Assembly: GCF_900166595.1 (NCBI RefSeq)
Contig: NZ_LT745763.1
Span: 1,251,761-1,315,760, forward strand
Length of the DNA: 64,000 nucleotides
Direction of reading: 5' to 3'
DNA from: Virgibacillus dokdonensis
Lineage (GTDB): Bacteria > Bacillota > Bacilli > Bacillales > Amphibacillaceae
This document shows positions 1 through 64,000 of this stretch, piece after piece; within the stretch, counting starts at the first letter, position 1, and each line of letters opens with the position of its first letter. The notes under the pieces were generated by a model, which saw only the letters and a list, made by a program, of their open reading frames with translations, had not been told where the DNA came from and made no database searches. The translations under genes and the position numbers were made by a program.

Positions 1-1324
1 ATGTGCCGGCAATAATTAACACAACAGCTGCTACAGGAGATACTGCACGGAATAGGTTTCCAGCAAGTCCCATTGGTATGGAAATAGCGACTGGACTTAT
101 TCCTGCTGCTTCTGCTAATGGAACCATCAAAGGGATCATTGCAAAGAATAATGCAATACCACTTCCACTTAATAAGACGATAAGCGCAGTAAAAAGCACT
201 AATATAAGTGGTAAGATAAAATCTAATCCTTGTCCGTGAAAGTTTTGCATAGCCGTCTGTAACGTGTCTAACAAGCCGATGGACTTTAAACCAGTAACAA
301 ATACGGAAGCAGCAACAATGAGCGCTACGATAGGAATAGCTTTCCCCATCCCTTCGAAAAACTTCTCTGTGTTTGATAAAACCGCCTTATTACCTTTTTT
401 ACGTATTAATTCACAAACAACAGCGAGGATGAGTGAAAAAAGCACGGAATTTTCTACGCTAAGGGAGATCGTTGCATTTGTAGTCATTTCCAAGATAAAA
501 GAAATAAGCAAAAGGACAATTGGAAAGATAGGTAGTACTGCATATACAACTTTGAATAATTTACCACCAGTTATTTCTTCTATATTTTCTAATTCCACTT
601 CCTCTTTCGCTTGAGAAGCTAACGTTTTTTTATCCATCCATTTTTGCCAAAAATAATGAACTATTGCTATAAAAATTAACGTTGGTATAGAGACAATAGC
701 GTGGTATTGAAACACGTAATCGGTTACAGATAAGTCAGTAAAAGCAGCGAATTTCGCCAACTCTTCCGACACGGCGACGTTATCACTTCCTAATGGTGTC
801 GGAATTATTGTAGCTGAAGTAGCGATAACTGCAGCTATACTTAGTACCGACATTCCAGCTCGCTTTAACACAGGATATAAAGTAGCCAATAATAAAATAG
901 CTAATGTGGAAGCGCTTGGAATAACGAGCGATAATAAGTTTCCGAGCAAAAACACTGCTGGAACTAAAAAATAAACAGATTTGATCTTACTAATTGGTTT
1001 TGTTAGAACTTGTACAGTAACGTCGTTCGCACCAATAGAAGACATATATGCTGTATATCCGCCAAGCATGAGAATAATAAGTCCTGCTTTCGTAAAGGTT
1101 TCCTTAAATTGCTGGACAATAACTTGCAATGGGTCTAGTAATGTAGAACCGGTTGTTTCAAAGTCGGCCATTGGAATTTCATTGCCCATACTCGTCCCTA
1201 TAAATATTAAAAGTATACCAATCGAAAATAAAGCGACTTTTATGTCCATTTTCTTTACTAGCATATAAATGACGATAATAACAGCTAGGATTGCTGAGCT
1301 ATACATAATTAAGTTATCTGTCAT
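1..1324 (-). CDS. DcuC-family anaerobic C4-dicarboxylate-type transporter, 3' end outside window
   Basis: The reading frame is open from an ATG at 1324, preceded by an AGGAGG-type ribosome site, through the window edge, giving 441 codons. The protein is strongly hydrophobic with many membrane segments and ends in the window with a segment reading VVLIIAGT. Its overall layout resembles the DcuC/YfcC-like anion permeases of about 450 residues, so only a short C-terminus is missing. It is the third gene of a minus-strand operon after ribokinase and a nucleoside hydrolase, 24 bases after the latter. From that context I infer uptake of a ribonucleoside or related metabolite rather than a dicarboxylate, but the substrate cannot be read from the sequence. 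Confidence 0.75.
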   Translation of the reverse strand, partial: MTDNLIMYSSAILAVIIVIYMLVKKMDIKVALFSIGILLIFIGTSMGNEIPMADFETTGSTLLDPLQVIVQQFKETFTKAGLIILMLGGYTAYMSSIGANDVTVQVLTKPISKIKSVYFLVPAVFLLGNLLSLVIPSASTLAILLLATLYPVLKRAGMSVLSIAAVIATSATIIPTPLGSDNVAVSEELAKFAAFTDLSVTDYVFQYHAIVSIPTLIFIAIVHYFWQKWMDKKTLASQAKEEVELENIEEITGGKLFKVVYAVLPIFPIVLLLISFILEMTTNATISLSVENSVLFSLILAVVCELIRKKGNKAVLSNTEKFFEGMGKAIPIVALIVAASVFVTGLKSIGLLDTLQTAMQNFHGQGLDFILPLILVLFTALIVLLSGSGIALFFAMIPLMVPLAEAAGISPVAISIPMGLAGNLFRAVSPVAAVVLIIAGT

Positions 1325-1348
1325 GGTGTTTCCTCCTGTTTGAGTTGT

Positions 1349-2275
1349 TTAGTTGCATTTTTGTAAACTATCCAAAAACCATTGTTTAAATAATTTTTCA
1401 TCAATGTCTAAACAAACGGTCGCATTACTTGGCATATTTAAGTATCCTTTCAAGTCAGTAACAGTACCCCCCTTTGTTAAGGAGCCATTTAGCTCAATAC
1501 CTACATAAGCTTTTTGTGTAGTGAACATCTGTGGACATAGCAAGTAGGCTATAGCACAACTATCATACATTTTTAGTCCAGTTTTCATACTACCACCACG
1601 ATATTTTTGGAATAAATGGTAAATCATATGACCGGTTTCGTTTAATGTTTTCAATTTTTCACTGTCTTCAGGGTAAACGAGTGCTTTCCAACCGACATCT
1701 AATCCAACCATTACAATGGGTACGCCACTGTTAAATACAATACTTGCGGCTTCGGGGTCAGCATGAATGTTAAACTCAGCCATGACTCCAGAATTCCCTC
1801 GCGTTGTAGATCCGCCCATTAATACGATTTCTTTAATATTTGTTTTCACTTCTGGATACAATCTTATAAGTAGTGCAATATTGGTTAATGGTCCAATGGG
1901 TACAAGCGTAATTGGCTTATTGCTTTGAAGAATAGTTTTGTACATCGCGTTAACAGCATGCTCTTTTAATAAGAGATTTTCGTTAGGCTCTGGAAAATTA
2001 TAACCATCCATACCTGTTTCACCATGAACATTACTCGCATCTATCGGTTCTTTAATTAGCGGTTGGTCTGCACCAGCAGCAACAGGAATTTCTTTTTTGA
2101 AAAATTGTAATAGCCGTAACGTATTGTACGTTACTTTTTCGAGACTTACATTACCAGCAACTGTCGTAATCAATTTAATATCCAATTCTTTACTAAATAA
2201 TGCGGCAGCAAGGGCTACAGCATCGTCAATTCCTGGATCTGTATCAATAATAATAGGTGTTTGGTTGTCATTCAT
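1349..2275 (-). CDS. Inosine/uridine-preferring nucleoside hydrolase
   Basis: A 308-residue protein that opens with the diagnostic calcium-binding motif DTDPGIDDA near residues 11-19, the signature of ribonucleoside hydrolases of the IunH/RihA-C family. These cytosolic enzymes cleave the N-glycosidic bond of nucleosides to release base and ribose. Downstream landmarks of the family are visible: MGG around residue 152, then EFNIHADPEAA around 168-178. I chose the ATG at 2275; a TTG lies one codon earlier with a similar ribosome site. Only a few bases separate it from the upstream ribokinase, so ribose released here can be phosphorylated by the neighbour. Which nucleosides it prefers is not clear. 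Confidence 0.9.
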   Translation of the reverse strand: MNDNQTPIIIDTDPGIDDAVALAAALFSKELDIKLITTVAGNVSLEKVTYNTLRLLQFFKKEIPVAAGADQPLIKEPIDASNVHGETGMDGYNFPEPNENLLLKEHAVNAMYKTILQSNKPITLVPIGPLTNIALLIRLYPEVKTNIKEIVLMGGSTTRGNSGVMAEFNIHADPEAASIVFNSGVPIVMVGLDVGWKALVYPEDSEKLKTLNETGHMIYHLFQKYRGGSMKTGLKMYDSCAIAYLLCPQMFTTQKAYVGIELNGSLTKGGTVTDLKGYLNMPSNATVCLDIDEKLFKQWFLDSLQKCN

Positions 2276-2281
2276 CAATAT

Positions 2282-3202
2282 CTACTCCTCTACATATTTG
2301 GAATCAATTAAATCTTGTCTAGTAGGTATGGATTTCTGTGCACCGGCTTTAGATACGGTTAACGCTGCGGCACACGTAGCATATTCCATACTTTTTTGAA
2401 TTGTTTTTCCATGAGAAAGTTCACAGGCAAGCGCCCCAATATAAGTATCTCCAGCAGCGGTTGTATCTACAGTATTTACAGAGAGACCAGGCACGAAATG
2501 GATGGTTGTATCTTCACCAACTATACTCCCTTCCGCTCCTAAGGTAATCAGTACCGCATGAACTCCTTGTTGCTGAAAGTATTGTATTGCTTTTTTGTAT
2601 TCGCTTTCTTCGGATGGGTATATTCCCGATAAAAATTCACACTCTGATTGATTAATGATAAGTAAATCAATATGAAGATAATTGGCTTTAGCAATATGTT
2701 TAGCTGGTGCAGGGTTTAATATAGTAAAAAGTCCCTTTTCCTTTGCAGCTTTTAGTGAGTGCAAAGTGGTTTCGTAATCGTTCTCAAATTGCGTTAAAAA
2801 AATATCTCCAGGACGACCGATATCTTGCAGCATTTTGTTGACGTCTTGGAAATCAACGTCGTCATTGGCTCCATTGTCTAAAATAATTCGATTGTCTCCA
2901 TCATTTCTAATGATCATGGCAATTCCGGTCGTTACACGTCGGCGCATTTTTATATAATCACAATTCACCTTATATTTTTTTAGCGTTTCTACTAATTTGT
3001 TCCCATATAAATCTGTGCCTACTGCTCCTGCTATCCAAGCATTTGCTCCACTTTTAGCGGCAGCTACAGCTTGATTTCCCCCCTTACCTCCAGGGGATAG
3101 GAAAAAGTCTTTTCCTTGTATCGTTTCTCCGTTATTTGGAATGCGATCGGTATAAATGGAAAGGTCCATATTTAAGCTTCCAAAAATAAGTACTTTCTTC
3201 AA
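2282..3202 (-). CDS. rbsK: Ribokinase
   Basis: A PfkB-family sugar kinase of 306 residues that phosphorylates ribose to ribose 5-phosphate. The N-terminal substrate motif (FGSLNMDL, then SPGGKGGNQAVAAAK) and the C-terminal ATP/anion-hole signature (DTTAAGDTYIGAL) are intact. The frame extends upstream, but a TTG at 3202 is preceded by AAAGGAGGG at correct spacing and gives the usual ribokinase N-terminus MKKVLIFGSLNMD, so I take that start. It is the first gene of the nucleoside-salvage operon, transcribed from the promoter and palindrome at 3234-3286. No rbsDACB ribose transporter is seen, so ribose probably comes from nucleosides. Confidence 0.9.
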   Translation of the reverse strand: MKKVLIFGSLNMDLSIYTDRIPNNGETIQGKDFFLSPGGKGGNQAVAAAKSGANAWIAGAVGTDLYGNKLVETLKKYKVNCDYIKMRRRVTTGIAMIIRNDGDNRIILDNGANDDVDFQDVNKMLQDIGRPGDIFLTQFENDYETTLHSLKAAKEKGLFTILNPAPAKHIAKANYLHIDLLIINQSECEFLSGIYPSEESEYKKAIQYFQQQGVHAVLITLGAEGSIVGEDTTIHFVPGLSVNTVDTTAAGDTYIGALACELSHGKTIQKSMEYATCAAALTVSKAGAQKSIPTRQDLIDSKYVEE

Positions 3203-3233
3203 TATATTCCCTCCTTTACGTAAAAATTGTTTT

Positions 3234-3286
3234 TGATAAAACGTTTTATCATAATAAATATACAACGTGCACATAAAAATAGTCAA
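3234..3286 (-). promoter_or_regulatory. rbsK operon promoter with LacI-type operator
   Basis: On the minus strand, -35 TTGACT (3281-3286) and -10 TATATT (3257-3262) are 18 bases apart. Just downstream, at 3234-3251, lies a perfect 18-bp palindrome, TGATAAAACGTTTTATCA, with the central CG typical of LacI-family operators. This is a repressor position. The regulator gene is not in the window. Confidence 0.7.
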
Positions 3287-3705
3287 TACAAATATCGAAT
3301 TTTGTCGAATGAATGTTAAAGTTTTTAATTTGAATCAATAGTTGGAATGAGTAAAAAAGGGAGGAAGACATAGAAGAGCTGGCCTTATTAAGGACCAGCT
3401 CTCTTGAAGGAGAGGGTTCTTATGCATTGTGAAGTAAACAGTACACTTCATAGAGCGGGGTTTGCTTCATAAAGTTGTTTACATGATCATTAGTTAGTTC
3501 CAGCTAGTGGAACAGCATAAAGACTGGACAACGTATCCTTCAAGAAACAAATTACTAAAAAGAATCTGTGCAGACAGTTAGGACTGTATACATTTTTCTT
3601 GTATTAATAAAATGTTTGGAGGATATTTATAAGAACTTTTTCTCCTTCGCTACTTATTATTAGCAGTAATCTACAAAATATACGTGCACAAAAAATATTT
3701 TTTGT

Positions 3706-3793
3706 ACTATAGGAAAGTGTAAAAGCTTAAAGTAAAGGTTTATAGTATAAGAAGAACTACGCCTTCTTGGCGATAAGTCAAGTTTTTCTAAGA
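3706..3793 (+). repeat. Dispersed intergenic repeat family A, copy 1
   Basis: Begins ACTATAGGAAAGTGTA, then has TTTATAGTATAAG and ends in a short hairpin followed by AAGTTTTTCTAAG. The same ordered blocks recur in at least six other intergenic gaps of this window (near 7455, 41185, 42851, 44254, 57000 and 60690). Confidence 0.6.
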
Positions 3794-3979
3794 CCCTAGG
3801 AAATGATGGAGATTACAGTACAAACAAAACGAAGAATATTCGACTAAAGGTGATAACCCAAGACCTCTAATACTATAGGAATTATTATGACAACTTGTAT
3901 ATAGAAGGTAACATTTTGCTGTAAAAACCTTGTGACAAAGGCAAACTTATATTTGTCGAAAAAAAGCATACTGTTTACT

Positions 3980-4009
3980 TTGTTTTTTATATTGAGCAAG
4001 TGCTAAAAT
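3980..4009 (+). promoter_or_regulatory. Candidate sigma-A promoter of ecsAB
   Basis: TTGTTT (3980-3985) and TAAAAT (4004-4009) with an 18-base spacer, 27 bases before the ecsA start. The -35 is imperfect. Confidence 0.4.
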
Positions 4010-4036
4010 ATAAACAATAGAAGAGGAGGGGCATTT

Positions 4037-4783
4037 GTGGAATCTTTACTACATATTGAAAACCTTTATGGAGGATATACGCATAAGCATGTGTTACAAG
4101 GTATTTCCTTTACGGTACATACAGGTGAAATCGTTGGCTTAATTGGTTTAAATGGAGCTGGGAAAAGCACTACTATTAAACATGTTATCGGGTTAATGCA
4201 ACCAAAAAAAGGGATGATTACTGTAAACGGAACAACATTTCAAGAAGATACGGAGACATACAGGAATCAAATGGCTTATATTCCTGAAATGCCTATCTTA
4301 TATGATGAACTGACATTGTATGAACACTTGCGTTTAACAGCTATGGCTTATGATATTTCGCAAGATATATTTGAAAAAAGGTTAGAGCCTTTATTAAAGG
4401 AATTTAGAATGGAGAAGAAGTTGAACTGGTTCCCTGTCCATTTTTCCAAAGGTATGCGTCAAAAGGTTATGATAATGTGTGCATTTTTAATTGAACCACC
4501 ATTATATATTGTAGACGAGCCTTTTGTAGGGCTTGATCCGTTAGGTATTCAATCTTATTTACAGCTAATGAATCAGATGAAAGAAAATGGATCGGGTGTG
4601 CTGATGTCTACCCATATTTTAGCAACAGCAGAGCGGTATTGTGATCGCTTTGTTATATTACATGACGGAACGATACGAGCTGATGGCAGTCTGGATCAAT
4701 TAAGAGAGAGCTTTAAAATGCCCCATGCTACTTTGGATGATTTGTATGTACAATTAACAAAGGAAGAAAATAACCATGTTTAA
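4037..4783 (+). CDS. ecsA: ABC transporter ATP-binding protein EcsA
   Basis: A 248-residue ABC ATPase, essentially the length of B. subtilis EcsA. Walker A is GLNGAGKST (about residues 37-45), the signature region reads HFSKGMRQKVMIM, Walker B is LYIVDEPFVGLDP, and the switch histidine lies in STHILATAE. The start is GTG at 4037 behind GAGGAGGGG. EcsA partners the membrane protein EcsB encoded next; in B. subtilis the pair affects protein secretion, competence and intramembrane proteolysis through RasP. The two genes overlap by eight bases, indicating translational coupling. No hit gene is seen upstream and no ecsC downstream, unlike B. subtilis. The transported substrate is unknown. Confidence 0.92.
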   Translation: MESLLHIENLYGGYTHKHVLQGISFTVHTGEIVGLIGLNGAGKSTTIKHVIGLMQPKKGMITVNGTTFQEDTETYRNQMAYIPEMPILYDELTLYEHLRLTAMAYDISQDIFEKRLEPLLKEFRMEKKLNWFPVHFSKGMRQKVMIMCAFLIEPPLYIVDEPFVGLDPLGIQSYLQLMNQMKENGSGVLMSTHILATAERYCDRFVILHDGTIRADGSLDQLRESFKMPHATLDDLYVQLTKEENNHV

Positions 4784-5987
4784 TTCTCACCATTTTTTCA
4801 AGGAACGGTTTTCAGCGCATTTAAAAGAGACAAGTCGTTATTTACGCTATATATTTAATGGTCATATAGCTATTGCAATGCTATTTTTCATCTCTGCGTT
4901 AGCTGTTTATTACCAAAAGTGGTTGCAAGAGATCCCAGATGATTTTCCTGCTGCTTGGGTTATATCCATTGTTTTTGGCTTGATAGCAAGTTATAGTCCA
5001 GTGCGCACCTTGTTAAAAGAGCCAGATCTTGTATTTTTAATTCCAGCAGAACAGAAAATGAAAGCTTATTTTCGTAATGCTATTGCATACAGCTTTACGA
5101 TTCAATTGTATTTAGTATTTTTAGCTGCTGCAGCTTTGGGCCCGTTATATACAACTGTTTTCGCCAATCGTGCTGGGGTTGTATATCTCATAACCATTGC
5201 ATTGTTGCTTGTATTTAAATTCGCCAACCTAATTGCGAATTGGTGGATGCTCAAAGTGAGGGAACGTGATTCTCGGTTAATTGATACAGTCGTTCGTACT
5301 GTGTTAAATATAGCTGTCTTTTATTTTTTTATATCTGGCAGCATGTTATTAGCCGGTATCACAACATTGCTTTTTGCCATTGTGTTTTTGTATGATTATC
5401 AAATAGCGAGTAAACGTCCTGGATTACTATGGGATTTACTGGTGGAAAAAGATCAAAGTCGTATGCAAGCATTTTACCGATTAGCGAATATGTTTGCAGA
5501 TGTACCTCATTTAAAAAGTCGAGTGAAAAAACGGCATTGGTTGGTCCGTATCGTTAGTATAGTTCCTTTTACCCGAACAGCTACGTACGATTATTTATAT
5601 CGAATTACTTTGATACGAAGTGGTGATTACCTTGGTATGTATGTGAGATTAGTCGTTATAGGTGGGGTACTTATTTATGTGATTCCACCATTATGGTTGA
5701 AAATTATCTTTGCTTTATTGTTTTTATATTTAAGTAGTTTTCAAATGATGACCTTATATCAGCATCACCGTACTATTTTGTGGCTGGATCTCTACCCAGT
5801 TTCTCTGCAAATTCGCCAACAATCATTATTAAAGTTACTATTGCAATTAAGTATCGTACAAGTGATTTTATTTACGGCAGTGTTTATCGTAATGGATATA
5901 TATATAGGGGCCATGATAACATTTGCAGGTGGGATTATATTTTCTTGGTTGTTTGTAGATGGCTATGTGAAACGAAAGCTTACGTAA
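4776..5987 (+). CDS. ecsB: ABC transporter membrane protein EcsB
   Basis: A 403-residue polytopic membrane protein immediately coupled to ecsA. Hydrophobic stretches lie near residues 30-45, 62-78, 110-150, 180-215, 290-325 and 355-395, separated by a basic cytosolic stretch around 215-275, in line with the EcsB family. It should form the permease half of the Ecs transporter. A clear intrinsic terminator follows directly after the stop codon, so the transcript likely holds only ecsA and ecsB. Confidence 0.88.
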   Translation: MFNSHHFFKERFSAHLKETSRYLRYIFNGHIAIAMLFFISALAVYYQKWLQEIPDDFPAAWVISIVFGLIASYSPVRTLLKEPDLVFLIPAEQKMKAYFRNAIAYSFTIQLYLVFLAAAALGPLYTTVFANRAGVVYLITIALLLVFKFANLIANWWMLKVRERDSRLIDTVVRTVLNIAVFYFFISGSMLLAGITTLLFAIVFLYDYQIASKRPGLLWDLLVEKDQSRMQAFYRLANMFADVPHLKSRVKKRHWLVRIVSIVPFTRTATYDYLYRITLIRSGDYLGMYVRLVVIGGVLIYVIPPLWLKIIFALLFLYLSSFQMMTLYQHHRTILWLDLYPVSLQIRQQSLLKLLLQLSIVQVILFTAVFIVMDIYIGAMITFAGGIIFSWLFVDGYVKRKLT

Positions 5988-6022
5988 AAACACATGAGGG
6001 GTATGTTACCTCATGTGTTTTT
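5986..6022 (+). terminator. Intrinsic terminator after ecsB
   Basis: AAACACATGAGG pairs with CCTCATGTGTTT around a nine-base loop and is followed by a T run. The A run on the other arm could also serve the converging yhaA-like gene. Confidence 0.85.
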
Positions 6023-6132
6023 TATGTGCATTAGTCTAAATTAACAGCTATAAATAGGATGATAGATGATACGGTTGAATGAGATTTTGCGTAGTATCAT
6101 TATACCTTCAACATCTATTTTAAAGGGATGTA

Positions 6133-7302
6133 TTATCTAGTTTGATAAGCTAAATAAGCAGTTATTAGTGTTTTGGCAGCTATTGGCATAGCCTGTTCAT
6201 TAAAATCAAATTTTGGATGGTGGTGTGGAAATGGTTGTTTATCTTTTTGAGCGCCTGTAAAAAAGAACGCTCCAGGTTTTTTTTGCAGATAATATGCAAA
6301 GTCCTCACCAGCCATAGAAGGCTCAATCGTTTCGGTTTTTGTAATCTCTTTGATATGTTGATCCAATTGTAACAAAAGTGCTGCTTCTTCCTTGTGATTA
6401 ATTAAAGGGGGATACCCTTTGATGTAATCAAATCTATAGGTGGCATCTTGACTCATACATATTCCTTTAATGACTACTTCCATTTCCTTCATAATTATTG
6501 CTTGTAAGGCAGGGTTTATATATCGTACCGTTCCTACAAGTCTTGATTTGTCAGCTATTACATTAAATGCTTTACCAGCTTCAAAAATGCCTACGGTTAT
6601 AACCGCTGTATCTAACGGGTTAATTCGTCTGCTGACAATTTGTTGTAATTGCGACACGATTTGTGATCCAATAACGATGGCGTCCTTTGTTTCATGTGGA
6701 TACGCGCCATGACCACCCTTGCCTTGGACTTCTATTACAAAGCGATCTGCTCCGGCCATAAAAGCCTGTTTGGATGTTTGTAACACCCCAAGTGGCGTTG
6801 TGGCCCATAAATGGGTGCCAAAAACAGCGTCAACATGATCAATGGCACCTGAATCGATAATGGGTTTTGCTCCTCCAGGTGCATATTCCTCTGCATGTTG
6901 ATGTAAAAAAACAATCGTCCCAGGCAATTCTTGTTTGTACGTTATTAATGCCTTAGCTAAAGCTAGCAATGTAGCTGTATGACCGTCATGCCCACATGCG
7001 TGCATAATGCCTTTTACTTTAGAACGATAGGGGACATCTTTTTCATCTTGAATGGGAAGCGCATCAAAATCGGCTCGCAATGCAATTTTCTTTCCTGGCT
7101 TCCCACCTTTTAAAGTTGCAATGACACCATTACCTCCGATGTTTGCTTCATAAGGTATACCTAGTGTTTTGTAATAATTTGCAATATAGGCAGCTGTTTT
7201 CGTTTCTTGAAACGATAGCTCTGGATATTGGTGAAGATGTCTCCGAATATGTACCATTTCTTCATACAAAGCTTCAATGGAGTGATTTATTTGTTTTAAC
7301 AA
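6133..7302 (-). CDS. M20-family amidohydrolase (YhaA-like)
   Basis: A 389-residue zinc-dependent peptidase/aminoacylase of the M20D group, which removes acyl groups from N-acyl amino acids. Metal-site motifs are present: ACGHDGHTA near residue 105, HQHAEEYAPGGA near 140-150, and the C-terminal PHHHPKFDFNE with the last metal histidine. The frame starts upstream at a TTG (7317), but that codon is part of the ribosome site TTGGAGGT. TTG at 7302, seven bases downstream of GGAGGT, is the better start. It converges on ecsB as yhaA neighbours ecs in B. subtilis, which supports the assignment. The physiological substrate is unknown. Confidence 0.85.
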   Translation of the reverse strand: MLKQINHSIEALYEEMVHIRRHLHQYPELSFQETKTAAYIANYYKTLGIPYEANIGGNGVIATLKGGKPGKKIALRADFDALPIQDEKDVPYRSKVKGIMHACGHDGHTATLLALAKALITYKQELPGTIVFLHQHAEEYAPGGAKPIIDSGAIDHVDAVFGTHLWATTPLGVLQTSKQAFMAGADRFVIEVQGKGGHGAYPHETKDAIVIGSQIVSQLQQIVSRRINPLDTAVITVGIFEAGKAFNVIADKSRLVGTVRYINPALQAIIMKEMEVVIKGICMSQDATYRFDYIKGYPPLINHKEEAALLLQLDQHIKEITKTETIEPSMAGEDFAYYLQKKPGAFFFTGAQKDKQPFPHHHPKFDFNEQAMPIAAKTLITAYLAYQTR

Positions 7303-7454
7303 AGAACGTACCTCCAATGTTTTTAGTTGTAATTATACCATTAGCAATGTATAAAAAGAATCTATTTTTTGAAAAAATAAACAAAGGTGATGTATGTACT
7401 TGCTCGATGAAAGTACAAAAGCATGCTGAGGCATATCATCTACAGTAACTTTTG

Positions 7455-7594
7455 GCTAAATAAAAGTATAAGACGTGCGGAAATAGTGGATGTAGGAAAG
7501 TATACCGAAAAGACTTGGTGATAGACCAAGTCTTTTCTAAAAAGATAAGAAAGTATAAAGTGAGGTGCTTGTGTATAACGAAATAACCGAATAG
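7455..7594 (+). repeat. Dispersed intergenic repeat family A, copy 2, with hairpin
   Basis: Contains AAAGTATAAG, then a strong hairpin at 7508-7537 (AAAGACTTGGT paired with ACCAAGTCTTTTC), then AGATAAGAAAGTATAAAG and ATAACCGAATAG. This second half closely matches the copy at 42851-42995. The hairpin with T tract could terminate transcription. Confidence 0.6.
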
Positions 7595-7805
7595 CCCTTG
7601 TTCGGCTCCATCGCCCAGCGACTAGGCGACTTTACGAAATTGCCTTAAGCTAAGTCATCATCTGTTCGTCCCTAAGAGGAAAGCCGACTAAAGAAGGGCT
7701 TGCCTCCGTATGTTGGTATACCCCTGTTTTAGTGGCATGATTCCTAACTCTTTCGTTGATTCGTTTCATTCGCTACGTTGCTACACTGGCGCCCTGCACC
7801 TTTGT
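7593..7805 (+). repeat. Dispersed repeat family B, copy 1
   Basis: About 210 bp between the amidohydrolase and the ferritin gene. A 47-base core beginning CTAGGCGACTT and ending GTTCGT matches the copy at 58661-58812 at all but three positions, and both end with CGCTACGTTGCTA and a GGCGCCC motif. This copy holds about 60 extra bases in the middle. In both cases the element lies just beyond the 3' end of a minus-strand gene. Confidence 0.75.
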
Positions 7806-7822
7806 TTAAATATTAGGATTGA

Positions 7823-8257
7823 CTATGCTAAGCGTGGATCAGCTAGTAGTCGCTCAATTTCTTCTTTATGATGTGTTTCATCAGCAATCATATCTTCTAA
7901 TTTTACAACAAGTTCCGTGTAGCCTAATTTCTCAGCTTGCTCTTTCCTTTTTTCATAACGTTTAATTGTATCTGCTTCTGCTTGTAATGTTGCTTGTAAT
8001 AGATCCTTAACGTCTGTAGGTTGTGGAACGTCAGCTGCTTTAGTTGTAGGTGTGCCACCTAAAGAGCTGATTTTTTCGGAAAGGTATAAAGCATGTCCTA
8101 ATTCATCTGTCACTTCTGCTTCAAAAAAAGGTTTTAATGCAGAACGATATAGTCCGCTAACTACGGAGGCACTATACGTGTATTGAATAGCTGCGCCATA
8201 TTCATTTGCTAAGTCTTCATTTAAACCATCAATTAATGTTTGTAAGTCTTGTTCCAT
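7823..8257 (-). CDS. Ferritin-like four-helix diiron protein
   Basis: A 144-residue all-helical protein with the ferritin-superfamily ligand pattern: a Glu in helix 1 (ANEYGAAIQY, about 18-27), an E-x2-H pair (TDELGHAL, about 50-57), a Glu in helix 3 (EADTIKRYEKR) and a second E-x2-H pair (ADETHHKEE, about 125-133). This is typical of bacterioferritin/ferritin-like domain proteins that oxidise and store iron or detoxify peroxide. I prefer ATG at 8257, nine bases or so after AAAGGA, over an in-frame TTG two codons earlier. It stands alone and is divergent from the PAP2 gene. The exact subfamily (bacterioferritin, Dps or other) is not certain. Confidence 0.8.
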   Translation of the reverse strand: MEQDLQTLIDGLNEDLANEYGAAIQYTYSASVVSGLYRSALKPFFEAEVTDELGHALYLSEKISSLGGTPTTKAADVPQPTDVKDLLQATLQAEADTIKRYEKRKEQAEKLGYTELVVKLEDMIADETHHKEEIERLLADPRLA

Positions 8258-8382
8258 TTGCAATCCATCCTTTCATAAACTTCTTTAAATACTCCACATA
8301 TCTATTACCCTCCTCTGTTTTTTTAAAACGTAAATTCGGGTATGATGTGAAAAAAGACAAAAATTAAGGAGAGGATCTGGTT

Positions 8383-9030
8383 ATGAGAAGAAGTATGATG
8401 TATTTGTATGCGATCGTATTTTTCATTGGGGTTGTTCTCACATTGCTGTGGGGTTATAAAGTGGCAAATCAAACAATGCCATATGTCGATCAATGGACAC
8501 GTGATGTAGTAGAGAGATTAGATAATACAGCCATTTACACTGCTTTTCGCTGGATTACAGAGCTGGGTTCATCGTCTTTTACAATTCCGTTTGTCCTTGT
8601 AATGGCATTTGTTTTTTGGTGGATATACCGTAGTATAATACCTGCACTAATTTATAGCTTAGGGACACTTTCAACGCATTATTTTAACATAGCCATTAAA
8701 CATTTGGTGGAAAGAGAAAGACCGAGTGTACTCGTTGCAGCAAATGCAGAAGGACATAGTTTTCCTTCTGGCCATGCTATGATTTCAATGGTTTGCTACG
8801 GCTTAGTTGCGTATTTCCTGTCCAATCGTCTAAAGCAAAAGACAAAAAAATGGCTCATCCAAGTCTTTTTTGCCGGTTTGATACTATTAATAGGCATTAG
8901 TCGATATATCATTAATGTCCATTATTTAACGGATGTTCTTGCAGGGTTCTTTATAGGTTTTTTATGCTTGGTTGGTTTGGTATATCTCTATCAGTTAACA
9001 AGCAGACAAAGTTCTCCGTCTAGAGGCTGA
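8383..9030 (+). CDS. PAP2-family membrane phosphatase
   Basis: A 215-residue membrane protein with the three-part acid-phosphatase signature of the PAP2 family: KHLVERERPS (about 106-115), FPSGHAM (about 127-133) and SRYIINVHYLTDV (about 173-185), with the catalytic histidines present. There are about six membrane segments. Such enzymes dephosphorylate membrane lipid phosphates, either phosphatidylglycerophosphate (PgpB/YodM) or undecaprenyl diphosphate (BcrC). The sequence alone does not decide between them. The gene is monocistronic as far as can be seen. Confidence 0.85.
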   Translation: MRRSMMYLYAIVFFIGVVLTLLWGYKVANQTMPYVDQWTRDVVERLDNTAIYTAFRWITELGSSSFTIPFVLVMAFVFWWIYRSIIPALIYSLGTLSTHYFNIAIKHLVERERPSVLVAANAEGHSFPSGHAMISMVCYGLVAYFLSNRLKQKTKKWLIQVFFAGLILLIGISRYIINVHYLTDVLAGFFIGFLCLVGLVYLYQLTSRQSSPSRG

Positions 9031-9210
9031 GAAGAAAGCAGTCCATAGATCGTTCTCCTCGCTTCCTTTTTACTGGTAGGATAAATATAACAGAGATGCT
9101 GATGCGTTTCGTGAAGGTTTTGCTAGCATTAGACTACCATAGCAACTTCCAATTGGATGAAAAGCTTCATTGTTCTGAGCATCTCGTTATTTATGAGAGG
9201 AGAAATGAAT

Positions 9211-10443
9211 ATGGAAGCAATATCTGAAACAAGTAAGACAGTACCAGTATTAAAGAATAGAAATTTTTTGTTATTATTTATTGGCTCTATTTTTTCTGCA
9301 CCTGGGTACTACATTTATTTAATCGCAGCAGAGTGGTTAATGTTAACGATTAGCGAAAATAGAGTTTATTTTGGCATGTTGTTTTTCGCAGCTTCTGTTC
9401 CGCGATTGTTACTATTAGCAGTTGGTGGGGTTGTTGCTGATAGGTTTAATAAACGAACCATTTTATTTATTGCTGATTCGCTTAGGGCTTTATTCATTGC
9501 TGCGCTTTTATTATTCCTCTATCTTAATATGGTAACAGTTTGGCATTTAATCATTTTAGCTGCATTGTTTGGGATCGCTGATGCTTTTAGTTACCCGGTT
9601 ACAAACTCCATGACACCATTATTATTGGAAGAGGATCAATTGCAACAAGGTAATTCATTCATTCAAATGACCATGCAAATAAGCCCTATTTTAGGTCCTG
9701 CTTTAGGAGGCGTATTATTAGCTGTATTAGGTTTTAAGGGGGTTTTTTCTGTTGCTTGTGTTATGCTATTGATAGGAGCTTTAACGGTTCTTTTTATTCA
9801 ATTAAAACAAGAAAAAGAGGAAAGTGATGCACATTCCCCTTGGAAGGATTTAAAGGAAGGGTTCCTGTATGTACGTCAAAGCGATTTTATCGTATCTATT
9901 ATGTTTATCGCTTTTTTTATTAACTTTTTCTTTTCAGGTCCTTTTTCCATTGGAATGCCGATCATTGTAAAAGATGTTTTTGATGGAAGTGCTATTAGTT
10001 TAGCAACAGTTCAAACAGCGATGGGGCTCGGTGCAATGCTAGGAGCGATTCTTTTAGCAGTGAAAAAAGTAACAAACTACAGAAAGGTGATATTAGTAAG
10101 TTTATTAGTGGTTGGGTGCCTCTATACGTTTATTGGAATGTCCAATCAACTGTATATGAGTGCTATTCTTGTATTATGTATGGCAGTTTTATTGCAATTC
10201 GTTAATATTCCGATCTTCACTATTTTGCAAAAAACAGTAGACAAAAGTATGTTAGGGAGAATTATGGGGCTTTTAATAACCGTAACTACAGGTTTAATTC
10301 CAATCTCTTACGTAGCAACTTCTACGCTAATCGCGTTAGGTGTAGATATACGGTATATTATGATAGGTGGTGGGATTTTTATTGTCATTATCGCTATGAT
10401 TAGTTTTAATTTCAAGCGCCTTCGTAACCTTGAAATCTCATAG
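9211..10443 (+). CDS. Major facilitator superfamily efflux-type transporter
   Basis: A 410-residue MFS protein with twelve probable membrane helices and motif A (GGVVADRFNKRT) between helices 2 and 3. It resembles the MFS_3/enterobactin-exporter group often annotated as macrolide or drug efflux. The open frame begins upstream, but GAGAGGAG at 9195-9202 points to ATG at 9211. It ends only 15 bases before liaF and has no terminator, so it is likely cotranscribed with the envelope-stress module that follows, suggesting export of a cell-envelope-active compound. That role is inference. Confidence 0.8.
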   Translation: MEAISETSKTVPVLKNRNFLLLFIGSIFSAPGYYIYLIAAEWLMLTISENRVYFGMLFFAASVPRLLLLAVGGVVADRFNKRTILFIADSLRALFIAALLLFLYLNMVTVWHLIILAALFGIADAFSYPVTNSMTPLLLEEDQLQQGNSFIQMTMQISPILGPALGGVLLAVLGFKGVFSVACVMLLIGALTVLFIQLKQEKEESDAHSPWKDLKEGFLYVRQSDFIVSIMFIAFFINFFFSGPFSIGMPIIVKDVFDGSAISLATVQTAMGLGAMLGAILLAVKKVTNYRKVILVSLLVVGCLYTFIGMSNQLYMSAILVLCMAVLLQFVNIPIFTILQKTVDKSMLGRIMGLLITVTTGLIPISYVATSTLIALGVDIRYIMIGGGIFIVIIAMISFNFKRLRNLEIS

Positions 10444-10458
10444 AGGGGATATCTATTT

Positions 10459-11208
10459 ATGAAGAATATAATTCGTTTGTTTTCAGCAGTTTCCATTATT
10501 AGTATTGGAATTATACTTGTTCTGTTTAATCTAGGTGTGATTGCTTTTGATGTGTATGAGATATGGGTTTACCTTTACCCCATTTTCTTTGTGCTAGTAG
10601 GCATAAAATGGATTATTCAAGATTTTCGTAAAAAAGGTAAGAGCTGGGAAGTGGGGTCTTTTTTCCTTTTGTTTGGCCTTTTGCTCTTACTCGATAGGCT
10701 TGCCATATTGTCCTTTCATTTTTTTGATGTATGGAAATTATGGCCGCTATTCATTGTTTATATAGGTGTTTATTTCTTAAAACGGGATAAAAGTTATTCG
10801 GATACACATTGGAATAACATTGAACAAGAAGATAATAGTGCTACTTTTTCCAAATTTTCCATTGGAACTTATGAATATACGAAGCCGAATTGGAGAGCAG
10901 AACCAACCAAATTACATGCGTTGTTCGGAGATTTTTATTTAGATTTTTCCAAAGCTTTTATTCCGGAGCACGAAATACCATTTAGCATCCGCTCGTTAGC
11001 TGGTGATGTTACCATTTTAATACCTGAGCATGTCCCATTTCGTGTTCAAGCGGTGGTGCGAGCTGGAGAAATTGAGATCGTTGGCAAGCGTGTGGATGGA
11101 GTTCATCGAAAGCTTTCCTTTCAAAGTGATAATTACGAGCATGCTATTCGGAAAATTGATTTTATAATTAAGCTCGAAGCTGGATCCATTCGGATTGAAC
11201 AAGTGTAA
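10459..11208 (+). CDS. liaF: LiaF-type membrane inhibitor of the envelope-stress response
   Basis: A 249-residue protein with four hydrophobic segments in the first 120 residues and a soluble C-terminal part of about 125 residues, the arrangement of LiaF (cell-wall-active antibiotics response domain at the C-terminus). In Firmicutes LiaF keeps the LiaS/LiaR two-component system off until lipid II-cycle antibiotics are present. The identification rests on fold layout and on being directly followed by LiaS- and LiaR-like genes in the canonical FSR order. liaI, liaH and liaG, which precede it in B. subtilis, are absent here; an MFS gene occupies that place. Confidence 0.85.
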   Translation: MKNIIRLFSAVSIISIGIILVLFNLGVIAFDVYEIWVYLYPIFFVLVGIKWIIQDFRKKGKSWEVGSFFLLFGLLLLLDRLAILSFHFFDVWKLWPLFIVYIGVYFLKRDKSYSDTHWNNIEQEDNSATFSKFSIGTYEYTKPNWRAEPTKLHALFGDFYLDFSKAFIPEHEIPFSIRSLAGDVTILIPEHVPFRVQAVVRAGEIEIVGKRVDGVHRKLSFQSDNYEHAIRKIDFIIKLEAGSIRIEQV

Positions 11209-11224
11209 AAAAGGGGGGACTTCT

Positions 11225-12256
11225 ATGCGTCAACGTTTTGCAAGTATACGGTATAGTTATATTATCTCCCATCTATACGGACTGTTTTTAACCTGTATTA
11301 TTTTACTCGCCACGTTATTAACCATATACGTTTTACTCGAACCTATTTGGCTAACCATAAAAGGGATTTTCTTATTTATCGTTCTATATCTCCTTATTGC
11401 ATTATTGGTTTCTATTTATGCTGGTTTTAAATCTGGTGGTAGCTTGAAGTATCGCTTTGATTATATATCTACACAGATTACTCAATTTGCACATGGAAAC
11501 TATCAATCTCGCTTGCATTTCCAAGAAGGAGATGAGATTACGAGAGTGGCAAATGAAATGAATGCATTAGGAGAGGCGCTACAGGATCAAGTCAAGTCCT
11601 TGCAGCGAATGGCTGATGAAAGAGCAGATATGGCAAAAAACTCCTATAAAACAGCGGTAATGGAAGAAAGGCAGAGGATCGCACGAGATTTGCACGATGC
11701 CGTGAGCCAGCAATTATTTGCGCTCACTATGTTTTCTGAAGCGGCAATAAAGCAGTTGGATAAGGCTCCTAAATTAGCAAAAGAGCAAATGATGGAGGTA
11801 TCAAAGGCAGCGTTACAATCACAAACGGAAATGCGTGCTTTGTTATTACATTTACGTCCCGTCTATTTATCTGGAGAACCATTACATAAAGGGATACTGA
11901 AATTGGTAGAAGAGTTACAACAAAAAAGCAGAATTGAGTTTCAAGTTTCAATATCGGATAACTTGGATGTTTCGGATACAATTGAAGAGCATGTATTCCG
12001 TATTGTTCAGGAGGCACTTTCTAATATATTACGTCACTCCAATGCATCCAAAGTCATTATTCATATTTCTAGTCGTTCCAATGAGTTATTGGTACATATT
12101 GGTGACAATGGTCAAGGGTTTCATGTGGAAGAAAATAAGAAAGCGTCTTATGGTTTAAAAACGATGAAGGAGCGCAGTGAGGAATTGGGGGGAACGTTTC
12201 ACATTCGCTCTAGTGAACGAGAGGGGACTTATGTTGATATTCGTATACCTTGTTAG
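11225..12256 (+). CDS. liaS: LiaS-type sensor histidine kinase
   Basis: A 343-residue intramembrane-sensing kinase: two membrane helices in the first 75 residues with almost no extracellular loop, a HAMP-like linker (about 75-135), the HisKA_3 phosphoacceptor ERQRIARDLHDAVSQQLFA (about 147-165) and a HATPase domain with VQEALSNILRHSNAS and DNGQGF. This matches LiaS closely. An upstream start in frame would lack a ribosome site; ATG at 11225 follows GGGGGGAC. The gene begins 16 bases after liaF and is followed by its response regulator after 11 bases. Confidence 0.9.
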   Translation: MRQRFASIRYSYIISHLYGLFLTCIILLATLLTIYVLLEPIWLTIKGIFLFIVLYLLIALLVSIYAGFKSGGSLKYRFDYISTQITQFAHGNYQSRLHFQEGDEITRVANEMNALGEALQDQVKSLQRMADERADMAKNSYKTAVMEERQRIARDLHDAVSQQLFALTMFSEAAIKQLDKAPKLAKEQMMEVSKAALQSQTEMRALLLHLRPVYLSGEPLHKGILKLVEELQQKSRIEFQVSISDNLDVSDTIEEHVFRIVQEALSNILRHSNASKVIIHISSRSNELLVHIGDNGQGFHVEENKKASYGLKTMKERSEELGGTFHIRSSEREGTYVDIRIPC

Positions 12257-12267
12257 AGGAGAGGAAA

Positions 12268-12906
12268 ATGATGATTCGTGTCGTAGTCGTTGATGATCAC
12301 GAAATTGTAAGAAAAGGAATTATTGCGTATTTGCAAACCGATCAAGAAATCGATGTGGTTGGTCAAGCAAAAAGCGGAAAAGAAGGAGTGGAGGTTACTT
12401 TACAAGAACGTCCAGATGTGGTTCTAATGGATTTAATAATGGAAGATGGTAATGGAATAGAAGCAACAACACACATTACGCAGCAGTTTCCATCGTGTAA
12501 GATTATCATTTTGACAAGCTTTTATGATGATGAGCAAATTTTCCCTGCACTTGAAGCGGGCGCGTTTAGTTATTTATTAAAAACATCCTCTGCAACAGAA
12601 ATTACCGAAGCAATAAAAAAGACCTATCATAACGAAGCAGTGATTGAACCGAAAGTGGCTGGTAAATGGATGAGCAATTTTCGCTCTGTAGAAAAAAAGC
12701 CTCACGAATATTTAACGGAACGAGAGTTGGAAGTTTTACTATGTATTGGAAATGGTTTGACGAATCAAGAAATTAGTGAACAACTATATATTGGTATTAA
12801 AACAGTAAAAACGCATGTGAGTAATATTCTATCAAAACTGGAAGTGAGCGATCGAACACAAGCTGCAGTTTATGTACACCGTAATCGATTGTATCAGCAA
12901 AAATAA
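12268..12906 (+). CDS. liaR: LiaR-type response regulator
   Basis: A 212-residue NarL/FixJ-type regulator. The receiver domain shows the acidic pair in VVDDHE, the phosphorylation site in VVLMDLIM (about Asp54) and the conserved Lys in LLKTSS. The C-terminal LuxR helix-turn-helix reads LTERELEVLLCIGNGLTNQE followed by TVKTHVSNIL. It should be phosphorylated by LiaS. Translation most likely starts at ATG 12268, six bases after AGGAG; an earlier TTG overlapping the end of liaS is less likely. It is the last gene of the MFS-liaFSR unit. Confidence 0.92.
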   Translation: MMIRVVVVDDHEIVRKGIIAYLQTDQEIDVVGQAKSGKEGVEVTLQERPDVVLMDLIMEDGNGIEATTHITQQFPSCKIIILTSFYDDEQIFPALEAGAFSYLLKTSSATEITEAIKKTYHNEAVIEPKVAGKWMSNFRSVEKKPHEYLTERELEVLLCIGNGLTNQEISEQLYIGIKTVKTHVSNILSKLEVSDRTQAAVYVHRNRLYQQK

Positions 12907-13081
12907 GATCTATTTGCTATACTGACTGTACTACATAGTTTAACAACTTTTAAGCAGCCATTGGATATATGTCATTTTTTCTTTTTGCTAATTTTCTCTA
13001 CTGTTTGTATAATATTATTAACACATATTGGACGAGAAAATTTAGTCGTAATAGCGATGGGGATAGGGGAAAGGATTATTT

Positions 13082-13513
13082 ATGGTGAAACTTTCAAACA
13101 AACAAGAAAATTTATTATTATTTATTTGGGCGCCGTCTATAGTTGCTCTACTTGGAAGTCTGTTTTTTTCTGAAATAATGGGGTACCCGCCTTGTGATTT
13201 ATGTTGGATACAGCGAATATTCATGTACCCACTTGTTATTATTTACGGTACAGCATTATGGAAGAAAGATATATCCATTGCGTTACCAGGTTTGTTTTTG
13301 AGTGGGATAGGAATGCTTGTATCCATATACCATTATCTAACGCAAAAACTCCCAGCCTTACAAAAGGCTGGCGATGCATGTGGTCTGATCCCATGCAATA
13401 CTATCTATATTAATTGGTTTGGTTTTGTGACAATTCCCTTTTTAGCAGGTACAGCATTTATCTTTATATTTGTATTACATATAATATTAATACGATCTAG
13501 ACGGATGTTATAG
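13082..13513 (+). CDS. bdbC: Disulfide bond formation protein BdbC (DsbB family)
   Basis: A 143-residue membrane oxidoreductase with four membrane helices. Both redox cysteine pairs are present: CDLC in the first extracytoplasmic loop (about residues 39-42) and DACGLIPC in the second (about 100-106). BdbC-type proteins reoxidise a thiol oxidase and pass electrons to quinone; in B. subtilis they are needed for disulfides in competence and lantibiotic proteins. A membrane-tethered thioredoxin-fold protein follows 150 bases downstream, which looks like its partner. Confidence 0.9.
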   Translation: MVKLSNKQENLLLFIWAPSIVALLGSLFFSEIMGYPPCDLCWIQRIFMYPLVIIYGTALWKKDISIALPGLFLSGIGMLVSIYHYLTQKLPALQKAGDACGLIPCNTIYINWFGFVTIPFLAGTAFIFIFVLHIILIRSRRML

Positions 13514-13664
13514 CTGTGAAAAATAGTAGATAAAAGAAATGGATGGTAAGGAAATGACATTTAAAGATGTCAATTGTTTTAACGGGGCAAAGAAAATAGT
13601 GATTTACGAGAATGATATTGTAGTATATAATGTCGAAGAGTCTTTCACAAAAGGAGTTGAAATT

Positions 13665-14144
13665 ATGGCTAAAAAAATATCCATTTTTATTGGTGTTATT
13701 GTCGTTTTATTTGCAGGTCTATATTTTGTTGTTGACTACAAAAATAACCAAGCTGTTGAAGATAACAACAACCCTTATGGAGATAAAGAGCTAGAACAGG
13801 GCACAATTGATCAATTAGATGATCCAAACTATCAGAATCAGATTATGCCAGATGAGCTCAAAAAGAAAGTAGATAGTGGTGATCCTGTAACGGTTTATTT
13901 TTATAGTCCAACATGTTCACACTGTCAATCAACTACTCCGTATCTTGTGCCGTTAGCAGAAGATAATGACATCGATATGAAAAAAATGAACTTACTTGAG
14001 TTTAAAGATGAGTGGGAAGTTTACAGAATAGATTCTACACCAACTGTAGTCCATTTTGAAGATGGCAAAGAAGTTTCACGTATTGTTGGTGATCAGGGGG
14101 AAGCTAATTTTCAAACCTTCTTTGATGAATATGTAAATAGATAA
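13665..14144 (+). CDS. Membrane-anchored thioredoxin-fold oxidoreductase
   Basis: A 159-residue protein with one N-terminal membrane helix (about residues 5-24), an acidic linker and an extracytoplasmic thioredoxin domain with active site CSHC in SPTCSHCQST (about 82-91) and a cis-Pro motif STPTVV. AAAGGAG at 13650-13656 fixes the start at ATG 13665; the frame runs farther upstream but without a ribosome site. Position after bdbC suggests that it is the thiol oxidase recycled by BdbC, in the manner of BdbA/BdbD, or a bacteriocin-transport accessory type thioredoxin. A terminator follows. Confidence 0.85.
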   Translation: MAKKISIFIGVIVVLFAGLYFVVDYKNNQAVEDNNNPYGDKELEQGTIDQLDDPNYQNQIMPDELKKKVDSGDPVTVYFYSPTCSHCQSTTPYLVPLAEDNDIDMKKMNLLEFKDEWEVYRIDSTPTVVHFEDGKEVSRIVGDQGEANFQTFFDEYVNR

Positions 14145-14181
14145 AACAGTAACATGTTATAGAGTTTGACATGTAGAATCG

Positions 14182-14213
14182 AAAAGCCAGCTATTGAATA
14201 GTTGGCTTTTCTA
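14182..14213 (+). terminator. Intrinsic terminator after the thioredoxin-like gene
   Basis: AAAAGCCAGCTAT pairs with ATAGTTGGCTTTT around a three-base loop, with the T run at its end. Confidence 0.85.
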
Positions 14214-14288
14214 AATAGTAAAGGCATGGCGATTTAATGGGATTATCTTTTTAGAGTGTGAAGTCTACTAATTATTAGGAGGGGTATC

Positions 14289-14567
14289 TTGTTTTATACA
14301 TTATATTGCCGTATGTATCAACAAAAAATGAAGATTGCAAGTAAATGGATACATTGGCGTACACCCATATTAATTAAAGGTGAAAATAGTCTGCAACAAT
14401 TACCGAAAGTGTTGGAGCAAAATAAGCAAACACGAGTACTCATTGTAACGGATAAAGGATTAAGCGAATCAGGGTTACTTGATACTTTATGTGCTGATTT
14501 ACAATGTGCTAACATTGATTACGCTATTTACGATAAAACAGTCCCTAACCCAACTGTTAGAAATATT
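14289..14567 (+). pseudogene. Iron-type alcohol dehydrogenase, 5' part, interrupted by transposon
   Basis: The first 93 codons of an iron-containing alcohol dehydrogenase, starting at TTG 14289 behind AGGAGGGG. The N-terminal Rossmann-like region (TRVLIVTDKGL, about 49-60) and PNPTV loop are visible. The frame is cut exactly at 14567 by the left end of the composite transposon. The remainder is at 28791-29714 on the same strand. Joining 14567 to 28791 keeps the frame and gives a 400-residue protein, a normal length for the family, so the insertion is the only lesion seen. Confidence 0.95.
14560..14567. repeat. Target-site duplication, left copy
   Basis: GAAATATT directly before the left end of the composite transposon; repeated exactly at 28783-28790 after the right end. 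Eight bases is the usual duplication for ISL3-family elements. Confidence 0.95.
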
Positions 14568-14597
14568 GGGTAATCGGAAAATAGTGTGGAAAGAGGA

Positions 14598-15934
14598 TTA
14601 AAAGGTACCCTCTTCCATAGCCTTGATCAGTGTGGAAATATCAGCCCCATAGATTTCCTCATACACCCATTCATAGCCTGCTTGTTCCAAATTTGGAAAT
14701 TGATCAGGCAACATTTTTCCAAAAGTAATCTCAACTTCTTTGAATTTCTTTTTCTTTTTTATTTTACGATAGCCTTGTGTAAATAAGATTTTTGCTCTGA
14801 GGGCTTCAAAAGAGTAACCACGACCAACATGGTTCATTGTCTTAATTAAACGATTCAGGGATTCTGTATAGGCGTTTGTAATTGGAGAATTGAAATAGTT
14901 GAATATCTCTTCTTCCCAATTGTTCACTGCTTTTATTAGATCACCAAAATAAGCCATCAATTCTTTAGGTATATTTGAAAACCAGTTTTGATACAGTTTA
15001 TAGGCTTCGTTGATTGATTCAGCCTCATAAATGTCAAAGAATTGCTCTTTAAGCTCATATGCTTGACCAAGTAACGGGAATGTATCAGTCCATATTTGTA
15101 ATTTTATTTGGTCATCAAAGTCATTAAGGTCTTTACGTCTTGTTAGAAGTACGTAACGGTCTCTCATGAGTTGCCTACGTTCTTTGGACATTCTGGCGAT
15201 TAGCCTTTCGTATCTTTTCCAGGGCTTCATTGGCTAATTTAACAACATGAAACTTATCAATTACGATTTTGGCATGTGGTATCACTGATTTAACAGCACT
15301 TTTATAAGGATTCCACATATCCATTGCTACAAGTTCAATTTTATCAATGTCTTTGAGTCTTGAAAGATAACTGATAACCACATCTTTATTCCGTTTACGT
15401 AAAATATCAATTACCGACTTGTTTTCAACATCAGTGATGACACAACGATAATTTTTAAGCAAATGAACTTCATCAATACCAAGCCATTTAGGAGTTCTGA
15501 AATCTGTATGTGCTTCAAGTTCAGAAACATAATCATTGAATATGTTTCGAACAGTTTTTTCATCTACACCTATATCATCTGCAACGCTGGTAAAGGTCTT
15601 TTCGAGACTTGCTTCTTGAATCCAATCTATAAGTCTATTAGTAACCGAACGACTAACGTCCATATCGGGAAGGTTCTCAAAAAACGTTTCATTACACTCC
15701 CTACATTTATATCTTTGGCGATTGACATAAATACCAACACGTTTAGCGTGCATTGGTAGGTCGAAATATAGTTGTTGTTTCTTACCATGTTTGTATAAGT
15801 TTGCAACAGTACCACACTTTGGACAATGTGAAGGGGGGTAGTGTAGTAGACTCAACTAAGAATCTATAATCATATTCGCTTTCTTTCATATCCAGAATCT
15901 TTAAGTTTGGTAGATTGAGCATATTGGTTAACAT
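14598..15934 (-). pseudogene. ISL3-family transposase, broken into three frames (left copy)
   Basis: A DDE transposase with N-terminal zinc-finger cysteines (CPKC and CREC), then DDE residues in WLGIDEVHL, VAMDMW and TESLNRLIK. The natural start is ATG 15934 behind AAAGGA, but that frame (MLNLPNLKILDMKESEYDYR) stops at 15782. The zinc-finger and first catalytic part continue in a second frame to a stop at 15175, and the C-terminal part lies in a third frame (15230-14598). The first break is at a six-C run (about 15833-15838) that would read through with five Cs. Joined, the parts would give about 440 residues, normal for ISL3. Both copies share both breaks, so they could be mutations or +1 recoding sites. 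Confidence 0.85.
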
Positions 15935-15986
15935 TTACTTTTTCCTTTCAAAGTTTAGAATTAAAATAGAAAACTAATGAAAACAG

Positions 15987-16035
15987 CTCGTGAAAACCTA
16001 AATTAAAATAATGGTTTGACATAGGTTTCCACGAG
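15987..16035. terminator. Hairpin between transposase and HAAS gene (left IS)
   Basis: CTCGTGAAAACCTA pairs imperfectly with TAGGTTTCCACGAG around a 21-base loop. It lies just after the stop of the HAAS gene and may insulate the transposase from the passenger operon. The right IS has the same hairpin at 27381-27429. Confidence 0.55.
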
Positions 16036-16058
16036 TCTAATGTTATATTAGTTAATCT

Positions 16059-16817
16059 TCACTTACTTTTTTCCAATTTAGACAATATCCAGAGGTAAAT
16101 GGCAATTCCTCCAAAAGTTATGATTGTACTAACGATTAGTTGTGTTTCGTATTGCAATGTGGTCAGATTTAGTAAATAATCAGGAAGTGTTAACAATGCT
16201 ATTATAATGATTAAAGTCCATGATTTTGCCCAAATGGAAAAACCTATTATAAATAGTACTGTGATTACACCAATGATTAGGCTTCCAGTATTGCCGAAAT
16301 AAATGACGGGAGTGTCGATGGCTCTATTTAGGTAGATTAACCCAATAAATAGAGCGATGGGCAGTATCGCTATACCAGCCAATATCAACCCCTGTCTTTT
16401 GAGAGATTGATTTGATGTAGAAATATATTTAAACCCTGTGAAAACAGAAGCAATAAATATTGCACCAATTATAATATGCCCGATAATTTCCAAGATAGAA
16501 TAGGAGAGGTTGCCTTCTAATAAGTCAGGGAAAATTGTAATAGAAAATGATCCAAGAATGATTAGGCAAATGTATTTAAACCATGTTCTATAGTCAATTA
16601 ACATCTCGTTAGAAACCATCTCCATATATTCTTTCGGAGATTTTCCAATAATTTTTTCAATGGATTTTCCGTTTTTTTCGGCTTCGGACAAATGGATTTC
16701 TAATTCATTCACAATTTCCTCAATTTCATCCCATTGTTTTCCACTTGAAAATAAGTATACACGTAAGTTTTCCAAGAACTCTTGGCTTTCTTTAGAAAGT
16801 TTTAACTTATTCTTCAA
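16059..16817 (-). CDS. HAAS-type membrane protein, IS passenger (left copy)
   Basis: About 252 residues: a charged helical N-terminal domain (about 1-75, ESQEFLENLRVYLFS then EIVNELEIHLSEAEK) resembling the HAAS/DUF1700-like domain, then about six membrane helices. Such proteins are commonly encoded next to PadR regulators. I prefer TTG 16817, nine bases after the AAAGGAG inside the end of padR; an ATG at 16826 lies too close to that site. The start overlaps the padR stop, implying coupled translation. Its function is unknown; a membrane-linked signalling or regulator-sequestering role is only a guess. Confidence 0.7.
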   Translation of the reverse strand: MKNKLKLSKESQEFLENLRVYLFSSGKQWDEIEEIVNELEIHLSEAEKNGKSIEKIIGKSPKEYMEMVSNEMLIDYRTWFKYICLIILGSFSITIFPDLLEGNLSYSILEIIGHIIIGAIFIASVFTGFKYISTSNQSLKRQGLILAGIAILPIALFIGLIYLNRAIDTPVIYFGNTGSLIIGVITVLFIIGFSIWAKSWTLIIIIALLTLPDYLLNLTTLQYETQLIVSTIITFGGIAIYLWILSKLEKSK

Positions 16818-17169
16818 TGATGTCATCTCCTTTTGTATATTTTGTATCTGGCTCAAAACACAACACTTTGTTAATATTAGACTGTAAATTATTCCAGCGT
16901 TCTATAAATTTATTCAATTCTAACTCCCCCTTTGGAGTTAGTGAATAATATTTTCTCCTTGGTCCTGCTGTGGATTTTTTTAAGGTAGATTTAACTAATT
17001 CTTCTTTTTGCATCCGCAATAACAATGGATAAATTGTACCCTCACTAAAAGAGTGGAAACCATAACTTTCAAGTTTTTCTGCCATTTCGTAACCATATAC
17101 TTCTTTATCCTTGATAATTGCCAGCAAACAGCCATCAATGATACCCTTCAGCATTTGTGTTGTAGACAA
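16807..17169 (-). CDS. PadR-family transcriptional regulator, IS passenger (left copy)
   Basis: A 120-residue winged-helix regulator with the PadR pattern: a first helix ending LAIIKDKEVYGYEMAEKL, then SFSEGTIYPLLLRMQKEEL and the wing in GPRRKYYSLTPKGE. TTG 17169 is the start, seven bases after AGGAGG. It is the first gene of a two-gene unit with the HAAS membrane protein and lies behind a promoter with three palindromes, so it probably represses its own transcription. The right copy differs by one residue (Ile versus Val near residue 101). Confidence 0.88.
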   Translation of the reverse strand: MSTTQMLKGIIDGCLLAIIKDKEVYGYEMAEKLESYGFHSFSEGTIYPLLLRMQKEELVKSTLKKSTAGPRRKYYSLTPKGELELNKFIERWNNLQSNINKVLCFEPDTKYTKGDDIIEE

Positions 17170-17192
17170 ACTTCCCCCTCCTTTCTCACTAA

Positions 17193-17277
17193 CTTGTAAT
17201 ACAAGAGTTATGTTTATAAAGTATCATGCATTACATGATATATATGAAGAATAGCATTATTAGTCTTGTAATGCAAG
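17193..17277 (-). promoter_or_regulatory. padR promoter with three operator-like palindromes (left IS)
   Basis: On the minus strand, -35 TTGCAT (17271-17276) and -10 TATTCT (17248-17253) are 17 bases apart. Three palindromes surround it: CTTGTAATGCAAG (17265-17277) over the -35, TATCATGCATTACATGATA (17222-17240) just after the -10, and CTTGTAATACAAG (17193-17205) in the leader. Their shared TGTAAT/ATTACA cores fit PadR-type dyad operators. Confidence 0.7.
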
Positions 17278-17388
17278 GTATAATTCAAAGAAAATCCATA
17301 TAGAAAAGATTCCACACGATTATCCGATTCACGAGGATAAAATACTATATATATAATAGAAGTTTTCCATATGATAATCCGAATACCC

Positions 17389-17476
17389 CTTTTTCTTTTA
17401 TTTCAAAAGTAATATCTTCAAAAACCATATTTCCACCATACATTTTTGCGATATGATTCACACTGCAAATAATCAT
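17389..17476 (-). pseudogene. 5' stump of an ABC-F ATPase gene
   Basis: Reading leftward from ATG 17476, behind GAGGAGGAAGG, 29 codons begin MIICSVNHIAKMYGG and continue NMVFEDITFEIKEK, the typical start of an ABC-F protein (ribosome-protection or translation-factor type). The frame then runs into the inner end of the left IS. Upstream, a TGGGACA/TGTCCCA hairpin at about 17496-17524 may be its leader. This is a fragment of the donor replicon captured when the IS landed in that gene. Confidence 0.75.
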
Positions 17477-17545
17477 TTTCCTTCCTCCTCGTAATGGGAC
17501 AAATGCTCTGCCCCCATGTCCCAGTCCGCATTAATACCTTATGTC

Positions 17546-17598
17546 CGTTCAACTAACAATCAGCGGGGATAAAGCGCCCCGCTGATTGAAGTTTTACT
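17546..17598 (-). terminator. araA terminator, repeat family D copy 1
   Basis: CAATCAGCGGGG pairs with CCCCGCTGATTG. The surrounding bases (GTTCAACTAACA on one side, GAAGTTTTACTTTA on the other) recur around the araR terminator at 22733-22790, and decayed relatives lie near 38889 and 44200. Confidence 0.75.
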
Positions 17599-19023
17599 TT
17601 ATCGGATTGTTACACATTCCAATCCGAACATTTTCGCTAAATCTTCTATTTGTTTAGCTGTAACTGCAAATGATAGAACTGTATGGTGACCTCCACCATA
17701 TTCAACCCATTTTTCCACGCCATGCTGGAATCCGGCATTTATAGTCACCATTTGACGAGCGACCGGAAGATGCGGGGCAGGTTCCGCTGGGATACTTCCT
17801 TCTACTTCGTACATTACCATTCGGAAATGATCACCAAAGTCGGAAACAGTCAAGTTCACACCTTCTCCTTCCACTCCATCAAACACTAAGCGTGCAGGGT
17901 CTTCCTTATCACCAATACCTAGTGGGTGAACTTCCACACGTGGCTTCGTGCTTGCTAAGGTCGGATCAACTTCAAGCATATGCGAGCCTAGAATCGCTTC
18001 CTCACCTTTCACTAAGTTGTACGTATAATCTTCCATAAAGCCTGTCAACTTGTTATGAGTCATAATCTTAATTAAACGGTCAAGTGCTGCTGTTTTCCAG
18101 TCACCTTCACCAGCAAAACCAAACCCAGCTTCATTCAGACGCTGTACAGCCATACCAGGGAGCTGCTTCATACCCCATAGATCCTCGAAGTTCGTCGTGA
18201 ATGCAGTATAACCACCGCGCTCTAAAAATCTCTTCAATGCGATTTCAATCCTAATTTGTTCTTTCACTTGGTTTTCGAAAAATGCTGGATCATTTTCACC
18301 TACTACAAATTCGTATTTCTCTTCACACTCTTTATAAACCTCATCAATCGCTTCATCCGTCACTTCATTCATTTCAGCGACTAAATCACCAATACCGAAG
18401 TAATCGACTGTCCAACCGAATTGAATTTGTGCTTCAATCTTATCCCCGTCCGTAACAGCCACATTACGCATATTGTCACCAAATCTAGCAACTTTAATGT
18501 TGAAGCTTTCATTATAAGCAACAGCAACATCCATCCACTGTTTAATTTCCTTCTGAACATCTTCATCTTTCCAGTGGCCGACAACAATTTTATTATTTTT
18601 CTTCAAACGAGCATTAATGTAACCATACTCTCTATCCCCGTGTGCACTTTGGTGTAGGTTCATATAGTCCATATCAATGTCTTTCCATGGAATATTATTC
18701 GCTAACTGTGTATTCAAATGGAGCAACGGCTTTTGAAGTAGCTTCGTCCCTCTGATCCAGTTTTTCGCTGGAGAGAATGTATGCATCCACGTAATAACAC
18801 CAGCAACACGATCATTATAGTTAATTTCCTTCATAACCTCTGTGATGCTATCGGCAGTCGTCGCAACTGTTTTAAATACAATCGGATAAGGGAAATTACC
18901 CTTTTCATTTAATTCATTCATGATTTCTACCGCGTTTTCCTTAACGGCATTCAATGCTTCTTCCCCATATAAATGCTGACTTCCTACAATGAACCAAAAT
19001 TCATATTGATTTATTTCCAACAT
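17599..19023 (-). CDS. araA: L-arabinose isomerase
   Basis: A 474-residue cytosolic enzyme converting L-arabinose to L-ribulose. It begins with the family hallmark [14 protein letters not shown] (about 9-22), has [12 protein letters not shown] (about 89-100) and the metal/active-site region around [15 protein letters not shown] and [13 protein letters not shown]. The length is that of the lactic-acid-bacterium type and is shorter than the roughly 496-residue B. subtilis AraA. ATG 19023 follows AAGGAGGT. It is transcribed alone, leftward, from a promoter with an AraR-like box in its spacer. It works with AraB and AraD encoded in the same transposon. Confidence 0.96.
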
Positions 19024-19114
19024 AATAAAGACCTCCTTGAATTAAATATCTTAAGTTTCCCCTGCTCCATTCACATGGTTTGAATCTCTTTACAGTACTG
19101 TACGTTTAATATTT

Positions 19115-19129
19115 TGTAAATCGCTTACA
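19115..19129 (-). promoter_or_regulatory. cre-like site in the araA leader
   Basis: TGTAAGCGATTTACA on the minus strand, a near-palindrome resembling catabolite-response elements with one extra central base. It lies downstream of the araA -10, where bound CcpA could block elongation. Confidence 0.45.
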
Positions 19130-19135
19130 ACTTGT

Positions 19136-19190
19136 ATTGTATATTAATGATACGCACAAGTCAATAATAAGTTTATTTATACGTATAAAA
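19136..19190 (-). promoter_or_regulatory. araA promoter with paired AraR-like operators
   Basis: Minus strand -35 TTGACT (19159-19164), 17-base spacer, -10 TACAAT (19136-19141). A box reading ACTTGTGCGTATCATT (19146-19161) fills the spacer, and a second box, ATTTATACGTATAAAA (19175-19190), is centred 29 bp upstream. The boxes resemble AraR operators, which contain TTGTNCGTA-type half sites. Confidence 0.75.
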
Positions 19191-19265
19191 GATAGGTGAA
19201 TCATCTCTGTAAAACAATAGAACCCTTAATAAATCCACGTGTTCCAAAGCATATGACACTACACT

Positions 19266-19340
19266 ATTTATACGAACAAAAATATTTTAGTTGATTTGTC
19301 TGTACAATAATGATATTATTTATTTGTGAAAGCCTTTACT
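19266..19340 (+). promoter_or_regulatory. araE-like gene promoter with paired AraR-like operators and cre-like site
   Basis: -35 TTGATT (19291-19296), 17-base spacer, -10 TATTAT (19314-19319). The spacer holds ATTTGTCTGTACAATA (19294-19309); a second box ATTTATACGAACAAAA (19266-19281) is centred 28 bp upstream. TGAAAGCCTTTACT (19327-19340) just after the -10 is cre-like (12 of 14). A similar TGTAAGCCTTTACG lies farther down the leader near 19470. Confidence 0.7.
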
Positions 19341-19534
19341 TCCAGCTGAAAGTAACCATATAAAAGAGGAGGTACATTAGTTATACGCAATTAATTCATA
19401 TTTTTTAACATAGTTGTACTGATAAATAATTCCATTCACTTGCTAGTACTCTCATTACGTTCTTGTTTGTAAGCCTTTACGATTTTAAAGAAGTTATTTT
19501 CGAGAAATGTTCTACACCTAGGGAGGGAATTTAA

Positions 19535-20923
19535 TTGGTAAAAGAAAAAAAGATTTCTCATAAGTTTATCTATTTCTTTGGAGCTTTTGGAGGAATATTA
19601 TTCGGTTATGATATTGGTGTTATGACAGGAGCGCTTCCATTCCTGCAGCAAGATTGGGGACTGCAAAATGCGGCAACAATTGGTTTGATAACTTCTTCTA
19701 TTATGTTAGGGGCAATCTTCGGTGGTGCTCTTGCAGGACAACTTTCGGACCGTTTCGGGCGCCGGAAGATGATTCTAGCTTCTGCGATTATCTTCGTTAT
19801 TGGATCAATCCTTTCGGGAATTGCACCGCCTAATGGTGATATCTTCTTAATTATCGTTCGGGTCTTTCTTGGTCTTGCCGTTGGTGCAGCATCTGCACTT
19901 GTTCCGGCCTATATGTCAGAGATGGCTCCAGCCAAGTTACGGGGACGCTTATCTGGGATAAACCAGACAATGATTGTTTCCGGGATGTTACTGTCCTATG
20001 TTGTTGACTTTTTACTAAGCGGATTACCAACGACGATGGCTTGGCGCTCTATGCTTGCGATGGCAGCGGTACCAGCTATCATTCTGTTTCTCGGTGTATT
20101 AAAGTTACCGGAATCGCCTCGTTTCCTTATTAAAAATAATAAGATTGGCGAAGCTCGTCAGGTACTAAGCTATATTCGCCCAAATAAAGAAGCAATTGAA
20201 ACCGAAATCAAAGAAATTCAAGAGAGCAGTAAGCAAGAAAATCAGAAAGTTTCTTGGGGTGCTTTATTAAATAGTAAATATCGCTATTTAGTTATTGCCG
20301 GTGTCGGTGTCGCAGCCTTCCAGCAGTTCCAAGGAGCTAACGCGATATTCTACTATATCCCGTTAATCGTAGAATCAGCTACTGGACAAGCAGCAAGCTC
20401 TGCATTGCTGTGGCCGATTATCCAAGGTATCATTCTAGTAATAGGTTCCTTAGTGTTCCTTGTCATTGCGGATAAATTTAAGCGTCGGACATTGTTGACC
20501 CTCGGGGGTACAGTAATGGGGCTTTCCTTTATCTTCCCGGCGATCATCAATTCCATTGTTCCAGATGTGAACCCGATGATGATTGTTGTGTTCCTAAGTA
20601 TTTATGTCGCATTCTATTCCTTTACATGGGCACCTTTAACGTGGGTAATTGTCGGAGAAATCTTCCCGCTGCTCATCCGCGGACGTGCATCCGGTTTGGC
20701 TTCATCCTTTAACTGGATAGGATCTTTCCTAGTCGGATTGCTCTTTCCGATTATGACTGCATCGATGGCACAGGAAGCTGTATTCGCTATCTTTGGTATC
20801 ATTTGTCTACTCGGAGTCGCCTTTATCCGTATCCGTGTACCAGAAACTCGCGGCCGCACATTAGAAGAAATTGAGAAAATCGGTGAAATGAAAGGATTGG
20901 CAAAGAATAATAAAACAGCCTAA
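19535..20923 (+). CDS. araE: Sugar porter of the MFS family, AraE-like arabinose permease
   Basis: A 462-residue twelve-helix proton symporter. It carries sugar-porter signatures: FGYDIGVMTGALPFL (about 22-36), GQLSDRFGRRK (about 67-77), PESPRFLIK, the QQFQGANAIFYY substrate-site motif (about 261-272) and PETRGRTLEEIE near the end. Translation starts at TTG 19535 after GGGAGG. The family moves pentoses or hexoses; its place between araA and araB, with an AraR-like box in its promoter, makes L-arabinose the likely substrate. It begins a probable two-gene unit with araB (28-43 bases apart). The 215-base leader is unusually long. Confidence 0.88.
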   Translation: MVKEKKISHKFIYFFGAFGGILFGYDIGVMTGALPFLQQDWGLQNAATIGLITSSIMLGAIFGGALAGQLSDRFGRRKMILASAIIFVIGSILSGIAPPNGDIFLIIVRVFLGLAVGAASALVPAYMSEMAPAKLRGRLSGINQTMIVSGMLLSYVVDFLLSGLPTTMAWRSMLAMAAVPAIILFLGVLKLPESPRFLIKNNKIGEARQVLSYIRPNKEAIETEIKEIQESSKQENQKVSWGALLNSKYRYLVIAGVGVAAFQQFQGANAIFYYIPLIVESATGQAASSALLWPIIQGIILVIGSLVFLVIADKFKRRTLLTLGGTVMGLSFIFPAIINSIVPDVNPMMIVVFLSIYVAFYSFTWAPLTWVIVGEIFPLLIRGRASGLASSFNWIGSFLVGLLFPIMTASMAQEAVFAIFGIICLLGVAFIRIRVPETRGRTLEEIEKIGEMKGLAKNNKTA

Positions 20924-20966
20924 AATGAAGAGAGAACCAGAATAATAGATTTTGGAGGTAATTTTT

Positions 20967-22562
20967 ATGAATCTTACAGAGACGTCCACAGCGATTCAGC
21001 AAGGCGATGTATATCTCGGGATTGAATTAGGTTCTACGAGAATCAAAGCTGTCCTAATTGACAACGATTTCAATACGATTGCTGCTGGAAACTATGCCTG
21101 GGAAAATAAATTCGAAAATGGCATGTGGACCTATTCCCTTGAAGATGTTTGGAAAGGGATTCAAAGCAGTTATCTTCAACTAGCTGCTGACGTAGAAAGT
21201 AAATATCACACAACACTTTCAAATATTCGTTCCATTGGGGTAAGTGCCATGATGCACGGCTACTTACCCTTCTCAAAAAATGATGAATTACTAACACCGT
21301 TCCGTACATGGCGGAATAATACGACAGGACAGGCGGCACATGACTTGACCGAACTATTCCAATTCAATATTCCGGAGCGCTGGAGTATTGCCCATCTATA
21401 TCAAGCAATCCTTGATCAAGAAGAGCATGTACGTGAGGTTGATTTCATTACAACACTTGCAGGTTATGTCCACTGGAAGTTATCTGGAGAAAAAGTGTTA
21501 GGTGTAGGTGATGCTTCCGGCATGTTCCCAATTGAAGAATCGGGTTCTTATTCCGATAAGCATATAAAGCTGTTTGAAAACCTGGAAAATGTCTCTCAAT
21601 ACGACTGGAACCTTCTTGATATCCTCCCAAAAGTATTACAAGCAGGGGATCATGCAGGCACATTATCAGAAGCTGGTGCCAGATTACTAGATATAAACGG
21701 AAACCTTCAAGCCGGTAGTATCATGGCTCCTCCTGAAGGGGATGCGGGAACTGGAATGGTTAGTACGAATAGTGTTCGGAGACGAACTGGAAATATTTCC
21801 GTCGGGACTTCTGCCTTTTCCATGCTTGTCCTTGATAAACCATTACAGAAAGTCTATAAAGACATCGATCTCGTGACAACACCAAATAATGAGCCTGTTG
21901 CGATGGTCCATACGAATAATTGCTCTTCCGATATTAATGCTTGGGCTGGTATCTTTCAAGAATTCGCTGAACGTCTTGGCGTTAACCTTGATGAAGGCCG
22001 CTTATTTGAAATCCTATTCCACTCAACAACAAGATCAGAACCGGATGCTGGCGGATTAGTCAATTATAGTTATTTATCTGGTGAAAATATCACGAAAATG
22101 CCAGAAGGACGCCCTCTATTCGTAAGAGATGTCAATAGTTCCTTCACACTCGCTAACTTCTTCCTTACGCAGTTGTATGCAGCATTTGCTCCACTGAAAA
22201 TTGGAATGGATATTTTAATTAATGAAGAAAAAATCGAGACAAATGTTTTAATCGCACAAGGCGGCCTATTTAAAACACCTGTCATCGCCCAACAAATCCT
22301 CTCCAATGCACTAAATATACCGATTACGGTTATGAAAACGGCTAGTGAAGGCGGTGCTTGGGGTATGGCAGTACTTGCAGCTTACGTGAAGCAAGGAAAT
22401 AAGGAAATCAGTTTAGAGGATTTCCTTGACCAATACGTATTTACTGACCCGCAAAGTTCTACATTAAGCCCAGAACCTGCGGGGGTGGAAGGTTACGAGC
22501 AATTCATTACGAAATATAGGGCCGGACTACCAGTTGAATTAGCGGCAATTGAACATATTTAA
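20967..22562 (+). CDS. araB: L-ribulokinase, FGGY family
   Basis: A 531-residue FGGY-family kinase that phosphorylates L-ribulose to L-ribulose 5-phosphate. The N-terminal phosphate motif reads YLGIELGSTRIKAV (about 13-26); SVGTSAFSMLV and the ATP-site stretch EGGAWGMAVLAAY are also present. It resembles the lactic-acid-bacterium type more than the roughly 560-residue B. subtilis AraB and could be mistaken for a xylulokinase; the araA/araD neighbours decide. ATG 20967 follows TTGGAGGT at proper spacing, so the earlier in-frame TTG is part of the ribosome site. Confidence 0.88.
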   Translation: MNLTETSTAIQQGDVYLGIELGSTRIKAVLIDNDFNTIAAGNYAWENKFENGMWTYSLEDVWKGIQSSYLQLAADVESKYHTTLSNIRSIGVSAMMHGYLPFSKNDELLTPFRTWRNNTTGQAAHDLTELFQFNIPERWSIAHLYQAILDQEEHVREVDFITTLAGYVHWKLSGEKVLGVGDASGMFPIEESGSYSDKHIKLFENLENVSQYDWNLLDILPKVLQAGDHAGTLSEAGARLLDINGNLQAGSIMAPPEGDAGTGMVSTNSVRRRTGNISVGTSAFSMLVLDKPLQKVYKDIDLVTTPNNEPVAMVHTNNCSSDINAWAGIFQEFAERLGVNLDEGRLFEILFHSTTRSEPDAGGLVNYSYLSGENITKMPEGRPLFVRDVNSSFTLANFFLTQLYAAFAPLKIGMDILINEEKIETNVLIAQGGLFKTPVIAQQILSNALNIPITVMKTASEGGAWGMAVLAAYVKQGNKEISLEDFLDQYVFTDPQSSTLSPEPAGVEGYEQFITKYRAGLPVELAAIEHI

Positions 22563-22570
22563 TCCATGAA

Positions 22571-22633
22571 AAATCCGAATGATCTTCCCTCCTCCCTTAG
22601 AGTATAAGGTAAGGCTGAATCATTCGGACTTTT
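22571..22633 (+). terminator. Terminator after araB
   Basis: TCCGAATGAT (22574-22583) pairs with ATCATTCGGA (22619-22628), followed by CTTTTT. The loop is long, about 35 bases. A further large hairpin follows at 22646-22718 (ACGGTCTGTA and CCCCCACTT arms). Confidence 0.6.
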
Positions 22634-22732
22634 TATCACGCATTAACGGTCTGTAATACCCCCCACTTCTAAACACGAGGGAAGCCCAATATGTGAAGGT
22701 GGGGGATATACAGTCCGTAAATACCTGATTCT

Positions 22733-22790
22733 GTTCAACTAACATTCAGTGGGGGGTAAGGAATTCCCCACTGAATGAAGTTTCACTTTA
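22733..22790 (-). terminator. araR terminator, repeat family D copy 2
   Basis: CATTCAGTGGGG pairs with CCCCACTGAATG directly after the araR stop. The flanks GTTCAACTAACA and GAAGTTTCACTTTA match those of the araA terminator almost exactly. Confidence 0.75.
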
Positions 22791-23903
22791 CTATCCCTTC
22801 TTTTCCTGAAGAGAACCGTTAACTACCTCTAATTCTAGAACGGAATCGCGTTCGATCAACTCCGGCTCATAAACTTTGGAACGGACTTCCTGTTTATTAA
22901 TCATATCAATAATCATTTTCCCTGCATCAAATCCCATCTTTTCCTGAGGATGGCGAATCGTCGTCAAGCTTGGATTCGTGTATTTGGAAAACGGGTAATC
23001 ATCCACGCCAATAATCGAAATATCTTCTGGGATTTTTAAGCCAATCTCTTTTGCGAAATTCATAATTTGAATTGCCAGCTGATCATGGTAACAAACGATT
23101 GCCGTTGGAGCATATTTAGAACGCGTCAGCATCGTGTGCAGCTTTTTGAAGATATTATCTATTTTTTCCTCTGTCTGGTACATCATCATATCGCCCATAT
23201 TCGAGATTTCCGGATGGTCCTGATAAGCTTTGATAAAGCCATTCATCCGGTCAACCCCTTGCTTATCATCAACCTTGAATATTCCTACAATCTGCTGATG
23301 ACCTTTAGAAATTAAGTAATTGGTCGCCATCTCCCCTGTTTTCACATCATCCATCACTAAATACGGAATATCGAGATCATCGTACGTCGCGTTGATCGAT
23401 AACATCGGGATACCCATCGCTTTTATATTATCGTACATATTTTTATTGAGATTATTTCTCGCACTCTTTGTCGGCTCGATAATAAATCCTGACAATTGGT
23501 TGGCTGTCAGATTCGTTAAACTTTTCCGTTCTTTCTCTGGATTGTTCTGAGTATCGGCAATAAGTATCGAGTAACCGTATGCGGAGATATAATTATCGAT
23601 GCCGCTGATGATATTCGGGAAAATATAATCCGTTATATGTGTTGATATGAGCCCTATCGTTTTATTTTGAATTTGCTGCTTCGGTTTACTTTTCCAGTCA
23701 TTTACAAATATCCCGGCACCTTGAATCCGGTAAACGTAATTATCCTTCTCCAGCTCATCAATTGCCCGGCGCACCGTGAAGCGGCTTACTTCATACATTT
23801 CCATTAATTCTGATTCCGTCGGTAACTTATCACTCACCTGATAAGTACCCGATAAGATCTTCTCACTTATATCTATTTTAATTCGTTCATATTTTTTAAC
23901 CAT
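22791..23903 (-). CDS. araR: Arabinose operon repressor AraR
   Basis: A 370-residue chimeric repressor: a GntR-type winged helix at the N-terminus (about 1-70, PTESELMEMYEVSRFTVRRA then YRIQGAGIFV) fused to a LacI/PurR-type ligand domain (about 85-360, TIGLISTHITDYIFPNIISG and IIGVDDYPFSKY). This domain combination is diagnostic of AraR, which releases its operators when L-arabinose binds. Matching boxes lie in all four ara promoters of the element. Its own promoter may have TATAAT at 23936-23941 (minus strand) and a weak box at 23918-23933, suggesting autoregulation. Confidence 0.93.
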   Translation of the reverse strand: MVKKYERIKIDISEKILSGTYQVSDKLPTESELMEMYEVSRFTVRRAIDELEKDNYVYRIQGAGIFVNDWKSKPKQQIQNKTIGLISTHITDYIFPNIISGIDNYISAYGYSILIADTQNNPEKERKSLTNLTANQLSGFIIEPTKSARNNLNKNMYDNIKAMGIPMLSINATYDDLDIPYLVMDDVKTGEMATNYLISKGHQQIVGIFKVDDKQGVDRMNGFIKAYQDHPEISNMGDMMMYQTEEKIDNIFKKLHTMLTRSKYAPTAIVCYHDQLAIQIMNFAKEIGLKIPEDISIIGVDDYPFSKYTNPSLTTIRHPQEKMGFDAGKMIIDMINKQEVRSKVYEPELIERDSVLELEVVNGSLQEKKG

Positions 23904-23948
23904 GGCTAGATCCCCTTTTATATCATGACAAATTTATTATATCACAAA

Positions 23949-24006
23949 GAAAAAACGCTGCCTTGAAGAAGTAATTGATACACTCTTCAAAACAGCAGCG
24001 TTTTAT
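23949..24006 (-). terminator. araD terminator
   Basis: On the minus strand AAAACGCTGC and a TTTTGAAGAG arm pair with CTTCTTCAAGGCAGCGTTTTTT, ending in a T run just after the araD stop. Confidence 0.8.
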
Positions 24007-24014
24007 TCAAGTTA

Positions 24015-24713
24015 TCATTTATTTTGTCCATAATAAGCATTTTTTCCATGTTTTCTTAAATAATGTTTATCTAATAGGTAGGAATCCATGTCGATCTGAT
24101 GGGGGTTCAATTGCAATGTATGATACGCCATCTTGGATACCTCTTCTAAAACAACTGCATTATGGACCGCATCCTCTGCTGATTTACCCCATGTAAATGG
24201 ACCGTGATCGTTGACGAGAACTGCTGGTACTTCTAACGGATTAATTTTTCTTTCTTCAAAAGTCTCGACAATTACGTCACCCGTCTGCTTCTCATAATCA
24301 TGGACTACTTCCGATTCCTTCATTTTTCTCGTAACTGGAACCGGACCATAAAATGTATCCGCATGTGTCGTGCCAGCAGCTGGTACATCAAGGCCGGCTT
24401 GCGCAAATGTCACTGCCCATGGCGAGTGGGTATGAACGACTCCTTGGATTTCTGGAAAATGTTTATATAATACAAGATGAGTTGCTGTGTCACTCGATGG
24501 ATTTAAATCACCTTCCACAATATTCCCTTCCAAATCAAGAACAACCATTTGCTCTGATGTTAGTTCCTTATAGGCCACACCGCTCGGCTTAATGACGACG
24601 AGATTTTTTTCCCGATCAATCCCGCTGACATTTCCCCATGTGAACGTTACAAGATTATATTTTGGCAGTAACATATTCGCTTCATAGACTTCTTGTTTCA
24701 ATTTTTCCAACAT
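24015..24713 (-). CDS. araD: L-ribulose-5-phosphate 4-epimerase
   Basis: A 232-residue class II aldolase-fold enzyme that converts L-ribulose 5-phosphate to D-xylulose 5-phosphate, the last step into the pentose phosphate pathway. Zinc-binding and active-site motifs are intact: TWGNVSGID (about 25-33), [13 protein letters not shown] (about 73-85), [14 protein letters not shown] (about 92-105) and [14 protein letters not shown] 24713 follows AAGGGGAT. It is transcribed leftward, divergently from galM, from a promoter overlapping an AraR-like box, and ends in its own terminator before araR. Confidence 0.95.
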
Positions 24714-24750
24714 CGAGACTCATCCCCTTACAGAATTATTAACTACCCTC

Positions 24751-24833
24751 ATCTTACATCACTTGTCCGTATAAGTCAAAGGTAATTGACTTTCATACGT
24801 ATAAGTGATACAATTGCATTGTAACCGTTTACT
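24751..24833. promoter_or_regulatory. Divergent araD/galM promoters with two AraR-like boxes and a cre site
   Basis: araD (minus): TTGACT (24774-24779), 17 bases, TAAGAT (24751-24756), with box ACTTGTCCGTATAAGT (24761-24776). galM (plus): TTGACT (24786-24791), 17 bases, TACAAT (24809-24814), with box TTTCATACGTATAAGT (24791-24806). The box centres are 30 bp apart, so each can act as the distal site for the other promoter. TGTAACCGTTTACT (24820-24833) is a good cre match (13 of 14). Confidence 0.78.
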
Positions 24834-24857
24834 CAATCTAGAAAGTTGGTGCTCATA

Positions 24858-25895
24858 ATGGTGACAATTACAAAAGAAAAATTAAACGCTCAGACAGACA
24901 TTCCCTTAATGAAATATACGGTGGACAAAGGAAATGGTTATTCCTTTTCCTGTCTTAATGTCGGCGCTGCATTAACGTCGCTAACAATGCCAGATAAAGA
25001 CGGCAAGACTAGTAATATTTTACTTAGCTTCAATGACCCGGAGGATTTTATAACAGATCAGACGTACTTCTTTGGTAAAGCAATCGGCAGGGTCGGCGGA
25101 AGAATTAAAGATGGAGCTTTCCAGTTTAATAATGAATATATTCAATTGCCGCAAAATGAAGGTAATAACACATTACATGGTGGCAACAATGGATTCCATA
25201 GCTTATGGTGGGACGTTTCCGAACTTGAGAATGGCATAGTTTTCACGAAAACCATTGATCCTGAGATGGACGGCTTCCCCGCTGAACTCGCTGCGTCCAT
25301 TTCATACACTTGGATTTCCGGAAATCAGTTACAAATTGAGTTTACCGGTGAAAACCAATCCGAAATGGCGACCTTGTTCAATCCGACTACCCATAATTAT
25401 TTTAATTTAAACGATAATAAAACAGCTGGACTCAAAAGTCATCTATTAAGCATTCCTGCGCGTGAGACGGTGGAGCTTGATAAGAACCAAATCCCAACTG
25501 GTAAACTACTAAATATTTCGGGCACAGCTTATGACTTTAACAAGGAAAGTAGTCTCTTAGAAAAATTAGAGTCTGTCAAACAAATTGGAGCATCTGGCTT
25601 TGATGACCCTTATAAGGTAACGGATTCAGAGATTGCCGTATTAAGGAATTCGGATAATGGACGATATATTCGCATCCACTCAGATCGAAATGGACTTGTT
25701 TTCTATTCTCTAAACGCGACTGAATCAAAGGAAATCGTAAATGATGGGCATGCCTTATCCCCGCATATGGCTGTTGCACTCGAGCCGCAAACATTACCTG
25801 GTGCAGTTCATCATCCGGATTTTGGTAATATTGTGCTTGATGCAGGTGATAAAAAGACATATCGGATTATTTATGAATTGTCAGTTGATGCGTGA
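24858..25895 (+). CDS. galM: Aldose 1-epimerase (mutarotase)
   Basis: A 345-residue GalM-family enzyme that interconverts alpha and beta anomers of free sugars. Family residues are visible: GKAIGRVGGRI (about 75-85), NEGNNTLHGGNNGFHS with the active-site histidine (about 97-112), and THNYFNLN (about 179-186) with the second histidine. The catalytic glutamate is probably in ALEPQTLPGAVHHPDF. It likely speeds supply of the arabinose anomer accepted by AraA. ATG 24858 has only a weak ribosome site. It is the last cargo gene, 66 bases before the right IS. Confidence 0.9.
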   Translation: MVTITKEKLNAQTDIPLMKYTVDKGNGYSFSCLNVGAALTSLTMPDKDGKTSNILLSFNDPEDFITDQTYFFGKAIGRVGGRIKDGAFQFNNEYIQLPQNEGNNTLHGGNNGFHSLWWDVSELENGIVFTKTIDPEMDGFPAELAASISYTWISGNQLQIEFTGENQSEMATLFNPTTHNYFNLNDNKTAGLKSHLLSIPARETVELDKNQIPTGKLLNISGTAYDFNKESSLLEKLESVKQIGASGFDDPYKVTDSEIAVLRNSDNGRYIRIHSDRNGLVFYSLNATESKEIVNDGHALSPHMAVALEPQTLPGAVHHPDFGNIVLDAGDKKTYRIIYELSVDA

Positions 25896-25991
25896 TTTTA
25901 CGGGATAAACTCAATCGTTAGGAGCAGAGTCCAAACGCGCTCCCAGCCACTTATAAATAAGGGGTAATCGGAAAATAGTGTGGAAAGAGGA

Positions 25992-27328
25992 TTAAAAGGT
26001 ACCCTCTTCCATAGCCTTGATCAGTGTGGAAATATCAGCCCCATAGATTTCCTCATACACCCATTCATAGCCTGCTTGTTCCAAATTTGGAAATTGATCA
26101 GGTAACATTTTTCCAAAAGTAATCTCAACTTCTTTGAATTTCTTTTTCTTTTTTATTTTACGATAGCCTTGTGTAAATAAGATTTTTGCTCTGAGGGCTT
26201 CAAAAGAGTAACCACGACCAACATGGTTCATTGTCTTAATTAAACGATTCAGGGATTCTGTATAGGCGTTTGTAATTGGAGAATTGAAATAGTTGAATAT
26301 CTCTTCTTCCCAATTGTTCACTGCTTTTATTAGATCACCAAAATAAGCCATCAATTCTTTAGGTATATTTGAAAACCAGTTTTGATACAGTTTATAGGCT
26401 TCGTTGATTGATTCAGCCTCATAAATGTCAAAGAATTGCTCTTTAAGCTCATATGCTTGACCAAGTAACGGGAATGTATCAGTCCATATTTGTAATTTTA
26501 TTTGGTCATCAAAGTCATTAAGGTCTTTACGTCTTGTTAGAAGTACGTAACGGTCTCTCATGAGTTGCCTACGTTCTTTGGACATTCTGGCGATTAGCCT
26601 TTCGTATCTTTTCCAGGGCTTCATTGGCTAATTTAACAACATGAAACTTATCAATTACGATTTTGGCATGTGGTATCACTGATTTAACAGCACTTTTATA
26701 AGGATTCCACATATCCATTGCTACAAGTTCAATTTTATCAATGTCTTTGAGTCTTGAAAGATAACTGATAACCACATCTTTATTCCGTTTACGTAAAATA
26801 TCAATTACCGACTTGTTTTCAACATCAGTGATGACACAACGATAATTTTTAAGCAAATGAACTTCATCAATACCAAGCCATTTAGGAGTTCTGAAATCTG
26901 TATGTGCTTCAAGTTCAGAAACATAATCATTGAATATGTTTCGAACAGTTTTTTCATCTACACCTATATCATCTGCAACGCTGGTAAAGGTCTTTTCGAG
27001 ACTTGCTTCTTGAATCCAATCTATAAGTCTATTAGTAACCGAACGACTAACGTCCATATCGGGAAGGTTCTCAAAAAACGTTTCATTACACTCCCTACAT
27101 TTATATCTTTGGCGATTGACATAAATACCAACACGTTTAGCGTGCATTGGTAGGTCGAAATATAGTTGTTGTTTCTTACCATGTTTGTATAAGTTTGCAA
27201 CAGTACCACACTTTGGACAATGTGAAGGGGGGTAGTGTAGTAGACTCAACTAAGAATCTATAATCATATTCGCTTTCTTTCATATCCAGAATCTTTAAGT
27301 TTGGTAGATTGAGCATATTGGTTAACAT
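25992..27328 (-). pseudogene. ISL3-family transposase, broken into three frames (right copy)
   Basis: Identical in structure to the left transposase: start ATG 27328, a break at the six-C run (about 27227-27232), a stop of the middle frame at 26569 and the C-terminal frame at 26624-25992. DDE residues and zinc-finger cysteines are all present across the frames. One silent base difference (near 26103) was noticed. Confidence 0.85.
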
Positions 27329-27452
27329 TTACTTTTTCCTTTCAAAGTTTAGAATTAAAATAGAAAACTAATGAAAACAGCTCGTGAAAACCTAAATTAA
27401 AATAATGGTTTGACATAGGTTTCCACGAGTCTAATGTTATATTAGTTAATCT

Positions 27453-28211
27453 TCACTTACTTTTTTCCAATTTAGACAATATCCAGAGGTAAATGGCAAT
27501 TCCTCCAAAAGTTATGATTGTACTAACGATTAGTTGTGTTTCGTATTGCAATGTGGTCAGATTTAGTAAATAATCAGGAAGTGTTAACAATGCTATTATA
27601 ATGATTAAAGTCCATGATTTTGCCCAAATGGAAAAACCTATTATAAATAGTACTGTGATTACACCAATGATTAGGCTTCCAGTATTGCCGAAATAAATGA
27701 CGGGAGTGTCGATGGCTCTATTTAGGTAGATTAACCCAATAAATAGAGCGATGGGCAGTATCGCTATACCAGCCAATATCAACCCCTGTCTTTTGAGAGA
27801 TTGATTTGATGTAGAAATATATTTAAACCCTGTGAAAACAGAAGCAATAAATATTGCACCAATTATAATATGCCCGATAATTTCCAAGATAGAATAGGAG
27901 AGGTTGCCTTCTAATAAGTCAGGGAAAATTGTAATAGAAAATGATCCAAGAATGATTAGGCAAATGTATTTAAACCATGTTCTATAGTCAATTAACATCT
28001 CGTTAGAAACCATCTCCATATATTCTTTCGGAGATTTTCCAATAATTTTTTCAATGGATTTTCCGTTTTTTTCGGCTTCGGACAAATGGATTTCTAATTC
28101 ATTCACAATTTCCTCAATTTCATCCCATTGTTTTCCACTTGAAAATAAGTATACACGTAAGTTTTCCAAGAACTCTTGGCTTTCTTTAGAAAGTTTTAAC
28201 TTATTCTTCAA
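27453..28211 (-). CDS. HAAS-type membrane protein, IS passenger (right copy)
   Basis: The same 252-residue protein as in the left IS from TTG 28211 onward: HAAS-like cytosolic helical domain followed by about six membrane helices. Translation is coupled to padR by overlap. A base change upstream opens a longer in-frame extension in this copy, but no ribosome site supports it. Confidence 0.7.
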   Translation of the reverse strand: MKNKLKLSKESQEFLENLRVYLFSSGKQWDEIEEIVNELEIHLSEAEKNGKSIEKIIGKSPKEYMEMVSNEMLIDYRTWFKYICLIILGSFSITIFPDLLEGNLSYSILEIIGHIIIGAIFIASVFTGFKYISTSNQSLKRQGLILAGIAILPIALFIGLIYLNRAIDTPVIYFGNTGSLIIGVITVLFIIGFSIWAKSWTLIIIIALLTLPDYLLNLTTLQYETQLIVSTIITFGGIAIYLWILSKLEKSK

Positions 28212-28563
28212 TGATGTCATCTCCTTTTGTATATTTTGTATCTGGCTCAAAACACAACACTTTGTTAACATTAGACTGTAAATTATTCCAGCGTTCTATA
28301 AATTTATTCAATTCTAACTCCCCCTTTGGAGTTAGTGAATAATATTTTCTCCTTGGTCCTGCTGTGGATTTTTTTAAGGTAGATTTAACTAATTCTTCTT
28401 TTTGCATCCGCAATAACAATGGATAAATTGTACCCTCACTAAAAGAGTGGAAACCATAACTTTCAAGTTTTTCTGCCATTTCGTAACCATATACTTCTTT
28501 ATCCTTGATAATTGCCAGCAAACAGCCATCAATGATACCCTTCAGCATTTGTGTTGTAGACAA
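28201..28563 (-). CDS. PadR-family transcriptional regulator, IS passenger (right copy)
   Basis: A 120-residue PadR-type winged-helix protein, starting at TTG 28563, with Val in place of Ile at about residue 101 relative to the left copy. Both copies should bind the same three palindromes, so the two IS copies would be co-regulated in trans. Confidence 0.88.
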   Translation of the reverse strand: MSTTQMLKGIIDGCLLAIIKDKEVYGYEMAEKLESYGFHSFSEGTIYPLLLRMQKEELVKSTLKKSTAGPRRKYYSLTPKGELELNKFIERWNNLQSNVNKVLCFEPDTKYTKGDDIIEE

Positions 28564-28586
28564 ACTTCCCCCTCCTTTCTCACTAA

Positions 28587-28671
28587 CTTGTAATACAAGA
28601 GTTATGTTTATAAAGTATCATGCATTACATGATATATATGAAGAATAGCATTATTAGTCTTGTAATGCAAG
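28587..28671 (-). promoter_or_regulatory. padR promoter with three operator-like palindromes (right IS)
   Basis: Copy of the left control region: palindromes at 28587-28599, 28616-28634 and 28659-28671 around a -35 (28665-28670) and -10 (28642-28647) spaced by 17 bases. Confidence 0.7.
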
Positions 28672-28782
28672 GTATAATTCAAAGAAAATCCATATAGAAA
28701 AGATTCCACACGATTATCCGATTCACGAGGATAAAATACTATATATATAATAGAAGTTTTCCATATGATAATCCGAATACCC

Positions 28783-28790
28783 GAAATATT
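28783..28790. repeat. Target-site duplication, right copy
   Basis: GAAATATT directly after the right end of the composite transposon, identical to 14560-14567. Confidence 0.95.
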
Positions 28791-29714
28791 GAAGAAGCAC
28801 TTACTTTATTTTGCGACCAACAATGTAAAGCAATGATTGCTTTAGGGGGTGGATCCGTTATAGACTGTGCAAAAGTAGTTGGGGCTAGATTTGCTTATCC
28901 AAATAAATCTATATCTAAAATGAAAGGTCAATTAAAGGTTCGTAAAGAGACACCAACATTATATGCTGTCCCGACTACTGCAGGGTCTGGGAGTGAAGCA
29001 ACGTTAGCAGCTGTTGTTAGTAATCCTGCTACTTCCGAAAAGTATGCTATTAATTCCCCAGTGTTAACCCCAAATTATGCTTTGCATGATCCAAAATTGC
29101 TTGTTAATCTTCCGCCGTTTATGACGGCAACCACAGGTATGGATGCGCTAACGCATGCAATTGAAGCGTTTATCGGAAAGAGCAATACGCAAAAGACGCG
29201 TGATTGGAGTAAGCAGGCTGTGGTTTTAATTTTTGGAAATTTGGAACAAAGTTATATAGAGCCAGAAGATTTAACAGCTAGAGCAAGCATGCAAAAGGCT
29301 TCCTATCTAGCTGGAAAAGCTTTTACTCGCGCTTATGTTGGCTATGTTCATGCTATCGCTCATACATTCGGTGGTTTTTATCAGGTGCCACATGGTTACG
29401 CAAATGCTATTATATTGCCATATGTTTTGGAATTTTATGATGACGTGGTTTACGATTTATTGGCTGAACTTGCAGATACAGTACAGCCTATCAACCAATT
29501 CTCATCTAATAAAGAGAAAGCACTTTGGATGATCAGGGAAATAAAACGAATGAATAAAGCAATGGGTATCCCTGAAAAAATAGCTACAATTGATAAAGGT
29601 GTTATCCCTAAAATGGTAGAAAGGGCTCTAAAGGAAGCAAACCCATTATATCCAGTCCCTAAAATACTAACTAAACAAGATTTGTACCACCTGTATTATC
29701 AAATTACTGAATGA
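28791..29714 (+). pseudogene. Iron-type alcohol dehydrogenase, 3' part
   Basis: The last 307 codons of the interrupted dehydrogenase, beginning EEALTLFCDQQCKAMIALGG in frame with the 5' part. It holds the NAD-binding GGGSVIDCAK, the TTAGSGSEAT loop, and the iron ligands in MDALTHAIEAF (Asp and His), YVHAIAHTFGG and VPHGYANA (His residues). A remnant polypeptide could be translated from ATG 28833 (293 residues), but it would lack the N-terminal cofactor domain and is not expected to be active. Confidence 0.95.
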
Positions 29715-29796
29715 TTATCCATACTGAGATTTTTGGCTACCGTTTCCGTTTTTTTCGATAGCTACTACACCCTGATCGCGACATAAAAAGATACGA

Positions 29797-30294
29797 TTAT
29801 TTCTCATCTGTCACCATATGATAAGATGTTATAAATGGTCGATCTGCATAATAATCGGGAGTTTTCACAGATGGATTCTTATGTGCTTGTTTAAACTGAT
29901 CTGACGTTTTCCAATTCTCAAAATCTTGTACAGAGCGCCATTGGGTGAAAACAATGTAGGTATTTCCTTTTTTTGGTTTCAACAGGCGAAATGCTTGGAA
30001 TCCTGGCATTTTTTCTACCTCATGTTTGCGATTTTGAAAATGATGCTCAAAAACGGGTTGCCCTTCTTCTGTTACGGGTATGTTATTCATAACAACATAT
30101 CCTTCTTCTTGTATCGCTCCAATTGTAATTAAAATTACATATTCTCTTCCAGAATTGAAAATGCTTTTAGCTTTATCCTCATAATAGGCAAGCGAACTGG
30201 ATTCACCATGCATAAGGGATATATGTTTTTTTGGGTGTTTATCAATGATTTTTTGTAAGAATTCAGCGGTGCCGTTTGTCATGTGAGCAAACAT
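29797..30294 (-). CDS. hmoB: Heme-degrading monooxygenase HmoB-like
   Basis: A 165-residue protein with a C-terminal antibiotic-biosynthesis-monooxygenase (ABM) fold domain (about 70-150: VMNNIPVTEEGQPVFEHHF, then FRLLKPKKGNTYIVFTQW). Length and layout match B. subtilis HmoB (YhgC), which binds heme and breaks it down to release iron. ATG 30294, eight bases after AGGAGG, is preferred over the ATG two codons earlier, which is too close. As in B. subtilis, it is next to pbpF and the hemEHY genes, which supports the call. Heme-contacting residues could not be assigned with certainty. Confidence 0.88.
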   Translation of the reverse strand: MFAHMTNGTAEFLQKIIDKHPKKHISLMHGESSSLAYYEDKAKSIFNSGREYVILITIGAIQEEGYVVMNNIPVTEEGQPVFEHHFQNRKHEVEKMPGFQAFRLLKPKKGNTYIVFTQWRSVQDFENWKTSDQFKQAHKNPSVKTPDYYADRPFITSYHMVTDEK

Positions 30295-31029
30295 AATCAT
30301 TACCTCCTCGTATAGTATGTTTAGGCATTACTTTCGCCTTCTCAATCTTGAGTCATTCATAAAAATTGATCTGCTAGTGCACCCGTTACTTTTTACTACA
30401 GGCGGACGCTTTCCTCAGGGCTGCTTGAGCCTCCTCGCTCACAAAAACCGTTCGCTGTGGGGTGTCAAGACTCATGCTCTCCCCGCTGGAGTCGCCGCCT
30501 TCCGTTCCAAGTAACTTGGTTTGGAATTCATGATGAGTAAAAGCCTTAAATAATATGTCAAATACCTTGGACGTTCCGTGATGTTCCTAGATAATGGGCT
30601 TAGGATCATTTGGGACAATTCTTTTTTCCTCCTGCGGGCATAACTGCATTACTAAGACTGTTTCTCCGTGTGCGTTTCGACCTTCAACCTTTCCATAAAG
30701 ACTTGGCGCTAAGCTAAGTCTTTATGAAGTGAAATTAGACAGTAGATGCTTGACTTACTATAGTAAGTATCTCTTACCTACTATACTACCTTAGTGAACA
30801 GGAGCTAAGTCAAATCATTTCTCTTTTTTCCAGATATGCTGTAAAACTCTCACCTACTTCAAGAACTGAAAATAGAGTATAGGTGTTTTAAACACAGCCA
30901 TTTTTGAAGCGTTCTGCATCATATTATTAAGAGAAATTGAAACAATTATTATTTAATATGAAATATAAATACTTTAAGATTATATCATTCTGTCGTATAA
31001 TGTAGAAGTGACAATATAGAGGTGAACCA
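30295..31029. other. Intergenic region between hmoB and pbpF
   Basis: No gene is seen. It contains repeat family C at 30401-30508 and a hairpin at 30694-30726 (CATAAAGACTT paired with AAGTCTTTATG). A TATAAT at 30996-31001 may be the -10 of pbpF, but its -35 (TTTAAG) is poor. Confidence 0.5.
30401..30508 (+). repeat. Interspersed Bacillaceae-type repeat, family C
   Basis: A GC-rich stretch beginning GGCGGACGCTTTCC and ending GGAGTCGCCGCCTTCC, with inner blocks GCTTGAGCCTCCTCG and GTCAAGACTCATGCTCTC. The outer arms are inverted repeats. I recall similar elements scattered in many Bacillaceae genomes; their role is unknown. Confidence 0.6.
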
Positions 31030-33207
31030 ATGAGCAGAATAGAAAAAAGGAAGAAGAAGCGTTCACGCTTGTTGAAGAAATGGAAAATAATTTTATATAG
31101 TTGTTTGTTAATGATAATCATCGGGTTAGTTAGTTATGCTTCCATTATTTTTGGTGGTCGGTTGATTGTTGATGATGAACAATTTTTTTTGGACGCAACG
31201 ACAACGGTAGAAACAAGAGATGGCAAGGTAATTGGAAGGCTTTATCATGAAAATCGCACCTTAGCTAATTTAGATGACATACCTGAGCATGTGCGAGATG
31301 CATTTATTGCTATTGAAGATCGCAGGTTTTATGACCATCAAGGGGTTGATTTTCGTTCTGTTTTTCGAGCGGTGTATAAAGATATTTTGGCTATGCAGAA
31401 AGTAGAAGGCGCTAGCACGATTACACAACAACTTGTTAAAAATTTATTTTTAAGTCATGAGAAAACATGGCTTCGTAAAACCAAAGAAGTCATGGCATCT
31501 GTTTATTTAGAACGCACATTACCGAAAGAGCGGATATTGGAATTGTATTTAAACGAAATTTACTTTGGACATGGCGTTTACGGCATAGCTACAGCTGCTA
31601 AATATTATTTTTCCAAAGATGTAGAGGATCTGTCTATAGCAGAAGGTGCATTGTTAGCTGGTCTTGCTAAAGCACCTAATGGATATTCACCCATTAACTA
31701 TCCTGAAAAGGCAATAGATCGCAGGAATACAGTACTCTTGGCAATGAAAGATATTGGCGTTATAAGCGAAGAACAACAAAATAAAGCAAAAAAGCAGGAG
31801 CTTGATCTGAAAGTAAATAAATGGGATCCTGAACCATGGTGGACAGACTATAGTGATTTTGTTATGAAAGAAGCCGCTCAAGAACATCGTTTATCGTTAG
31901 AGGAATTAAAGCGAGGCGGTTATCGTTTAATTGTTAACGTTGATCCTGCTGTACAAAAAGTCGCTTATGAACAATTTAAACAGAATTCCTATTTTCCTGG
32001 GAGCACGGATGATGTACAAGGCGCTTTTACGATGATGGATCACAAAACAGGGGATATCGTAGCAGTAATTGGTGGACGTGATTTTACATTTGGTGACTTG
32101 AATCGAGCAACTGCATCGAGGCAACCAGGTTCTACCTTCAAACCACTAGCGGTTTATGGTCCAGCACTTATGAAAGAAGAAAAGTATCACCCTTATGCTT
32201 TAATACCCGATCAAAAACAAGCCTATGATGGTTATACAGCTGAAAATTACGATGACCAGTATGGTGGTTTTGTTTCCATTTATGATGCCATTCTTTATTC
32301 TAAAAACGCCCCTGCTGTATGGTTATTAAATGAAATTGGGATTACGGATGCAAAGAAGTATTTAAAAAAGCTCCATCTTCCTGTCGAGGATAAAGGATTA
32401 GCTATTGCTTTGGGTGGATTATCTAAAGGAGTAACGCCAGCTGGATTAATGGAAGCTTATACTAGTTTTGCTCAGCGTGGAAAAGTCGTTAAAGCTCAAG
32501 CTATTTATCAAATTAAGGATCGACACCACCAAAAAGTGTTTCAAGCGAATCGAAAGGCAGAAAAAGTATTTAGTCCACAAGTAGCTTGGAATATGACGGA
32601 AATGCTAGAGCAAACCGTTAAATCAGGAACAGCGTCAGCAGGAAGTTTTACAAAAGCATTAGCTGGAAAGACAGGATCTACAGAGCATCCGCAAATGGAA
32701 GGAAAGGTAAAAGATGCGTGGTTTGCAGGCTATACCCCAACGTATGCAATGGCATTATGGATGGGGTACGATCAAACGGATGAGGAGCATTATTTAACGG
32801 GCGGAAGTGCCTATCCGACGAGGTTAGTGAAATCTATTTTAACAGAGATCGATCAGCAAGAGCCATTGGCGGATTCGTTTGCGAAACCTGCAGAAGTAGA
32901 TGCTTTACCGGAACCTATCATACTACCAGAAATTAAAAATGTACAAGCCAGTTATGCTTTTGGTAGTTTGTCTTTGTTTCAGGGGAAGATTACTTGGCAA
33001 GGGTCAGAGGATGACCGCGTTATCTATCGAATTTACCGAAAAAAAGAAGGTATCGATGAACGAGTTGGTCAAGTCAAAGGAGAAATGGAATTTGTAGTTG
33101 AAAACGCATTGTTGAACGCGAAAGAATATTATGTTGTCCCTTATGACCCGTTGACAAAAACGGAAGGCTCACCATCTAACACAGTAACGCTTAGCTGGGG
33201 AGCATGA
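31030..33207 (+). CDS. pbpF: Class A penicillin-binding protein 2C (PbpF)
   Basis: A 725-residue bifunctional peptidoglycan synthase. A basic cytosolic tail and one membrane helix (about 20-45) precede the glycosyltransferase domain (EDRRFYDHQGVDF and EGASTITQQLVKN). The transpeptidase domain has SRQPGSTFKPL with the active serine and SxxK, SKN in LYSKNAPA, and KTGST near residue 548. Length and context (between hmoB and hemE) match B. subtilis PbpF, which acts in the sporangium during spore wall synthesis. It precedes hemE by about 100 bases and need not be cotranscribed with it. Confidence 0.92.
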   Translation: MSRIEKRKKKRSRLLKKWKIILYSCLLMIIIGLVSYASIIFGGRLIVDDEQFFLDATTTVETRDGKVIGRLYHENRTLANLDDIPEHVRDAFIAIEDRRFYDHQGVDFRSVFRAVYKDILAMQKVEGASTITQQLVKNLFLSHEKTWLRKTKEVMASVYLERTLPKERILELYLNEIYFGHGVYGIATAAKYYFSKDVEDLSIAEGALLAGLAKAPNGYSPINYPEKAIDRRNTVLLAMKDIGVISEEQQNKAKKQELDLKVNKWDPEPWWTDYSDFVMKEAAQEHRLSLEELKRGGYRLIVNVDPAVQKVAYEQFKQNSYFPGSTDDVQGAFTMMDHKTGDIVAVIGGRDFTFGDLNRATASRQPGSTFKPLAVYGPALMKEEKYHPYALIPDQKQAYDGYTAENYDDQYGGFVSIYDAILYSKNAPAVWLLNEIGITDAKKYLKKLHLPVEDKGLAIALGGLSKGVTPAGLMEAYTSFAQRGKVVKAQAIYQIKDRHHQKVFQANRKAEKVFSPQVAWNMTEMLEQTVKSGTASAGSFTKALAGKTGSTEHPQMEGKVKDAWFAGYTPTYAMALWMGYDQTDEEHYLTGGSAYPTRLVKSILTEIDQQEPLADSFAKPAEVDALPEPIILPEIKNVQASYAFGSLSLFQGKITWQGSEDDRVIYRIYRKKEGIDERVGQVKGEMEFVVENALLNAKEYYVVPYDPLTKTEGSPSNTVTLSWGA

Positions 33208-33309
33208 TTTAGACAAAATAATGACAAATAGTAGCGCTTACTGTACACAATTCCAGATGATCGTTATAGTAAGATTGGGAATATAGAACGTTGAAAAGGA
33301 TGGATGGGC

Positions 33310-34350
33310 ATGGCAAACAAATTCAATGATACGATTATTCGAGCTTATAAAGGGGAATCTACGAATTATACACCAGCTTGGTTTATGCGTCAGGCTGGGA
33401 GGTCACAACCTGAATATAGAAAATTAAAAGAGAAGTATTCTTTATTTGAAATTACACATCAACCAGAATTATGTGCCTATGTAACGAGATTACCAGTAGA
33501 AAATTACAATGTAGACGCAGCCATTCTGTATAAAGATATCATGTCTCCACTGCCAGCATTAGGGGTGGATGTGGAAATTAAATCAGGTATTGGTCCAGTG
33601 ATTGATAATCCAATTGCCTCTCTTCGTGATGTAGAAAAGCTTGGAGCAATTGATCCACAATCCGATGTTCCGTATGTATTGGAGACAATTCGCCTGTTGA
33701 CACAAGAACAGTTACAAGTACCCTTAATCGGTTTTAGTGGCGCTCCTTTTACATTGGCGAGCTATATGATTGAGGGAGGACCATCAAAGAACTACAGTAA
33801 AACGAAAGCATTTATGTATCAGCAACGAGAAGCATGGTTTTTATTAATGGATAAATTGGCTGATATGACCATTACGTATGTAGAAGCTCAGATTGAAGCT
33901 GGTGCACAGGCTATTCAAATTTTTGATTCTTGGGTAGGTAATTTAAATGCATCTGATTACCGTATTTTTATTAAACCAGTAATGACAAGAATTTTTTCTG
34001 AACTGCAACGACATGATGTCCCACTCATTCTATTTGGTGTCGGCGCACGGCATTTATTGATGGAGTTTAACAATTTACCTGTTGATGTGATTGGGTTAGA
34101 CTGGAGGACTTCCGTGCAAGAAGCAAGGAATATGGGAGTTACGAAAGTGTTGCAAGGAAATTTAGACCCAGCTATTTTGTTAACAGAATGGGAAATGCTA
34201 GAGAAGCGAACACAAGCTATATTGGATGAAGGCTTAGCAGATGGAAACCATGTTTTTAATCTTGGTCATGGCGTGACGCCAGATATTCAACCGGCTACAT
34301 TAAAAAGATTAACTACGTTTATTCATGAGTATAGTCAGCGAAATAGGTGA
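33310..34350 (+). CDS. hemE: Uroporphyrinogen decarboxylase
   Basis: A 346-residue TIM-barrel enzyme that decarboxylates uroporphyrinogen III to coproporphyrinogen III. Both signatures are clear: [16 protein letters not shown] (about 21-36) and [17 protein letters not shown] (about 140-156); [11 protein letters not shown] is also typical. AAAGGA is nine bases before ATG 33310 and only three before ATG 33304, so the former is chosen. It begins the hemEHY operon. Confidence 0.95.
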
Positions 34351-34383
34351 AAAGAAAAAATTAAATTTGCGAGGTGTTGAAGC

Positions 34384-35325
34384 ATGGAAAAAAAGAAAAT
34401 GGGATTATTAGTGATGGCTTATGGAACACCATACAAGGAAGAGGACATTGAACGGTATTATACGCATATTCGCCACGGCAGAAAGCCTGAAGCAGAAGCA
34501 TTGCAAGACTTAAAAGATCGTTACAAAGCAATTGGAGGCATATCTCCATTGGCAAAAATAACGAATCAGCAAGTGGAAAAACTGGAGGCAACATTAAATG
34601 CAGTTCAAAACGAATATGACTTTAAAGCATATACTGGGTTAAAACATATTGAGCCATTTATTGAGGATGCTGTGCAACAAATGGCTGAAGATGGTATGGA
34701 AGAAGCGGTGTCAATAGTTTTAGCACCACATTTTTCTACTTTTAGCGTACAATCCTATAATAAACGAGCAAACAATGAAGCTGAAAAATATGGTATTACG
34801 ATTACTTCAGTGGAAAGCTGGTATGATGAGCCTGGTTTTATTAAATATTGGGCTGATCAAATTACCGACGTTTATGCCAAGATGGCAGACGAGGAACGGG
34901 AAAAAGCAGTGCTGATTGTTTCTGCCCATAGTTTGCCTGAGAAAATTTTACAGGATGGTGACCCTTATCCACAACAGTTAGAAGAAACCGCCAAACTAAT
35001 TTCAGAAGCAACTGGGATTAAGAATTATGAAATTGGTTGGCAAAGTGAAGGCAACACGCCAGATCCTTGGTTAGGACCAGATGTACAGGATCTTACAAGA
35101 GATCTTTACGAGCAAAAGGGATACCAAGCTTTTGTTTACGCACCTGTAGGTTTTATAGCCGACCATTTAGAAGTGTTATATGACAATGATTACGAATGCA
35201 AAGTAGTTTGTGATGAAATAGGTGCATCCTATTATCGACCAGAGATGCCAAACGTACATCCACAATTTATTCATACATTAAGCGATGTTGTACTAAAGCA
35301 AGTAAAGCGTGAACCGAATGAATAA
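34384..35325 (+). CDS. hemH: Coproporphyrin ferrochelatase
   Basis: A 313-residue enzyme that inserts ferrous iron into coproporphyrin III in the Firmicute heme branch (HemH/CpfC). It starts [12 protein letters not shown] and has the catalytic histidine in SAHSLPEKI (about 181-189) and the acidic partner in HLEVLYDND (about 262-270). The final codons overlap the start of hemY by eight bases, indicating a tightly coupled operon. Confidence 0.95.
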
Positions 35326-36727
35326 TTCAAAACAAATTGTCATTATAGGCGGCGGTATAACAGGTTTATCTGCTGCCTATTATTTACAAAAACAGCTCGT
35401 TGAAAAGCAACTTCCTTATAAGGTGAAGCTTGTGGAAGCAAGTAGTCATCTAGGGGGGAAAATAAGAACGTTGCACCGGGATGGATTTACGATTGAACAA
35501 GGTGCAGACTCGATGTTAATTCGTAAACAGCCGGCTATGAAATTAGTGGAAGAGCTACATCTTGAAGATCAAATTGTTCGTAATGCTACGGGAAAATCCT
35601 ATATTTTGAAGGGAAATAAGTTCCACCGTATGCCACAAGATACCTATATGGGAATTCCAAAAAATGCGCGTTCTATATGGAATTCTACATTAATTTCTCC
35701 GAAAGGAAAATTAAGAGCTTTGGCAGATTTATGGAAGGGAAAACGAAAAGAAGAAACAGATGAGTCTTTAGCAGCTTTTTTTAGACGTCGCTTTGGAAAT
35801 GAATTACTCCATAACCAGATTGAAACGCTGTTATCTGGAATTCATTCTGGAAATATAGAAGAAATGAGTTTAAAAGCTTCTTACCCACAATTTCGCCAAT
35901 TGGAGCAAGAATATGGCAGTTTAATGAAAGGGTTAAACAAAACTATTCCCAAAGTTGCAAAAGATAAAGGGAAAGGGCCGGCACCTGGTGCTTTCTTTTC
36001 CTTTCAAAACGGTTTAGGTACTCTAGTAGATCGTTTAGCAGAAGAAATTGGAGAAGAGAATATGATGCTCCAAACAGCGGTTGATCATATTGAAAAAAAG
36101 GAACACGGCTATCATGTACTGTTAAGTGATGGAAATGTTTATAAAGCAGATGCTGTTATTATAGCTACACCACATTTTACCGTGCCGAAAATATTTAGTC
36201 AGTATGATTTCTTTCAACCTTTTGTGGAGGTACCTGCCACATCAACAGCTAATATTGTGTTGGCGTTTGATAAGGTGAAAATAAAAAAAGATATAGATGG
36301 CACAGGCTTTCTTGTTAACAAGAACAGCAATTACCATATTACTGCTTGTACATGGACACATAAGAAATGGCCGTTAACAACCCCAGAAGGGAAAGTTTTA
36401 ATGCGCTGTTATGTTGGGGGACCGGATAACGAAGAAATAGTCGAGGCGTCAGATGATGCGCTAACAGACATTGTGCTAAAAGATTTACATAAAGCAATGA
36501 AATTAAAAGGTGATCCGACATTTAGTGTTGTTACACGTTGGCGAAATGGAAGACCGCAATATACACTCGGGCACTTGGAACGACTTGCTGAAATTAGAAA
36601 ACAAGCTAGGCTGCAGTTACCTGGTGTTTTTTTAACAGGTTGCTCCTATGATGGTCAAGGTATTCCAGACTGCATTGAACAAGGAGAAAGAACAGCTCAA
36701 AAAGCATTACATTTTGTTTTACGTTAA
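35318..36727 (+). CDS. hemY: Coproporphyrinogen III oxidase, FAD-dependent
   Basis: A 469-residue flavoprotein (HemY/CgoX) that oxidises coproporphyrinogen III to coproporphyrin III before iron insertion. The FAD dinucleotide motif [14 protein letters not shown] (about 8-21) and the C-terminal FAD signature [20 protein letters not shown] are present. I choose ATG 35318, which overlaps the hemH stop; a GTG three codons earlier is possible. It is the last gene of hemEHY. Confidence 0.94.
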
Positions 36728-36730
36728 CCT

Positions 36731-36765
36731 TAACCCCCTATAATGGTTGCCATTTTAGGGGGTTA
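36731..36765. terminator. Shared hairpin between hemY and pepF
   Basis: TAACCCCCTATAATGG pairs with CCATTTTAGGGGGTTA. A strong stem at the meeting point of two converging genes, but without a clear T run on either strand. Confidence 0.6.
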
Positions 36766-36773
36766 TCATGTCG

Positions 36774-38585
36774 TTACTTTTCTTTCTGATAACTTGCTTC
36801 TAATTGATCTACAAGTGATCCTACAAAGTCGACAGCTTTCTTAATAGGTTCAGGCGAAGACATATCCACACCAGCTTTTTGAATTAAATCAAGCGGCTTT
36901 AGTGTTCCTCCAGATTTTAATACGTTAATCCAACGTTCGGCAGCTGGAGCCCCTTCTTGCTGGATAGTCTGTGCTACAGCAGTAGAGACGGTCAGACCAG
37001 CAGAGTACGTATAAGGGTAGAGTCCCATGTAGTAATGTGGCTGACGCATCCATGTGAGTCCGGCTCCTTCATCCATTGTTACTTTATCTCCCCAGAAATT
37101 CGCTAAAGCTTCTTTCTTTTGTTCAGAAAGAACTTTTGCTGTTAAAGGCGTTCCATTTTCGGCTAACGTATACACCCTTTTTTGGAATTCTGCCTCCAGT
37201 AAATGCGTCACAAAATTATGATAATATGTCCCTAATAACTGGGTGATAATCCATCTTTTCATTCGCTCATCATCTGTTTTAGCTAATAAGTGATTCGCGA
37301 GCAGTAATTCATTTAAAGTGGAAGGTGCTTCAACAAAGTACGTTGAAGGACGAGTATTAAATAAAGACTGTTCTTTTCCGGCAAAGTAAAAATGACCTGC
37401 GTGTCCCAATTCATGAGCTAATACAAATGCACCGCGCATGGTATCTGTCCATGTAATTAGGATATAGGGATGTACGCCATAAGGGCTGGAGCAAAAAGCA
37501 CCTGTCCTTTTCCCAATGTTATCAGCCAAGTCGACCCAACGGTTTTGAATAGCCTGTTTTATAACTTGTTGATATTCTTCTCCCATAATACCGAGAGCGT
37601 CCACAATTGTAGCTGTCGCTTCTTCATATGTAGTTACCGGATTGAAGTCTGGATCAAGCGGCGCTTTCAAATCGCATAAGTATAACTCTTCCAATCCCAA
37701 TTGTTCTTTTTTTAGTCTAGCAAATCGTTGCATATGAGGAGCGAGCTCTGCTTGAATAATATTTAGTTGATTATGATACATATCTGTCGTTACCTGTTGT
37801 GGATGCAATAGCATATCTGTGACATTATCATACTGACGTTGCCTTGCCATCACCACTTGCTTGGTAACTTCTGTTGCATAAACGGCAGCGTATGTATGTT
37901 GATATTGTCGAAGCGTTTGTACAAAAGATTTATATGCATTTCTACGAGCAGTGTTATCAGCAGTTAGCTCATAACGGTCTTCATACAATGCAGCAGACAT
38001 AGGAAGTTCATTTCCATGCTCATCCGTAATGGAAGCAAACATCATATCGGATGATGTACTACGCTGATAAATCACATATGGCGCATCGTGAACTTCAGAA
38101 AGAGAAGCGAGTAGTTCTTCTATCTGCGAAGACAATGTATAAGGTTTTTTTTCTATTAAATCAGCAAGCATTTTGCGGTACGTTGCTAATTCGGGGTGCC
38201 GTTTTACAAAATCCCCAATCGTTTCTGTAGGTATTTCCAGTATTTCTGACTGAATAAAAGATAGTTTTGCTTGAATTATTGCTAGTGCTTGGGCTACTTT
38301 TGCGCTATCTTCTTGACGAGATGGGTCTGTTCCATCTGTACTGTTTCGTAAATTAGCATAGGTTGCTACCCACATAACTCTTTTTTGAAAAGCTTCGTAG
38401 GTGGCAAGGCATTGATATAATGCAGAAGCTTCTTTTCCTAATTCTCCTTTAAAAATCGCAAATTGTTCTACATCCTTTTGAATAGCCTCTAATTCGTTTT
38501 GCCAATCTTTGTGTGTAGAAAATAGATCTGATAAATCCCATGTTAAGTTTTCAGGTACTTTAGAACGAGTTGGTCGTTTCTCCAT
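36774..38585 (-). CDS. pepF: Oligoendopeptidase F
   Basis: A 603-residue M3-family zinc metallopeptidase that cleaves short peptides in the cytosol. The zinc motif is AHELGHAGHF (HExxH, about 385-394), with a further ligand Glu in the following helix region EAPSTLNELLLAN. Start at ATG 38585, preceded by AAAGGGGAAGCG, rather than the ATG six codons upstream that is part of the leader. It converges on hemY and is monocistronic. Confidence 0.93.
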   Translation of the reverse strand: MEKRPTRSKVPENLTWDLSDLFSTHKDWQNELEAIQKDVEQFAIFKGELGKEASALYQCLATYEAFQKRVMWVATYANLRNSTDGTDPSRQEDSAKVAQALAIIQAKLSFIQSEILEIPTETIGDFVKRHPELATYRKMLADLIEKKPYTLSSQIEELLASLSEVHDAPYVIYQRSTSSDMMFASITDEHGNELPMSAALYEDRYELTADNTARRNAYKSFVQTLRQYQHTYAAVYATEVTKQVVMARQRQYDNVTDMLLHPQQVTTDMYHNQLNIIQAELAPHMQRFARLKKEQLGLEELYLCDLKAPLDPDFNPVTTYEEATATIVDALGIMGEEYQQVIKQAIQNRWVDLADNIGKRTGAFCSSPYGVHPYILITWTDTMRGAFVLAHELGHAGHFYFAGKEQSLFNTRPSTYFVEAPSTLNELLLANHLLAKTDDERMKRWIITQLLGTYYHNFVTHLLEAEFQKRVYTLAENGTPLTAKVLSEQKKEALANFWGDKVTMDEGAGLTWMRQPHYYMGLYPYTYSAGLTVSTAVAQTIQQEGAPAAERWINVLKSGGTLKPLDLIQKAGVDMSSPEPIKKAVDFVGSLVDQLEASYQKEK

Positions 38586-39080
38586 GGACGCTTCCCCTTT
38601 CATAAATTGAAAATTAGTAAACTGTAAATAGTGATGCTGTAAGTTCGATTTGACAACCTTAGTATAAGACGTCTGATTTTAATATGAATTATCTTTCTAA
38701 AGCAATCCTGTAGTTATTGGATGTATGTATTATTATATTATAATGACTTGAATAATAATAGGTGTTTTAAGAAAATTTAGTATTCATTTCAAAATATAAG
38801 ACACTGTAAGAATGCTACTTCAAAAGTTGGAGATAACAGCACTTAAATTCCCAATTCGTTCGCCTAAACAATCCGTCGGAATGAAAAAACCACCTCTGAT
38901 TGAAGGTTCACTTTATAATTGCAAAATAACTTTCTTTGAACCTGAAAAAAGCTGACATGTTCATTGTCAGCTTTTCTTAATAGGTCGTTCATGCTTGGTA
39001 CAATTACCAATTTGAATTAAGACAATTTGAAGATGGTACTTGAACTGGTGGCGATGAAGTAGCTTTCTCATACATTTCAT
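38586..39080. other. Intergenic region upstream of pepF
   Basis: AT-rich with no convincing gene. Near 38889-38925 there is a decayed relative of repeat family D (CCTCTGATTGAAGGTTCACTTTA). The yhfH terminator is at 38945-38978. Confidence 0.45.
38945..38978 (-). terminator. Terminator after yhfH
   Basis: AAAAAAGCTGACA pairs with TGTCAGCTTTTCTT; on the minus strand the stem ends in a T run. Confidence 0.75.
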
Positions 39081-39209
39081 TTATCTTGCTGGATGATCAC
39101 ATTCGTCACATAAATTTCCATAGCAGTCTGCTTTTTCTAACATATCATTTCCACATTTACTACATTTTTTCTTAGGTAAATTTCTGAAAAATTCAAGAAC
39201 GTTGAGCAT
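39081..39209 (-). CDS. yhfH: YhfH-family small zinc-ribbon-like protein
   Basis: A 42-residue protein starting MLNVLEFFRNLPKKKCSKCG, with five cysteines (about positions 16, 19, 29, 34 and 37) and a C-terminal LCDECDHPAR. Spacing suggests a small zinc-binding knuckle. Length, sequence and position beside lplJ match the YhfH family of Bacillus, whose function is unknown. GGAGG lies seven bases before ATG 39209. It has its own good promoter and terminator. Confidence 0.85.
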   Translation of the reverse strand: MLNVLEFFRNLPKKKCSKCGNDMLEKADCYGNLCDECDHPAR

Positions 39210-39244
39210 TGGACTTCCTCCCCCTCGGTTAGTAATTACAAACT

Positions 39245-39274
39245 ATTGTAATATAACAGTATGAAAAAAGTCAA
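39245..39274 (-). promoter_or_regulatory. yhfH promoter
   Basis: Minus strand TTGACT (39269-39274) and TACAAT (39245-39250) with an 18-base spacer. An inverted repeat (AACAGTAT and ATACTGTGTT) spans the promoter and could be an operator. Confidence 0.65.
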
Positions 39275-39940
39275 TACTGTGTTACAACAAAAAATATTTC
39301 TTTATCTCCATTTTTGGTCGTTACCGCAGAAAACCGTATGTAGTGCCGTGGAAAGGCGGCTTAGCAATGTAACAGTATCTAAATATTTTTATTGACTGTT
39401 TTAAGGTATGATAACTTGTTTATACTATAGGGAAGTATTCTTGTAATAAAGCAAAATGATGGTTGACTATTCCTTTGGGGCGATTTGCATTCAATACACT
39501 TTGAGGTGAGCGTGATAGAAAAAGCAGGCGAGCAAGTGATAGCGTGTTAGTTGTTAGATTTTTCCGTGCAAATAAAGGGCAGTTGATACTGTTAAGCTAG
39601 CGGAGGAAAAACACGGAAAGCGTAGTGTTTTTTCGCAGCGGTCACTATCTACATGTCGCTTGTGTTTTTTCGAAACGATTGTTGTATTAAAAATCAAAAA
39701 AAATTGTACATAAATAGAGTACTAGAATTATAGAAGTTATAACTATGCCAAGAAAAGCTTGGCTTACACAATTTTTGCTTCTATCTGTTTTTTTTATTAA
39801 ACTAGAAAGAAGGGACAAGAAGATCAAAACGTTGTTTCTTTGCTCTGTTGTTGCTTCATTACGATATCAGGTGAATGTTTAGAGTATAAAGGATAAGCAG
39901 TTAGAAAAATTTTGTAAACTTTGGAAGGGGTATGACAAGT
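39275..39940. other. Long leader/intergenic region before lplJ
   Basis: About 670 bases without a credible gene. It holds TATACTATAGGGAAG near 39421 (a fragment like repeat family A) and a GC-richer stretch near 39525-39680 with several CACGG/GTGTT inverted pieces. No RNA family was recognised. Confidence 0.4.
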
Positions 39941-40936
39941 ATGAAATTCATTGATAATCAAGGTATTTTAGACCCAGCTATGAACTTAGCATTGGAACAG
40001 TATATTGTAGAAAACTTTGGTGAAAAAGATACATTTTTATTGTTTTATGTGAATCAACCTTCCATTATTATTGGACGCAATCAAAATACGATTGAAGAAA
40101 TAAATACGCATTATGTTAACGAACATGATATTAAAGTTGTACGCCGTTTATCTGGGGGCGGGGCCGTTTACCATGATGAAGGAAACTTAAACTTTAGTTT
40201 CATTACAAAAGATGATGGGAATAGCTTTCAAAATTTTGCTAAGTTCACCCAGCCTGTAGTAGAAGCATTAAATAAGTTAGGTGTGCCTGCCGAATTGAAA
40301 GGACGTAACGATTTAGTTGTCGAAGGTCGTAAAATCTCAGGGAATGCCATGTATGCGACGAAAGGAAAGATGTTCAGTCATGGGACGCTCATGCTTGACT
40401 CTGAAATTGATAAAGTTGTATCAGCGCTTAAAGTAAACAAAGAAAAAATAGCTTCCAAAGGAATTAAGTCCATCCGCAGTCGGGTAGCAAACATTTCCGA
40501 GTTTTTCAATCAAAAAATATCCATGGACGAATTTAAACACGTTATTTTACGGCATGTATTTGATGTGGAGGATATCTCTGAAGTTCCACGTTATGAATTA
40601 ACAGAAGAAGATTGGAAAAATGTTAAACAAATATCACGTGACCGCTATAATAACTGGGATTGGAATTACGGCAAGTCGCCATCGTTTAATATTCAAGCTT
40701 CCCATAAATTTGATGCAGGTCTTGTTGATGTTCGTTTAGACGTCAAGAAAGGAATAATAGAGAATTGTAAAATTTATGGTGACTTTTTCGGTGTTGGAGA
40801 GATCAACGTTTTGGAAAATAGTCTTATTGGTGTCCGTCATCAACAAGAAGCAATTGAAGAAGCGTTGACCAATGTTGAAGTTCCTCGTTATTTAGGAAAG
40901 ATATCGAAAGAAGACTTTATTCAGTTAATCTATTAA
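39941..40936 (+). CDS. lplJ: Lipoate-protein ligase LplJ
   Basis: A 331-residue enzyme that activates free lipoate with ATP and attaches it to E2 or GcvH subunits. The lipoate/ATP pocket motifs VRRLSGGGAVYHD (about 68-80), GRNDLVVEGRKISGNA (about 120-135) and the C-terminal accessory domain (GDFFGVGEI) match B. subtilis LplJ. ATG 39941 gives the family N-terminus MKFIDNQGI and sits ten bases after GGGG; the ATG three codons earlier is too close. In B. subtilis it is also close to yhfH and lcfB. Confidence 0.93.
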   Translation: MKFIDNQGILDPAMNLALEQYIVENFGEKDTFLLFYVNQPSIIIGRNQNTIEEINTHYVNEHDIKVVRRLSGGGAVYHDEGNLNFSFITKDDGNSFQNFAKFTQPVVEALNKLGVPAELKGRNDLVVEGRKISGNAMYATKGKMFSHGTLMLDSEIDKVVSALKVNKEKIASKGIKSIRSRVANISEFFNQKISMDEFKHVILRHVFDVEDISEVPRYELTEEDWKNVKQISRDRYNNWDWNYGKSPSFNIQASHKFDAGLVDVRLDVKKGIIENCKIYGDFFGVGEINVLENSLIGVRHQQEAIEEALTNVEVPRYLGKISKEDFIQLIY

Positions 40937-41132
40937 TGTCTTTGTAATTATGGGAGAACTATATTCTAAAATTCAGGCATGAGTTCAGTTATTGAGCTTA
41001 TGCCTTTTACTGTTCATTTCTTCGATAGCGCTTTCTCTTGAAATGATAAATAACCTCATATATAATTGAATTGTTCAACGATTCTTATAGTTTAGTTGGG
41101 TGTGGGAGAATGATTTTTGTTTACCAATAAAA

Positions 41133-41150
41133 TGAATGATGATTCATTCA
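41133..41150. promoter_or_regulatory. FadR box upstream of lcfB
   Basis: TGAATGATGATTCATTCA, an 18-bp dyad matching the B. subtilis FadR operator pattern TGAATGA-N4-TCATTCA. FadR is the TetR-type repressor of fatty-acid degradation genes and is released by long-chain acyl-CoA. The site lies 118 bases before lcfB. Confidence 0.85.
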
Positions 41151-41184
41151 TTTTATTGCGCTAGAGAAAAGTATGGAATTTTTT

Positions 41185-41252
41185 GGTTTATAGTAAAAGG
41201 AAAACGAAGGTCTGTCGCCACAATACTTGTCGACAATCCGAGTTTTTCTAAG
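41185..41252 (+). repeat. Dispersed repeat family A, copy 3
   Basis: TTTATAGTAAAAG, AACGAAGG and the closing AGTTTTTCTAAGAC in the lcfB leader, between the FadR box and the ribosome site. Confidence 0.5.
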
Positions 41253-41267
41253 ACAAGGGGGAGTTTT

Positions 41268-42803
41268 ATGAATATAAGTAAGCAATTGTCCTGTACTGCG
41301 CAAGAATATGCGAATAAGCCAGCATATATCTTTGAGCATCAGCCAACGAGTTATAAGGATCTCGATCAAGCTGTGACTTTATTTGCTTCTGGGTTAGCAG
41401 CAATTGGTTATAAAAAAGGTGATCACATTGCTTTAGTTGTCGGAAATAGCCCTTATTACATTATTGGTCTATATGGTGCTCTAAGGCTGGGGTTAGTGGT
41501 TATTCCAATTAATCCATTATATACACCAAGTGAACTGAGTTATATTTTACATAATGGAGATGTCAAGGCGGTAATAACGTTAGACCGATTACTAGAAAAA
41601 TTTCAGGCGATAGATGGGGAACTAAGTATTTCTAATTACATTGTTTGTGATTCTGGGGCAGGAGAACAACCAATACCGATGGAAAGAGAAAGATTGCATG
41701 CTTTTTCTGAGGTGCTACAATTAGGAGATCCGTATTTCGACCAACCAGATCTGCAAAGTGATGATTTGGCCATTATTTTATATACATCTGGGACAACTGG
41801 TACACCAAAGGGAGCCATGCTTTCTCACCACAATTTGTATTCCAATGCAAAAGATGTTGCAGATTATTTAAGTATAAATGATAAAGACAAAGTAATTGCT
41901 GCTTTACCCATGTTTCATGTGTTTTGCTTAACGGTTTCCCTTAATGCGCCTTTAATGAATGGCGGGACAGTTATCGTTTTACCAAAATTTTCACCTTCTG
42001 CCGTATTTGAATTAAGTACAACCTATCAAGCAACTATTTTTGCTGGGGTACCGACGATGTATAATTATTTATTGCAAGCAAAGCGGGAAGATAAAGAAAA
42101 TCCATTTGCAACGATCCGGTTCTGTATTTCTGGAGGGGCATCTATGCCAGTAGCTTTGTTAAAGGGATTTGAGCAAGCTTTTGATGTCACCATATCTGAA
42201 GGCTATGGATTATCTGAAGCTTCACCGGTAACTTGCTTTAATCCGTTAGATCGACCACGTAAACCGGGGTCGATCGGCTGCAGTATTCAAGGGGTTGAAA
42301 ACAAGATTGTAGACGAATGGGGCGAAGAAGTGCCTGTTGGCGAGGTTGGGGAATTAATCGTTCGCGGTCCCAATGTAATGCTAGGCTATTATAAGCTTAC
42401 GGAAGAAACAGCTGCTGCTTTAAAAAATGGCTGGTTATATACGGGAGATATGGCACGAAAGGATGACGAAGGTTATTTTTTTATCGTTGACCGGAAAAAA
42501 GATATGATTTTAGTAGGTGGCTATAATGTGTATCCTCGTGAAGTAGAAGAAGTCTTCTATAGGCATCCAAATGTAATAGAAGTAGCTGTAATAGGTACGC
42601 CTGATCCAGAAACTGGTGAGGAGGTACAATGCTTTGTTGTGACAGATGAAAATGACGTAACCGCGGAAGAATTAATTTCATTTTGCCAGACGTATTTAGC
42701 AAAATATAAAGTCCCTGCAAACATCATTTTTTTAGATGAATTACCAAAGAATACAACTGGAAAAATTTTAAGGAAAAACTTAAAGGAACAAGTACTTCAA
42801 TGA
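41268..42803 (+). CDS. lcfB: Long-chain fatty-acid-CoA ligase
   Basis: A 511-residue AMP-forming ligase that makes acyl-CoA from fatty acid, ATP and CoA. Motifs: YTSGTTGTPKGAMLSH (about 167-182), YGLSEASPVTCF, YTGDMARKDDEGYFF and PKNTTGKILRKNL with the C-terminal catalytic lysine. GGGGGAG before ATG 41268 sets the start; a 44-codon upstream extension in the same frame contains repeat A and the FadR box and is not coding. Position near lplJ and the FadR site agree with LcfB (YhfL). Confidence 0.92.
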   Translation: MNISKQLSCTAQEYANKPAYIFEHQPTSYKDLDQAVTLFASGLAAIGYKKGDHIALVVGNSPYYIIGLYGALRLGLVVIPINPLYTPSELSYILHNGDVKAVITLDRLLEKFQAIDGELSISNYIVCDSGAGEQPIPMERERLHAFSEVLQLGDPYFDQPDLQSDDLAIILYTSGTTGTPKGAMLSHHNLYSNAKDVADYLSINDKDKVIAALPMFHVFCLTVSLNAPLMNGGTVIVLPKFSPSAVFELSTTYQATIFAGVPTMYNYLLQAKREDKENPFATIRFCISGGASMPVALLKGFEQAFDVTISEGYGLSEASPVTCFNPLDRPRKPGSIGCSIQGVENKIVDEWGEEVPVGEVGELIVRGPNVMLGYYKLTEETAAALKNGWLYTGDMARKDDEGYFFIVDRKKDMILVGGYNVYPREVEEVFYRHPNVIEVAVIGTPDPETGEEVQCFVVTDENDVTAEELISFCQTYLAKYKVPANIIFLDELPKNTTGKILRKNLKEQVLQ

Positions 42804-42810
42804 AAGGCCT

Positions 42811-42860
42811 AAACTTAGCAGCTGTTGCCATAAAATAGGTGGCAAGCTGCTAAGTTTTTC
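42811..42860 (+). terminator. Terminator after lcfB
   Basis: AAACTTAGCAGC pairs with GCTGCTAAGTTTTT, with an inner GTTGCC/GGCAA extension; ends in a T run. Confidence 0.85.
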
Positions 42861-42995
42861 TAAACAGATAAGAAAATATAAATGAGTTGCTTGTGGATAA
42901 TAAAATAACTGAATAGTATAAACTTAGGGTTTATAGTATAAGAAAAACAAAGGTTTCGCATAAGACTTGGTAACAAGCCAAGTTTTTCTAACGAC
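42851..42995 (+). repeat. Dispersed repeat family A, copy 4
   Basis: The longest copy: AAGTTTTTCTAAACAGATAAG, ATAACTGAATAG, TTTATAGTATAAG, then hairpin ACTTGGTAACAAGCCAAGT and TTTTCTAACGAC. The first half matches the copy at 7530-7594. Together with 42996-43165 it fills the gap before comK. Confidence 0.6.
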
Positions 42996-43079
42996 ATAGC
43001 ATTTTTTAATAAATTTTATTCTATTCTTGTTGATGAAGTGGTGAAAAGAAATGGCAAACAAAATAAAATAATCAGAAAG

Positions 43080-43092
43080 AAAATGTGTTTTT
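43080..43092. promoter_or_regulatory. Possible ComK AT-box upstream of comK
   Basis: AAAATGTGTTTTT fits the A4-N5-T4 half of a ComK box, 74 bases before comK. A second, imperfect A/T pair follows near 43107-43123. Autoactivation would be expected. Confidence 0.35.
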
Positions 43093-43165
43093 TGTTTCTT
43101 TTTTTGAAAAAGTTTGGTATTTTAGTAAAGAAGCCACTTTCTTTTCTTCTAGAAAGGATGAAAAC

Positions 43166-43696
43166 ATGTTTAACTTCTACACAGATCCTCCCGAAATCAC
43201 CCCTTTTACTGCTGCCTTGGTAGCTCGACGAGACTCCAACAACAAAGCAATGACGATGGTGCTTGAAGATCAGGAAGAATATGCAGTTGGTTGCTCCCCG
43301 AGTAAGGTGATGGATCACGCTTGTAAGTATTTTGGCAGCAGTTTAAAAGGAAGACAGGATGGAACGCGTGATGTTTGCGGTATTACCCATAAAGCCCCCG
43401 TTACAATTGATCCATTAAGCGGCATGTATTTTTTTCCAACGATTTCTCCTTCGAGCTCTCAGTGTACATGGATTGCCCATTCCCATATCGAACAAGTTCA
43501 AAGAAAGCATGAATATGGGACGGAAATTATCTTTCTAAATGGAAAAAGCATTGAATTAGACATTTCCTATGGGTCGATGATAAACCAAATTCAGCGAACA
43601 GCTCAATTTCGGTATTTATTAAATAACCGACTCAAGTTTTTAAAGAAGCACATTGCTCCTTCAGAATCGACTTTCTCATCAACTCCTCAAACATAA
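43166..43696 (+). CDS. comK: Competence transcription factor ComK, short C-terminus
   Basis: A 176-residue ComK homologue, master activator of DNA-uptake genes. Conserved blocks are CKYFGSSLKGRQDGT (about 52-66), ITHKAPVTIDPLSGMYFFPT (about 72-91), CTWIAHSHIEQV and the AQFRYLLNNRLKFLKKH end. B. subtilis ComK has 192 residues; here the final region is replaced by a short Ser/Thr-rich tail, so some C-terminal function may be lost. ATG 43166 follows AAAGGATG. The 3' end overlaps the converging yhjD-like gene by about 65 bases. Confidence 0.85.
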   Translation: MFNFYTDPPEITPFTAALVARRDSNNKAMTMVLEDQEEYAVGCSPSKVMDHACKYFGSSLKGRQDGTRDVCGITHKAPVTIDPLSGMYFFPTISPSSSQCTWIAHSHIEQVQRKHEYGTEIIFLNGKSIELDISYGSMINQIQRTAQFRYLLNNRLKFLKKHIAPSESTFSSTPQT

Positions 43697-44027
43697 GTTT
43701 CACTTTTTTTCGGATAGCAGGATTGAAATAATTGCGTTTTTCCTCACGCCCTCGACAAATAAACAAATAAGAGGAAAAGGAATCATTTTTCTCCAACTTT
43801 ACAACTTGTATTTGTTTTTGCTGCATCGTTTTCCGTAAGTTTTTTCGCTCCTGAAATGCAAGCTGTTCCATTCTTGTTAAAACTTCTAGGTAGGATTCCT
43901 TTATTTTAAATGCTTTGAATGTACCAGTCTGTAGAAAATAAATATCTTGTTGAATTACTAAGATAGTCATGGAAAGAAACAGGAAGCGTGATGCCAATGT
44001 TAACTCATCTTCGTTTAAGTAACGCAA
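43632..44027 (-). CDS. YhjD-like protein
   Basis: A basic, mainly helical protein of 131 residues. The C-terminal stretch FICRGREEKRNYFNPAIRKK resembles the conserved end of YhjD, and the position between comK and a yhjE-like gene agrees. GGAGG lies eight bases before TTG 44027; a GTG six codons earlier lies inside the ribosome site. Function unknown. It is antisense to the last 65 bases of comK, so the two transcripts can interact. Confidence 0.7.
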   Translation of the reverse strand: MRYLNEDELTLASRFLFLSMTILVIQQDIYFLQTGTFKAFKIKESYLEVLTRMEQLAFQERKNLRKTMQQKQIQVVKLEKNDSFSSYLFICRGREEKRNYFNPAIRKKVKLMFEELMRKSILKEQCASLKT

Positions 44028-44428
44028 AAAGAATTCCTCCTTCACAAGGAACGTATGTTCCTTTGTTGCTAGTATATGCGATAAACATAAAAAAATTCAA
44101 TTCATAAAGAAAAGAAAGTGGCGATATAAGTGATAGGACTTTGCACATGGCGATTTTTCTATTAAAATAGAAAGTACTAACCATTCTTCAAGGGGGTAAA
44201 GAGAACACCTCTAATTCAAGTTTTACTTTGTCTATCATTTCATTCTTTTAATTACTATAGGAATGTGTAAAGTTTTAAGTTTATCGTATAACCGACGTTT
44301 TTCTCATGTGTTTAGGGAGAAAAAGACACTAAAGTATGAAATCGTCTGTTATAGGAAAACATGGAGATATCATTATTATGTGAAAAAACTAGAAAAATAA
44401 CATTCATATTATCGAGGAGATTTACTAC
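44028..44428. other. Intergenic region between yhjD and yhjE
   Basis: No gene seen. It holds a dyad AAGGAACGTATGTTCCTT (44046-44063), just upstream of the yhjD start, a decayed family D relative near 44192-44233 and family A copy 5 at 44254-44312. Confidence 0.5.
44254..44312 (+). repeat. Dispersed repeat family A, copy 5
   Basis: ACTATAGGAATGTGTAAAG, TTTATCGTATAA and ACGTTTTTCTCATG keep the order of the family but lack the inner hairpin. Confidence 0.5.
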
Positions 44429-45085
44429 ATGCTTTTATTAGACATCCAACTATCCGATTGGGAAATGATTTTTGATAGTGAAACTTTTGATGATTACATT
44501 ACGCAACTATTAAAAAATTATGAGAATCTAGGCCCTATCCCTGGTTTCCTGTTGCCATTTATTGAGGCGTTTTTTCCATTTTTGCCGCTAGTTGTATTCG
44601 TTTTTGCCAATGCTGCTGCTTATGGGCTGTTTGAAGGGTTTATTTTATCTTGGGCAGGTGCAGCAATAGGTGCTATTCTCGTCTTTTTAATTATTCGTAA
44701 GTTAGGTGATCGAAAAGTATTTAAAATAATTCGTAAAAATAAACAGGTGAGGAAAGTAACTGCATGGCTAGAAAGGCATGGTTTTGGACCACTGTTTTTA
44801 TTAATGTGTTTCCCTTTTTCTCCGTCATCTGTTATTAATGTTGTTTCTGGATTGTCTAAAATTAGTACCCAACAATTTATCTTAGCCGTAATTATGGGGA
44901 AATCCGTCATGATTTTCTCCATTGCTTATGTTGGCTCAAGTATTATGGAATTTGCCAAGAATCCGGTGAAAACGATTGTTGTTGGAATATGTATCGTGTT
45001 ATTTTGGATGATTGGTAAATATATTGAAAAGCGATTACAGAAAAAAGCGGAGTTGCGCGAAGAATCTGATACGAGGAAAGATTAA
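44429..45085 (+). CDS. TVP38/TMEM64-family membrane protein (YhjE-like)
   Basis: A 218-residue membrane protein of the SNARE-associated/VTT family. It has the reentrant-loop signature with AAAIGAILVFLIIRKLG (about 79-95) and FPFSPSSVINVVSGLSKI (about 130-147). The preceding PFIEAFFPFLPLVV is also typical. Role in B. subtilis is unclear; relatives are linked to lipid scrambling. It lies 55 bases before the signal peptidase gene, as yhjE precedes sipV in B. subtilis. Confidence 0.82.
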   Translation: MLLLDIQLSDWEMIFDSETFDDYITQLLKNYENLGPIPGFLLPFIEAFFPFLPLVVFVFANAAAYGLFEGFILSWAGAAIGAILVFLIIRKLGDRKVFKIIRKNKQVRKVTAWLERHGFGPLFLLMCFPFSPSSVINVVSGLSKISTQQFILAVIMGKSVMIFSIAYVGSSIMEFAKNPVKTIVVGICIVLFWMIGKYIEKRLQKKAELREESDTRKD

Positions 45086-45140
45086 AACATCTGTTTCTAG
45101 GGTAAGCTATTAGTAGAACTTACTCTGGAGGAAGATGAAA

Positions 45141-45692
45141 ATGAAAAATAAATATCGGAAAGTGGTCTTTGTTATTTTGTTTGGGGCCATGATTATAATT
45201 GCTAGCAGGTCAGCTTTATTTGCCAGCTATGTGGTAGAAGGTGAATCAATGGAGCCAACTTTGGATGATGGGAACCTGCTAATGGTAAACAAGTTTGTGT
45301 ATGATTTAACGGAAGTCGATCGGTTTGATGTGATTGTCTTTCGTGCTAATGAGAAAGAAGATTACGTCAAAAGAGTAATTGGAATTCCAGGGGATACGAT
45401 TTATTACCAAGATGACAAATTATATATAAATGGGAATTATGTTGAAGAAGATTTTTTACAAGAATATGCGCAAGCTACGTTAAGTAATAAACCATATACA
45501 GAAAATTTCTCGCTGGAAGAAGTAACTGGAGAGACAAAAGTGCCAAAGGGCAAGCTATTCGTTATGGGAGATAACCGTGGGGAAAGTTTGGATAGTCGTG
45601 CATTTGGATTTATTGCACAGACGCAGTTGGTCGGCAAAGTAGATGTGAAATATTGGCCTATTTCTCAAGCTAGTCTAAGTCTGGGTAACTAG
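45141..45692 (+). CDS. sipV: Type I signal peptidase (SipV-like)
   Basis: A 183-residue membrane-anchored serine peptidase that removes signal peptides from secreted proteins. One membrane helix (about 8-28) is followed by box B with the catalytic serine (VEGESMEPTL), box D with the catalytic lysine (DYVKRVIGIPGD) and box E (GDNRGESLDSRAFG). The S/K dyad is intact. ATG 45141 is better spaced from GGAGG than the ATG two codons earlier. Context matches B. subtilis sipV. Confidence 0.9.
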   Translation: MKNKYRKVVFVILFGAMIIIASRSALFASYVVEGESMEPTLDDGNLLMVNKFVYDLTEVDRFDVIVFRANEKEDYVKRVIGIPGDTIYYQDDKLYINGNYVEEDFLQEYAQATLSNKPYTENFSLEEVTGETKVPKGKLFVMGDNRGESLDSRAFGFIAQTQLVGKVDVKYWPISQASLSLGN

Positions 45693-45846
45693 TGGAAAAT
45701 GGCGTCTTTGGTGAAGTTTTTCCTTACCTATCATTGGTGTCATAGGTTGTACAAGGTTTTGAGCAAATATGAATGCTAGTCACACCTTCTTCATTTTATA
45801 TGCTTCTTATATTCTTCATCTACAGCAAGACGCTTCTTTTCAAACA

Positions 45847-45953
45847 TGATATACTAGAATGATAAAGGACATAAGCAACAATTATAAAGTCAGTTCGGAC
45901 GGACGATCCCGGTCTTCATATAAGGAAAGGGTCTTCTGTCCGTTTTCTATTTT
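45847..45953 (+). ncRNA. Candidate small RNA with extended -10 promoter and strong terminator
   Basis: TGATATACT (45847-45855) is an extended -10 without a good -35. About 40 bases on, CGGACGGACGATCC (45896-45909) pairs with GGGTCTTCTGTCCG (45929-45942), one mismatch, followed by TTTTCTATTTT. The sequence would give a transcript of about 90 bases. It could instead be a distant terminator of sipV. Confidence 0.35.
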
Positions 45954-46055
45954 GTACGTTTAGGAAACGATCGTGGACTGTAGAATAATGCTTCACGCTC
46001 TATGATGAAACATCATTGTAAGATTTAAAGCTGATCATATACCTTTTGTCATAAA

Positions 46056-46064
46056 GTTGTCGAT
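46056..46064. repeat. Target-site duplication of the IS4-family element, left
   Basis: GTTGTCGAT, repeated at 47468-47476 on the other side of the element. Confidence 0.85.
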
Positions 46065-47467
46065 CACTAGCATTGCATTAATTAAACCTGATGATTCAAA
46101 ATACTAAAAATGTTCAATAATTACGTGTTCATGATACAAAAAAATCCTTTACAATGGAAGTACAGGTGGTTCCTGTCCAAATCCAAAAGTAAAGGATAAT
46201 CCGTATGAACAAGAATACACTAAAATCATCATTTGGTAAATGGGTTTCACCTATAAATACGAAAAAACTATTTGAACAAGTAGAAGAAAATAAACAAGAT
46301 TACTACACAAAAAAGCTAACAACTGCAGGGTATATAAAGCTCATGTTACTTGCCCAACTGCAAGGATTCGAGAGCTTGGAAGAAATGAGCGATGCCCTAA
46401 TAGATGATGGACTTCAGAAAGCACTGGGGTTTGAATCGATTAGTACATCTCAGCTATCAAGGAAGAATAATGAAATGAATCCAATGATCCTTTCCCATTT
46501 ATTCTTGGACCTTGTTTACAAAATAAAAGGTATCCAATTTAAAAACGGGAAATACATGCCATTGAAAATCATTGATTCTAGCACGCTTCCATTAAACTTA
46601 ACGAATCATAAGTGGGCAAAGTTCCGTAAAACAAAAGCAGGAGTTAAGCTACATTTACGACTTATATTTATGAATAAAGATACCGTCTATCCTGAAAAAG
46701 CAGTGATTACAACAGCCAAAGAACATGACAGAAATCAACTGGAAGTTCTCGTAGACGACAAAGAAGCCATGTATGTGTTTGACCGTGGATACGTTGATTA
46801 TGAACGATTTGATCGAATGACAGATGAAGGCTATTTTTTCGTATCAAGACTGAAGAAAAACGCCATCACTCGTGAAGTAGAATCATTTTCTATACCTAAA
46901 GATTCTACGGTTTTATCCGACAAGATGGTTTACATCGGTTCGACGCAAAATCGTACAGAGAATGTATTCCGCCTACTTGAAGTAGTGGATACAAAGGGAA
47001 ACATTCTACGATTAATTACTAACCGTTTCGATCTAAATTCCGAAGAAATTAGTGAAATTTACCGTCAACGGTGGGCCATAGAGCTATTTTTCAAATGGCT
47101 CAAACAGCATGTAGAGATCAAACACTTTTATGGCATGAGCGAAACTGCCATTCAAAATCAAATCTTCCTTGCGCTCATTGCTTACTGTTTACATGTACTT
47201 ATCCAGTTAGAGATGAGGAGTAAGAAGTCCTTACTCCGAATTAGCCGCTGGTTAAATAAAGCGCTGTGGAAACCTGCGTACATCTGGATTCGCAGATTTG
47301 ACGATAGATCTATTCCGTAAATACATACAGTGTCGCTGTTGCTAATAGTTTAATTGTATAATTTTTCCAAATGGACAGACCACCTTTGTTTAGCCTTTGT
47401 CTTTTTGGCAAAAAATCCTGCAAAGATGTTTACTGAATTTTCAAACCATATTTATGCAATGCTAGTG
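46065..47467 (+). mobile_element. IS4-family insertion sequence
   Basis: A 1,403-bp element with 18-bp terminal inverted repeats beginning CACTAGCATTGCAT (one mismatch between the ends) and a 9-bp target duplication, GTTGTCGAT. It holds one intact transposase gene and sits between sipV and addB without breaking a recognisable gene. Confidence 0.9.
46205..47320 (+). CDS. IS4-family transposase, intact
   Basis: A 371-residue DDE transposase. The three acidic positions are visible in LKIIDSSTLPL, MYVFDRGYVDYERF and the IS4 signature YRQRWAIELFFKWLKQ (Y-x2-R-x3-E-x6-K). The N-terminal helix region with LLAQLQGFESLEEMS is also typical. No frame break was seen, so this copy may be active. It starts at ATG 46205. 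Confidence 0.92.
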   Translation: MNKNTLKSSFGKWVSPINTKKLFEQVEENKQDYYTKKLTTAGYIKLMLLAQLQGFESLEEMSDALIDDGLQKALGFESISTSQLSRKNNEMNPMILSHLFLDLVYKIKGIQFKNGKYMPLKIIDSSTLPLNLTNHKWAKFRKTKAGVKLHLRLIFMNKDTVYPEKAVITTAKEHDRNQLEVLVDDKEAMYVFDRGYVDYERFDRMTDEGYFFVSRLKKNAITREVESFSIPKDSTVLSDKMVYIGSTQNRTENVFRLLEVVDTKGNILRLITNRFDLNSEEISEIYRQRWAIELFFKWLKQHVEIKHFYGMSETAIQNQIFLALIAYCLHVLIQLEMRSKKSLLRISRWLNKALWKPAYIWIRRFDDRSIP

Positions 47468-47476
47468 GTTGTCGAT
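47468..47476. repeat. Target-site duplication of the IS4-family element, right
   Basis: GTTGTCGAT, identical to 46056-46064. Confidence 0.85.
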
Positions 47477-47513
47477 AAATAAAATTTTTTATCCATGAAA
47501 GGGGAAGTGAGTG

Positions 47514-50500
47514 ATGAGTCTCCGTTTTATAACAGGTCGCGTAGGTACAGGGAAAAGTGGTCGCATATTTGATGAAATAAAAGAAAAATTGCTAGATCAG
47601 CCACAAGGCTCAGCTATATTTTATCTTGTGCCTGATCAGATGACTTTTCAGCAAGAATATAATTTATTTAAAGATAAGGAAATTCGTGGCAGTATACGGG
47701 CGCAAGTAGTTAGCTTTTCACGTTTAGCTTGGAGGGTTTTACAAGAAACAGGGGGAGGAAATAAGCCCTTTATTAGTACAATAGGAATGCAAATGATGTT
47801 ACGAAAAATCATGGAAGAAAAGCAAGGAGAATGGCATGTGTTTCAACATGCTATGGAAAAGCATGGGTTTATTGAACAATTAGAAACGATGATTACCGAA
47901 TTTAAACGCTACGCTATTACACCTGAATTATTACAAGCTAAAATGGAGCATATGAATAGCTATGTACATAAGAAAACAGGAGAAGAAAGTCTCCTTCATA
48001 AATTGGAAGACTTGTTGTATATTTATGAAAAACTATTGCTTTCATTACAAGGAAAATATATAGACGGGGAAGATCAATTACAAATACTTGCAGATAAAAT
48101 TGCTCATTCCAGGCTATTAGAAAATGCAGAAATCTATATTGATGGTTTTTATCGTTTTACACCTACAGAACTTATCGTAATACAAGCATTGTTAAAAAAA
48201 TGTAAGCAAGTTACGGTTGCGTTAACGGTCGATAAGCCAGAAGAAGAACCTACTTCAGAAGTTGATTTGTTTTATCAAACGAAAGAAACGTTTCATGTAT
48301 TAAAGCAATTAGCTGCGTCTATAGATGTAACGGTAGAAGAAACGATTAAACTAGCCCCTACATATGGTCGCTTTCGTAATCGCCCATACTTTGCTCATTT
48401 GGAGCAGTACTTTGATCATCGTCCAGCGCCAACATATGAACAACCAGTCCCTATACAAATTGCTGAGGCAGTTCATCCTCGTGCAGAGGTGGAAGGTGCT
48501 GCACAGCAAATTATTCATTTGGTGCGAGACGAGGGATATCGTTATCAAGATATGGCCATATTTATAAGGCAAACAGACATGTATCATGATCTAATCGCGA
48601 CGATTTTTCATGATTACGATATCCCTGTATTTATTGATGAAAAGCGGACGATGTTAAACCATCCGTTAATGGAATTTATTCGTTCAGCATTAGATGTCGT
48701 TGAAGGAAATTGGCGTTACGACGCGGTTTTTCGTCTGTTAAAAACAGATTTTGTGTCAATTTCGGACAAGGAATACCCGCTAACAGCAGATGCGATTGAT
48801 GAATTAGAAAATTATGTACTGGAATATGGAGTTCGATCCCGCACAAGCTGGTTTTCTGAGAAAGATTGGATTTTTCAGCGTTTTCGTGGATTTGATCAGA
48901 TGTCACAAACAGATACAGAACGGGAAACACAATTACGTATTAACCGTTATCGAAAACAAGTAATTAAGGCCTTTGAAGGCTTTGATACGCAATTAAGAGA
49001 AGCAGAAACAGTGAAGGAAAAATGTGTTTGTTTGTATCGATTATTGGAAGAACTTCAAGTTCCTACAAAATTAGAACAATTGCGAGCTGAATACGATGAA
49101 CAAGCTGAAATCGAAAAGGGGCGAGAACAGGAACAAGTTTGGGATGCCGTTATTCAACTGTTGGATGAAATGGTAGAAATGGTTGGCGAAGAAACGATGT
49201 CATTATCTGTATTTCGTAAAACATTGGAAGCTGGTTTAGAAACATTGAAGTTTGCTCATGTGCCCCCAAGTATAGATCATGTTATTGTCGGTTCTATTGA
49301 TCGCTCAAGAATAAGCGATATTCGTTGTGCCTTTTTATTAGGTGTAAATGAAGGAATTTGGCCGTTGAAACCGTCCGCGGATGGGTTAATTAATGAACAA
49401 GAGCGTAATTTATTAGCTGATCATGGCGTACAGCTTGCTGAAACGAGTAAACGTCAATTACTAGACGACTGGTTTTATATGTATGTGTCTTTCACAGTAG
49501 CAAGTGATCAGTTATGGATTAGTTACCCATTAAGTGATGAAGAGGGAAATACGAAGATGCCATCACAACTTATTAAGCGAATAGAGAACTTATTCCCAAG
49601 CTGTTGTGAACATCAATTGCTGCAAGAACCCGATGAATTGTTAGAAGCAGATCGTTTTGTGACAACACCTCATAAAACAAGAGCTGCCTTAACAGCACAA
49701 CTAGCAAGGTATCGTAAGGGGTATCCAATAAAACCCATTTGGTGGCATGTACTCAATTGGTATATCATGCAGGAAAAAAAGAACGGAACGACATACCGTA
49801 TTTTACAGAGCCTGTATTATCAAAATAAACCTAGTAATCTATCGGCAGAAACCGTTGAGCAGCTATATCCAAAACAGATTAAAGCAAGTGTTTCTAGACT
49901 GGAGACATATTACAGATGTTCTTATCAGCATTTCGCCAAATATAGCCTTGGTTTAGAGGAAAGGCGAACATATAAGCTAGATGCACCAGATATTGGTCAG
50001 TTATTCCATGAAGCGTTAAAAACGATAACCGTATGGATTCAACAAGGAGACAAAGAATTTTCTCAACTCACACAATCTGATGCGGCTTCATACGCACATC
50101 AAGCAGTTACCAAGCTATCTCCTATATTACAGCACCAAATCTTGCACAGTTCGAATCGCTATCAGTATATTCAACAGAAATTAGAAGAAGTAATTGCAAG
50201 GGCAACGTATGTACTAAGTGAGCAAGCTAGAAGAAGCCATTTTTCTCCAGTTGGTTTGGAGTTAGGATTTGGGAACGATCAAGATCTACCGCCGTTAACT
50301 GTTCCTTTGCAAAACGGATTTGAATTGATGCTTAGAGGCAGGATAGACCGTGTCGATAAGGCTGTTAAAGATGACGAGCTATTTTTACGAATTATTGATT
50401 ACAAATCAAGTGCAAAGGAATTAAATTTGCTTGAGGTGTACTACGGACTTGCATTGCAAATGTTAGCATACCTTGATGTAGTTATTACGCATTCGGAACA

Positions 50501-51011
50501 ATGGCTAGGCGTAAAAGCAACACCAGCAGGTATTCTGTATTTCCACGTCCATAATCCGATGATTACAGGACAAGACAAGCTTGATGATGCCACGATTGAA
50601 AAAGAATTATTTAAAAAATATAAGATGCAAGGGCTATTGTTGGCAGATGAAGATATTGCTAAACTCATGGACCAAGCTTTAGAATCAGGTGCTAGCCAGA
50701 TAATTCCAGCTGCAATTAAAAAGAATGGTGGATTTTACAGTTATTCTAAAGTAGCAGATGAAAGGACCATGAAGCATTTACAGCAACATGTTCATCAACT
50801 GATGACGCAGGCAGGGATAGACATGACACATGGTGCTATCGATTTAAATCCATATTATTATAAACAACAAAATGCTTGTACGCACTGCCCGTTTCAATCT
50901 GTATGTCAATTTGATCCGACGATATCAACGAACAATTACCGCAAACTAGCAGATATGAAGCAGGATGAAATACTCAAACGAATGCAAGTAGAGGAGGATT
51001 CAGAATGGTGA
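47514..51011 (+). CDS. addB: AddB subunit of the AddAB helicase-nuclease
   Basis: A 1,165-residue subunit of the RecBCD-equivalent that processes double-strand breaks. Walker A is GRVGTGKS (about 8-15). The C-terminal nuclease domain has LRGRIDRVD and RIIDYKSSAKEL, and the iron-sulfur cysteines are in YYRCSYQHF and CTHCPFQSVCQF. ATG 47514 follows AAAGGGGAAG; a GTG one codon before is possible. The end overlaps addA by seven bases. It lies just after the IS4-family element, which may have displaced the native upstream region. Confidence 0.95.
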   Translation: MSLRFITGRVGTGKSGRIFDEIKEKLLDQPQGSAIFYLVPDQMTFQQEYNLFKDKEIRGSIRAQVVSFSRLAWRVLQETGGGNKPFISTIGMQMMLRKIMEEKQGEWHVFQHAMEKHGFIEQLETMITEFKRYAITPELLQAKMEHMNSYVHKKTGEESLLHKLEDLLYIYEKLLLSLQGKYIDGEDQLQILADKIAHSRLLENAEIYIDGFYRFTPTELIVIQALLKKCKQVTVALTVDKPEEEPTSEVDLFYQTKETFHVLKQLAASIDVTVEETIKLAPTYGRFRNRPYFAHLEQYFDHRPAPTYEQPVPIQIAEAVHPRAEVEGAAQQIIHLVRDEGYRYQDMAIFIRQTDMYHDLIATIFHDYDIPVFIDEKRTMLNHPLMEFIRSALDVVEGNWRYDAVFRLLKTDFVSISDKEYPLTADAIDELENYVLEYGVRSRTSWFSEKDWIFQRFRGFDQMSQTDTERETQLRINRYRKQVIKAFEGFDTQLREAETVKEKCVCLYRLLEELQVPTKLEQLRAEYDEQAEIEKGREQEQVWDAVIQLLDEMVEMVGEETMSLSVFRKTLEAGLETLKFAHVPPSIDHVIVGSIDRSRISDIRCAFLLGVNEGIWPLKPSADGLINEQERNLLADHGVQLAETSKRQLLDDWFYMYVSFTVASDQLWISYPLSDEEGNTKMPSQLIKRIENLFPSCCEHQLLQEPDELLEADRFVTTPHKTRAALTAQLARYRKGYPIKPIWWHVLNWYIMQEKKNGTTYRILQSLYYQNKPSNLSAETVEQLYPKQIKASVSRLETYYRCSYQHFAKYSLGLEERRTYKLDAPDIGQLFHEALKTITVWIQQGDKEFSQLTQSDAASYAHQAVTKLSPILQHQILHSSNRYQYIQQKLEEVIARATYVLSEQARRSHFSPVGLELGFGNDQDLPPLTVPLQNGFELMLRGRIDRVDKAVKDDELFLRIIDYKSSAKELNLLEVYYGLALQMLAYLDVVITHSEQWLGVKATPAGILYFHVHNPMITGQDKLDDATIEKELFKKYKMQGLLLADEDIAKLMDQALESGASQIIPAAIKKNGGFYSYSKVADERTMKHLQQHVHQLMTQAGIDMTHGAIDLNPYYYKQQNACTHCPFQSVCQFDPTISTNNYRKLADMKQDEILKRMQVEEDSEW

Positions 51012-54000
51012 GCTGGACAACGGAACAAGAAGAAGCTATCTATACAAAAGGGTCTGATATTCTTGTTGCAGCAGCTGCAGGTTCGGGGAAAACAGCAGTT
51101 TTGGTGGAACGAATTATTCAAAAACTGTTGGATAAGAAGCAACCTGTAGATATTGATTCCTTACTTGTGGTTACATTTACAAATGCAGCTGCACAAGAAA
51201 TGCGTAATCGAGTTGGTGATGCATTAGAAAAAGCTTTAGAAAAAAACCCAGCTTCTTTACATTTAAAAAAACAATTATCGTTATTACAACGAGCATCTAT
51301 CTCCACATTACACGCATTTTGTTTAGATGTTGTTAAGCAATATGCTTATTTGTTAGATATTGACCCAGCTTTTCGGATTGCAAATAATATGGAAGCAGAA
51401 CTGATGAAGCAGGAAGTATTAGACGACTTATTTGAAAGCTGGTATGGAACGGATGCAGAGGAACAAGAAGCTTTTTTTCAAGTTGTTGACCGTTTTTCAA
51501 GTGATCGAAGCGATGCCGATGTAGAGAAATTAATTTTACAATTATATGAGTTTGCAGTAAAAAACCCTTGGCCGGATAAATGGTTAGATCAATTAGCGGA
51601 AGCTTATGATATACCAAAAACGGCTCAAGAAAGTGAGTTAAGCTGGCTAAAAATTTTGAAACGCGAAGTGAAAGAACAGTTAAATGCCATGGAAGAGGAA
51701 ATAGAGCAAGCAATGAAGGTAGCGAGAGAAAGTGATGGACCTTATCATTATGCCGATACACTCGAGAAGGATTTGGTACTTGTTCATGAAGCGAGTGCTC
51801 ATTTGGGTGATTGGCAACAATTGCACGATTGGATAGAAGCAAGTACGTTTGCTAAGCTATCTAGTAAAAAAGTAGAGGTTAATGAGGAAAAGAAAAAACA
51901 AGTAAAAAAATTACGAGAAAGCTATAAAAAGCGCTGGACAGCCATGAAACAAGGTTGGTTTGCTAGGAATTTAGTAAGCCACCTAGAAGATATGCGTGAA
52001 ATGGCTCCGATAATGAAACAGTTAGCTTCACTCGTGAAAGCATTTAAAGCGAAGTTTCAAGAAGAAAAAAAAGGACGTGCTCTCGTTGATTTCTCCGACT
52101 TAGAGCATTTATGTTTGCAAATATTGCTTGAAGATAGAAATGTGGATAAGCCAAAGCCGTCAAAAGTGGCAAAAAGTTTCCAAGAGCAATATACGGAAAT
52201 ACTCATTGATGAGTATCAAGATACAAACCTTGTTCAAGAGACTATTTTATCACTAATAAGCAATCAAACAGATGCGGGAAACAGATTCATGGTAGGGGAT
52301 GTTAAACAAAGCATTTATCGCTTTCGCCACGCAGAGCCGTCTTTGTTTATAAAAAAGTATAATCGTTTTGCTCAATCTGAACATCTTGCTAAACGAATCG
52401 ACTTATCACGGAATTTTAGAAGCCGTAGCCAAGTTTTAATGGCGACAAATTATTTATTTAGACAAATCATTGATGAATCGCTTGGAGAAATAAATTATGA
52501 TGCAAATGCAGAGCTCATTTATGGAAATAAGATGTATGACAACTTCCCCCACAGAGCTCCTAGTCCAGAATTAATTATTATTGATCGAGAAACGAATGAG
52601 CGTAAAGAAACCGACTTGGATCATTCCATGGACCTAGAGAAAGCAGAATTAGAAGCACGAATGTATGCAAATAAAATAAAGCACTGGATTGGCCAAGAAG
52701 ACGGGCAACCATTACAAGTAGTAGATAAAAAAACAGAGCAACAACGTGACGTGCAATATCGAGATATTGTTATCTTACTTCGTTCCATGACGGATGCACC
52801 TGTGATTACAGACGAGCTAAAAAAACAAGGAATTCCTGTTTATGCAGAACTGTCTACAGGCTATTTTGAGGCGATTGAAGTAAAAGTCATGATCAGCTTT
52901 TTAAAAGTCGTAGATAATCCGCGGCAGGATATTCCTTTAGCCTCTGTTTTGCGTTCACCAATTGTCGGTCTAAATGAAGAAGAATTAACTACCATTCGGT
53001 TAGCGAGAAAAAAACAAACCTATTATGAGGCATTACTATTCTATGCAAAAGAGCATGTCAATGCATTAGCTGATAAAATCACCATGTTTTTAGAGTCGTT
53101 ACATCGATTACGTAAAGCCACAAGACAAGGAGCTTTATCGGAGTTAATTTGGCAAATTTATCGAGAAACGAAATATTATGATTATGTTGGTGGTATGCCA
53201 GGAGGTAGGCAAAGGCAGGCGAACCTCCGTGCATTGTATGATCGGGCACGAACGTATGAAGCAACCTCTTTCCGTGGCTTATTCCGTTTTCTTCGCTTTA
53301 TAGAACGTATGGAAGAGAGAAAGGAAGATTTAGGCGCTGCAAGAGCTTTAAGTGAACAAGAAGATGTTGTAAGGATTATGACCATCCATAAAAGTAAAGG
53401 ATTGGAATTTCCTGTAGTCTTACTAGGTGGTATGGATAAACAATTTAATTTAAGTGATTTAAATCAAAAATATTTATTGCATAAAGATTATGGTTTTGCT
53501 AGCAAGTATATTGATCCAGTTAAACGAATATCTTATCCTACGCTTTATTATCATGCATTAAGACGGGAAATGTTACGTGATCAATTAGCGGAGGAGATGC
53601 GCGTTTTATATGTCGCATTAACTCGAGCCAAAGAAAAGCTTGTTATGATTGGAAGTGTGGCATCTTTTGATAAGAAAAAGGAAAAATGGCAAGCCATTCA
53701 AAACCATCCTTACTGGGTACTACCAACTCATGGACGAATAGAAGCAAAAACATACCTTGATTGGGTTGCTCCTGCACTTGTACGGCATCATGAAAATGAA
53801 GTATTACGACTTGGAGAAATAGGAGAACAAGTAAAAGAAGAAATTCAACAAGACCCTTCTAGTTGGGAAATTAGCATCCATCACGCTAACGAGCTTGAAG
53901 AAACAGGGAAGCAAGCTGATGACGAATTAGATCAGCTTTATCAACATATTTCTGAATGGACTCCTTTTACATTATCCAGCGATAAGTTAGCAAAAACGGT

Positions 54001-54724
54001 GCAACAACGTTTGAGTGATACGTATCCTTATATACACGCTGCGAAATCCAGAGCGAAACAAACGGTAACCGAATTAAAGCGGCAGCAGGAATTAAAAGAT
54101 GAGTACAGTAGTGATCATTTAATTACACCTAGGCAAAGACCAATTATGAAACGCCCTGTTTTTATGCAAAAGGAAAAGAAGGTATCAGCTGCTGAAAAGG
54201 GTACTTTTATGCATAAAGTAATGCAACATTTACCATTGCATCGTTCGTTGACGTATGAGGAGATTGAAACGGAATTAGAAAAAATGGTGGAAAAAGAAAT
54301 GATTGGTCGAGAGGCTGTCGAAGAAATAGATATTACAGCTATTGAACATTTTTACCAAACGTCAATTGCTCAAATAATGATAACAGCTCCTTATGTGCAA
54401 CGAGAAATTCCGTTTAGTTTAGCCATTCCAGCTACAGAAGTATATCATGATTGGCAAGGAAAAGAAGAAGATGTATTAATACAAGGTGTAATCGATGCGA
54501 TTATTTCGACAAAGGATGGTTGGATTATACTGGACTATAAAACCGACTCCATTCATGGAGAATGGTCCGAGCTAGTAGAAGAAAAGTTGTTACGAAGATA
54601 TCAAACACAAATGGATCTTTACCGCCATGCAGTTGAAACTATTTGGAGACAGCCAGTATTGGAAACATACCTTTATTTCTTTACAAAACAAGCGCTTGTT
54701 CGGGTGCCGTCCAGAAGATATTGA
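51005..54724 (+). CDS. addA: AddA helicase-nuclease subunit
   Basis: A 1,239-residue UvrD/Rep-type helicase with a C-terminal nuclease. Motifs: AAAGSGKTAVL (Walker A, about 22-32), LIDEYQDTNLVQE (motif II), IMTIHKSKGLEFPVV (motif V region), RVLYVALTRAKEKL (motif VI) and the nuclease residues in GVIDAIISTKDGWIILDYKT. It acts with AddB to resect broken DNA ends and respond to Chi. sbcD and sbcC, which follow addA in B. subtilis, are not present here. Confidence 0.96.
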   Translation: MVSWTTEQEEAIYTKGSDILVAAAAGSGKTAVLVERIIQKLLDKKQPVDIDSLLVVTFTNAAAQEMRNRVGDALEKALEKNPASLHLKKQLSLLQRASISTLHAFCLDVVKQYAYLLDIDPAFRIANNMEAELMKQEVLDDLFESWYGTDAEEQEAFFQVVDRFSSDRSDADVEKLILQLYEFAVKNPWPDKWLDQLAEAYDIPKTAQESELSWLKILKREVKEQLNAMEEEIEQAMKVARESDGPYHYADTLEKDLVLVHEASAHLGDWQQLHDWIEASTFAKLSSKKVEVNEEKKKQVKKLRESYKKRWTAMKQGWFARNLVSHLEDMREMAPIMKQLASLVKAFKAKFQEEKKGRALVDFSDLEHLCLQILLEDRNVDKPKPSKVAKSFQEQYTEILIDEYQDTNLVQETILSLISNQTDAGNRFMVGDVKQSIYRFRHAEPSLFIKKYNRFAQSEHLAKRIDLSRNFRSRSQVLMATNYLFRQIIDESLGEINYDANAELIYGNKMYDNFPHRAPSPELIIIDRETNERKETDLDHSMDLEKAELEARMYANKIKHWIGQEDGQPLQVVDKKTEQQRDVQYRDIVILLRSMTDAPVITDELKKQGIPVYAELSTGYFEAIEVKVMISFLKVVDNPRQDIPLASVLRSPIVGLNEEELTTIRLARKKQTYYEALLFYAKEHVNALADKITMFLESLHRLRKATRQGALSELIWQIYRETKYYDYVGGMPGGRQRQANLRALYDRARTYEATSFRGLFRFLRFIERMEERKEDLGAARALSEQEDVVRIMTIHKSKGLEFPVVLLGGMDKQFNLSDLNQKYLLHKDYGFASKYIDPVKRISYPTLYYHALRREMLRDQLAEEMRVLYVALTRAKEKLVMIGSVASFDKKKEKWQAIQNHPYWVLPTHGRIEAKTYLDWVAPALVRHHENEVLRLGEIGEQVKEEIQQDPSSWEISIHHANELEETGKQADDELDQLYQHISEWTPFTLSSDKLAKTVQQRLSDTYPYIHAAKSRAKQTVTELKRQQELKDEYSSDHLITPRQRPIMKRPVFMQKEKKVSAAEKGTFMHKVMQHLPLHRSLTYEEIETELEKMVEKEMIGREAVEEIDITAIEHFYQTSIAQIMITAPYVQREIPFSLAIPATEVYHDWQGKEEDVLIQGVIDAIISTKDGWIILDYKTDSIHGEWSELVEEKLLRRYQTQMDLYRHAVETIWRQPVLETYLYFFTKQALVRVPSRRY

Positions 54725-54874
54725 TATTTATAACCGTTGCTCCTATTTATTCTAAGATCTTCTGTAGAATGCAGGATTACTGGACAAGCAGCAGTGAGAA
54801 ATAATAGCCCTTATATGCTTTATTTTGTAATGCATACCGATTAGTACTAAAATGACCCGTGGGCGATGAAAGAG

Positions 54875-54906
54875 TATGCCGTGGAGTTTGCTACATCCAC
54901 GGCATA
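54875..54906. terminator. Hairpin between addA and gerPF
   Basis: TATGCCGTGGA pairs with TCCACGGCATA at the meeting point of converging transcripts. T runs are weak on both sides. Confidence 0.6.
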
Positions 54907-54910
54907 TTGT

Positions 54911-55129
54911 TTAAGCATTTGCAGTTAAATTTTGGTCGTTTATATCTGGGTCAAATGGATTGGTTGAACTTACACCATTATTTGTGCATGTGAAATCTCC
55001 AGTGTTTAAGGAACCAGAACCAGCATTTGTTTTTGTAGATTCTTTTGGAGCAATATAAAAGGAATCACCAAAATTTACGACCCCACCACTCACACTAACA
55101 ATTTTAATCGGACCAACAATAGAAGGCAT
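54911..55129 (-). CDS. gerPF: Spore germination protein GerPF
   Basis: A 72-residue small coat protein of the GerPA/PF family: IVGPIKIVSVSGGVVNFGDS followed by SGSLNTGDFTCTNNGVSSTN. GerP proteins make the spore coat permeable to germinants. AAAGGTGG lies six bases before ATG 55129, within the preceding small reading frame. It is the last gene of the gerP operon. Confidence 0.92.
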   Translation of the reverse strand: MPSIVGPIKIVSVSGGVVNFGDSFYIAPKESTKTNAGSGSLNTGDFTCTNNGVSSTNPFDPDINDQNLTANA

Positions 55130-55301
55130 AGGAAACCACCTTTTGAAAGAATTCGTTTCTATAGCGTATGAATGTATTGACTATTGGTGCGTATGGTTTT
55201 ATTTCGGATATAAGATGCTGTAAGTCTCCTTCAAGAATGGAAAGATTTTGCCTTGATAAATCTAAACGGGAGATAACAGTAGCTAAATCCACAATTTTCA
55301 T
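55104..55301 (-). CDS. Small unidentified protein between gerPE and gerPF
   Basis: A 65-residue frame whose ATG overlaps the gerPE stop (ATGA) and whose end overlaps the gerPF start by 26 bases. It begins MKIVDLATVISRLDLSRQNL and has a hydrophilic helical character with an aromatic end (SYAFYCWSD). I do not recognise it, and the B. subtilis gerP operon has no gene here. Overlaps on both sides suggest translational coupling, but no clear ribosome site precedes it, so it may instead be a spurious frame or a leader. Confidence 0.5.
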   Translation of the reverse strand: MKIVDLATVISRLDLSRQNLSILEGDLQHLISEIKPYAPIVNTFIRYRNEFFQKVVSYAFYCWSD

Positions 55302-55681
55302 TCAAAAGATTCACTTGTATCTTGTAGCTTACGGAAATGCTTCACACGGGACTCTGCATAGACTCTTGTTAAATTACCAATTTGGAGTAATGAAGAACTA
55401 CTTACGCCGATACTTGCAACATTCGCCACATGAATGCTCCCTTTGTGGTGGGTCGTTAATTTGTTTACGAGCATTTTAGGTTCTGGCCAATTCGTATCTC
55501 GCTTAAATAGTGGGTAATTGAATGTTTCTTCATCACGTTTAGAAAAAACAGGGTTTTGTTTTTGAATAGCAAGCCCTTTAAATTTTAACGCAGCATTTTC
55601 TGTATCCCCAATGGAAAGTATACTACTTGTGGATACAGAGTTAGTAAACAAATTATCAACAATGGATGTTCTTTTTTTCAT
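55298..55681 (-). CDS. gerPE: Spore germination protein GerPE
   Basis: A 127-residue protein of the GerPE family: RTSIVDNLFTNSVSTSSILS at the N-terminus and VASIGVSSSSLLQIGN in the C-terminal half, two related IG-containing repeats. AAAGGGGGG precedes ATG 55681. Coat-associated; acts with the other GerP proteins in germinant passage. Confidence 0.88.
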   Translation of the reverse strand: MKKRTSIVDNLFTNSVSTSSILSIGDTENAALKFKGLAIQKQNPVFSKRDEETFNYPLFKRDTNWPEPKMLVNKLTTHHKGSIHVANVASIGVSSSSLLQIGNLTRVYAESRVKHFRKLQDTSESFE

Positions 55682-55692
55682 TTTACCCCCCT

Positions 55693-55869
55693 TTACGTAA
55701 GTGCTAATGGTACAATATTTCCTAAAGTAAATGCTTCGGGTGGTGTATCGAAAAAGGATGAAAGAAGAAATTGCTCATTGTCCCCAATTAGAAACACAGA
55801 TGATGAGGATACGTTGTCAACTTGAACATTACCAATATTTAACCCCCAATTATGAACTTCCATATTCAT
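55693..55869 (-). CDS. gerPD: Spore germination protein GerPD
   Basis: A 58-residue protein, too short to stand out among larger frames: MNMEVHNWGLNIGNVQVDNV, then SSSVFLIGDNEQFLLSSFFD and an EAFTLG end. This is the GerPD pattern. AAAGGAG, inside the end of gerPC, is seven bases before ATG 55869. It lies two bases after the gerPC stop. Confidence 0.88.
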   Translation of the reverse strand: MNMEVHNWGLNIGNVQVDNVSSSSVFLIGDNEQFLLSSFFDTPPEAFTLGNIVPLALT

Positions 55870-55871
55870 AG

Positions 55872-56450
55872 CTATTCTCCTTTAGATCTTTGGGTATCCA
55901 TATATTTTCGTAATGACTGTTTAATTTCATTTTTTACGTTGTCGGATATAAATCGATGGATGTCATCTCTTGTTTGTAAGTTTTTTTCGTTATATGCTTC
56001 GTTTTCGTAAAAGGCAATTCGTCCTGGTAACTGTTTGATCATATCTTGAATCAAAATGGGAGGATAACCGTCATCCATACTTACATTATATTCTGCTGCC
56101 ATTTGGTTAATTATATTTGTGCCGTTTCGATGCAAATAATCATTTAATTCTGCTTGTATCGTTTGTTTTAAAGGGGCTTGATAGTTTGGAGGTTTCGGTT
56201 GATCAATAAAGCTACCGTCTAGATTAGCCAAATCTTGTGGAGATAAACCAATATGAAGCGTTCCATCTAATTGTTCAATTTTTAGTTGGTCAAAATGATA
56301 TTCTACTTTTTCGATATGGTTAGATTTTTTGTTCTGTAGCTTTTCTTCTAATTCATTTACTCGTGATGTTAATTGTTCAATTAACGCTTCCTGTTGTCTC
56401 ATGTATTCATGCATATCGTACATATAAGCGGACCAGTTTGAATGATTCAT
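55872..56450 (-). CDS. gerPC: Spore germination protein GerPC
   Basis: A 192-residue protein with an N-terminal coiled coil (about 12-45, QQEALIEQLTSRVNELEEKL) and a mixed C-terminal domain (KVEYHFDQLKIEQLDGTLHI, then LHRNGTNIINQMAAEYN), consistent with GerPC (about 205 residues in B. subtilis). ATG 56450 follows GAGGAGGGAG. Third gene of the operon. Confidence 0.9.
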   Translation of the reverse strand: MNHSNWSAYMYDMHEYMRQQEALIEQLTSRVNELEEKLQNKKSNHIEKVEYHFDQLKIEQLDGTLHIGLSPQDLANLDGSFIDQPKPPNYQAPLKQTIQAELNDYLHRNGTNIINQMAAEYNVSMDDGYPPILIQDMIKQLPGRIAFYENEAYNEKNLQTRDDIHRFISDNVKNEIKQSLRKYMDTQRSKGE

Positions 56451-56523
56451 GGAACTCCCTCCTCTGCCATACCTAGACGAATGCCTATGTTTACTATATG
56501 CAAAAAGTCGAGAAGTGTGCAGT

Positions 56524-56724
56524 TTAGGGAGCTAAAGGAACCAATGGAACTGCTTCTTGAATAACTTCGGCTGTTGGCGCAGGTTCCGTATAACCACCGG
56601 TATTGTAAATGTCAGATTGGGATTGAATACTTCCCGTACTACCAATTTGTAGAACAGATGAATTCGTAATAGCTCCAACTTTAATCATATAAATACTTAT
56701 GGTTTGATGCACGGTTAAAGGCAT
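56524..56724 (-). CDS. gerPB: Spore germination protein GerPB
   Basis: A 66-residue protein: VHQTISIYMIKVGAITNSSV, then LQIGSTGSIQSQSDIYNTGG and a Pro-rich end, the GerPB pattern. I take ATG 56724 rather than the GTG three codons earlier, which overlaps the CAGGAG ribosome site. Second gene of the operon. Confidence 0.9.
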   Translation of the reverse strand: MPLTVHQTISIYMIKVGAITNSSVLQIGSTGSIQSQSDIYNTGGYTEPAPTAEVIQEAVPLVPLAP

Positions 56725-56748
56725 TTCCTTCACTCCTGTTTACCTTTT

Positions 56749-56961
56749 TTAGTTATAAGACATATCTACTTTATCTGAATCGTATATATACGTTTTAGCA
56801 TTTCCTAAGTTTACGCGAATTCCGTTGCCGGTATTAAATGACCCTCCACCAGCATATGTTTTAGCAGTACTATTCGGAGACATTGAGTAAACGTCACCAA
56901 TATTAAAAATACTGGAAGATGATAAGTTAACGACTTTCACTGCCCCTACTTTCGCTGGCAT
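56749..56961 (-). CDS. gerPA: Spore germination protein GerPA
   Basis: A 70-residue protein: MPAKVGAVKVVNLSSSSIFN and GGGSFNTGNGIRVN, paralogous to GerPF. GAGGAGGT precedes ATG 56961. First gene of gerPABCD(E)(x)F. Upstream (minus strand) the repeat A copy at 57000-57052 contains CATACTATA, which fits a sigma-K -10 (CATANNNTA), but no matching -35 was found. Confidence 0.9.
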   Translation of the reverse strand: MPAKVGAVKVVNLSSSSIFNIGDVYSMSPNSTAKTYAGGGSFNTGNGIRVNLGNAKTYIYDSDKVDMSYN

Positions 56962-56999
56962 TTCAATACCTCCTCTTTAACGAGACGGAGCTTTTTTTC

Positions 57000-57052
57000 A
57001 CTATAGGAAAGTGTACAACTTTCGCTTTATAGTATGAATTAAGTTTTTCTAA
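57000..57052 (+). repeat. Dispersed repeat family A, copy 6
   Basis: ACTATAGGAAAGTGTACAAC, TTTATAGTATGAA and AAGTTTTTCTAAC, directly upstream of gerPA. The rest of the gap (57053-57382) is AT-rich and shows no gene. Confidence 0.55.
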
Positions 57053-57382
57053 CAATAAGGAGAAGTTTACTTTAGGTAATTTCGCTTATTATTAAGTTAT
57101 GTATAAAAAATAAATTGTTGAGGAATTAAAAGAAGAAATATGTTACATTTGTTTAAAAATTTAGCTTGTGATTTGTTGTTTCTTTTCTTATAGTTAAATA
57201 AAAGGAACATTCGTAAATCCATTTCAAGGCTTATTGTGATAAGAATACATAAAATTGTTTCTGATTTGCCCACAAGCAATTTTTACTTTAGGAAAGCCTA
57301 AGGTATTATAGGTGTTTTTTACCATAAAGAATGATCGTTTTTTCTAATAATGATTGAACTAACAAAGGAAAGGAATGTGTTT

Positions 57383-58558
57383 ATGAATCAACAAGCTTCA
57401 CCTGTGCAAGCAAAAGAGAGACTTCATTGGATAGATGCTGCAAGGGGATTTGCCATTTTTGGCATACTAATTGTTAATATGCTGTCATTTAGCTCTCCTT
57501 ACTTTACATACAGAGGAGAAGGGTTAGTTTGGAATAATCCTGAAGATGAGGTAACGCTTGCTGTTATTGATATCGTTTTTCAAGCGAGCTTTTACAGTTT
57601 ATTTTCTTTTTTATTTGGATTTGGCCTCCAATTAATGACGGATCGTCTCCAATTAAAAAAATTAGAAGCTGTTCCGCTTCTAACTCGAAGACTTTTATTT
57701 TTATTATTATTTGGAGTGATTCATGCATTTGTAATTTGGTATGGCGATATCTTAATTACCTATGCTCTTGTCGGTTTACTTGCATTGTTATTTTTGAGAG
57801 TAAAGGAGAGGACTTTAATTTATTGGGCTGTGGGGCTGTTAGGAGGGTTTGTTGGCTTTATTACATTTATTTCCTATTTGGCGAGAACATGGATAGCTAT
57901 GTATGGACAAGAGCCATTAAAGCCAGTTGAACCTATTATTGCAAATTATCAAAGTAACTCCTTTACTACTATTTGGTCACAAAATGCGCAAGATTGGCTG
58001 TTTGGGAGTGGATTAGGTCTCTTCTTTCTTCCCTTTTTACTCTTGCCGTTATTTTTAGTGGGTATGTATTTTGCAAGAAAACGTTGGTTACATCATCCAA
58101 TGCAACATAAATCACTACTAAAAAAGTTATGGGTGTATTCGCTTATTTTGTTTTTAGTGTTTAAATTAGGGCCATATTTCTTTGGTAACCCATTGTGGTT
58201 TGAAATTGCCCAAGATAGTATTGGAGGCTTGTTTTCTGCCCTGTTTTATATTTTGTCCATTACACTATTGGGACAAACAGAATTAGGTGCTAAATTGATG
58301 CAACCATTTAACTATGTTGGGAGAATGGCATTTACCAACTATATTATGCAGTCTATCCTTTGTGTTCTCTTGTTTTATGGGATTGGATTAGGTTGGTATG
58401 GTCAAACTTCCCCGTTACAAGGTGTAGGTATAGCCATTATTATTTATGGTTTGCAAATGATATATAGTAGTATATGGTTAAGGAAGTTCCGTTATGGGCC
58501 TTTGGAGTGGTTATGGAGAAGTCTTACTTATGGAAAGATGCAACTTATGGGCAAATAA
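57383..58558 (+). CDS. DUF418 membrane protein (YeiB-like)
   Basis: A 391-residue polytopic membrane protein. The start RLHWIDAARGFAIFGILIVN, the FSFLFGFGLQLM stretch and the C-terminal GRMAFTNYIMQSILC block are hallmarks of the DUF418/YeiB group. About nine or ten membrane helices. Function not established. GGAAAGGAATGTGTTT precedes ATG 57383; an upstream in-frame ATG adds 11 codons without a good ribosome site. Confidence 0.85.
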   Translation: MNQQASPVQAKERLHWIDAARGFAIFGILIVNMLSFSSPYFTYRGEGLVWNNPEDEVTLAVIDIVFQASFYSLFSFLFGFGLQLMTDRLQLKKLEAVPLLTRRLLFLLLFGVIHAFVIWYGDILITYALVGLLALLFLRVKERTLIYWAVGLLGGFVGFITFISYLARTWIAMYGQEPLKPVEPIIANYQSNSFTTIWSQNAQDWLFGSGLGLFFLPFLLLPLFLVGMYFARKRWLHHPMQHKSLLKKLWVYSLILFLVFKLGPYFFGNPLWFEIAQDSIGGLFSALFYILSITLLGQTELGAKLMQPFNYVGRMAFTNYIMQSILCVLLFYGIGLGWYGQTSPLQGVGIAIIIYGLQMIYSSIWLRKFRYGPLEWLWRSLTYGKMQLMGK

Positions 58559-58573
58559 ATCATGCAAACACTG

Positions 58574-58610
58574 AAAAAGCAGCTTGGAACAGTGCCAAGC
58601 TGCTTTTTTA
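58574..58610 (+). terminator. Terminator after the DUF418 gene
   Basis: AAAAAGCAGCTTGG pairs with CCAAGCTGCTTTTTT around a seven-base loop. Confidence 0.9.
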
Positions 58611-58660
58611 TGGTCTGGGATATAAATTTTACATATGTGGATAAACTTACTAAGTTATTT

Positions 58661-58812
58661 AGCCACGTCCGGCTCCAGCGCCTAGCAACTAGGCGACTTC
58701 ACGAAATTGCCCTAAGCTAAGTCATCATCGGTTCGTTCCTCACCGTGATTCCTAAAACTTTCGTTGCTTCGCTCCACTCGCTACGTTGCTAACCGGGCGC
58801 CCCGAGCATTTG
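58661..58812 (+). repeat. Dispersed repeat family B, copy 2
   Basis: Starts near CGTCCGGCTCCAGCGCCTAG and ends CGGGCGCCCCGAGC. The core CTAGGCGACTTCACGAAATT and CTAAGCTAAGTCATCATC match the copy at 7593-7805, as does the tail CGCTACGTTGCTA. It touches the 3' end of rocD. Confidence 0.75.
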
Positions 58813-58815
58813 TTC

Positions 58816-60012
58816 TTATGGTGTTAATACTTCTTTAATATGAGAAACAGCCCATTTTAAATCTTCTTGTTTAATAATTAATGGAGGTGCAAATCGAATG
58901 ACGTTTTCATGTGTTTCTTTACAAAGCAGTCCTTTTTCCTTTAACGCTTCACAATATGGACGGGCTGGTTCGGTAAGCTCCACGCCGATAAACAACCCTT
59001 TACCACGAACTTCTTTTATTTTTGGATTAGGGATGGACTTTAATTCATTCATCATGTACGTTCCTAATTCTAAAGAGCGATCTGCTAAATTCTCTTCTTC
59101 TAAAACATCTAATGCAGCAATAGAGACAGCACATGCTAGTGGATTACCTCCAAATGTGGATCCGTGAGAACCAGGATTGAATACACCGAGAATATCTTTG
59201 TTAGCAACTACACATGAGATTGGAAAGACGCCTCCACCTAAGGCTTTTCCAAGAATTTGTACGTCAGGTGTTACATTCTCCCAGTCACATGCAAACATTT
59301 TTCCTGTGCGAGCTAGTCCAGACTGAATTTCGTCCGCAATATATAGTACATTGTTTTCTTTACAAATCTGGTATGCTTCTTGTAAAAAACCATCTGGTGG
59401 GATGACAATACCAGCTTCTCCTTGAATTGGTTCAAATAAAAAGCCTGCGGTATTTTCATTGATTGCAGCCTTTAGAGCTTCTGCATCTCCGTAAGGGATA
59501 ATTTTAATACCTGGTAACATTGGTCCGAAGCCACGTTTGTATTCGGCTTCAGATGATAAAGAGACAGCGGTCATTGTTCGACCGTGGAAGTTACCTTCAC
59601 AAGCAATAATTTCAGCTTTGTTTTCCGCCACTCCTTTTACGTCATAAGCCCACCTTCTAGCTGCTTTAATAGCCGTTTCTACTGCTTCTGCGCCTGTATT
59701 CATCGGCAATACCATTTCTTTATTCGTAAGCTTACAAATTTTTTCAAACCAAGGCCCAAGCTGATCATTATGAAACGCTCGGGATGTTAAAGTTAAACGA
59801 TCCGCTTGATCTTTTAGTGCTTTAATAATTTGTGGGTGGCGATGTCCCTGATTAACAGCTGAATAAGCACTGAGCATGTCCATGTAGCGGTTTCCTTCAG
59901 GATCTTCTACCCATACTCCATCTGCCTTAGAGATGACCACAGGCAGAGGGTGGTAATTTTTAGCACCGTACTCCTGTGTTTGATCAATAATTTGTTGACT
60001 TGTTTGTCCCAT
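58816..60012 (-). CDS. rocD: Ornithine aminotransferase
   Basis: A 398-residue PLP-dependent class III aminotransferase that converts ornithine and 2-oxoglutarate to glutamate semialdehyde and glutamate. Visible: [17 protein letters not shown] (about 104-120), [24 protein letters not shown] with the PLP aspartate, and [13 protein letters not shown] with the Schiff-base lysine (about 255). GGAGGG before ATG 60012. A promoter with CTGGCA (60073-60078) and TATACT (60050-60055), spaced 17, is on the minus strand; no -12/-24 sigma-L promoter was seen, unlike B. subtilis rocDEF. Confidence 0.94.
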
Positions 60013-60271
60013 ATGATCCCTCCGAATTTTAAAAATAATCTACAAATACAGTATAACAGTTTTTATTGCAACTGCCAGCTATAAAAAATATGAATCTATT
60101 AAATTTAAACCTAGCTCATAGATGGAAAGCTTTCCTAATTAGAAAGTAATTTCTATCATAATAGAGTAGCTGTTACATATTTGCCAAACGATAGAGTGTT
60201 AAAAATGAAAAGTTACTAGGATCATGATATGATAGCATTAGTTGAATTGGAAATAGGAGGTAGATTGTTTC

Positions 60272-60640
60272 ATGACACATTTGCATATAACGGGATGGGT
60301 ATTAGGGTTTATTTTATTAGCAATCTCTTATGCTATGTATAAGAAAGGTAATACGAAAGCAGGGAAAATCGTACATATGATTTTGCGCTTGGATTATTTA
60401 CTTATCTTATATTCTGGAGGAGACTTAATTACCCCTTACTTTAATGGTGGATCGTTAATGGCAGAAGCAATTGTTAAAGGGGTTGCGGGTATATGGATGA
60501 TTGCTATTATGGAAATGATACTCGTTCGCTTACCAAAGGAGAAACCATTAAAAGGACTGTGGACACAGTTTGTCATTGCGCTTATTATTCTGCTTGTATT
60601 AGGATTCGTTCGGTTACCTATGGGAATTCAATTAGGTTAA
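60272..60640 (+). CDS. yisL: DUF1516 membrane protein (YisL-like)
   Basis: A 122-residue protein with four membrane helices (about 5-20, 35-50, 62-85 and 95-115). THLHITGWVLGFILLAISY and LILYSGGDL match the YisL/DUF1516 family, and its proximity to gerP and addAB fits the B. subtilis map. Function unknown. A strong terminator follows. Confidence 0.85.
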   Translation: MTHLHITGWVLGFILLAISYAMYKKGNTKAGKIVHMILRLDYLLILYSGGDLITPYFNGGSLMAEAIVKGVAGIWMIAIMEMILVRLPKEKPLKGLWTQFVIALIILLVLGFVRLPMGIQLG

Positions 60641-60654
60641 GAATGAATAAAAAT

Positions 60655-60691
60655 AAAAGGTTGTCCTTATGTACGTAGGACAGCCTTTTTT
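60655..60691 (+). terminator. Terminator after yisL
   Basis: AAAAGGTTGTCCT pairs with AGGACAGCCTTTTTT. Confidence 0.9.
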
Positions 60692-60770
60692 ATACTATAA
60701 TGGCTTTAGAATAGGCGAAACTATAATTTTTCGTCATAACGTTTTGTTGATAAGCCACGTTTTACTTATT
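60690..60770 (+). repeat. Dispersed repeat family A, copy 7 (decayed)
   Basis: TATACTATAATGG, GGCGAAACTATAA and GATAAGCCACGTTTTAC keep the spacing of the family but many positions differ. Confidence 0.4.
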
Positions 60771-60847
60771 CCTTGGTGTGGCTGGATTATAGATAACAGT
60801 GAAAAAATAATCGGACAAGAAAAAGATGGACGGGGGAAAGAGAAGTG

Positions 60848-62332
60848 ATGAAGAAAGTAATTGCTTTTTTAATAGTTAGTTTCATGTTTTTTATTTATGT
60901 ACCAACTATGGTTCAAGCTGATGAAACAAGCATTCAAGATGAAGTTTTTTATCGTATCTTAGTTGACCGCTATAATAATTTAAATGTTGAACGTGATAAA
61001 CAAATTGATCTTGATAATCCAAAAGCATATCATGGTGGTGATTTGGAAGGGATTACAGATAGGTTGGATACTTTTGAGGAATTGGGGTATACTTCCATCA
61101 TCCTGTCACCTATTATGGCAAACGCACCAGACGGTTATCATGGTTATTGGATAGAAGACTTTTATAACGTAGAACAGCAATTTGGTGATATGGAAAGTTT
61201 GCAAAAGTTAATTGATGAAGCTCATGAAAGAGAGATAAAAGTTGTTTTGGAGCTTGTCACGAAATATGTTGCTAAAAGCCATCCGATTGTTACTAATCCA
61301 TCTAAAGCGGATTGGATTGATCGAGATGCACAAGTAAACACAGCTTGGGGAGAAAATGTTGTTGCATTGAATCAAGAAAATGAAGCAGTACAAGATTATT
61401 TAGTCAATGTAGCAAAGTATTGGAAAGAAGAAACGGATGTTGACGGTTTCCAATTACACGCTGCAGACCAAGCCTCACCATCGTTTTTAACTCTACTTTC
61501 AAATGAAATAAAACAATCTGATGAAAATTTTTATTTGTTAGCAGATGTACTAGAGGGAAAATCTGATGTAACTACTTTACAGGAAAATCAACATATTGAT
61601 GCTGTTGAGAACCATAATGCACAGCAAGCAATGCGTGATGTTTTTTCTAAACCTGGTGTCTCACCGGAAAATATATATGAAGCAACAATGCAAGATAGCG
61701 CTGTTGATATGCTATTTATGGATGACCAATCCATGGAGCGTTTTACACAAACTTTAGCGGAGAATGGCAGAAATCCATTGACAGCTTGGAAATTAGCTTT
61801 AACCTTTTTATATTCTATGCCAGATGTTCCAATGATCTATCAAGGTTCCCATCTGCCGATGTATGGTTCCACATTGGATGAAGTACAACGGATGGTAGAG
61901 TTTAACAGTGGAGATAAAGAATTAACGGAGTTTTTTAATAGGATATCTTCCTTACGTCAAGAGTTTCCTGCCTTACGAAGAGGAAACTACGAAATGGTAG
62001 GGACAGATGGAGCAATGAGTGTGTTTAAACGTACTTATGATGGGCAAACGATGTATATTGCTATTAATAACGATGTAAAGACACGTTCTGTTACCATTTC
62101 AGATGTAGAAGAAGGAAAAGAATTGCGAGGATATTTAAGTGATCAAACCTTTCGAGCTAATGGCAACGGAGAATATCGGGTGGGTTTAGATAGAGAGATG
62201 GTAGAAATATTCTCTGTAGAAGAAGATACAGGGCTTAACTGGTGGTTTATTGGTTTTATAATCGGTATATTTTTATTATTTATCGTTGGTATCGTGGTGT
62301 TATCTAGAAAACAAAAGAAAAATGAGGGGTGA
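60848..62332 (+). CDS. Membrane-anchored GH13 alpha-amylase-like protein lacking catalytic residues
   Basis: A 494-residue protein with a signal peptide (about 1-25), a GH13 barrel and C-terminal beta domain, and a C-terminal membrane helix (about 465-488, WWFIGFIIGIFLLFIVGIVV) with a basic tail. The fold is clear (YRILVDRYNN, AYHGGDLEGI, YHGYWIEDFYNV). The four GH13 catalytic regions are altered: I reads ELVTKYV instead of D-x-V-x-NH; II reads VDGFQLHAADQ, with His in place of the nucleophile Asp; III reads LLADVLEG, with Asp in place of the acid/base Glu; IV reads FMDDQSMERF instead of NHD. It is therefore probably not a hydrolase. A glycan-binding or surface role is inferred. Confidence 0.85.
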   Translation: MKKVIAFLIVSFMFFIYVPTMVQADETSIQDEVFYRILVDRYNNLNVERDKQIDLDNPKAYHGGDLEGITDRLDTFEELGYTSIILSPIMANAPDGYHGYWIEDFYNVEQQFGDMESLQKLIDEAHEREIKVVLELVTKYVAKSHPIVTNPSKADWIDRDAQVNTAWGENVVALNQENEAVQDYLVNVAKYWKEETDVDGFQLHAADQASPSFLTLLSNEIKQSDENFYLLADVLEGKSDVTTLQENQHIDAVENHNAQQAMRDVFSKPGVSPENIYEATMQDSAVDMLFMDDQSMERFTQTLAENGRNPLTAWKLALTFLYSMPDVPMIYQGSHLPMYGSTLDEVQRMVEFNSGDKELTEFFNRISSLRQEFPALRRGNYEMVGTDGAMSVFKRTYDGQTMYIAINNDVKTRSVTISDVEEGKELRGYLSDQTFRANGNGEYRVGLDREMVEIFSVEEDTGLNWWFIGFIIGIFLLFIVGIVVLSRKQKKNEG

Positions 62333-62441
62333 AGGAGACTGCAAAGCAGACGAGCCTTGGCAACGGTTTCTTGTATTTGAAGAAACCCGAATAAGAACAT
62401 TATTTTATTAACAATGGATGGTTCTATTTGCACATTTCCAC

Positions 62442-62499
62442 AAAGGGATTTTGCCCTCTTCGTATTGTTACTTTGCGAAGAGGGATGTAAAGTCCCTTT
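62442..62499. terminator. Hairpin between the amylase-like gene and degV
   Basis: AAAGGGATTTTGCCCTCTTC pairs with GAAGAGGGATGTAAAGTCCC around a short loop; converging genes on both sides. A terminator-like role is likely. Confidence 0.65.
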
Positions 62500-62517
62500 T
62501 CTGCTTGGTGCTTCCAT

Positions 62518-63390
62518 TTATGCAGGGCGATCAAAATCGGTATCATTTAAAAAGAAGAGTGCAATCGTTCCAGGCCCTGAATGCGCACCTATAACCGAAC
62601 CAACCATCTCAATAATAACATCTTTCACGTGAAATTTTTCCTTAATCATGGAAGCAAGTTGTTCTGCTCGCTCGAAGTCATCGCCATGGGAAATTGCAAT
62701 GGTTTGGTTTGATAAATCATCACCGCGTTCTTCCATGATTTCTAGCATACGGAGGAACAATTTTTTTGAACCGCGTATCTTTTCTAATGGAATTAACTTG
62801 CCATCTTCTACGTGAAGAATTGGTTTAATCTTTAACAAAGAACCAACAAACGCTGCTGTTCTGCTTACACGGCCACCTCGATATAGATATTCTAGGTTAT
62901 CAACAGTAAAGATGTGTTCCATATGAAGAGCGCAGGACTTACTTGATTCTACGATTCTTTGTAACGCCGCTCCTTGCTTGGCAAGCTTTGCTGCATGAAG
63001 TACAACAAGCCCATACCCTAGTGAAGCACATTTCGTATCAATTACGTGAATAGGTGCATCGGGATAGCTTTCTTTTACTTCTTGTTCCATCATTTTTGCT
63101 GCTTGATATGTACCAGATAGTTGAGAAGAAAAAGCAAGGTAAACTAAAGGTTGATTTGCTTCAGCATGAGATGTAAAAATAGACTTAAAACGTTGAGCTG
63201 AAGCTTGCGATGTTTTTGGGGTTTTCCCATCACGCATTGCGTGGTAAACTGTTTTAGGATCTATTGTTTTGACATCTTCGTAATCCTTATCATCAAGCCG
63301 GACGGTTAATGGTATAAATGCTATGTCGTATTTATTATAATAATCTGCTGTTAAATCACAAGCTGAATCGGCAAGGATTTTAATATCCAT
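62518..63390 (-). CDS. DegV-family fatty-acid-binding protein (YitS-like)
   Basis: A 290-residue protein of the DegV/FakB family, which presents bound fatty acids to FakA kinase. The lipid-pocket motifs are DSACDL (about 8-13), KTSQASAQRF (about 59-68), FSSQLSGTYQAA (about 87-98) and the C-terminal IGAHSGPGTIALFF. In B. subtilis yitS and yitT are adjacent, and here a yitT-like gene follows divergently, so this is probably YitS-like; the specific lipid is not known. Confidence 0.85.
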   Translation of the reverse strand: MDIKILADSACDLTADYYNKYDIAFIPLTVRLDDKDYEDVKTIDPKTVYHAMRDGKTPKTSQASAQRFKSIFTSHAEANQPLVYLAFSSQLSGTYQAAKMMEQEVKESYPDAPIHVIDTKCASLGYGLVVLHAAKLAKQGAALQRIVESSKSCALHMEHIFTVDNLEYLYRGGRVSRTAAFVGSLLKIKPILHVEDGKLIPLEKIRGSKKLFLRMLEIMEERGDDLSNQTIAISHGDDFERAEQLASMIKEKFHVKDVIIEMVGSVIGAHSGPGTIALFFLNDTDFDRPA

Positions 63391-63572
63391 CGTTTATTCA
63401 CCTACATTCCTTTTAGTAATCTTTCTTTTAGTTTATAGTTGTTTATGTAGTTAGTCAAAAAAAAGAAATGTTTAATTTTAATAATTTTCAAATAAAAAAG
63501 TTAATGACATCTAGCGTTTGGGTGTGTGTATGATGACGGACTAATTATCTGTAAACGAAGAAGGAGGCCTCC

Positions 63573-64000
63573 ATGTTCATTTTTGAAGCAAAACGAATTG
63601 CAGTAGTCATTTTTGGAGCGTTGCTTAATGCAATATCTCTGAACTTTTTCTTAATTGAAGCAAATGTGTATGCTAGTGGGTTTACTGGTGCTGCTCAATT
63701 AGCATCTAGCGTTTTTAATGATTTCGTTGGCATCGGAATTAGTACGGGAATTTTATTAGCTCTATTTAATATCCCTGTTGCTATATTGGGTTGGCTTAAA
63801 GTAGGTAAAGGGTTTACGATTTATAGTGTCGTTTCTGTATTTTGCACGACTCTTTTTCTAGAATTTATTCCTATGGTTCAAATATCAGAAGACATTATTT
63901 TAAATGCTGTCTTTGGTGGTGTTGTTGGTGGTACTGGTGTAGGGATTACACTTAAAGTCGGTGCTTCCACTGGAGGAATGGACATTGTGGCGATGGTTTT
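63573..64000 (+). CDS. yitT: YitT-family membrane protein, 3' end outside window
   Basis: The first 142 codons of a multi-helix membrane protein: MFIFEAKRIAVVIFGALLNA, then GFTGAAQLASSVF and GGVVGGTGVGITLKVGASTG and GGMDIVAM. This is the DUF161/YitT pattern. AAGGAGG precedes ATG 63573. Several Bacillus paralogues exist (YitT, YpjC, YvjA), so the symbol rests mainly on the DegV neighbour. The transported substrate, if any, is unknown. Confidence 0.8.
   Translation, partial: MFIFEAKRIAVVIFGALLNAISLNFFLIEANVYASGFTGAAQLASSVFNDFVGIGISTGILLALFNIPVAILGWLKVGKGFTIYSVVSVFCTTLFLEFIPMVQISEDIILNAVFGGVVGGTGVGITLKVGASTGGMDIVAMV

Follow-up and report, generated by a model that had tools for sequence, protein, structure and literature searches.

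How a gene for an Fe-containing alcohol dehydrogenase in Virgibacillus dokdonensis came to be divided by a seemingly complete set of L-arabinose genes, themselves bordered by two insertion sequences (ISs), is the question raised by the locus described here, which lies in a window of 64,000 nucleotides (the whole stretch of DNA analyzed). For most sugar pathways thought to have been transferred, the case is built on gene trees. At this locus, a donor-type locus, the moving unit, the target duplication, and the empty site can be aligned base by base, and the alignment includes the direction of transfer. Our reading, to which we assign a probability of about 0.87, is that a composite transposon was built in an Oceanobacillus-like donor and then inserted into the Virgibacillus chromosome. 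The coordinates of the features are collected in Table 1.

Table 1. Features of the composite element and its insertion site (positions in the window)
Feature	Position	Strand	Remarks
Fe-containing alcohol dehydrogenase gene, 5' part	14289-14567	+	Pfam Fe-ADH on 14289-14573
GAAATATT, 8-bp target duplication, left copy	14560-14567		
Left ISL3-family element	14568-17388	-	2,821 bp
Left transposase, split frames 15855-15175 and 15230-14598	14598-15855	-	Lesions at ~15838 (1-nt insertion) and ~15187 (5-nt deletion)
IS passenger, HAAS transmembrane protein	16059-16856	-	Pfam HAAS_TM
IS passenger, PadR-family regulator	16807-17169	-	Pfam PadR
Cargo	17389-25961		8,573 bp; 98% identity to G137 C26; match stops at both inner IS ends
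ABC-F gene remnant, 5' end	17389-17476	-	88 bp, 29 codons; from donor chromosome
araA, L-arabinose isomerase	17599-19023	-	Pfam; NCBIfam NF002795 above cut-off
Four AraR-like 16-bp sites, araA-araE gap	19175-19427		Starts 19175, 19266, 19294, 19412; 0.095 expected
araE-like sugar porter (MFS)	19535-20923	+	Pfam Sugar_tr; TIGR00879 above cut-off
FGGY kinase, probable L-ribulokinase (araB)	20952-22562	+	Pfam FGGY_N, FGGY_C; context
Dispersed repeat	22632-22790		Close relatives in donor-type genome
araR, GntR/LacI-type arabinose repressor	22791-23903	-	Pfam; PDB 3tb6 E 1.3e-78, 4egy E 1.7e-10
araD, L-ribulose-5-phosphate 4-epimerase	24015-24713	-	NF006047 above cut-off; TIGR00760 384.5 bits vs cut-off 389.1
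AraR-like site, araD-galM gap	24761-24776		1 found vs 0.010 expected
galM-like aldose 1-epimerase	24846-25895	+	Pfam Aldose_epim above cut-off; NCBIfam galM models below
Right ISL3-family element	25962-28782	-	2,821 bp; genes and lesions as in left element
GAAATATT, 8-bp target duplication, right copy	28783-28790		
Fe-containing alcohol dehydrogenase gene, 3' part	28791-29714	+	Pfam on 28833-29714

The unit is delimited by two directly oriented ISs that differ from each other at 2 of 2,821 positions. Their boundaries coincide exactly with those given in the initial annotation, which had also described a perfect 8-bp duplication at the outer ends and unmatched flanks within; both were recovered, the duplication being GAAATATT and the inner flanks CTTTTTCT (positions 17389 to 17396) and TAAATAAG (positions 25954 to 25961), which are unlike each other. 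Given the base composition here, the probability that two predetermined 8-bp stretches agree by chance is ~2.6 × 10−5. This arrangement, in which one IS occurs twice around unrelated DNA with a duplication at the outer ends and none between the inner ends, is that of a composite (class I) transposon, with a total length of 14,215 bp.

The comparison with strains that have an empty dehydrogenase gene, which had been suggested as a check, was run on seven congeners. In four of these, the gene is contiguous across the junction, with nothing between its halves, and in the other three, the gene was not found at the junction position. One congener (locus L018) has a single GAAATATT and shows no difference in 126 bases spanning the junction; the dehydrogenase flanks in the window, once joined, form one open frame of 409 residues. 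Among the same seven congeners, araA was found in one, and the gene in question is 54% identical to that of the host. The uninterrupted target bears on the possibility that the ara genes came separately and only afterward acquired, by coincidence, an IS on each side. ISL3 elements are common enough in these genomes to lend this some plausibility (some match to the IS occurs in 70 of 146 family genomes), but it predicts a separate duplication for each IS, whereas the observed duplication joins the two outer ends; moreover, congeners carry nothing between the dehydrogenase halves, and the edges of the cargo are the IS ends. We regard it as very improbable. The variant in which ISs were added later beside a resident ara locus was rejected, as it is largely refuted by the outer duplication and the empty site.

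A counterpart of the cargo was recovered from G137, a genome of another genus that is taken to be Oceanobacillus. It is 98% identical, the 8,564 bases that align containing 162 mismatches, and there is an indel of ~468 bp. The match starts and stops at the inner IS ends, there being no IS beside the G137 locus. The host genes around the element, in contrast, are only 67 to 73% identical to those of G137. The direction of transfer is indicated by the ABC-F remnant at the cargo edge: an ABC-F gene directly adjoins the ara genes in G137, and the host's own ABC-F relative, located elsewhere in its genome, is 55% identical. Many mismatches initially placed at positions 17389 to 17688 proved to be an alignment artifact at the indel, with BLAST giving 2 mismatches in the preceding 112 bases. 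Divergence from G137 is uneven, dS ranging from 0 (araB) to 0.23 (galM), which suggests that G137 is not the exact donor, and no genome was found in which the IS pair is still in place at the donor locus. Outside the host, the full 2,821-bp IS did not appear among the candidates, two per genome, that were scored in searches of 146 and 397 genomes. The dispersed repeat provides a donor clue that is only partly specific, since weaker relatives of it are common in several Virgibacillus genomes. The differences from G137, the presence of the target duplication, and the location of the unit within a 4.2-Mb contig argue against contamination or an assembly artifact; although false joins are usual at IS copies and our analysis proceeds from the assembly alone, we find it scarcely credible that the joins arose in either way. 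The outer duplication, the empty site in congeners, and the IS-free donor-type locus jointly support the earlier proposal that the composite transposon moved as a unit.

The same final structure, outer duplication and direct IS orientation included, would also result if the dehydrogenase gene had already contained a lone ISL3 copy, with which a circle consisting of the cargo and one IS (a translocatable unit) then recombined. One study (PMC9484755) discusses circles of this type in connection with the IS6 family. Against this route, the host has no further 2,821-bp IS (six of its eight IS matches are partial, at 74 to 84% identity, the other two being the copies described here), nor do the seven congeners, which have partial matches at most, and the presence of only two differences between the IS copies is as expected from joint arrival. 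We consider the circular route unlikely and favor insertion of the composite transposon. Judging from the cargo edges, one passenger-bearing ISL3 element would have entered the ABC-F gene beside the ara genes of the donor, and another, oriented identically, would have landed beyond galM; the 14,215-bp unit would then have inserted into the dehydrogenase gene, duplicating GAAATATT, as is consistent with the observed duplication and the uninterrupted site.

The assignment of the ISs to the ISL3 family holds. The split transposase halves carry DDE_Tnp_ISL3, HTH, and zinc ribbon domains (Pfam), with NF033550 above its cut-off for the first half only, and the IS ends, GGGTAATCGG and, inverted, GGGTATTCGG, are imperfect terminal repeats beginning with GG, which together with the 8-bp duplication conform to the family. 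What the initial annotation lacked are the PadR and HAAS passenger genes inside each copy and the state of the transposase, which is split in the right IS by the same two frameshifts as in the left. These were called by reference to three relatives with an intact, single 446-aa transposase frame; because of that single frame, programmed frameshifting is thought unlikely. With both copies doubly frameshifted, neither IS appears to encode a working transposase and self-driven movement is unsupported; from its reading frames, the element is probably unable to move unaided. This speaks against present autonomy and not against earlier movement as a unit. Further movement would need a transposase in trans. 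Elsewhere in the host chromosome lies an ISL3 transposase that is intact and has matching ends, and the passengers of intact ISL3 elements that share these ends are different ones (TetR and MMPL in the host; MerR and DUF2268 in another genome). More tentatively, and at somewhat worse than even odds, the composite may already have been transposase-dead when it moved, with one doubly frameshifted ISL3 copy on both sides of the ara genes and the 14-kb unit carried between genera through the action in trans of a transposase from a related ISL3 element. If so, the intact elements with the same ends and other passenger modules would constitute a trans-mobilizing, gene-shuttling family.

Within the cargo, the previously described order of araA, permease, kinase, araR, araD, and epimerase was confirmed, and all six frames are open. 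Both AraA and AraD score above the cut-off of a curated model (AraD falls just short of TIGR00760). For the kinase, the only models passed are those of Pfam FGGY, and it scores below the curated cut-offs of both ribulokinase and xylulokinase models; an FGGY kinase is thus present where araB had been placed, and the name itself derives from context. Going by their gene families, the products would import L-arabinose, equilibrate its anomers, and convert it to D-xylulose-5-phosphate by way of L-ribulose and L-ribulose-5-phosphate, with AraR as the regulator. The matches of the repressor to 3tb6 and 4egy and five operator-like candidate sites point to regulation of the AraR type. These sites, from a search allowing up to 4 mismatches to a consensus, fall in two of the four gaps searched, and none lies in the gaps adjoining araR. 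The earlier description of genes "each with its own control sites" therefore applies to the araA/araE and araD/galM gaps and not to araR. Whether a pathway that brings along its own repressor and operator-like sites functions immediately on arrival could be tested directly in the host and in congeners that lack araA, such as V. chiguensis.

Beyond these genomes, the composite matched 15 of 72,556 plasmid records, all at 80 to 90% identity and none over as much as 80% of the query, and 2 of 50,697 phage records (~82% identity); one junction pattern had no exact match in viral contigs. In Heyndrickxia coagulans 36D1, which has two araA loci, no repeated element of at least 200 bp flanks them. 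No arabinose-carrying composite transposon appeared in the titles or abstract openings among the matches listed from the accessible literature.

The element is of a known kind, a composite transposon with metabolic cargo, and its documentation is unusually good. In Oceanobacillus luteolus AMY 52 (L020), the ara locus consists of the same six genes, with order and orientation unchanged; it differs in that its proteins are 59 to 91% identical, its ABC-F gene lies ~7.6 kb from araA rather than adjoining it, and it is not a transposon. For the IS itself, the available text on ISPst2, an ISL3 element of Arthrobacter plasmids (PMC6305408), describes a comparable size (2,985 bp), regulator and membrane-protein passengers, an 8-bp duplication, and ends beginning with GGGTAT, but its passengers are ArsR and a permease instead of PadR and HAAS, and it is a single IS instead of a composite. 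Two identically oriented ISL3 elements also surround chromosomal genes in the liaSR structure of Enterococcus faecium, which in the accessible text (PMC9484755) is termed putative, is linked to resistance, and comes with neither transposition evidence nor a cross-genus donor locus. Tn14751 of Corynebacterium glutamicum, a native composite transposon of 17.4 kb with IS31831 and chromosomal DNA, is similar in being a composite with chromosomal cargo between ISL3-like ISs, IS31831 having been grouped with ISL3-family-like sequences (PMC1590026, accessible text); its host and cargo are different, and as far as that text goes, a cross-genus donor locus is seen for the present element alone. The IS-free donor-type locus of another genus is new here, and with it a cross-genus case is added to the few ISL3 composites found in the part of the literature that was accessible to our search.

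The composite lies inside a 4.2-Mb contig of the 4.6-Mb host genome. Its two ISL3-family copies differ at 2 positions over 2,821 bp, the same 8-bp sequence (GAAATATT) abuts both outer ends, and the inner flanks (CTTTTTCT and TAAATAAG) differ from each other, which confirms the near-identical direct copies, the outer duplication, and the unmatched inner flanks reported in the initial annotation. The interpretation as a composite transposon is supported, with two corrections: the IS copies carry passenger genes of their own, and the transposase is broken in both. The insertion splits a gene for an Fe-containing alcohol dehydrogenase (Pfam matches on both parts), and computational joining of the outer flanks gave a single open frame of 409 residues. 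A target-site search in eight genomes of the genus, the host's own included, provided the comparison with empty dehydrogenase genes that had been proposed: the gene is uninterrupted across the junction in four of seven congeners (G001, G003, G004, and G007). In the other three (G002, G005, and G006) it was not found at the site, where the matches were to the outer neighbors only. In G001, the closest congener, 126 identical bases span the junction, and GAAATATT occurs once in the fetched locus (L018, on G001:C25). The target gene is decayed there, lacking stretches to the left and to the right of the insertion point, and therefore is dispensable in G001. An AraA query of the genus genomes matched the host, which has one araA copy, and one of the seven congeners, the latter at 54%.

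Coordinates of the composite, its neighborhood, and related ISL3 elements (window positions unless a genome is named)
Feature	Coordinates	Remark
8-bp GAAATATT, outer IS ends	14560-14567, 28783-28790	
Left ISL3-family copy, 2,821 bp	14568-17388	same orientation as right copy
Right ISL3-family copy, 2,821 bp	25962-28782	same orientation as left copy
Dispersed repeat, ~160 bp	22632-22790	between araB and araR
Penicillin-binding protein gene	31030-33207	neighboring host gene; product 97% identical to a protein named Virgibacillus chiguensis
ISL3 element at L132, 5,607 bp	G000 (host):C15:2357272-2362878, about	same chromosome as composite
ISL3 element at L130, 3,370 bp	G107:C13, about 53838-57207	ends same as window IS

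In an AraA search of 146 genomes of the family, only one besides the host, G137 (taken as Oceanobacillus), reached 99%. Its locus matches window positions 17389 to 17500 with 2 mismatches in 112 and positions 17512 to 25962 with 160 mismatches in 8,452, with ~468 additional bases between the two matching pieces. The similarity breaks off immediately outside 17389 and 25962; this final matching base is the first base of the IS, and its agreement with G137 is coincidental. A penicillin amidase gene and an ABC-F gene border the G137 locus at its two sides, and no transposase was detected among frames of at least 90 aa in the 40 kb fetched. A query of 159 family genomes with the entire cargo gave, after G137, pieces of at most 79% identity, and 397 sampled genomes of the order (G137 not among them) yielded no match above 75% besides the host's own at an E value of 1e-300 or better. 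As a control, those host genes in 31030 to 41000 that have a counterpart in G137 are 67 to 73% identical to it when short repeats are disregarded.

At its left edge, the cargo holds the initial 88 bp (29 codons) of the ABC-F gene of the G137 locus, with one amino acid difference from G137, and the host's own ABC-F relative is 55% identical and lies at a different location. From this remnant, and from the divergence and separate position of the host gene, we infer that the cargo was taken out of a chromosome of the Oceanobacillus type, in which the left IS would have entered the ABC-F gene beside the ara genes. Synonymous divergence from G137 is uneven across the cargo (araB, 0; araR, 0.009; araE, 0.018; araD, 0.08; araA, 0.11; galM, 0.23), which indicates that the true donor was a relative of G137; the locus looks mosaic. 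For the dispersed repeat, scoring 40 of the 216 candidates in G137 gave at least 57 matches, some paired head to tail, and 48 of the 49 listed are at 86 to 98%. The host has four, of which the cargo copy alone is strong enough to be among the matches listed. Weaker relatives are spread through both genera; in the Virgibacillus congeners, where they are often partial, there are 36 matches in G002, 40 in G003, 49 in G004, 51 in G005, 24 in G007, and 1 in G001, with none in G006. Since such relatives are frequent in Virgibacillus, only the close subfamily is informative, and it supports the same origin less strongly than the ABC-F remnant.

Each window IS copy has two passenger genes beside that for the transposase, one for a PadR regulator and one for a HAAS membrane protein. 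Relative to three intact 446-aa relatives, both transposase genes carry an identical 1-nt insertion and 5-nt deletion; either these lesions preceded movement, which then relied on help in trans, or one copy acquired them later and gene conversion passed them to the other. The L132 element has an intact 446-aa transposase frame, and its ends agree fully with those of the window IS for 29 and 16 bases, so that help in trans could be at hand in the present host. It is bordered on both sides by an 8-bp duplication (CATATTTT), and its passengers are a TetR regulator and two MMPL-family proteins; cell division and cell wall genes (named by eye from translations) surround it. The L130 element carries a MerR/TipAS regulator and a DUF2268 protein, with the duplication CAAAAAAA. 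Passenger modules seem, from these architectures, to have been swapped within this ISL3 family. Elsewhere, the IS core (positions 1 to ~1381) and the PadR-HAAS part (~1496 to 2760) occur separately: with two candidates scored per genome, the host's own was the only combination both in 146 genomes (70 with some match) and in 397 genomes (10, including the host, at an E value of 1e-200 or better). Protein cluster P0241, 99% identical to the HAAS passenger, represents 14 sequences from 25 contigs of up to 2,922 bp, about the length of the IS, which hints that further assemblies contain the window IS in the form of a collapsed repeat. ISL3 cores at 82 to 86% identity were also seen on 15 plasmids (13 from Enterococcus and 1 each from Bacillus and Cytobacillus), and Bacillus phage SPBc2 and its hybrid gave a partial ISL3 match (~82%).

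Among the pathway proteins, AraA and the sugar porter score above curated NCBIfam cutoffs, AraD passes NF006047 and narrowly misses TIGR00760 (384.5 versus 389.1), the epimerase passes Pfam and not the NCBIfam galM models, and AraR matches the arabinose repressor entries 3tb6 and 4egy. The kinase passes Pfam FGGY, scores 107 bits with the xylulokinase model (cutoff, 380) and 38 bits with the ribulokinase model (cutoff, 428), and finds its best PDB matches in xylulokinases, with weak scores; its relatives carry either name. Because a homolog (51 to 78% identity) lies near araA in the fetched stretches of 36 of 38 loci (the first 38 of 80 araA loci), the kinase is likely an l-ribulokinase. For AraR sites, we scanned with a 16-bp sequence, which we take to be the consensus, allowing up to four mismatches. 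The araA-araE gap has four candidates (0.095 expected) and the araD-galM gap has one (0.010 expected), with none in the araB-araR and araR-araD gaps and one in 7,315 bp of coding sequence; the proposal that each gene has its own control sites is thus supported only in part. A separate scan for cre-like sites gave a small number, without a clear excess over expectation. Heyndrickxia coagulans 36D1 has two araA genes (L022 and L023) ~12.8 kb apart on one chromosome, with differing neighbors and no repeated flanking element of at least 200 bp; a 52-bp tandem array occupies L022:1-924.

No composite transposon with arabinose cargo was reported among the matches listed in our literature searches. 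A 2022 paper describes a directly oriented ISL3-family structure of this type as undescribed to its authors' knowledge (PMC9484755), and an older one cites the native composite transposon Tn14751, which contains IS31831, and treats this IS as related to ISL3-family-like sequences (PMC1590026). ISPst2, which belongs to the ISL3 family, carries two passenger genes (PMC6305408), and composite transposons bearing catabolic genes are on record. Given these precedents, a composite transposon with a catabolic cargo is an element of a known kind.
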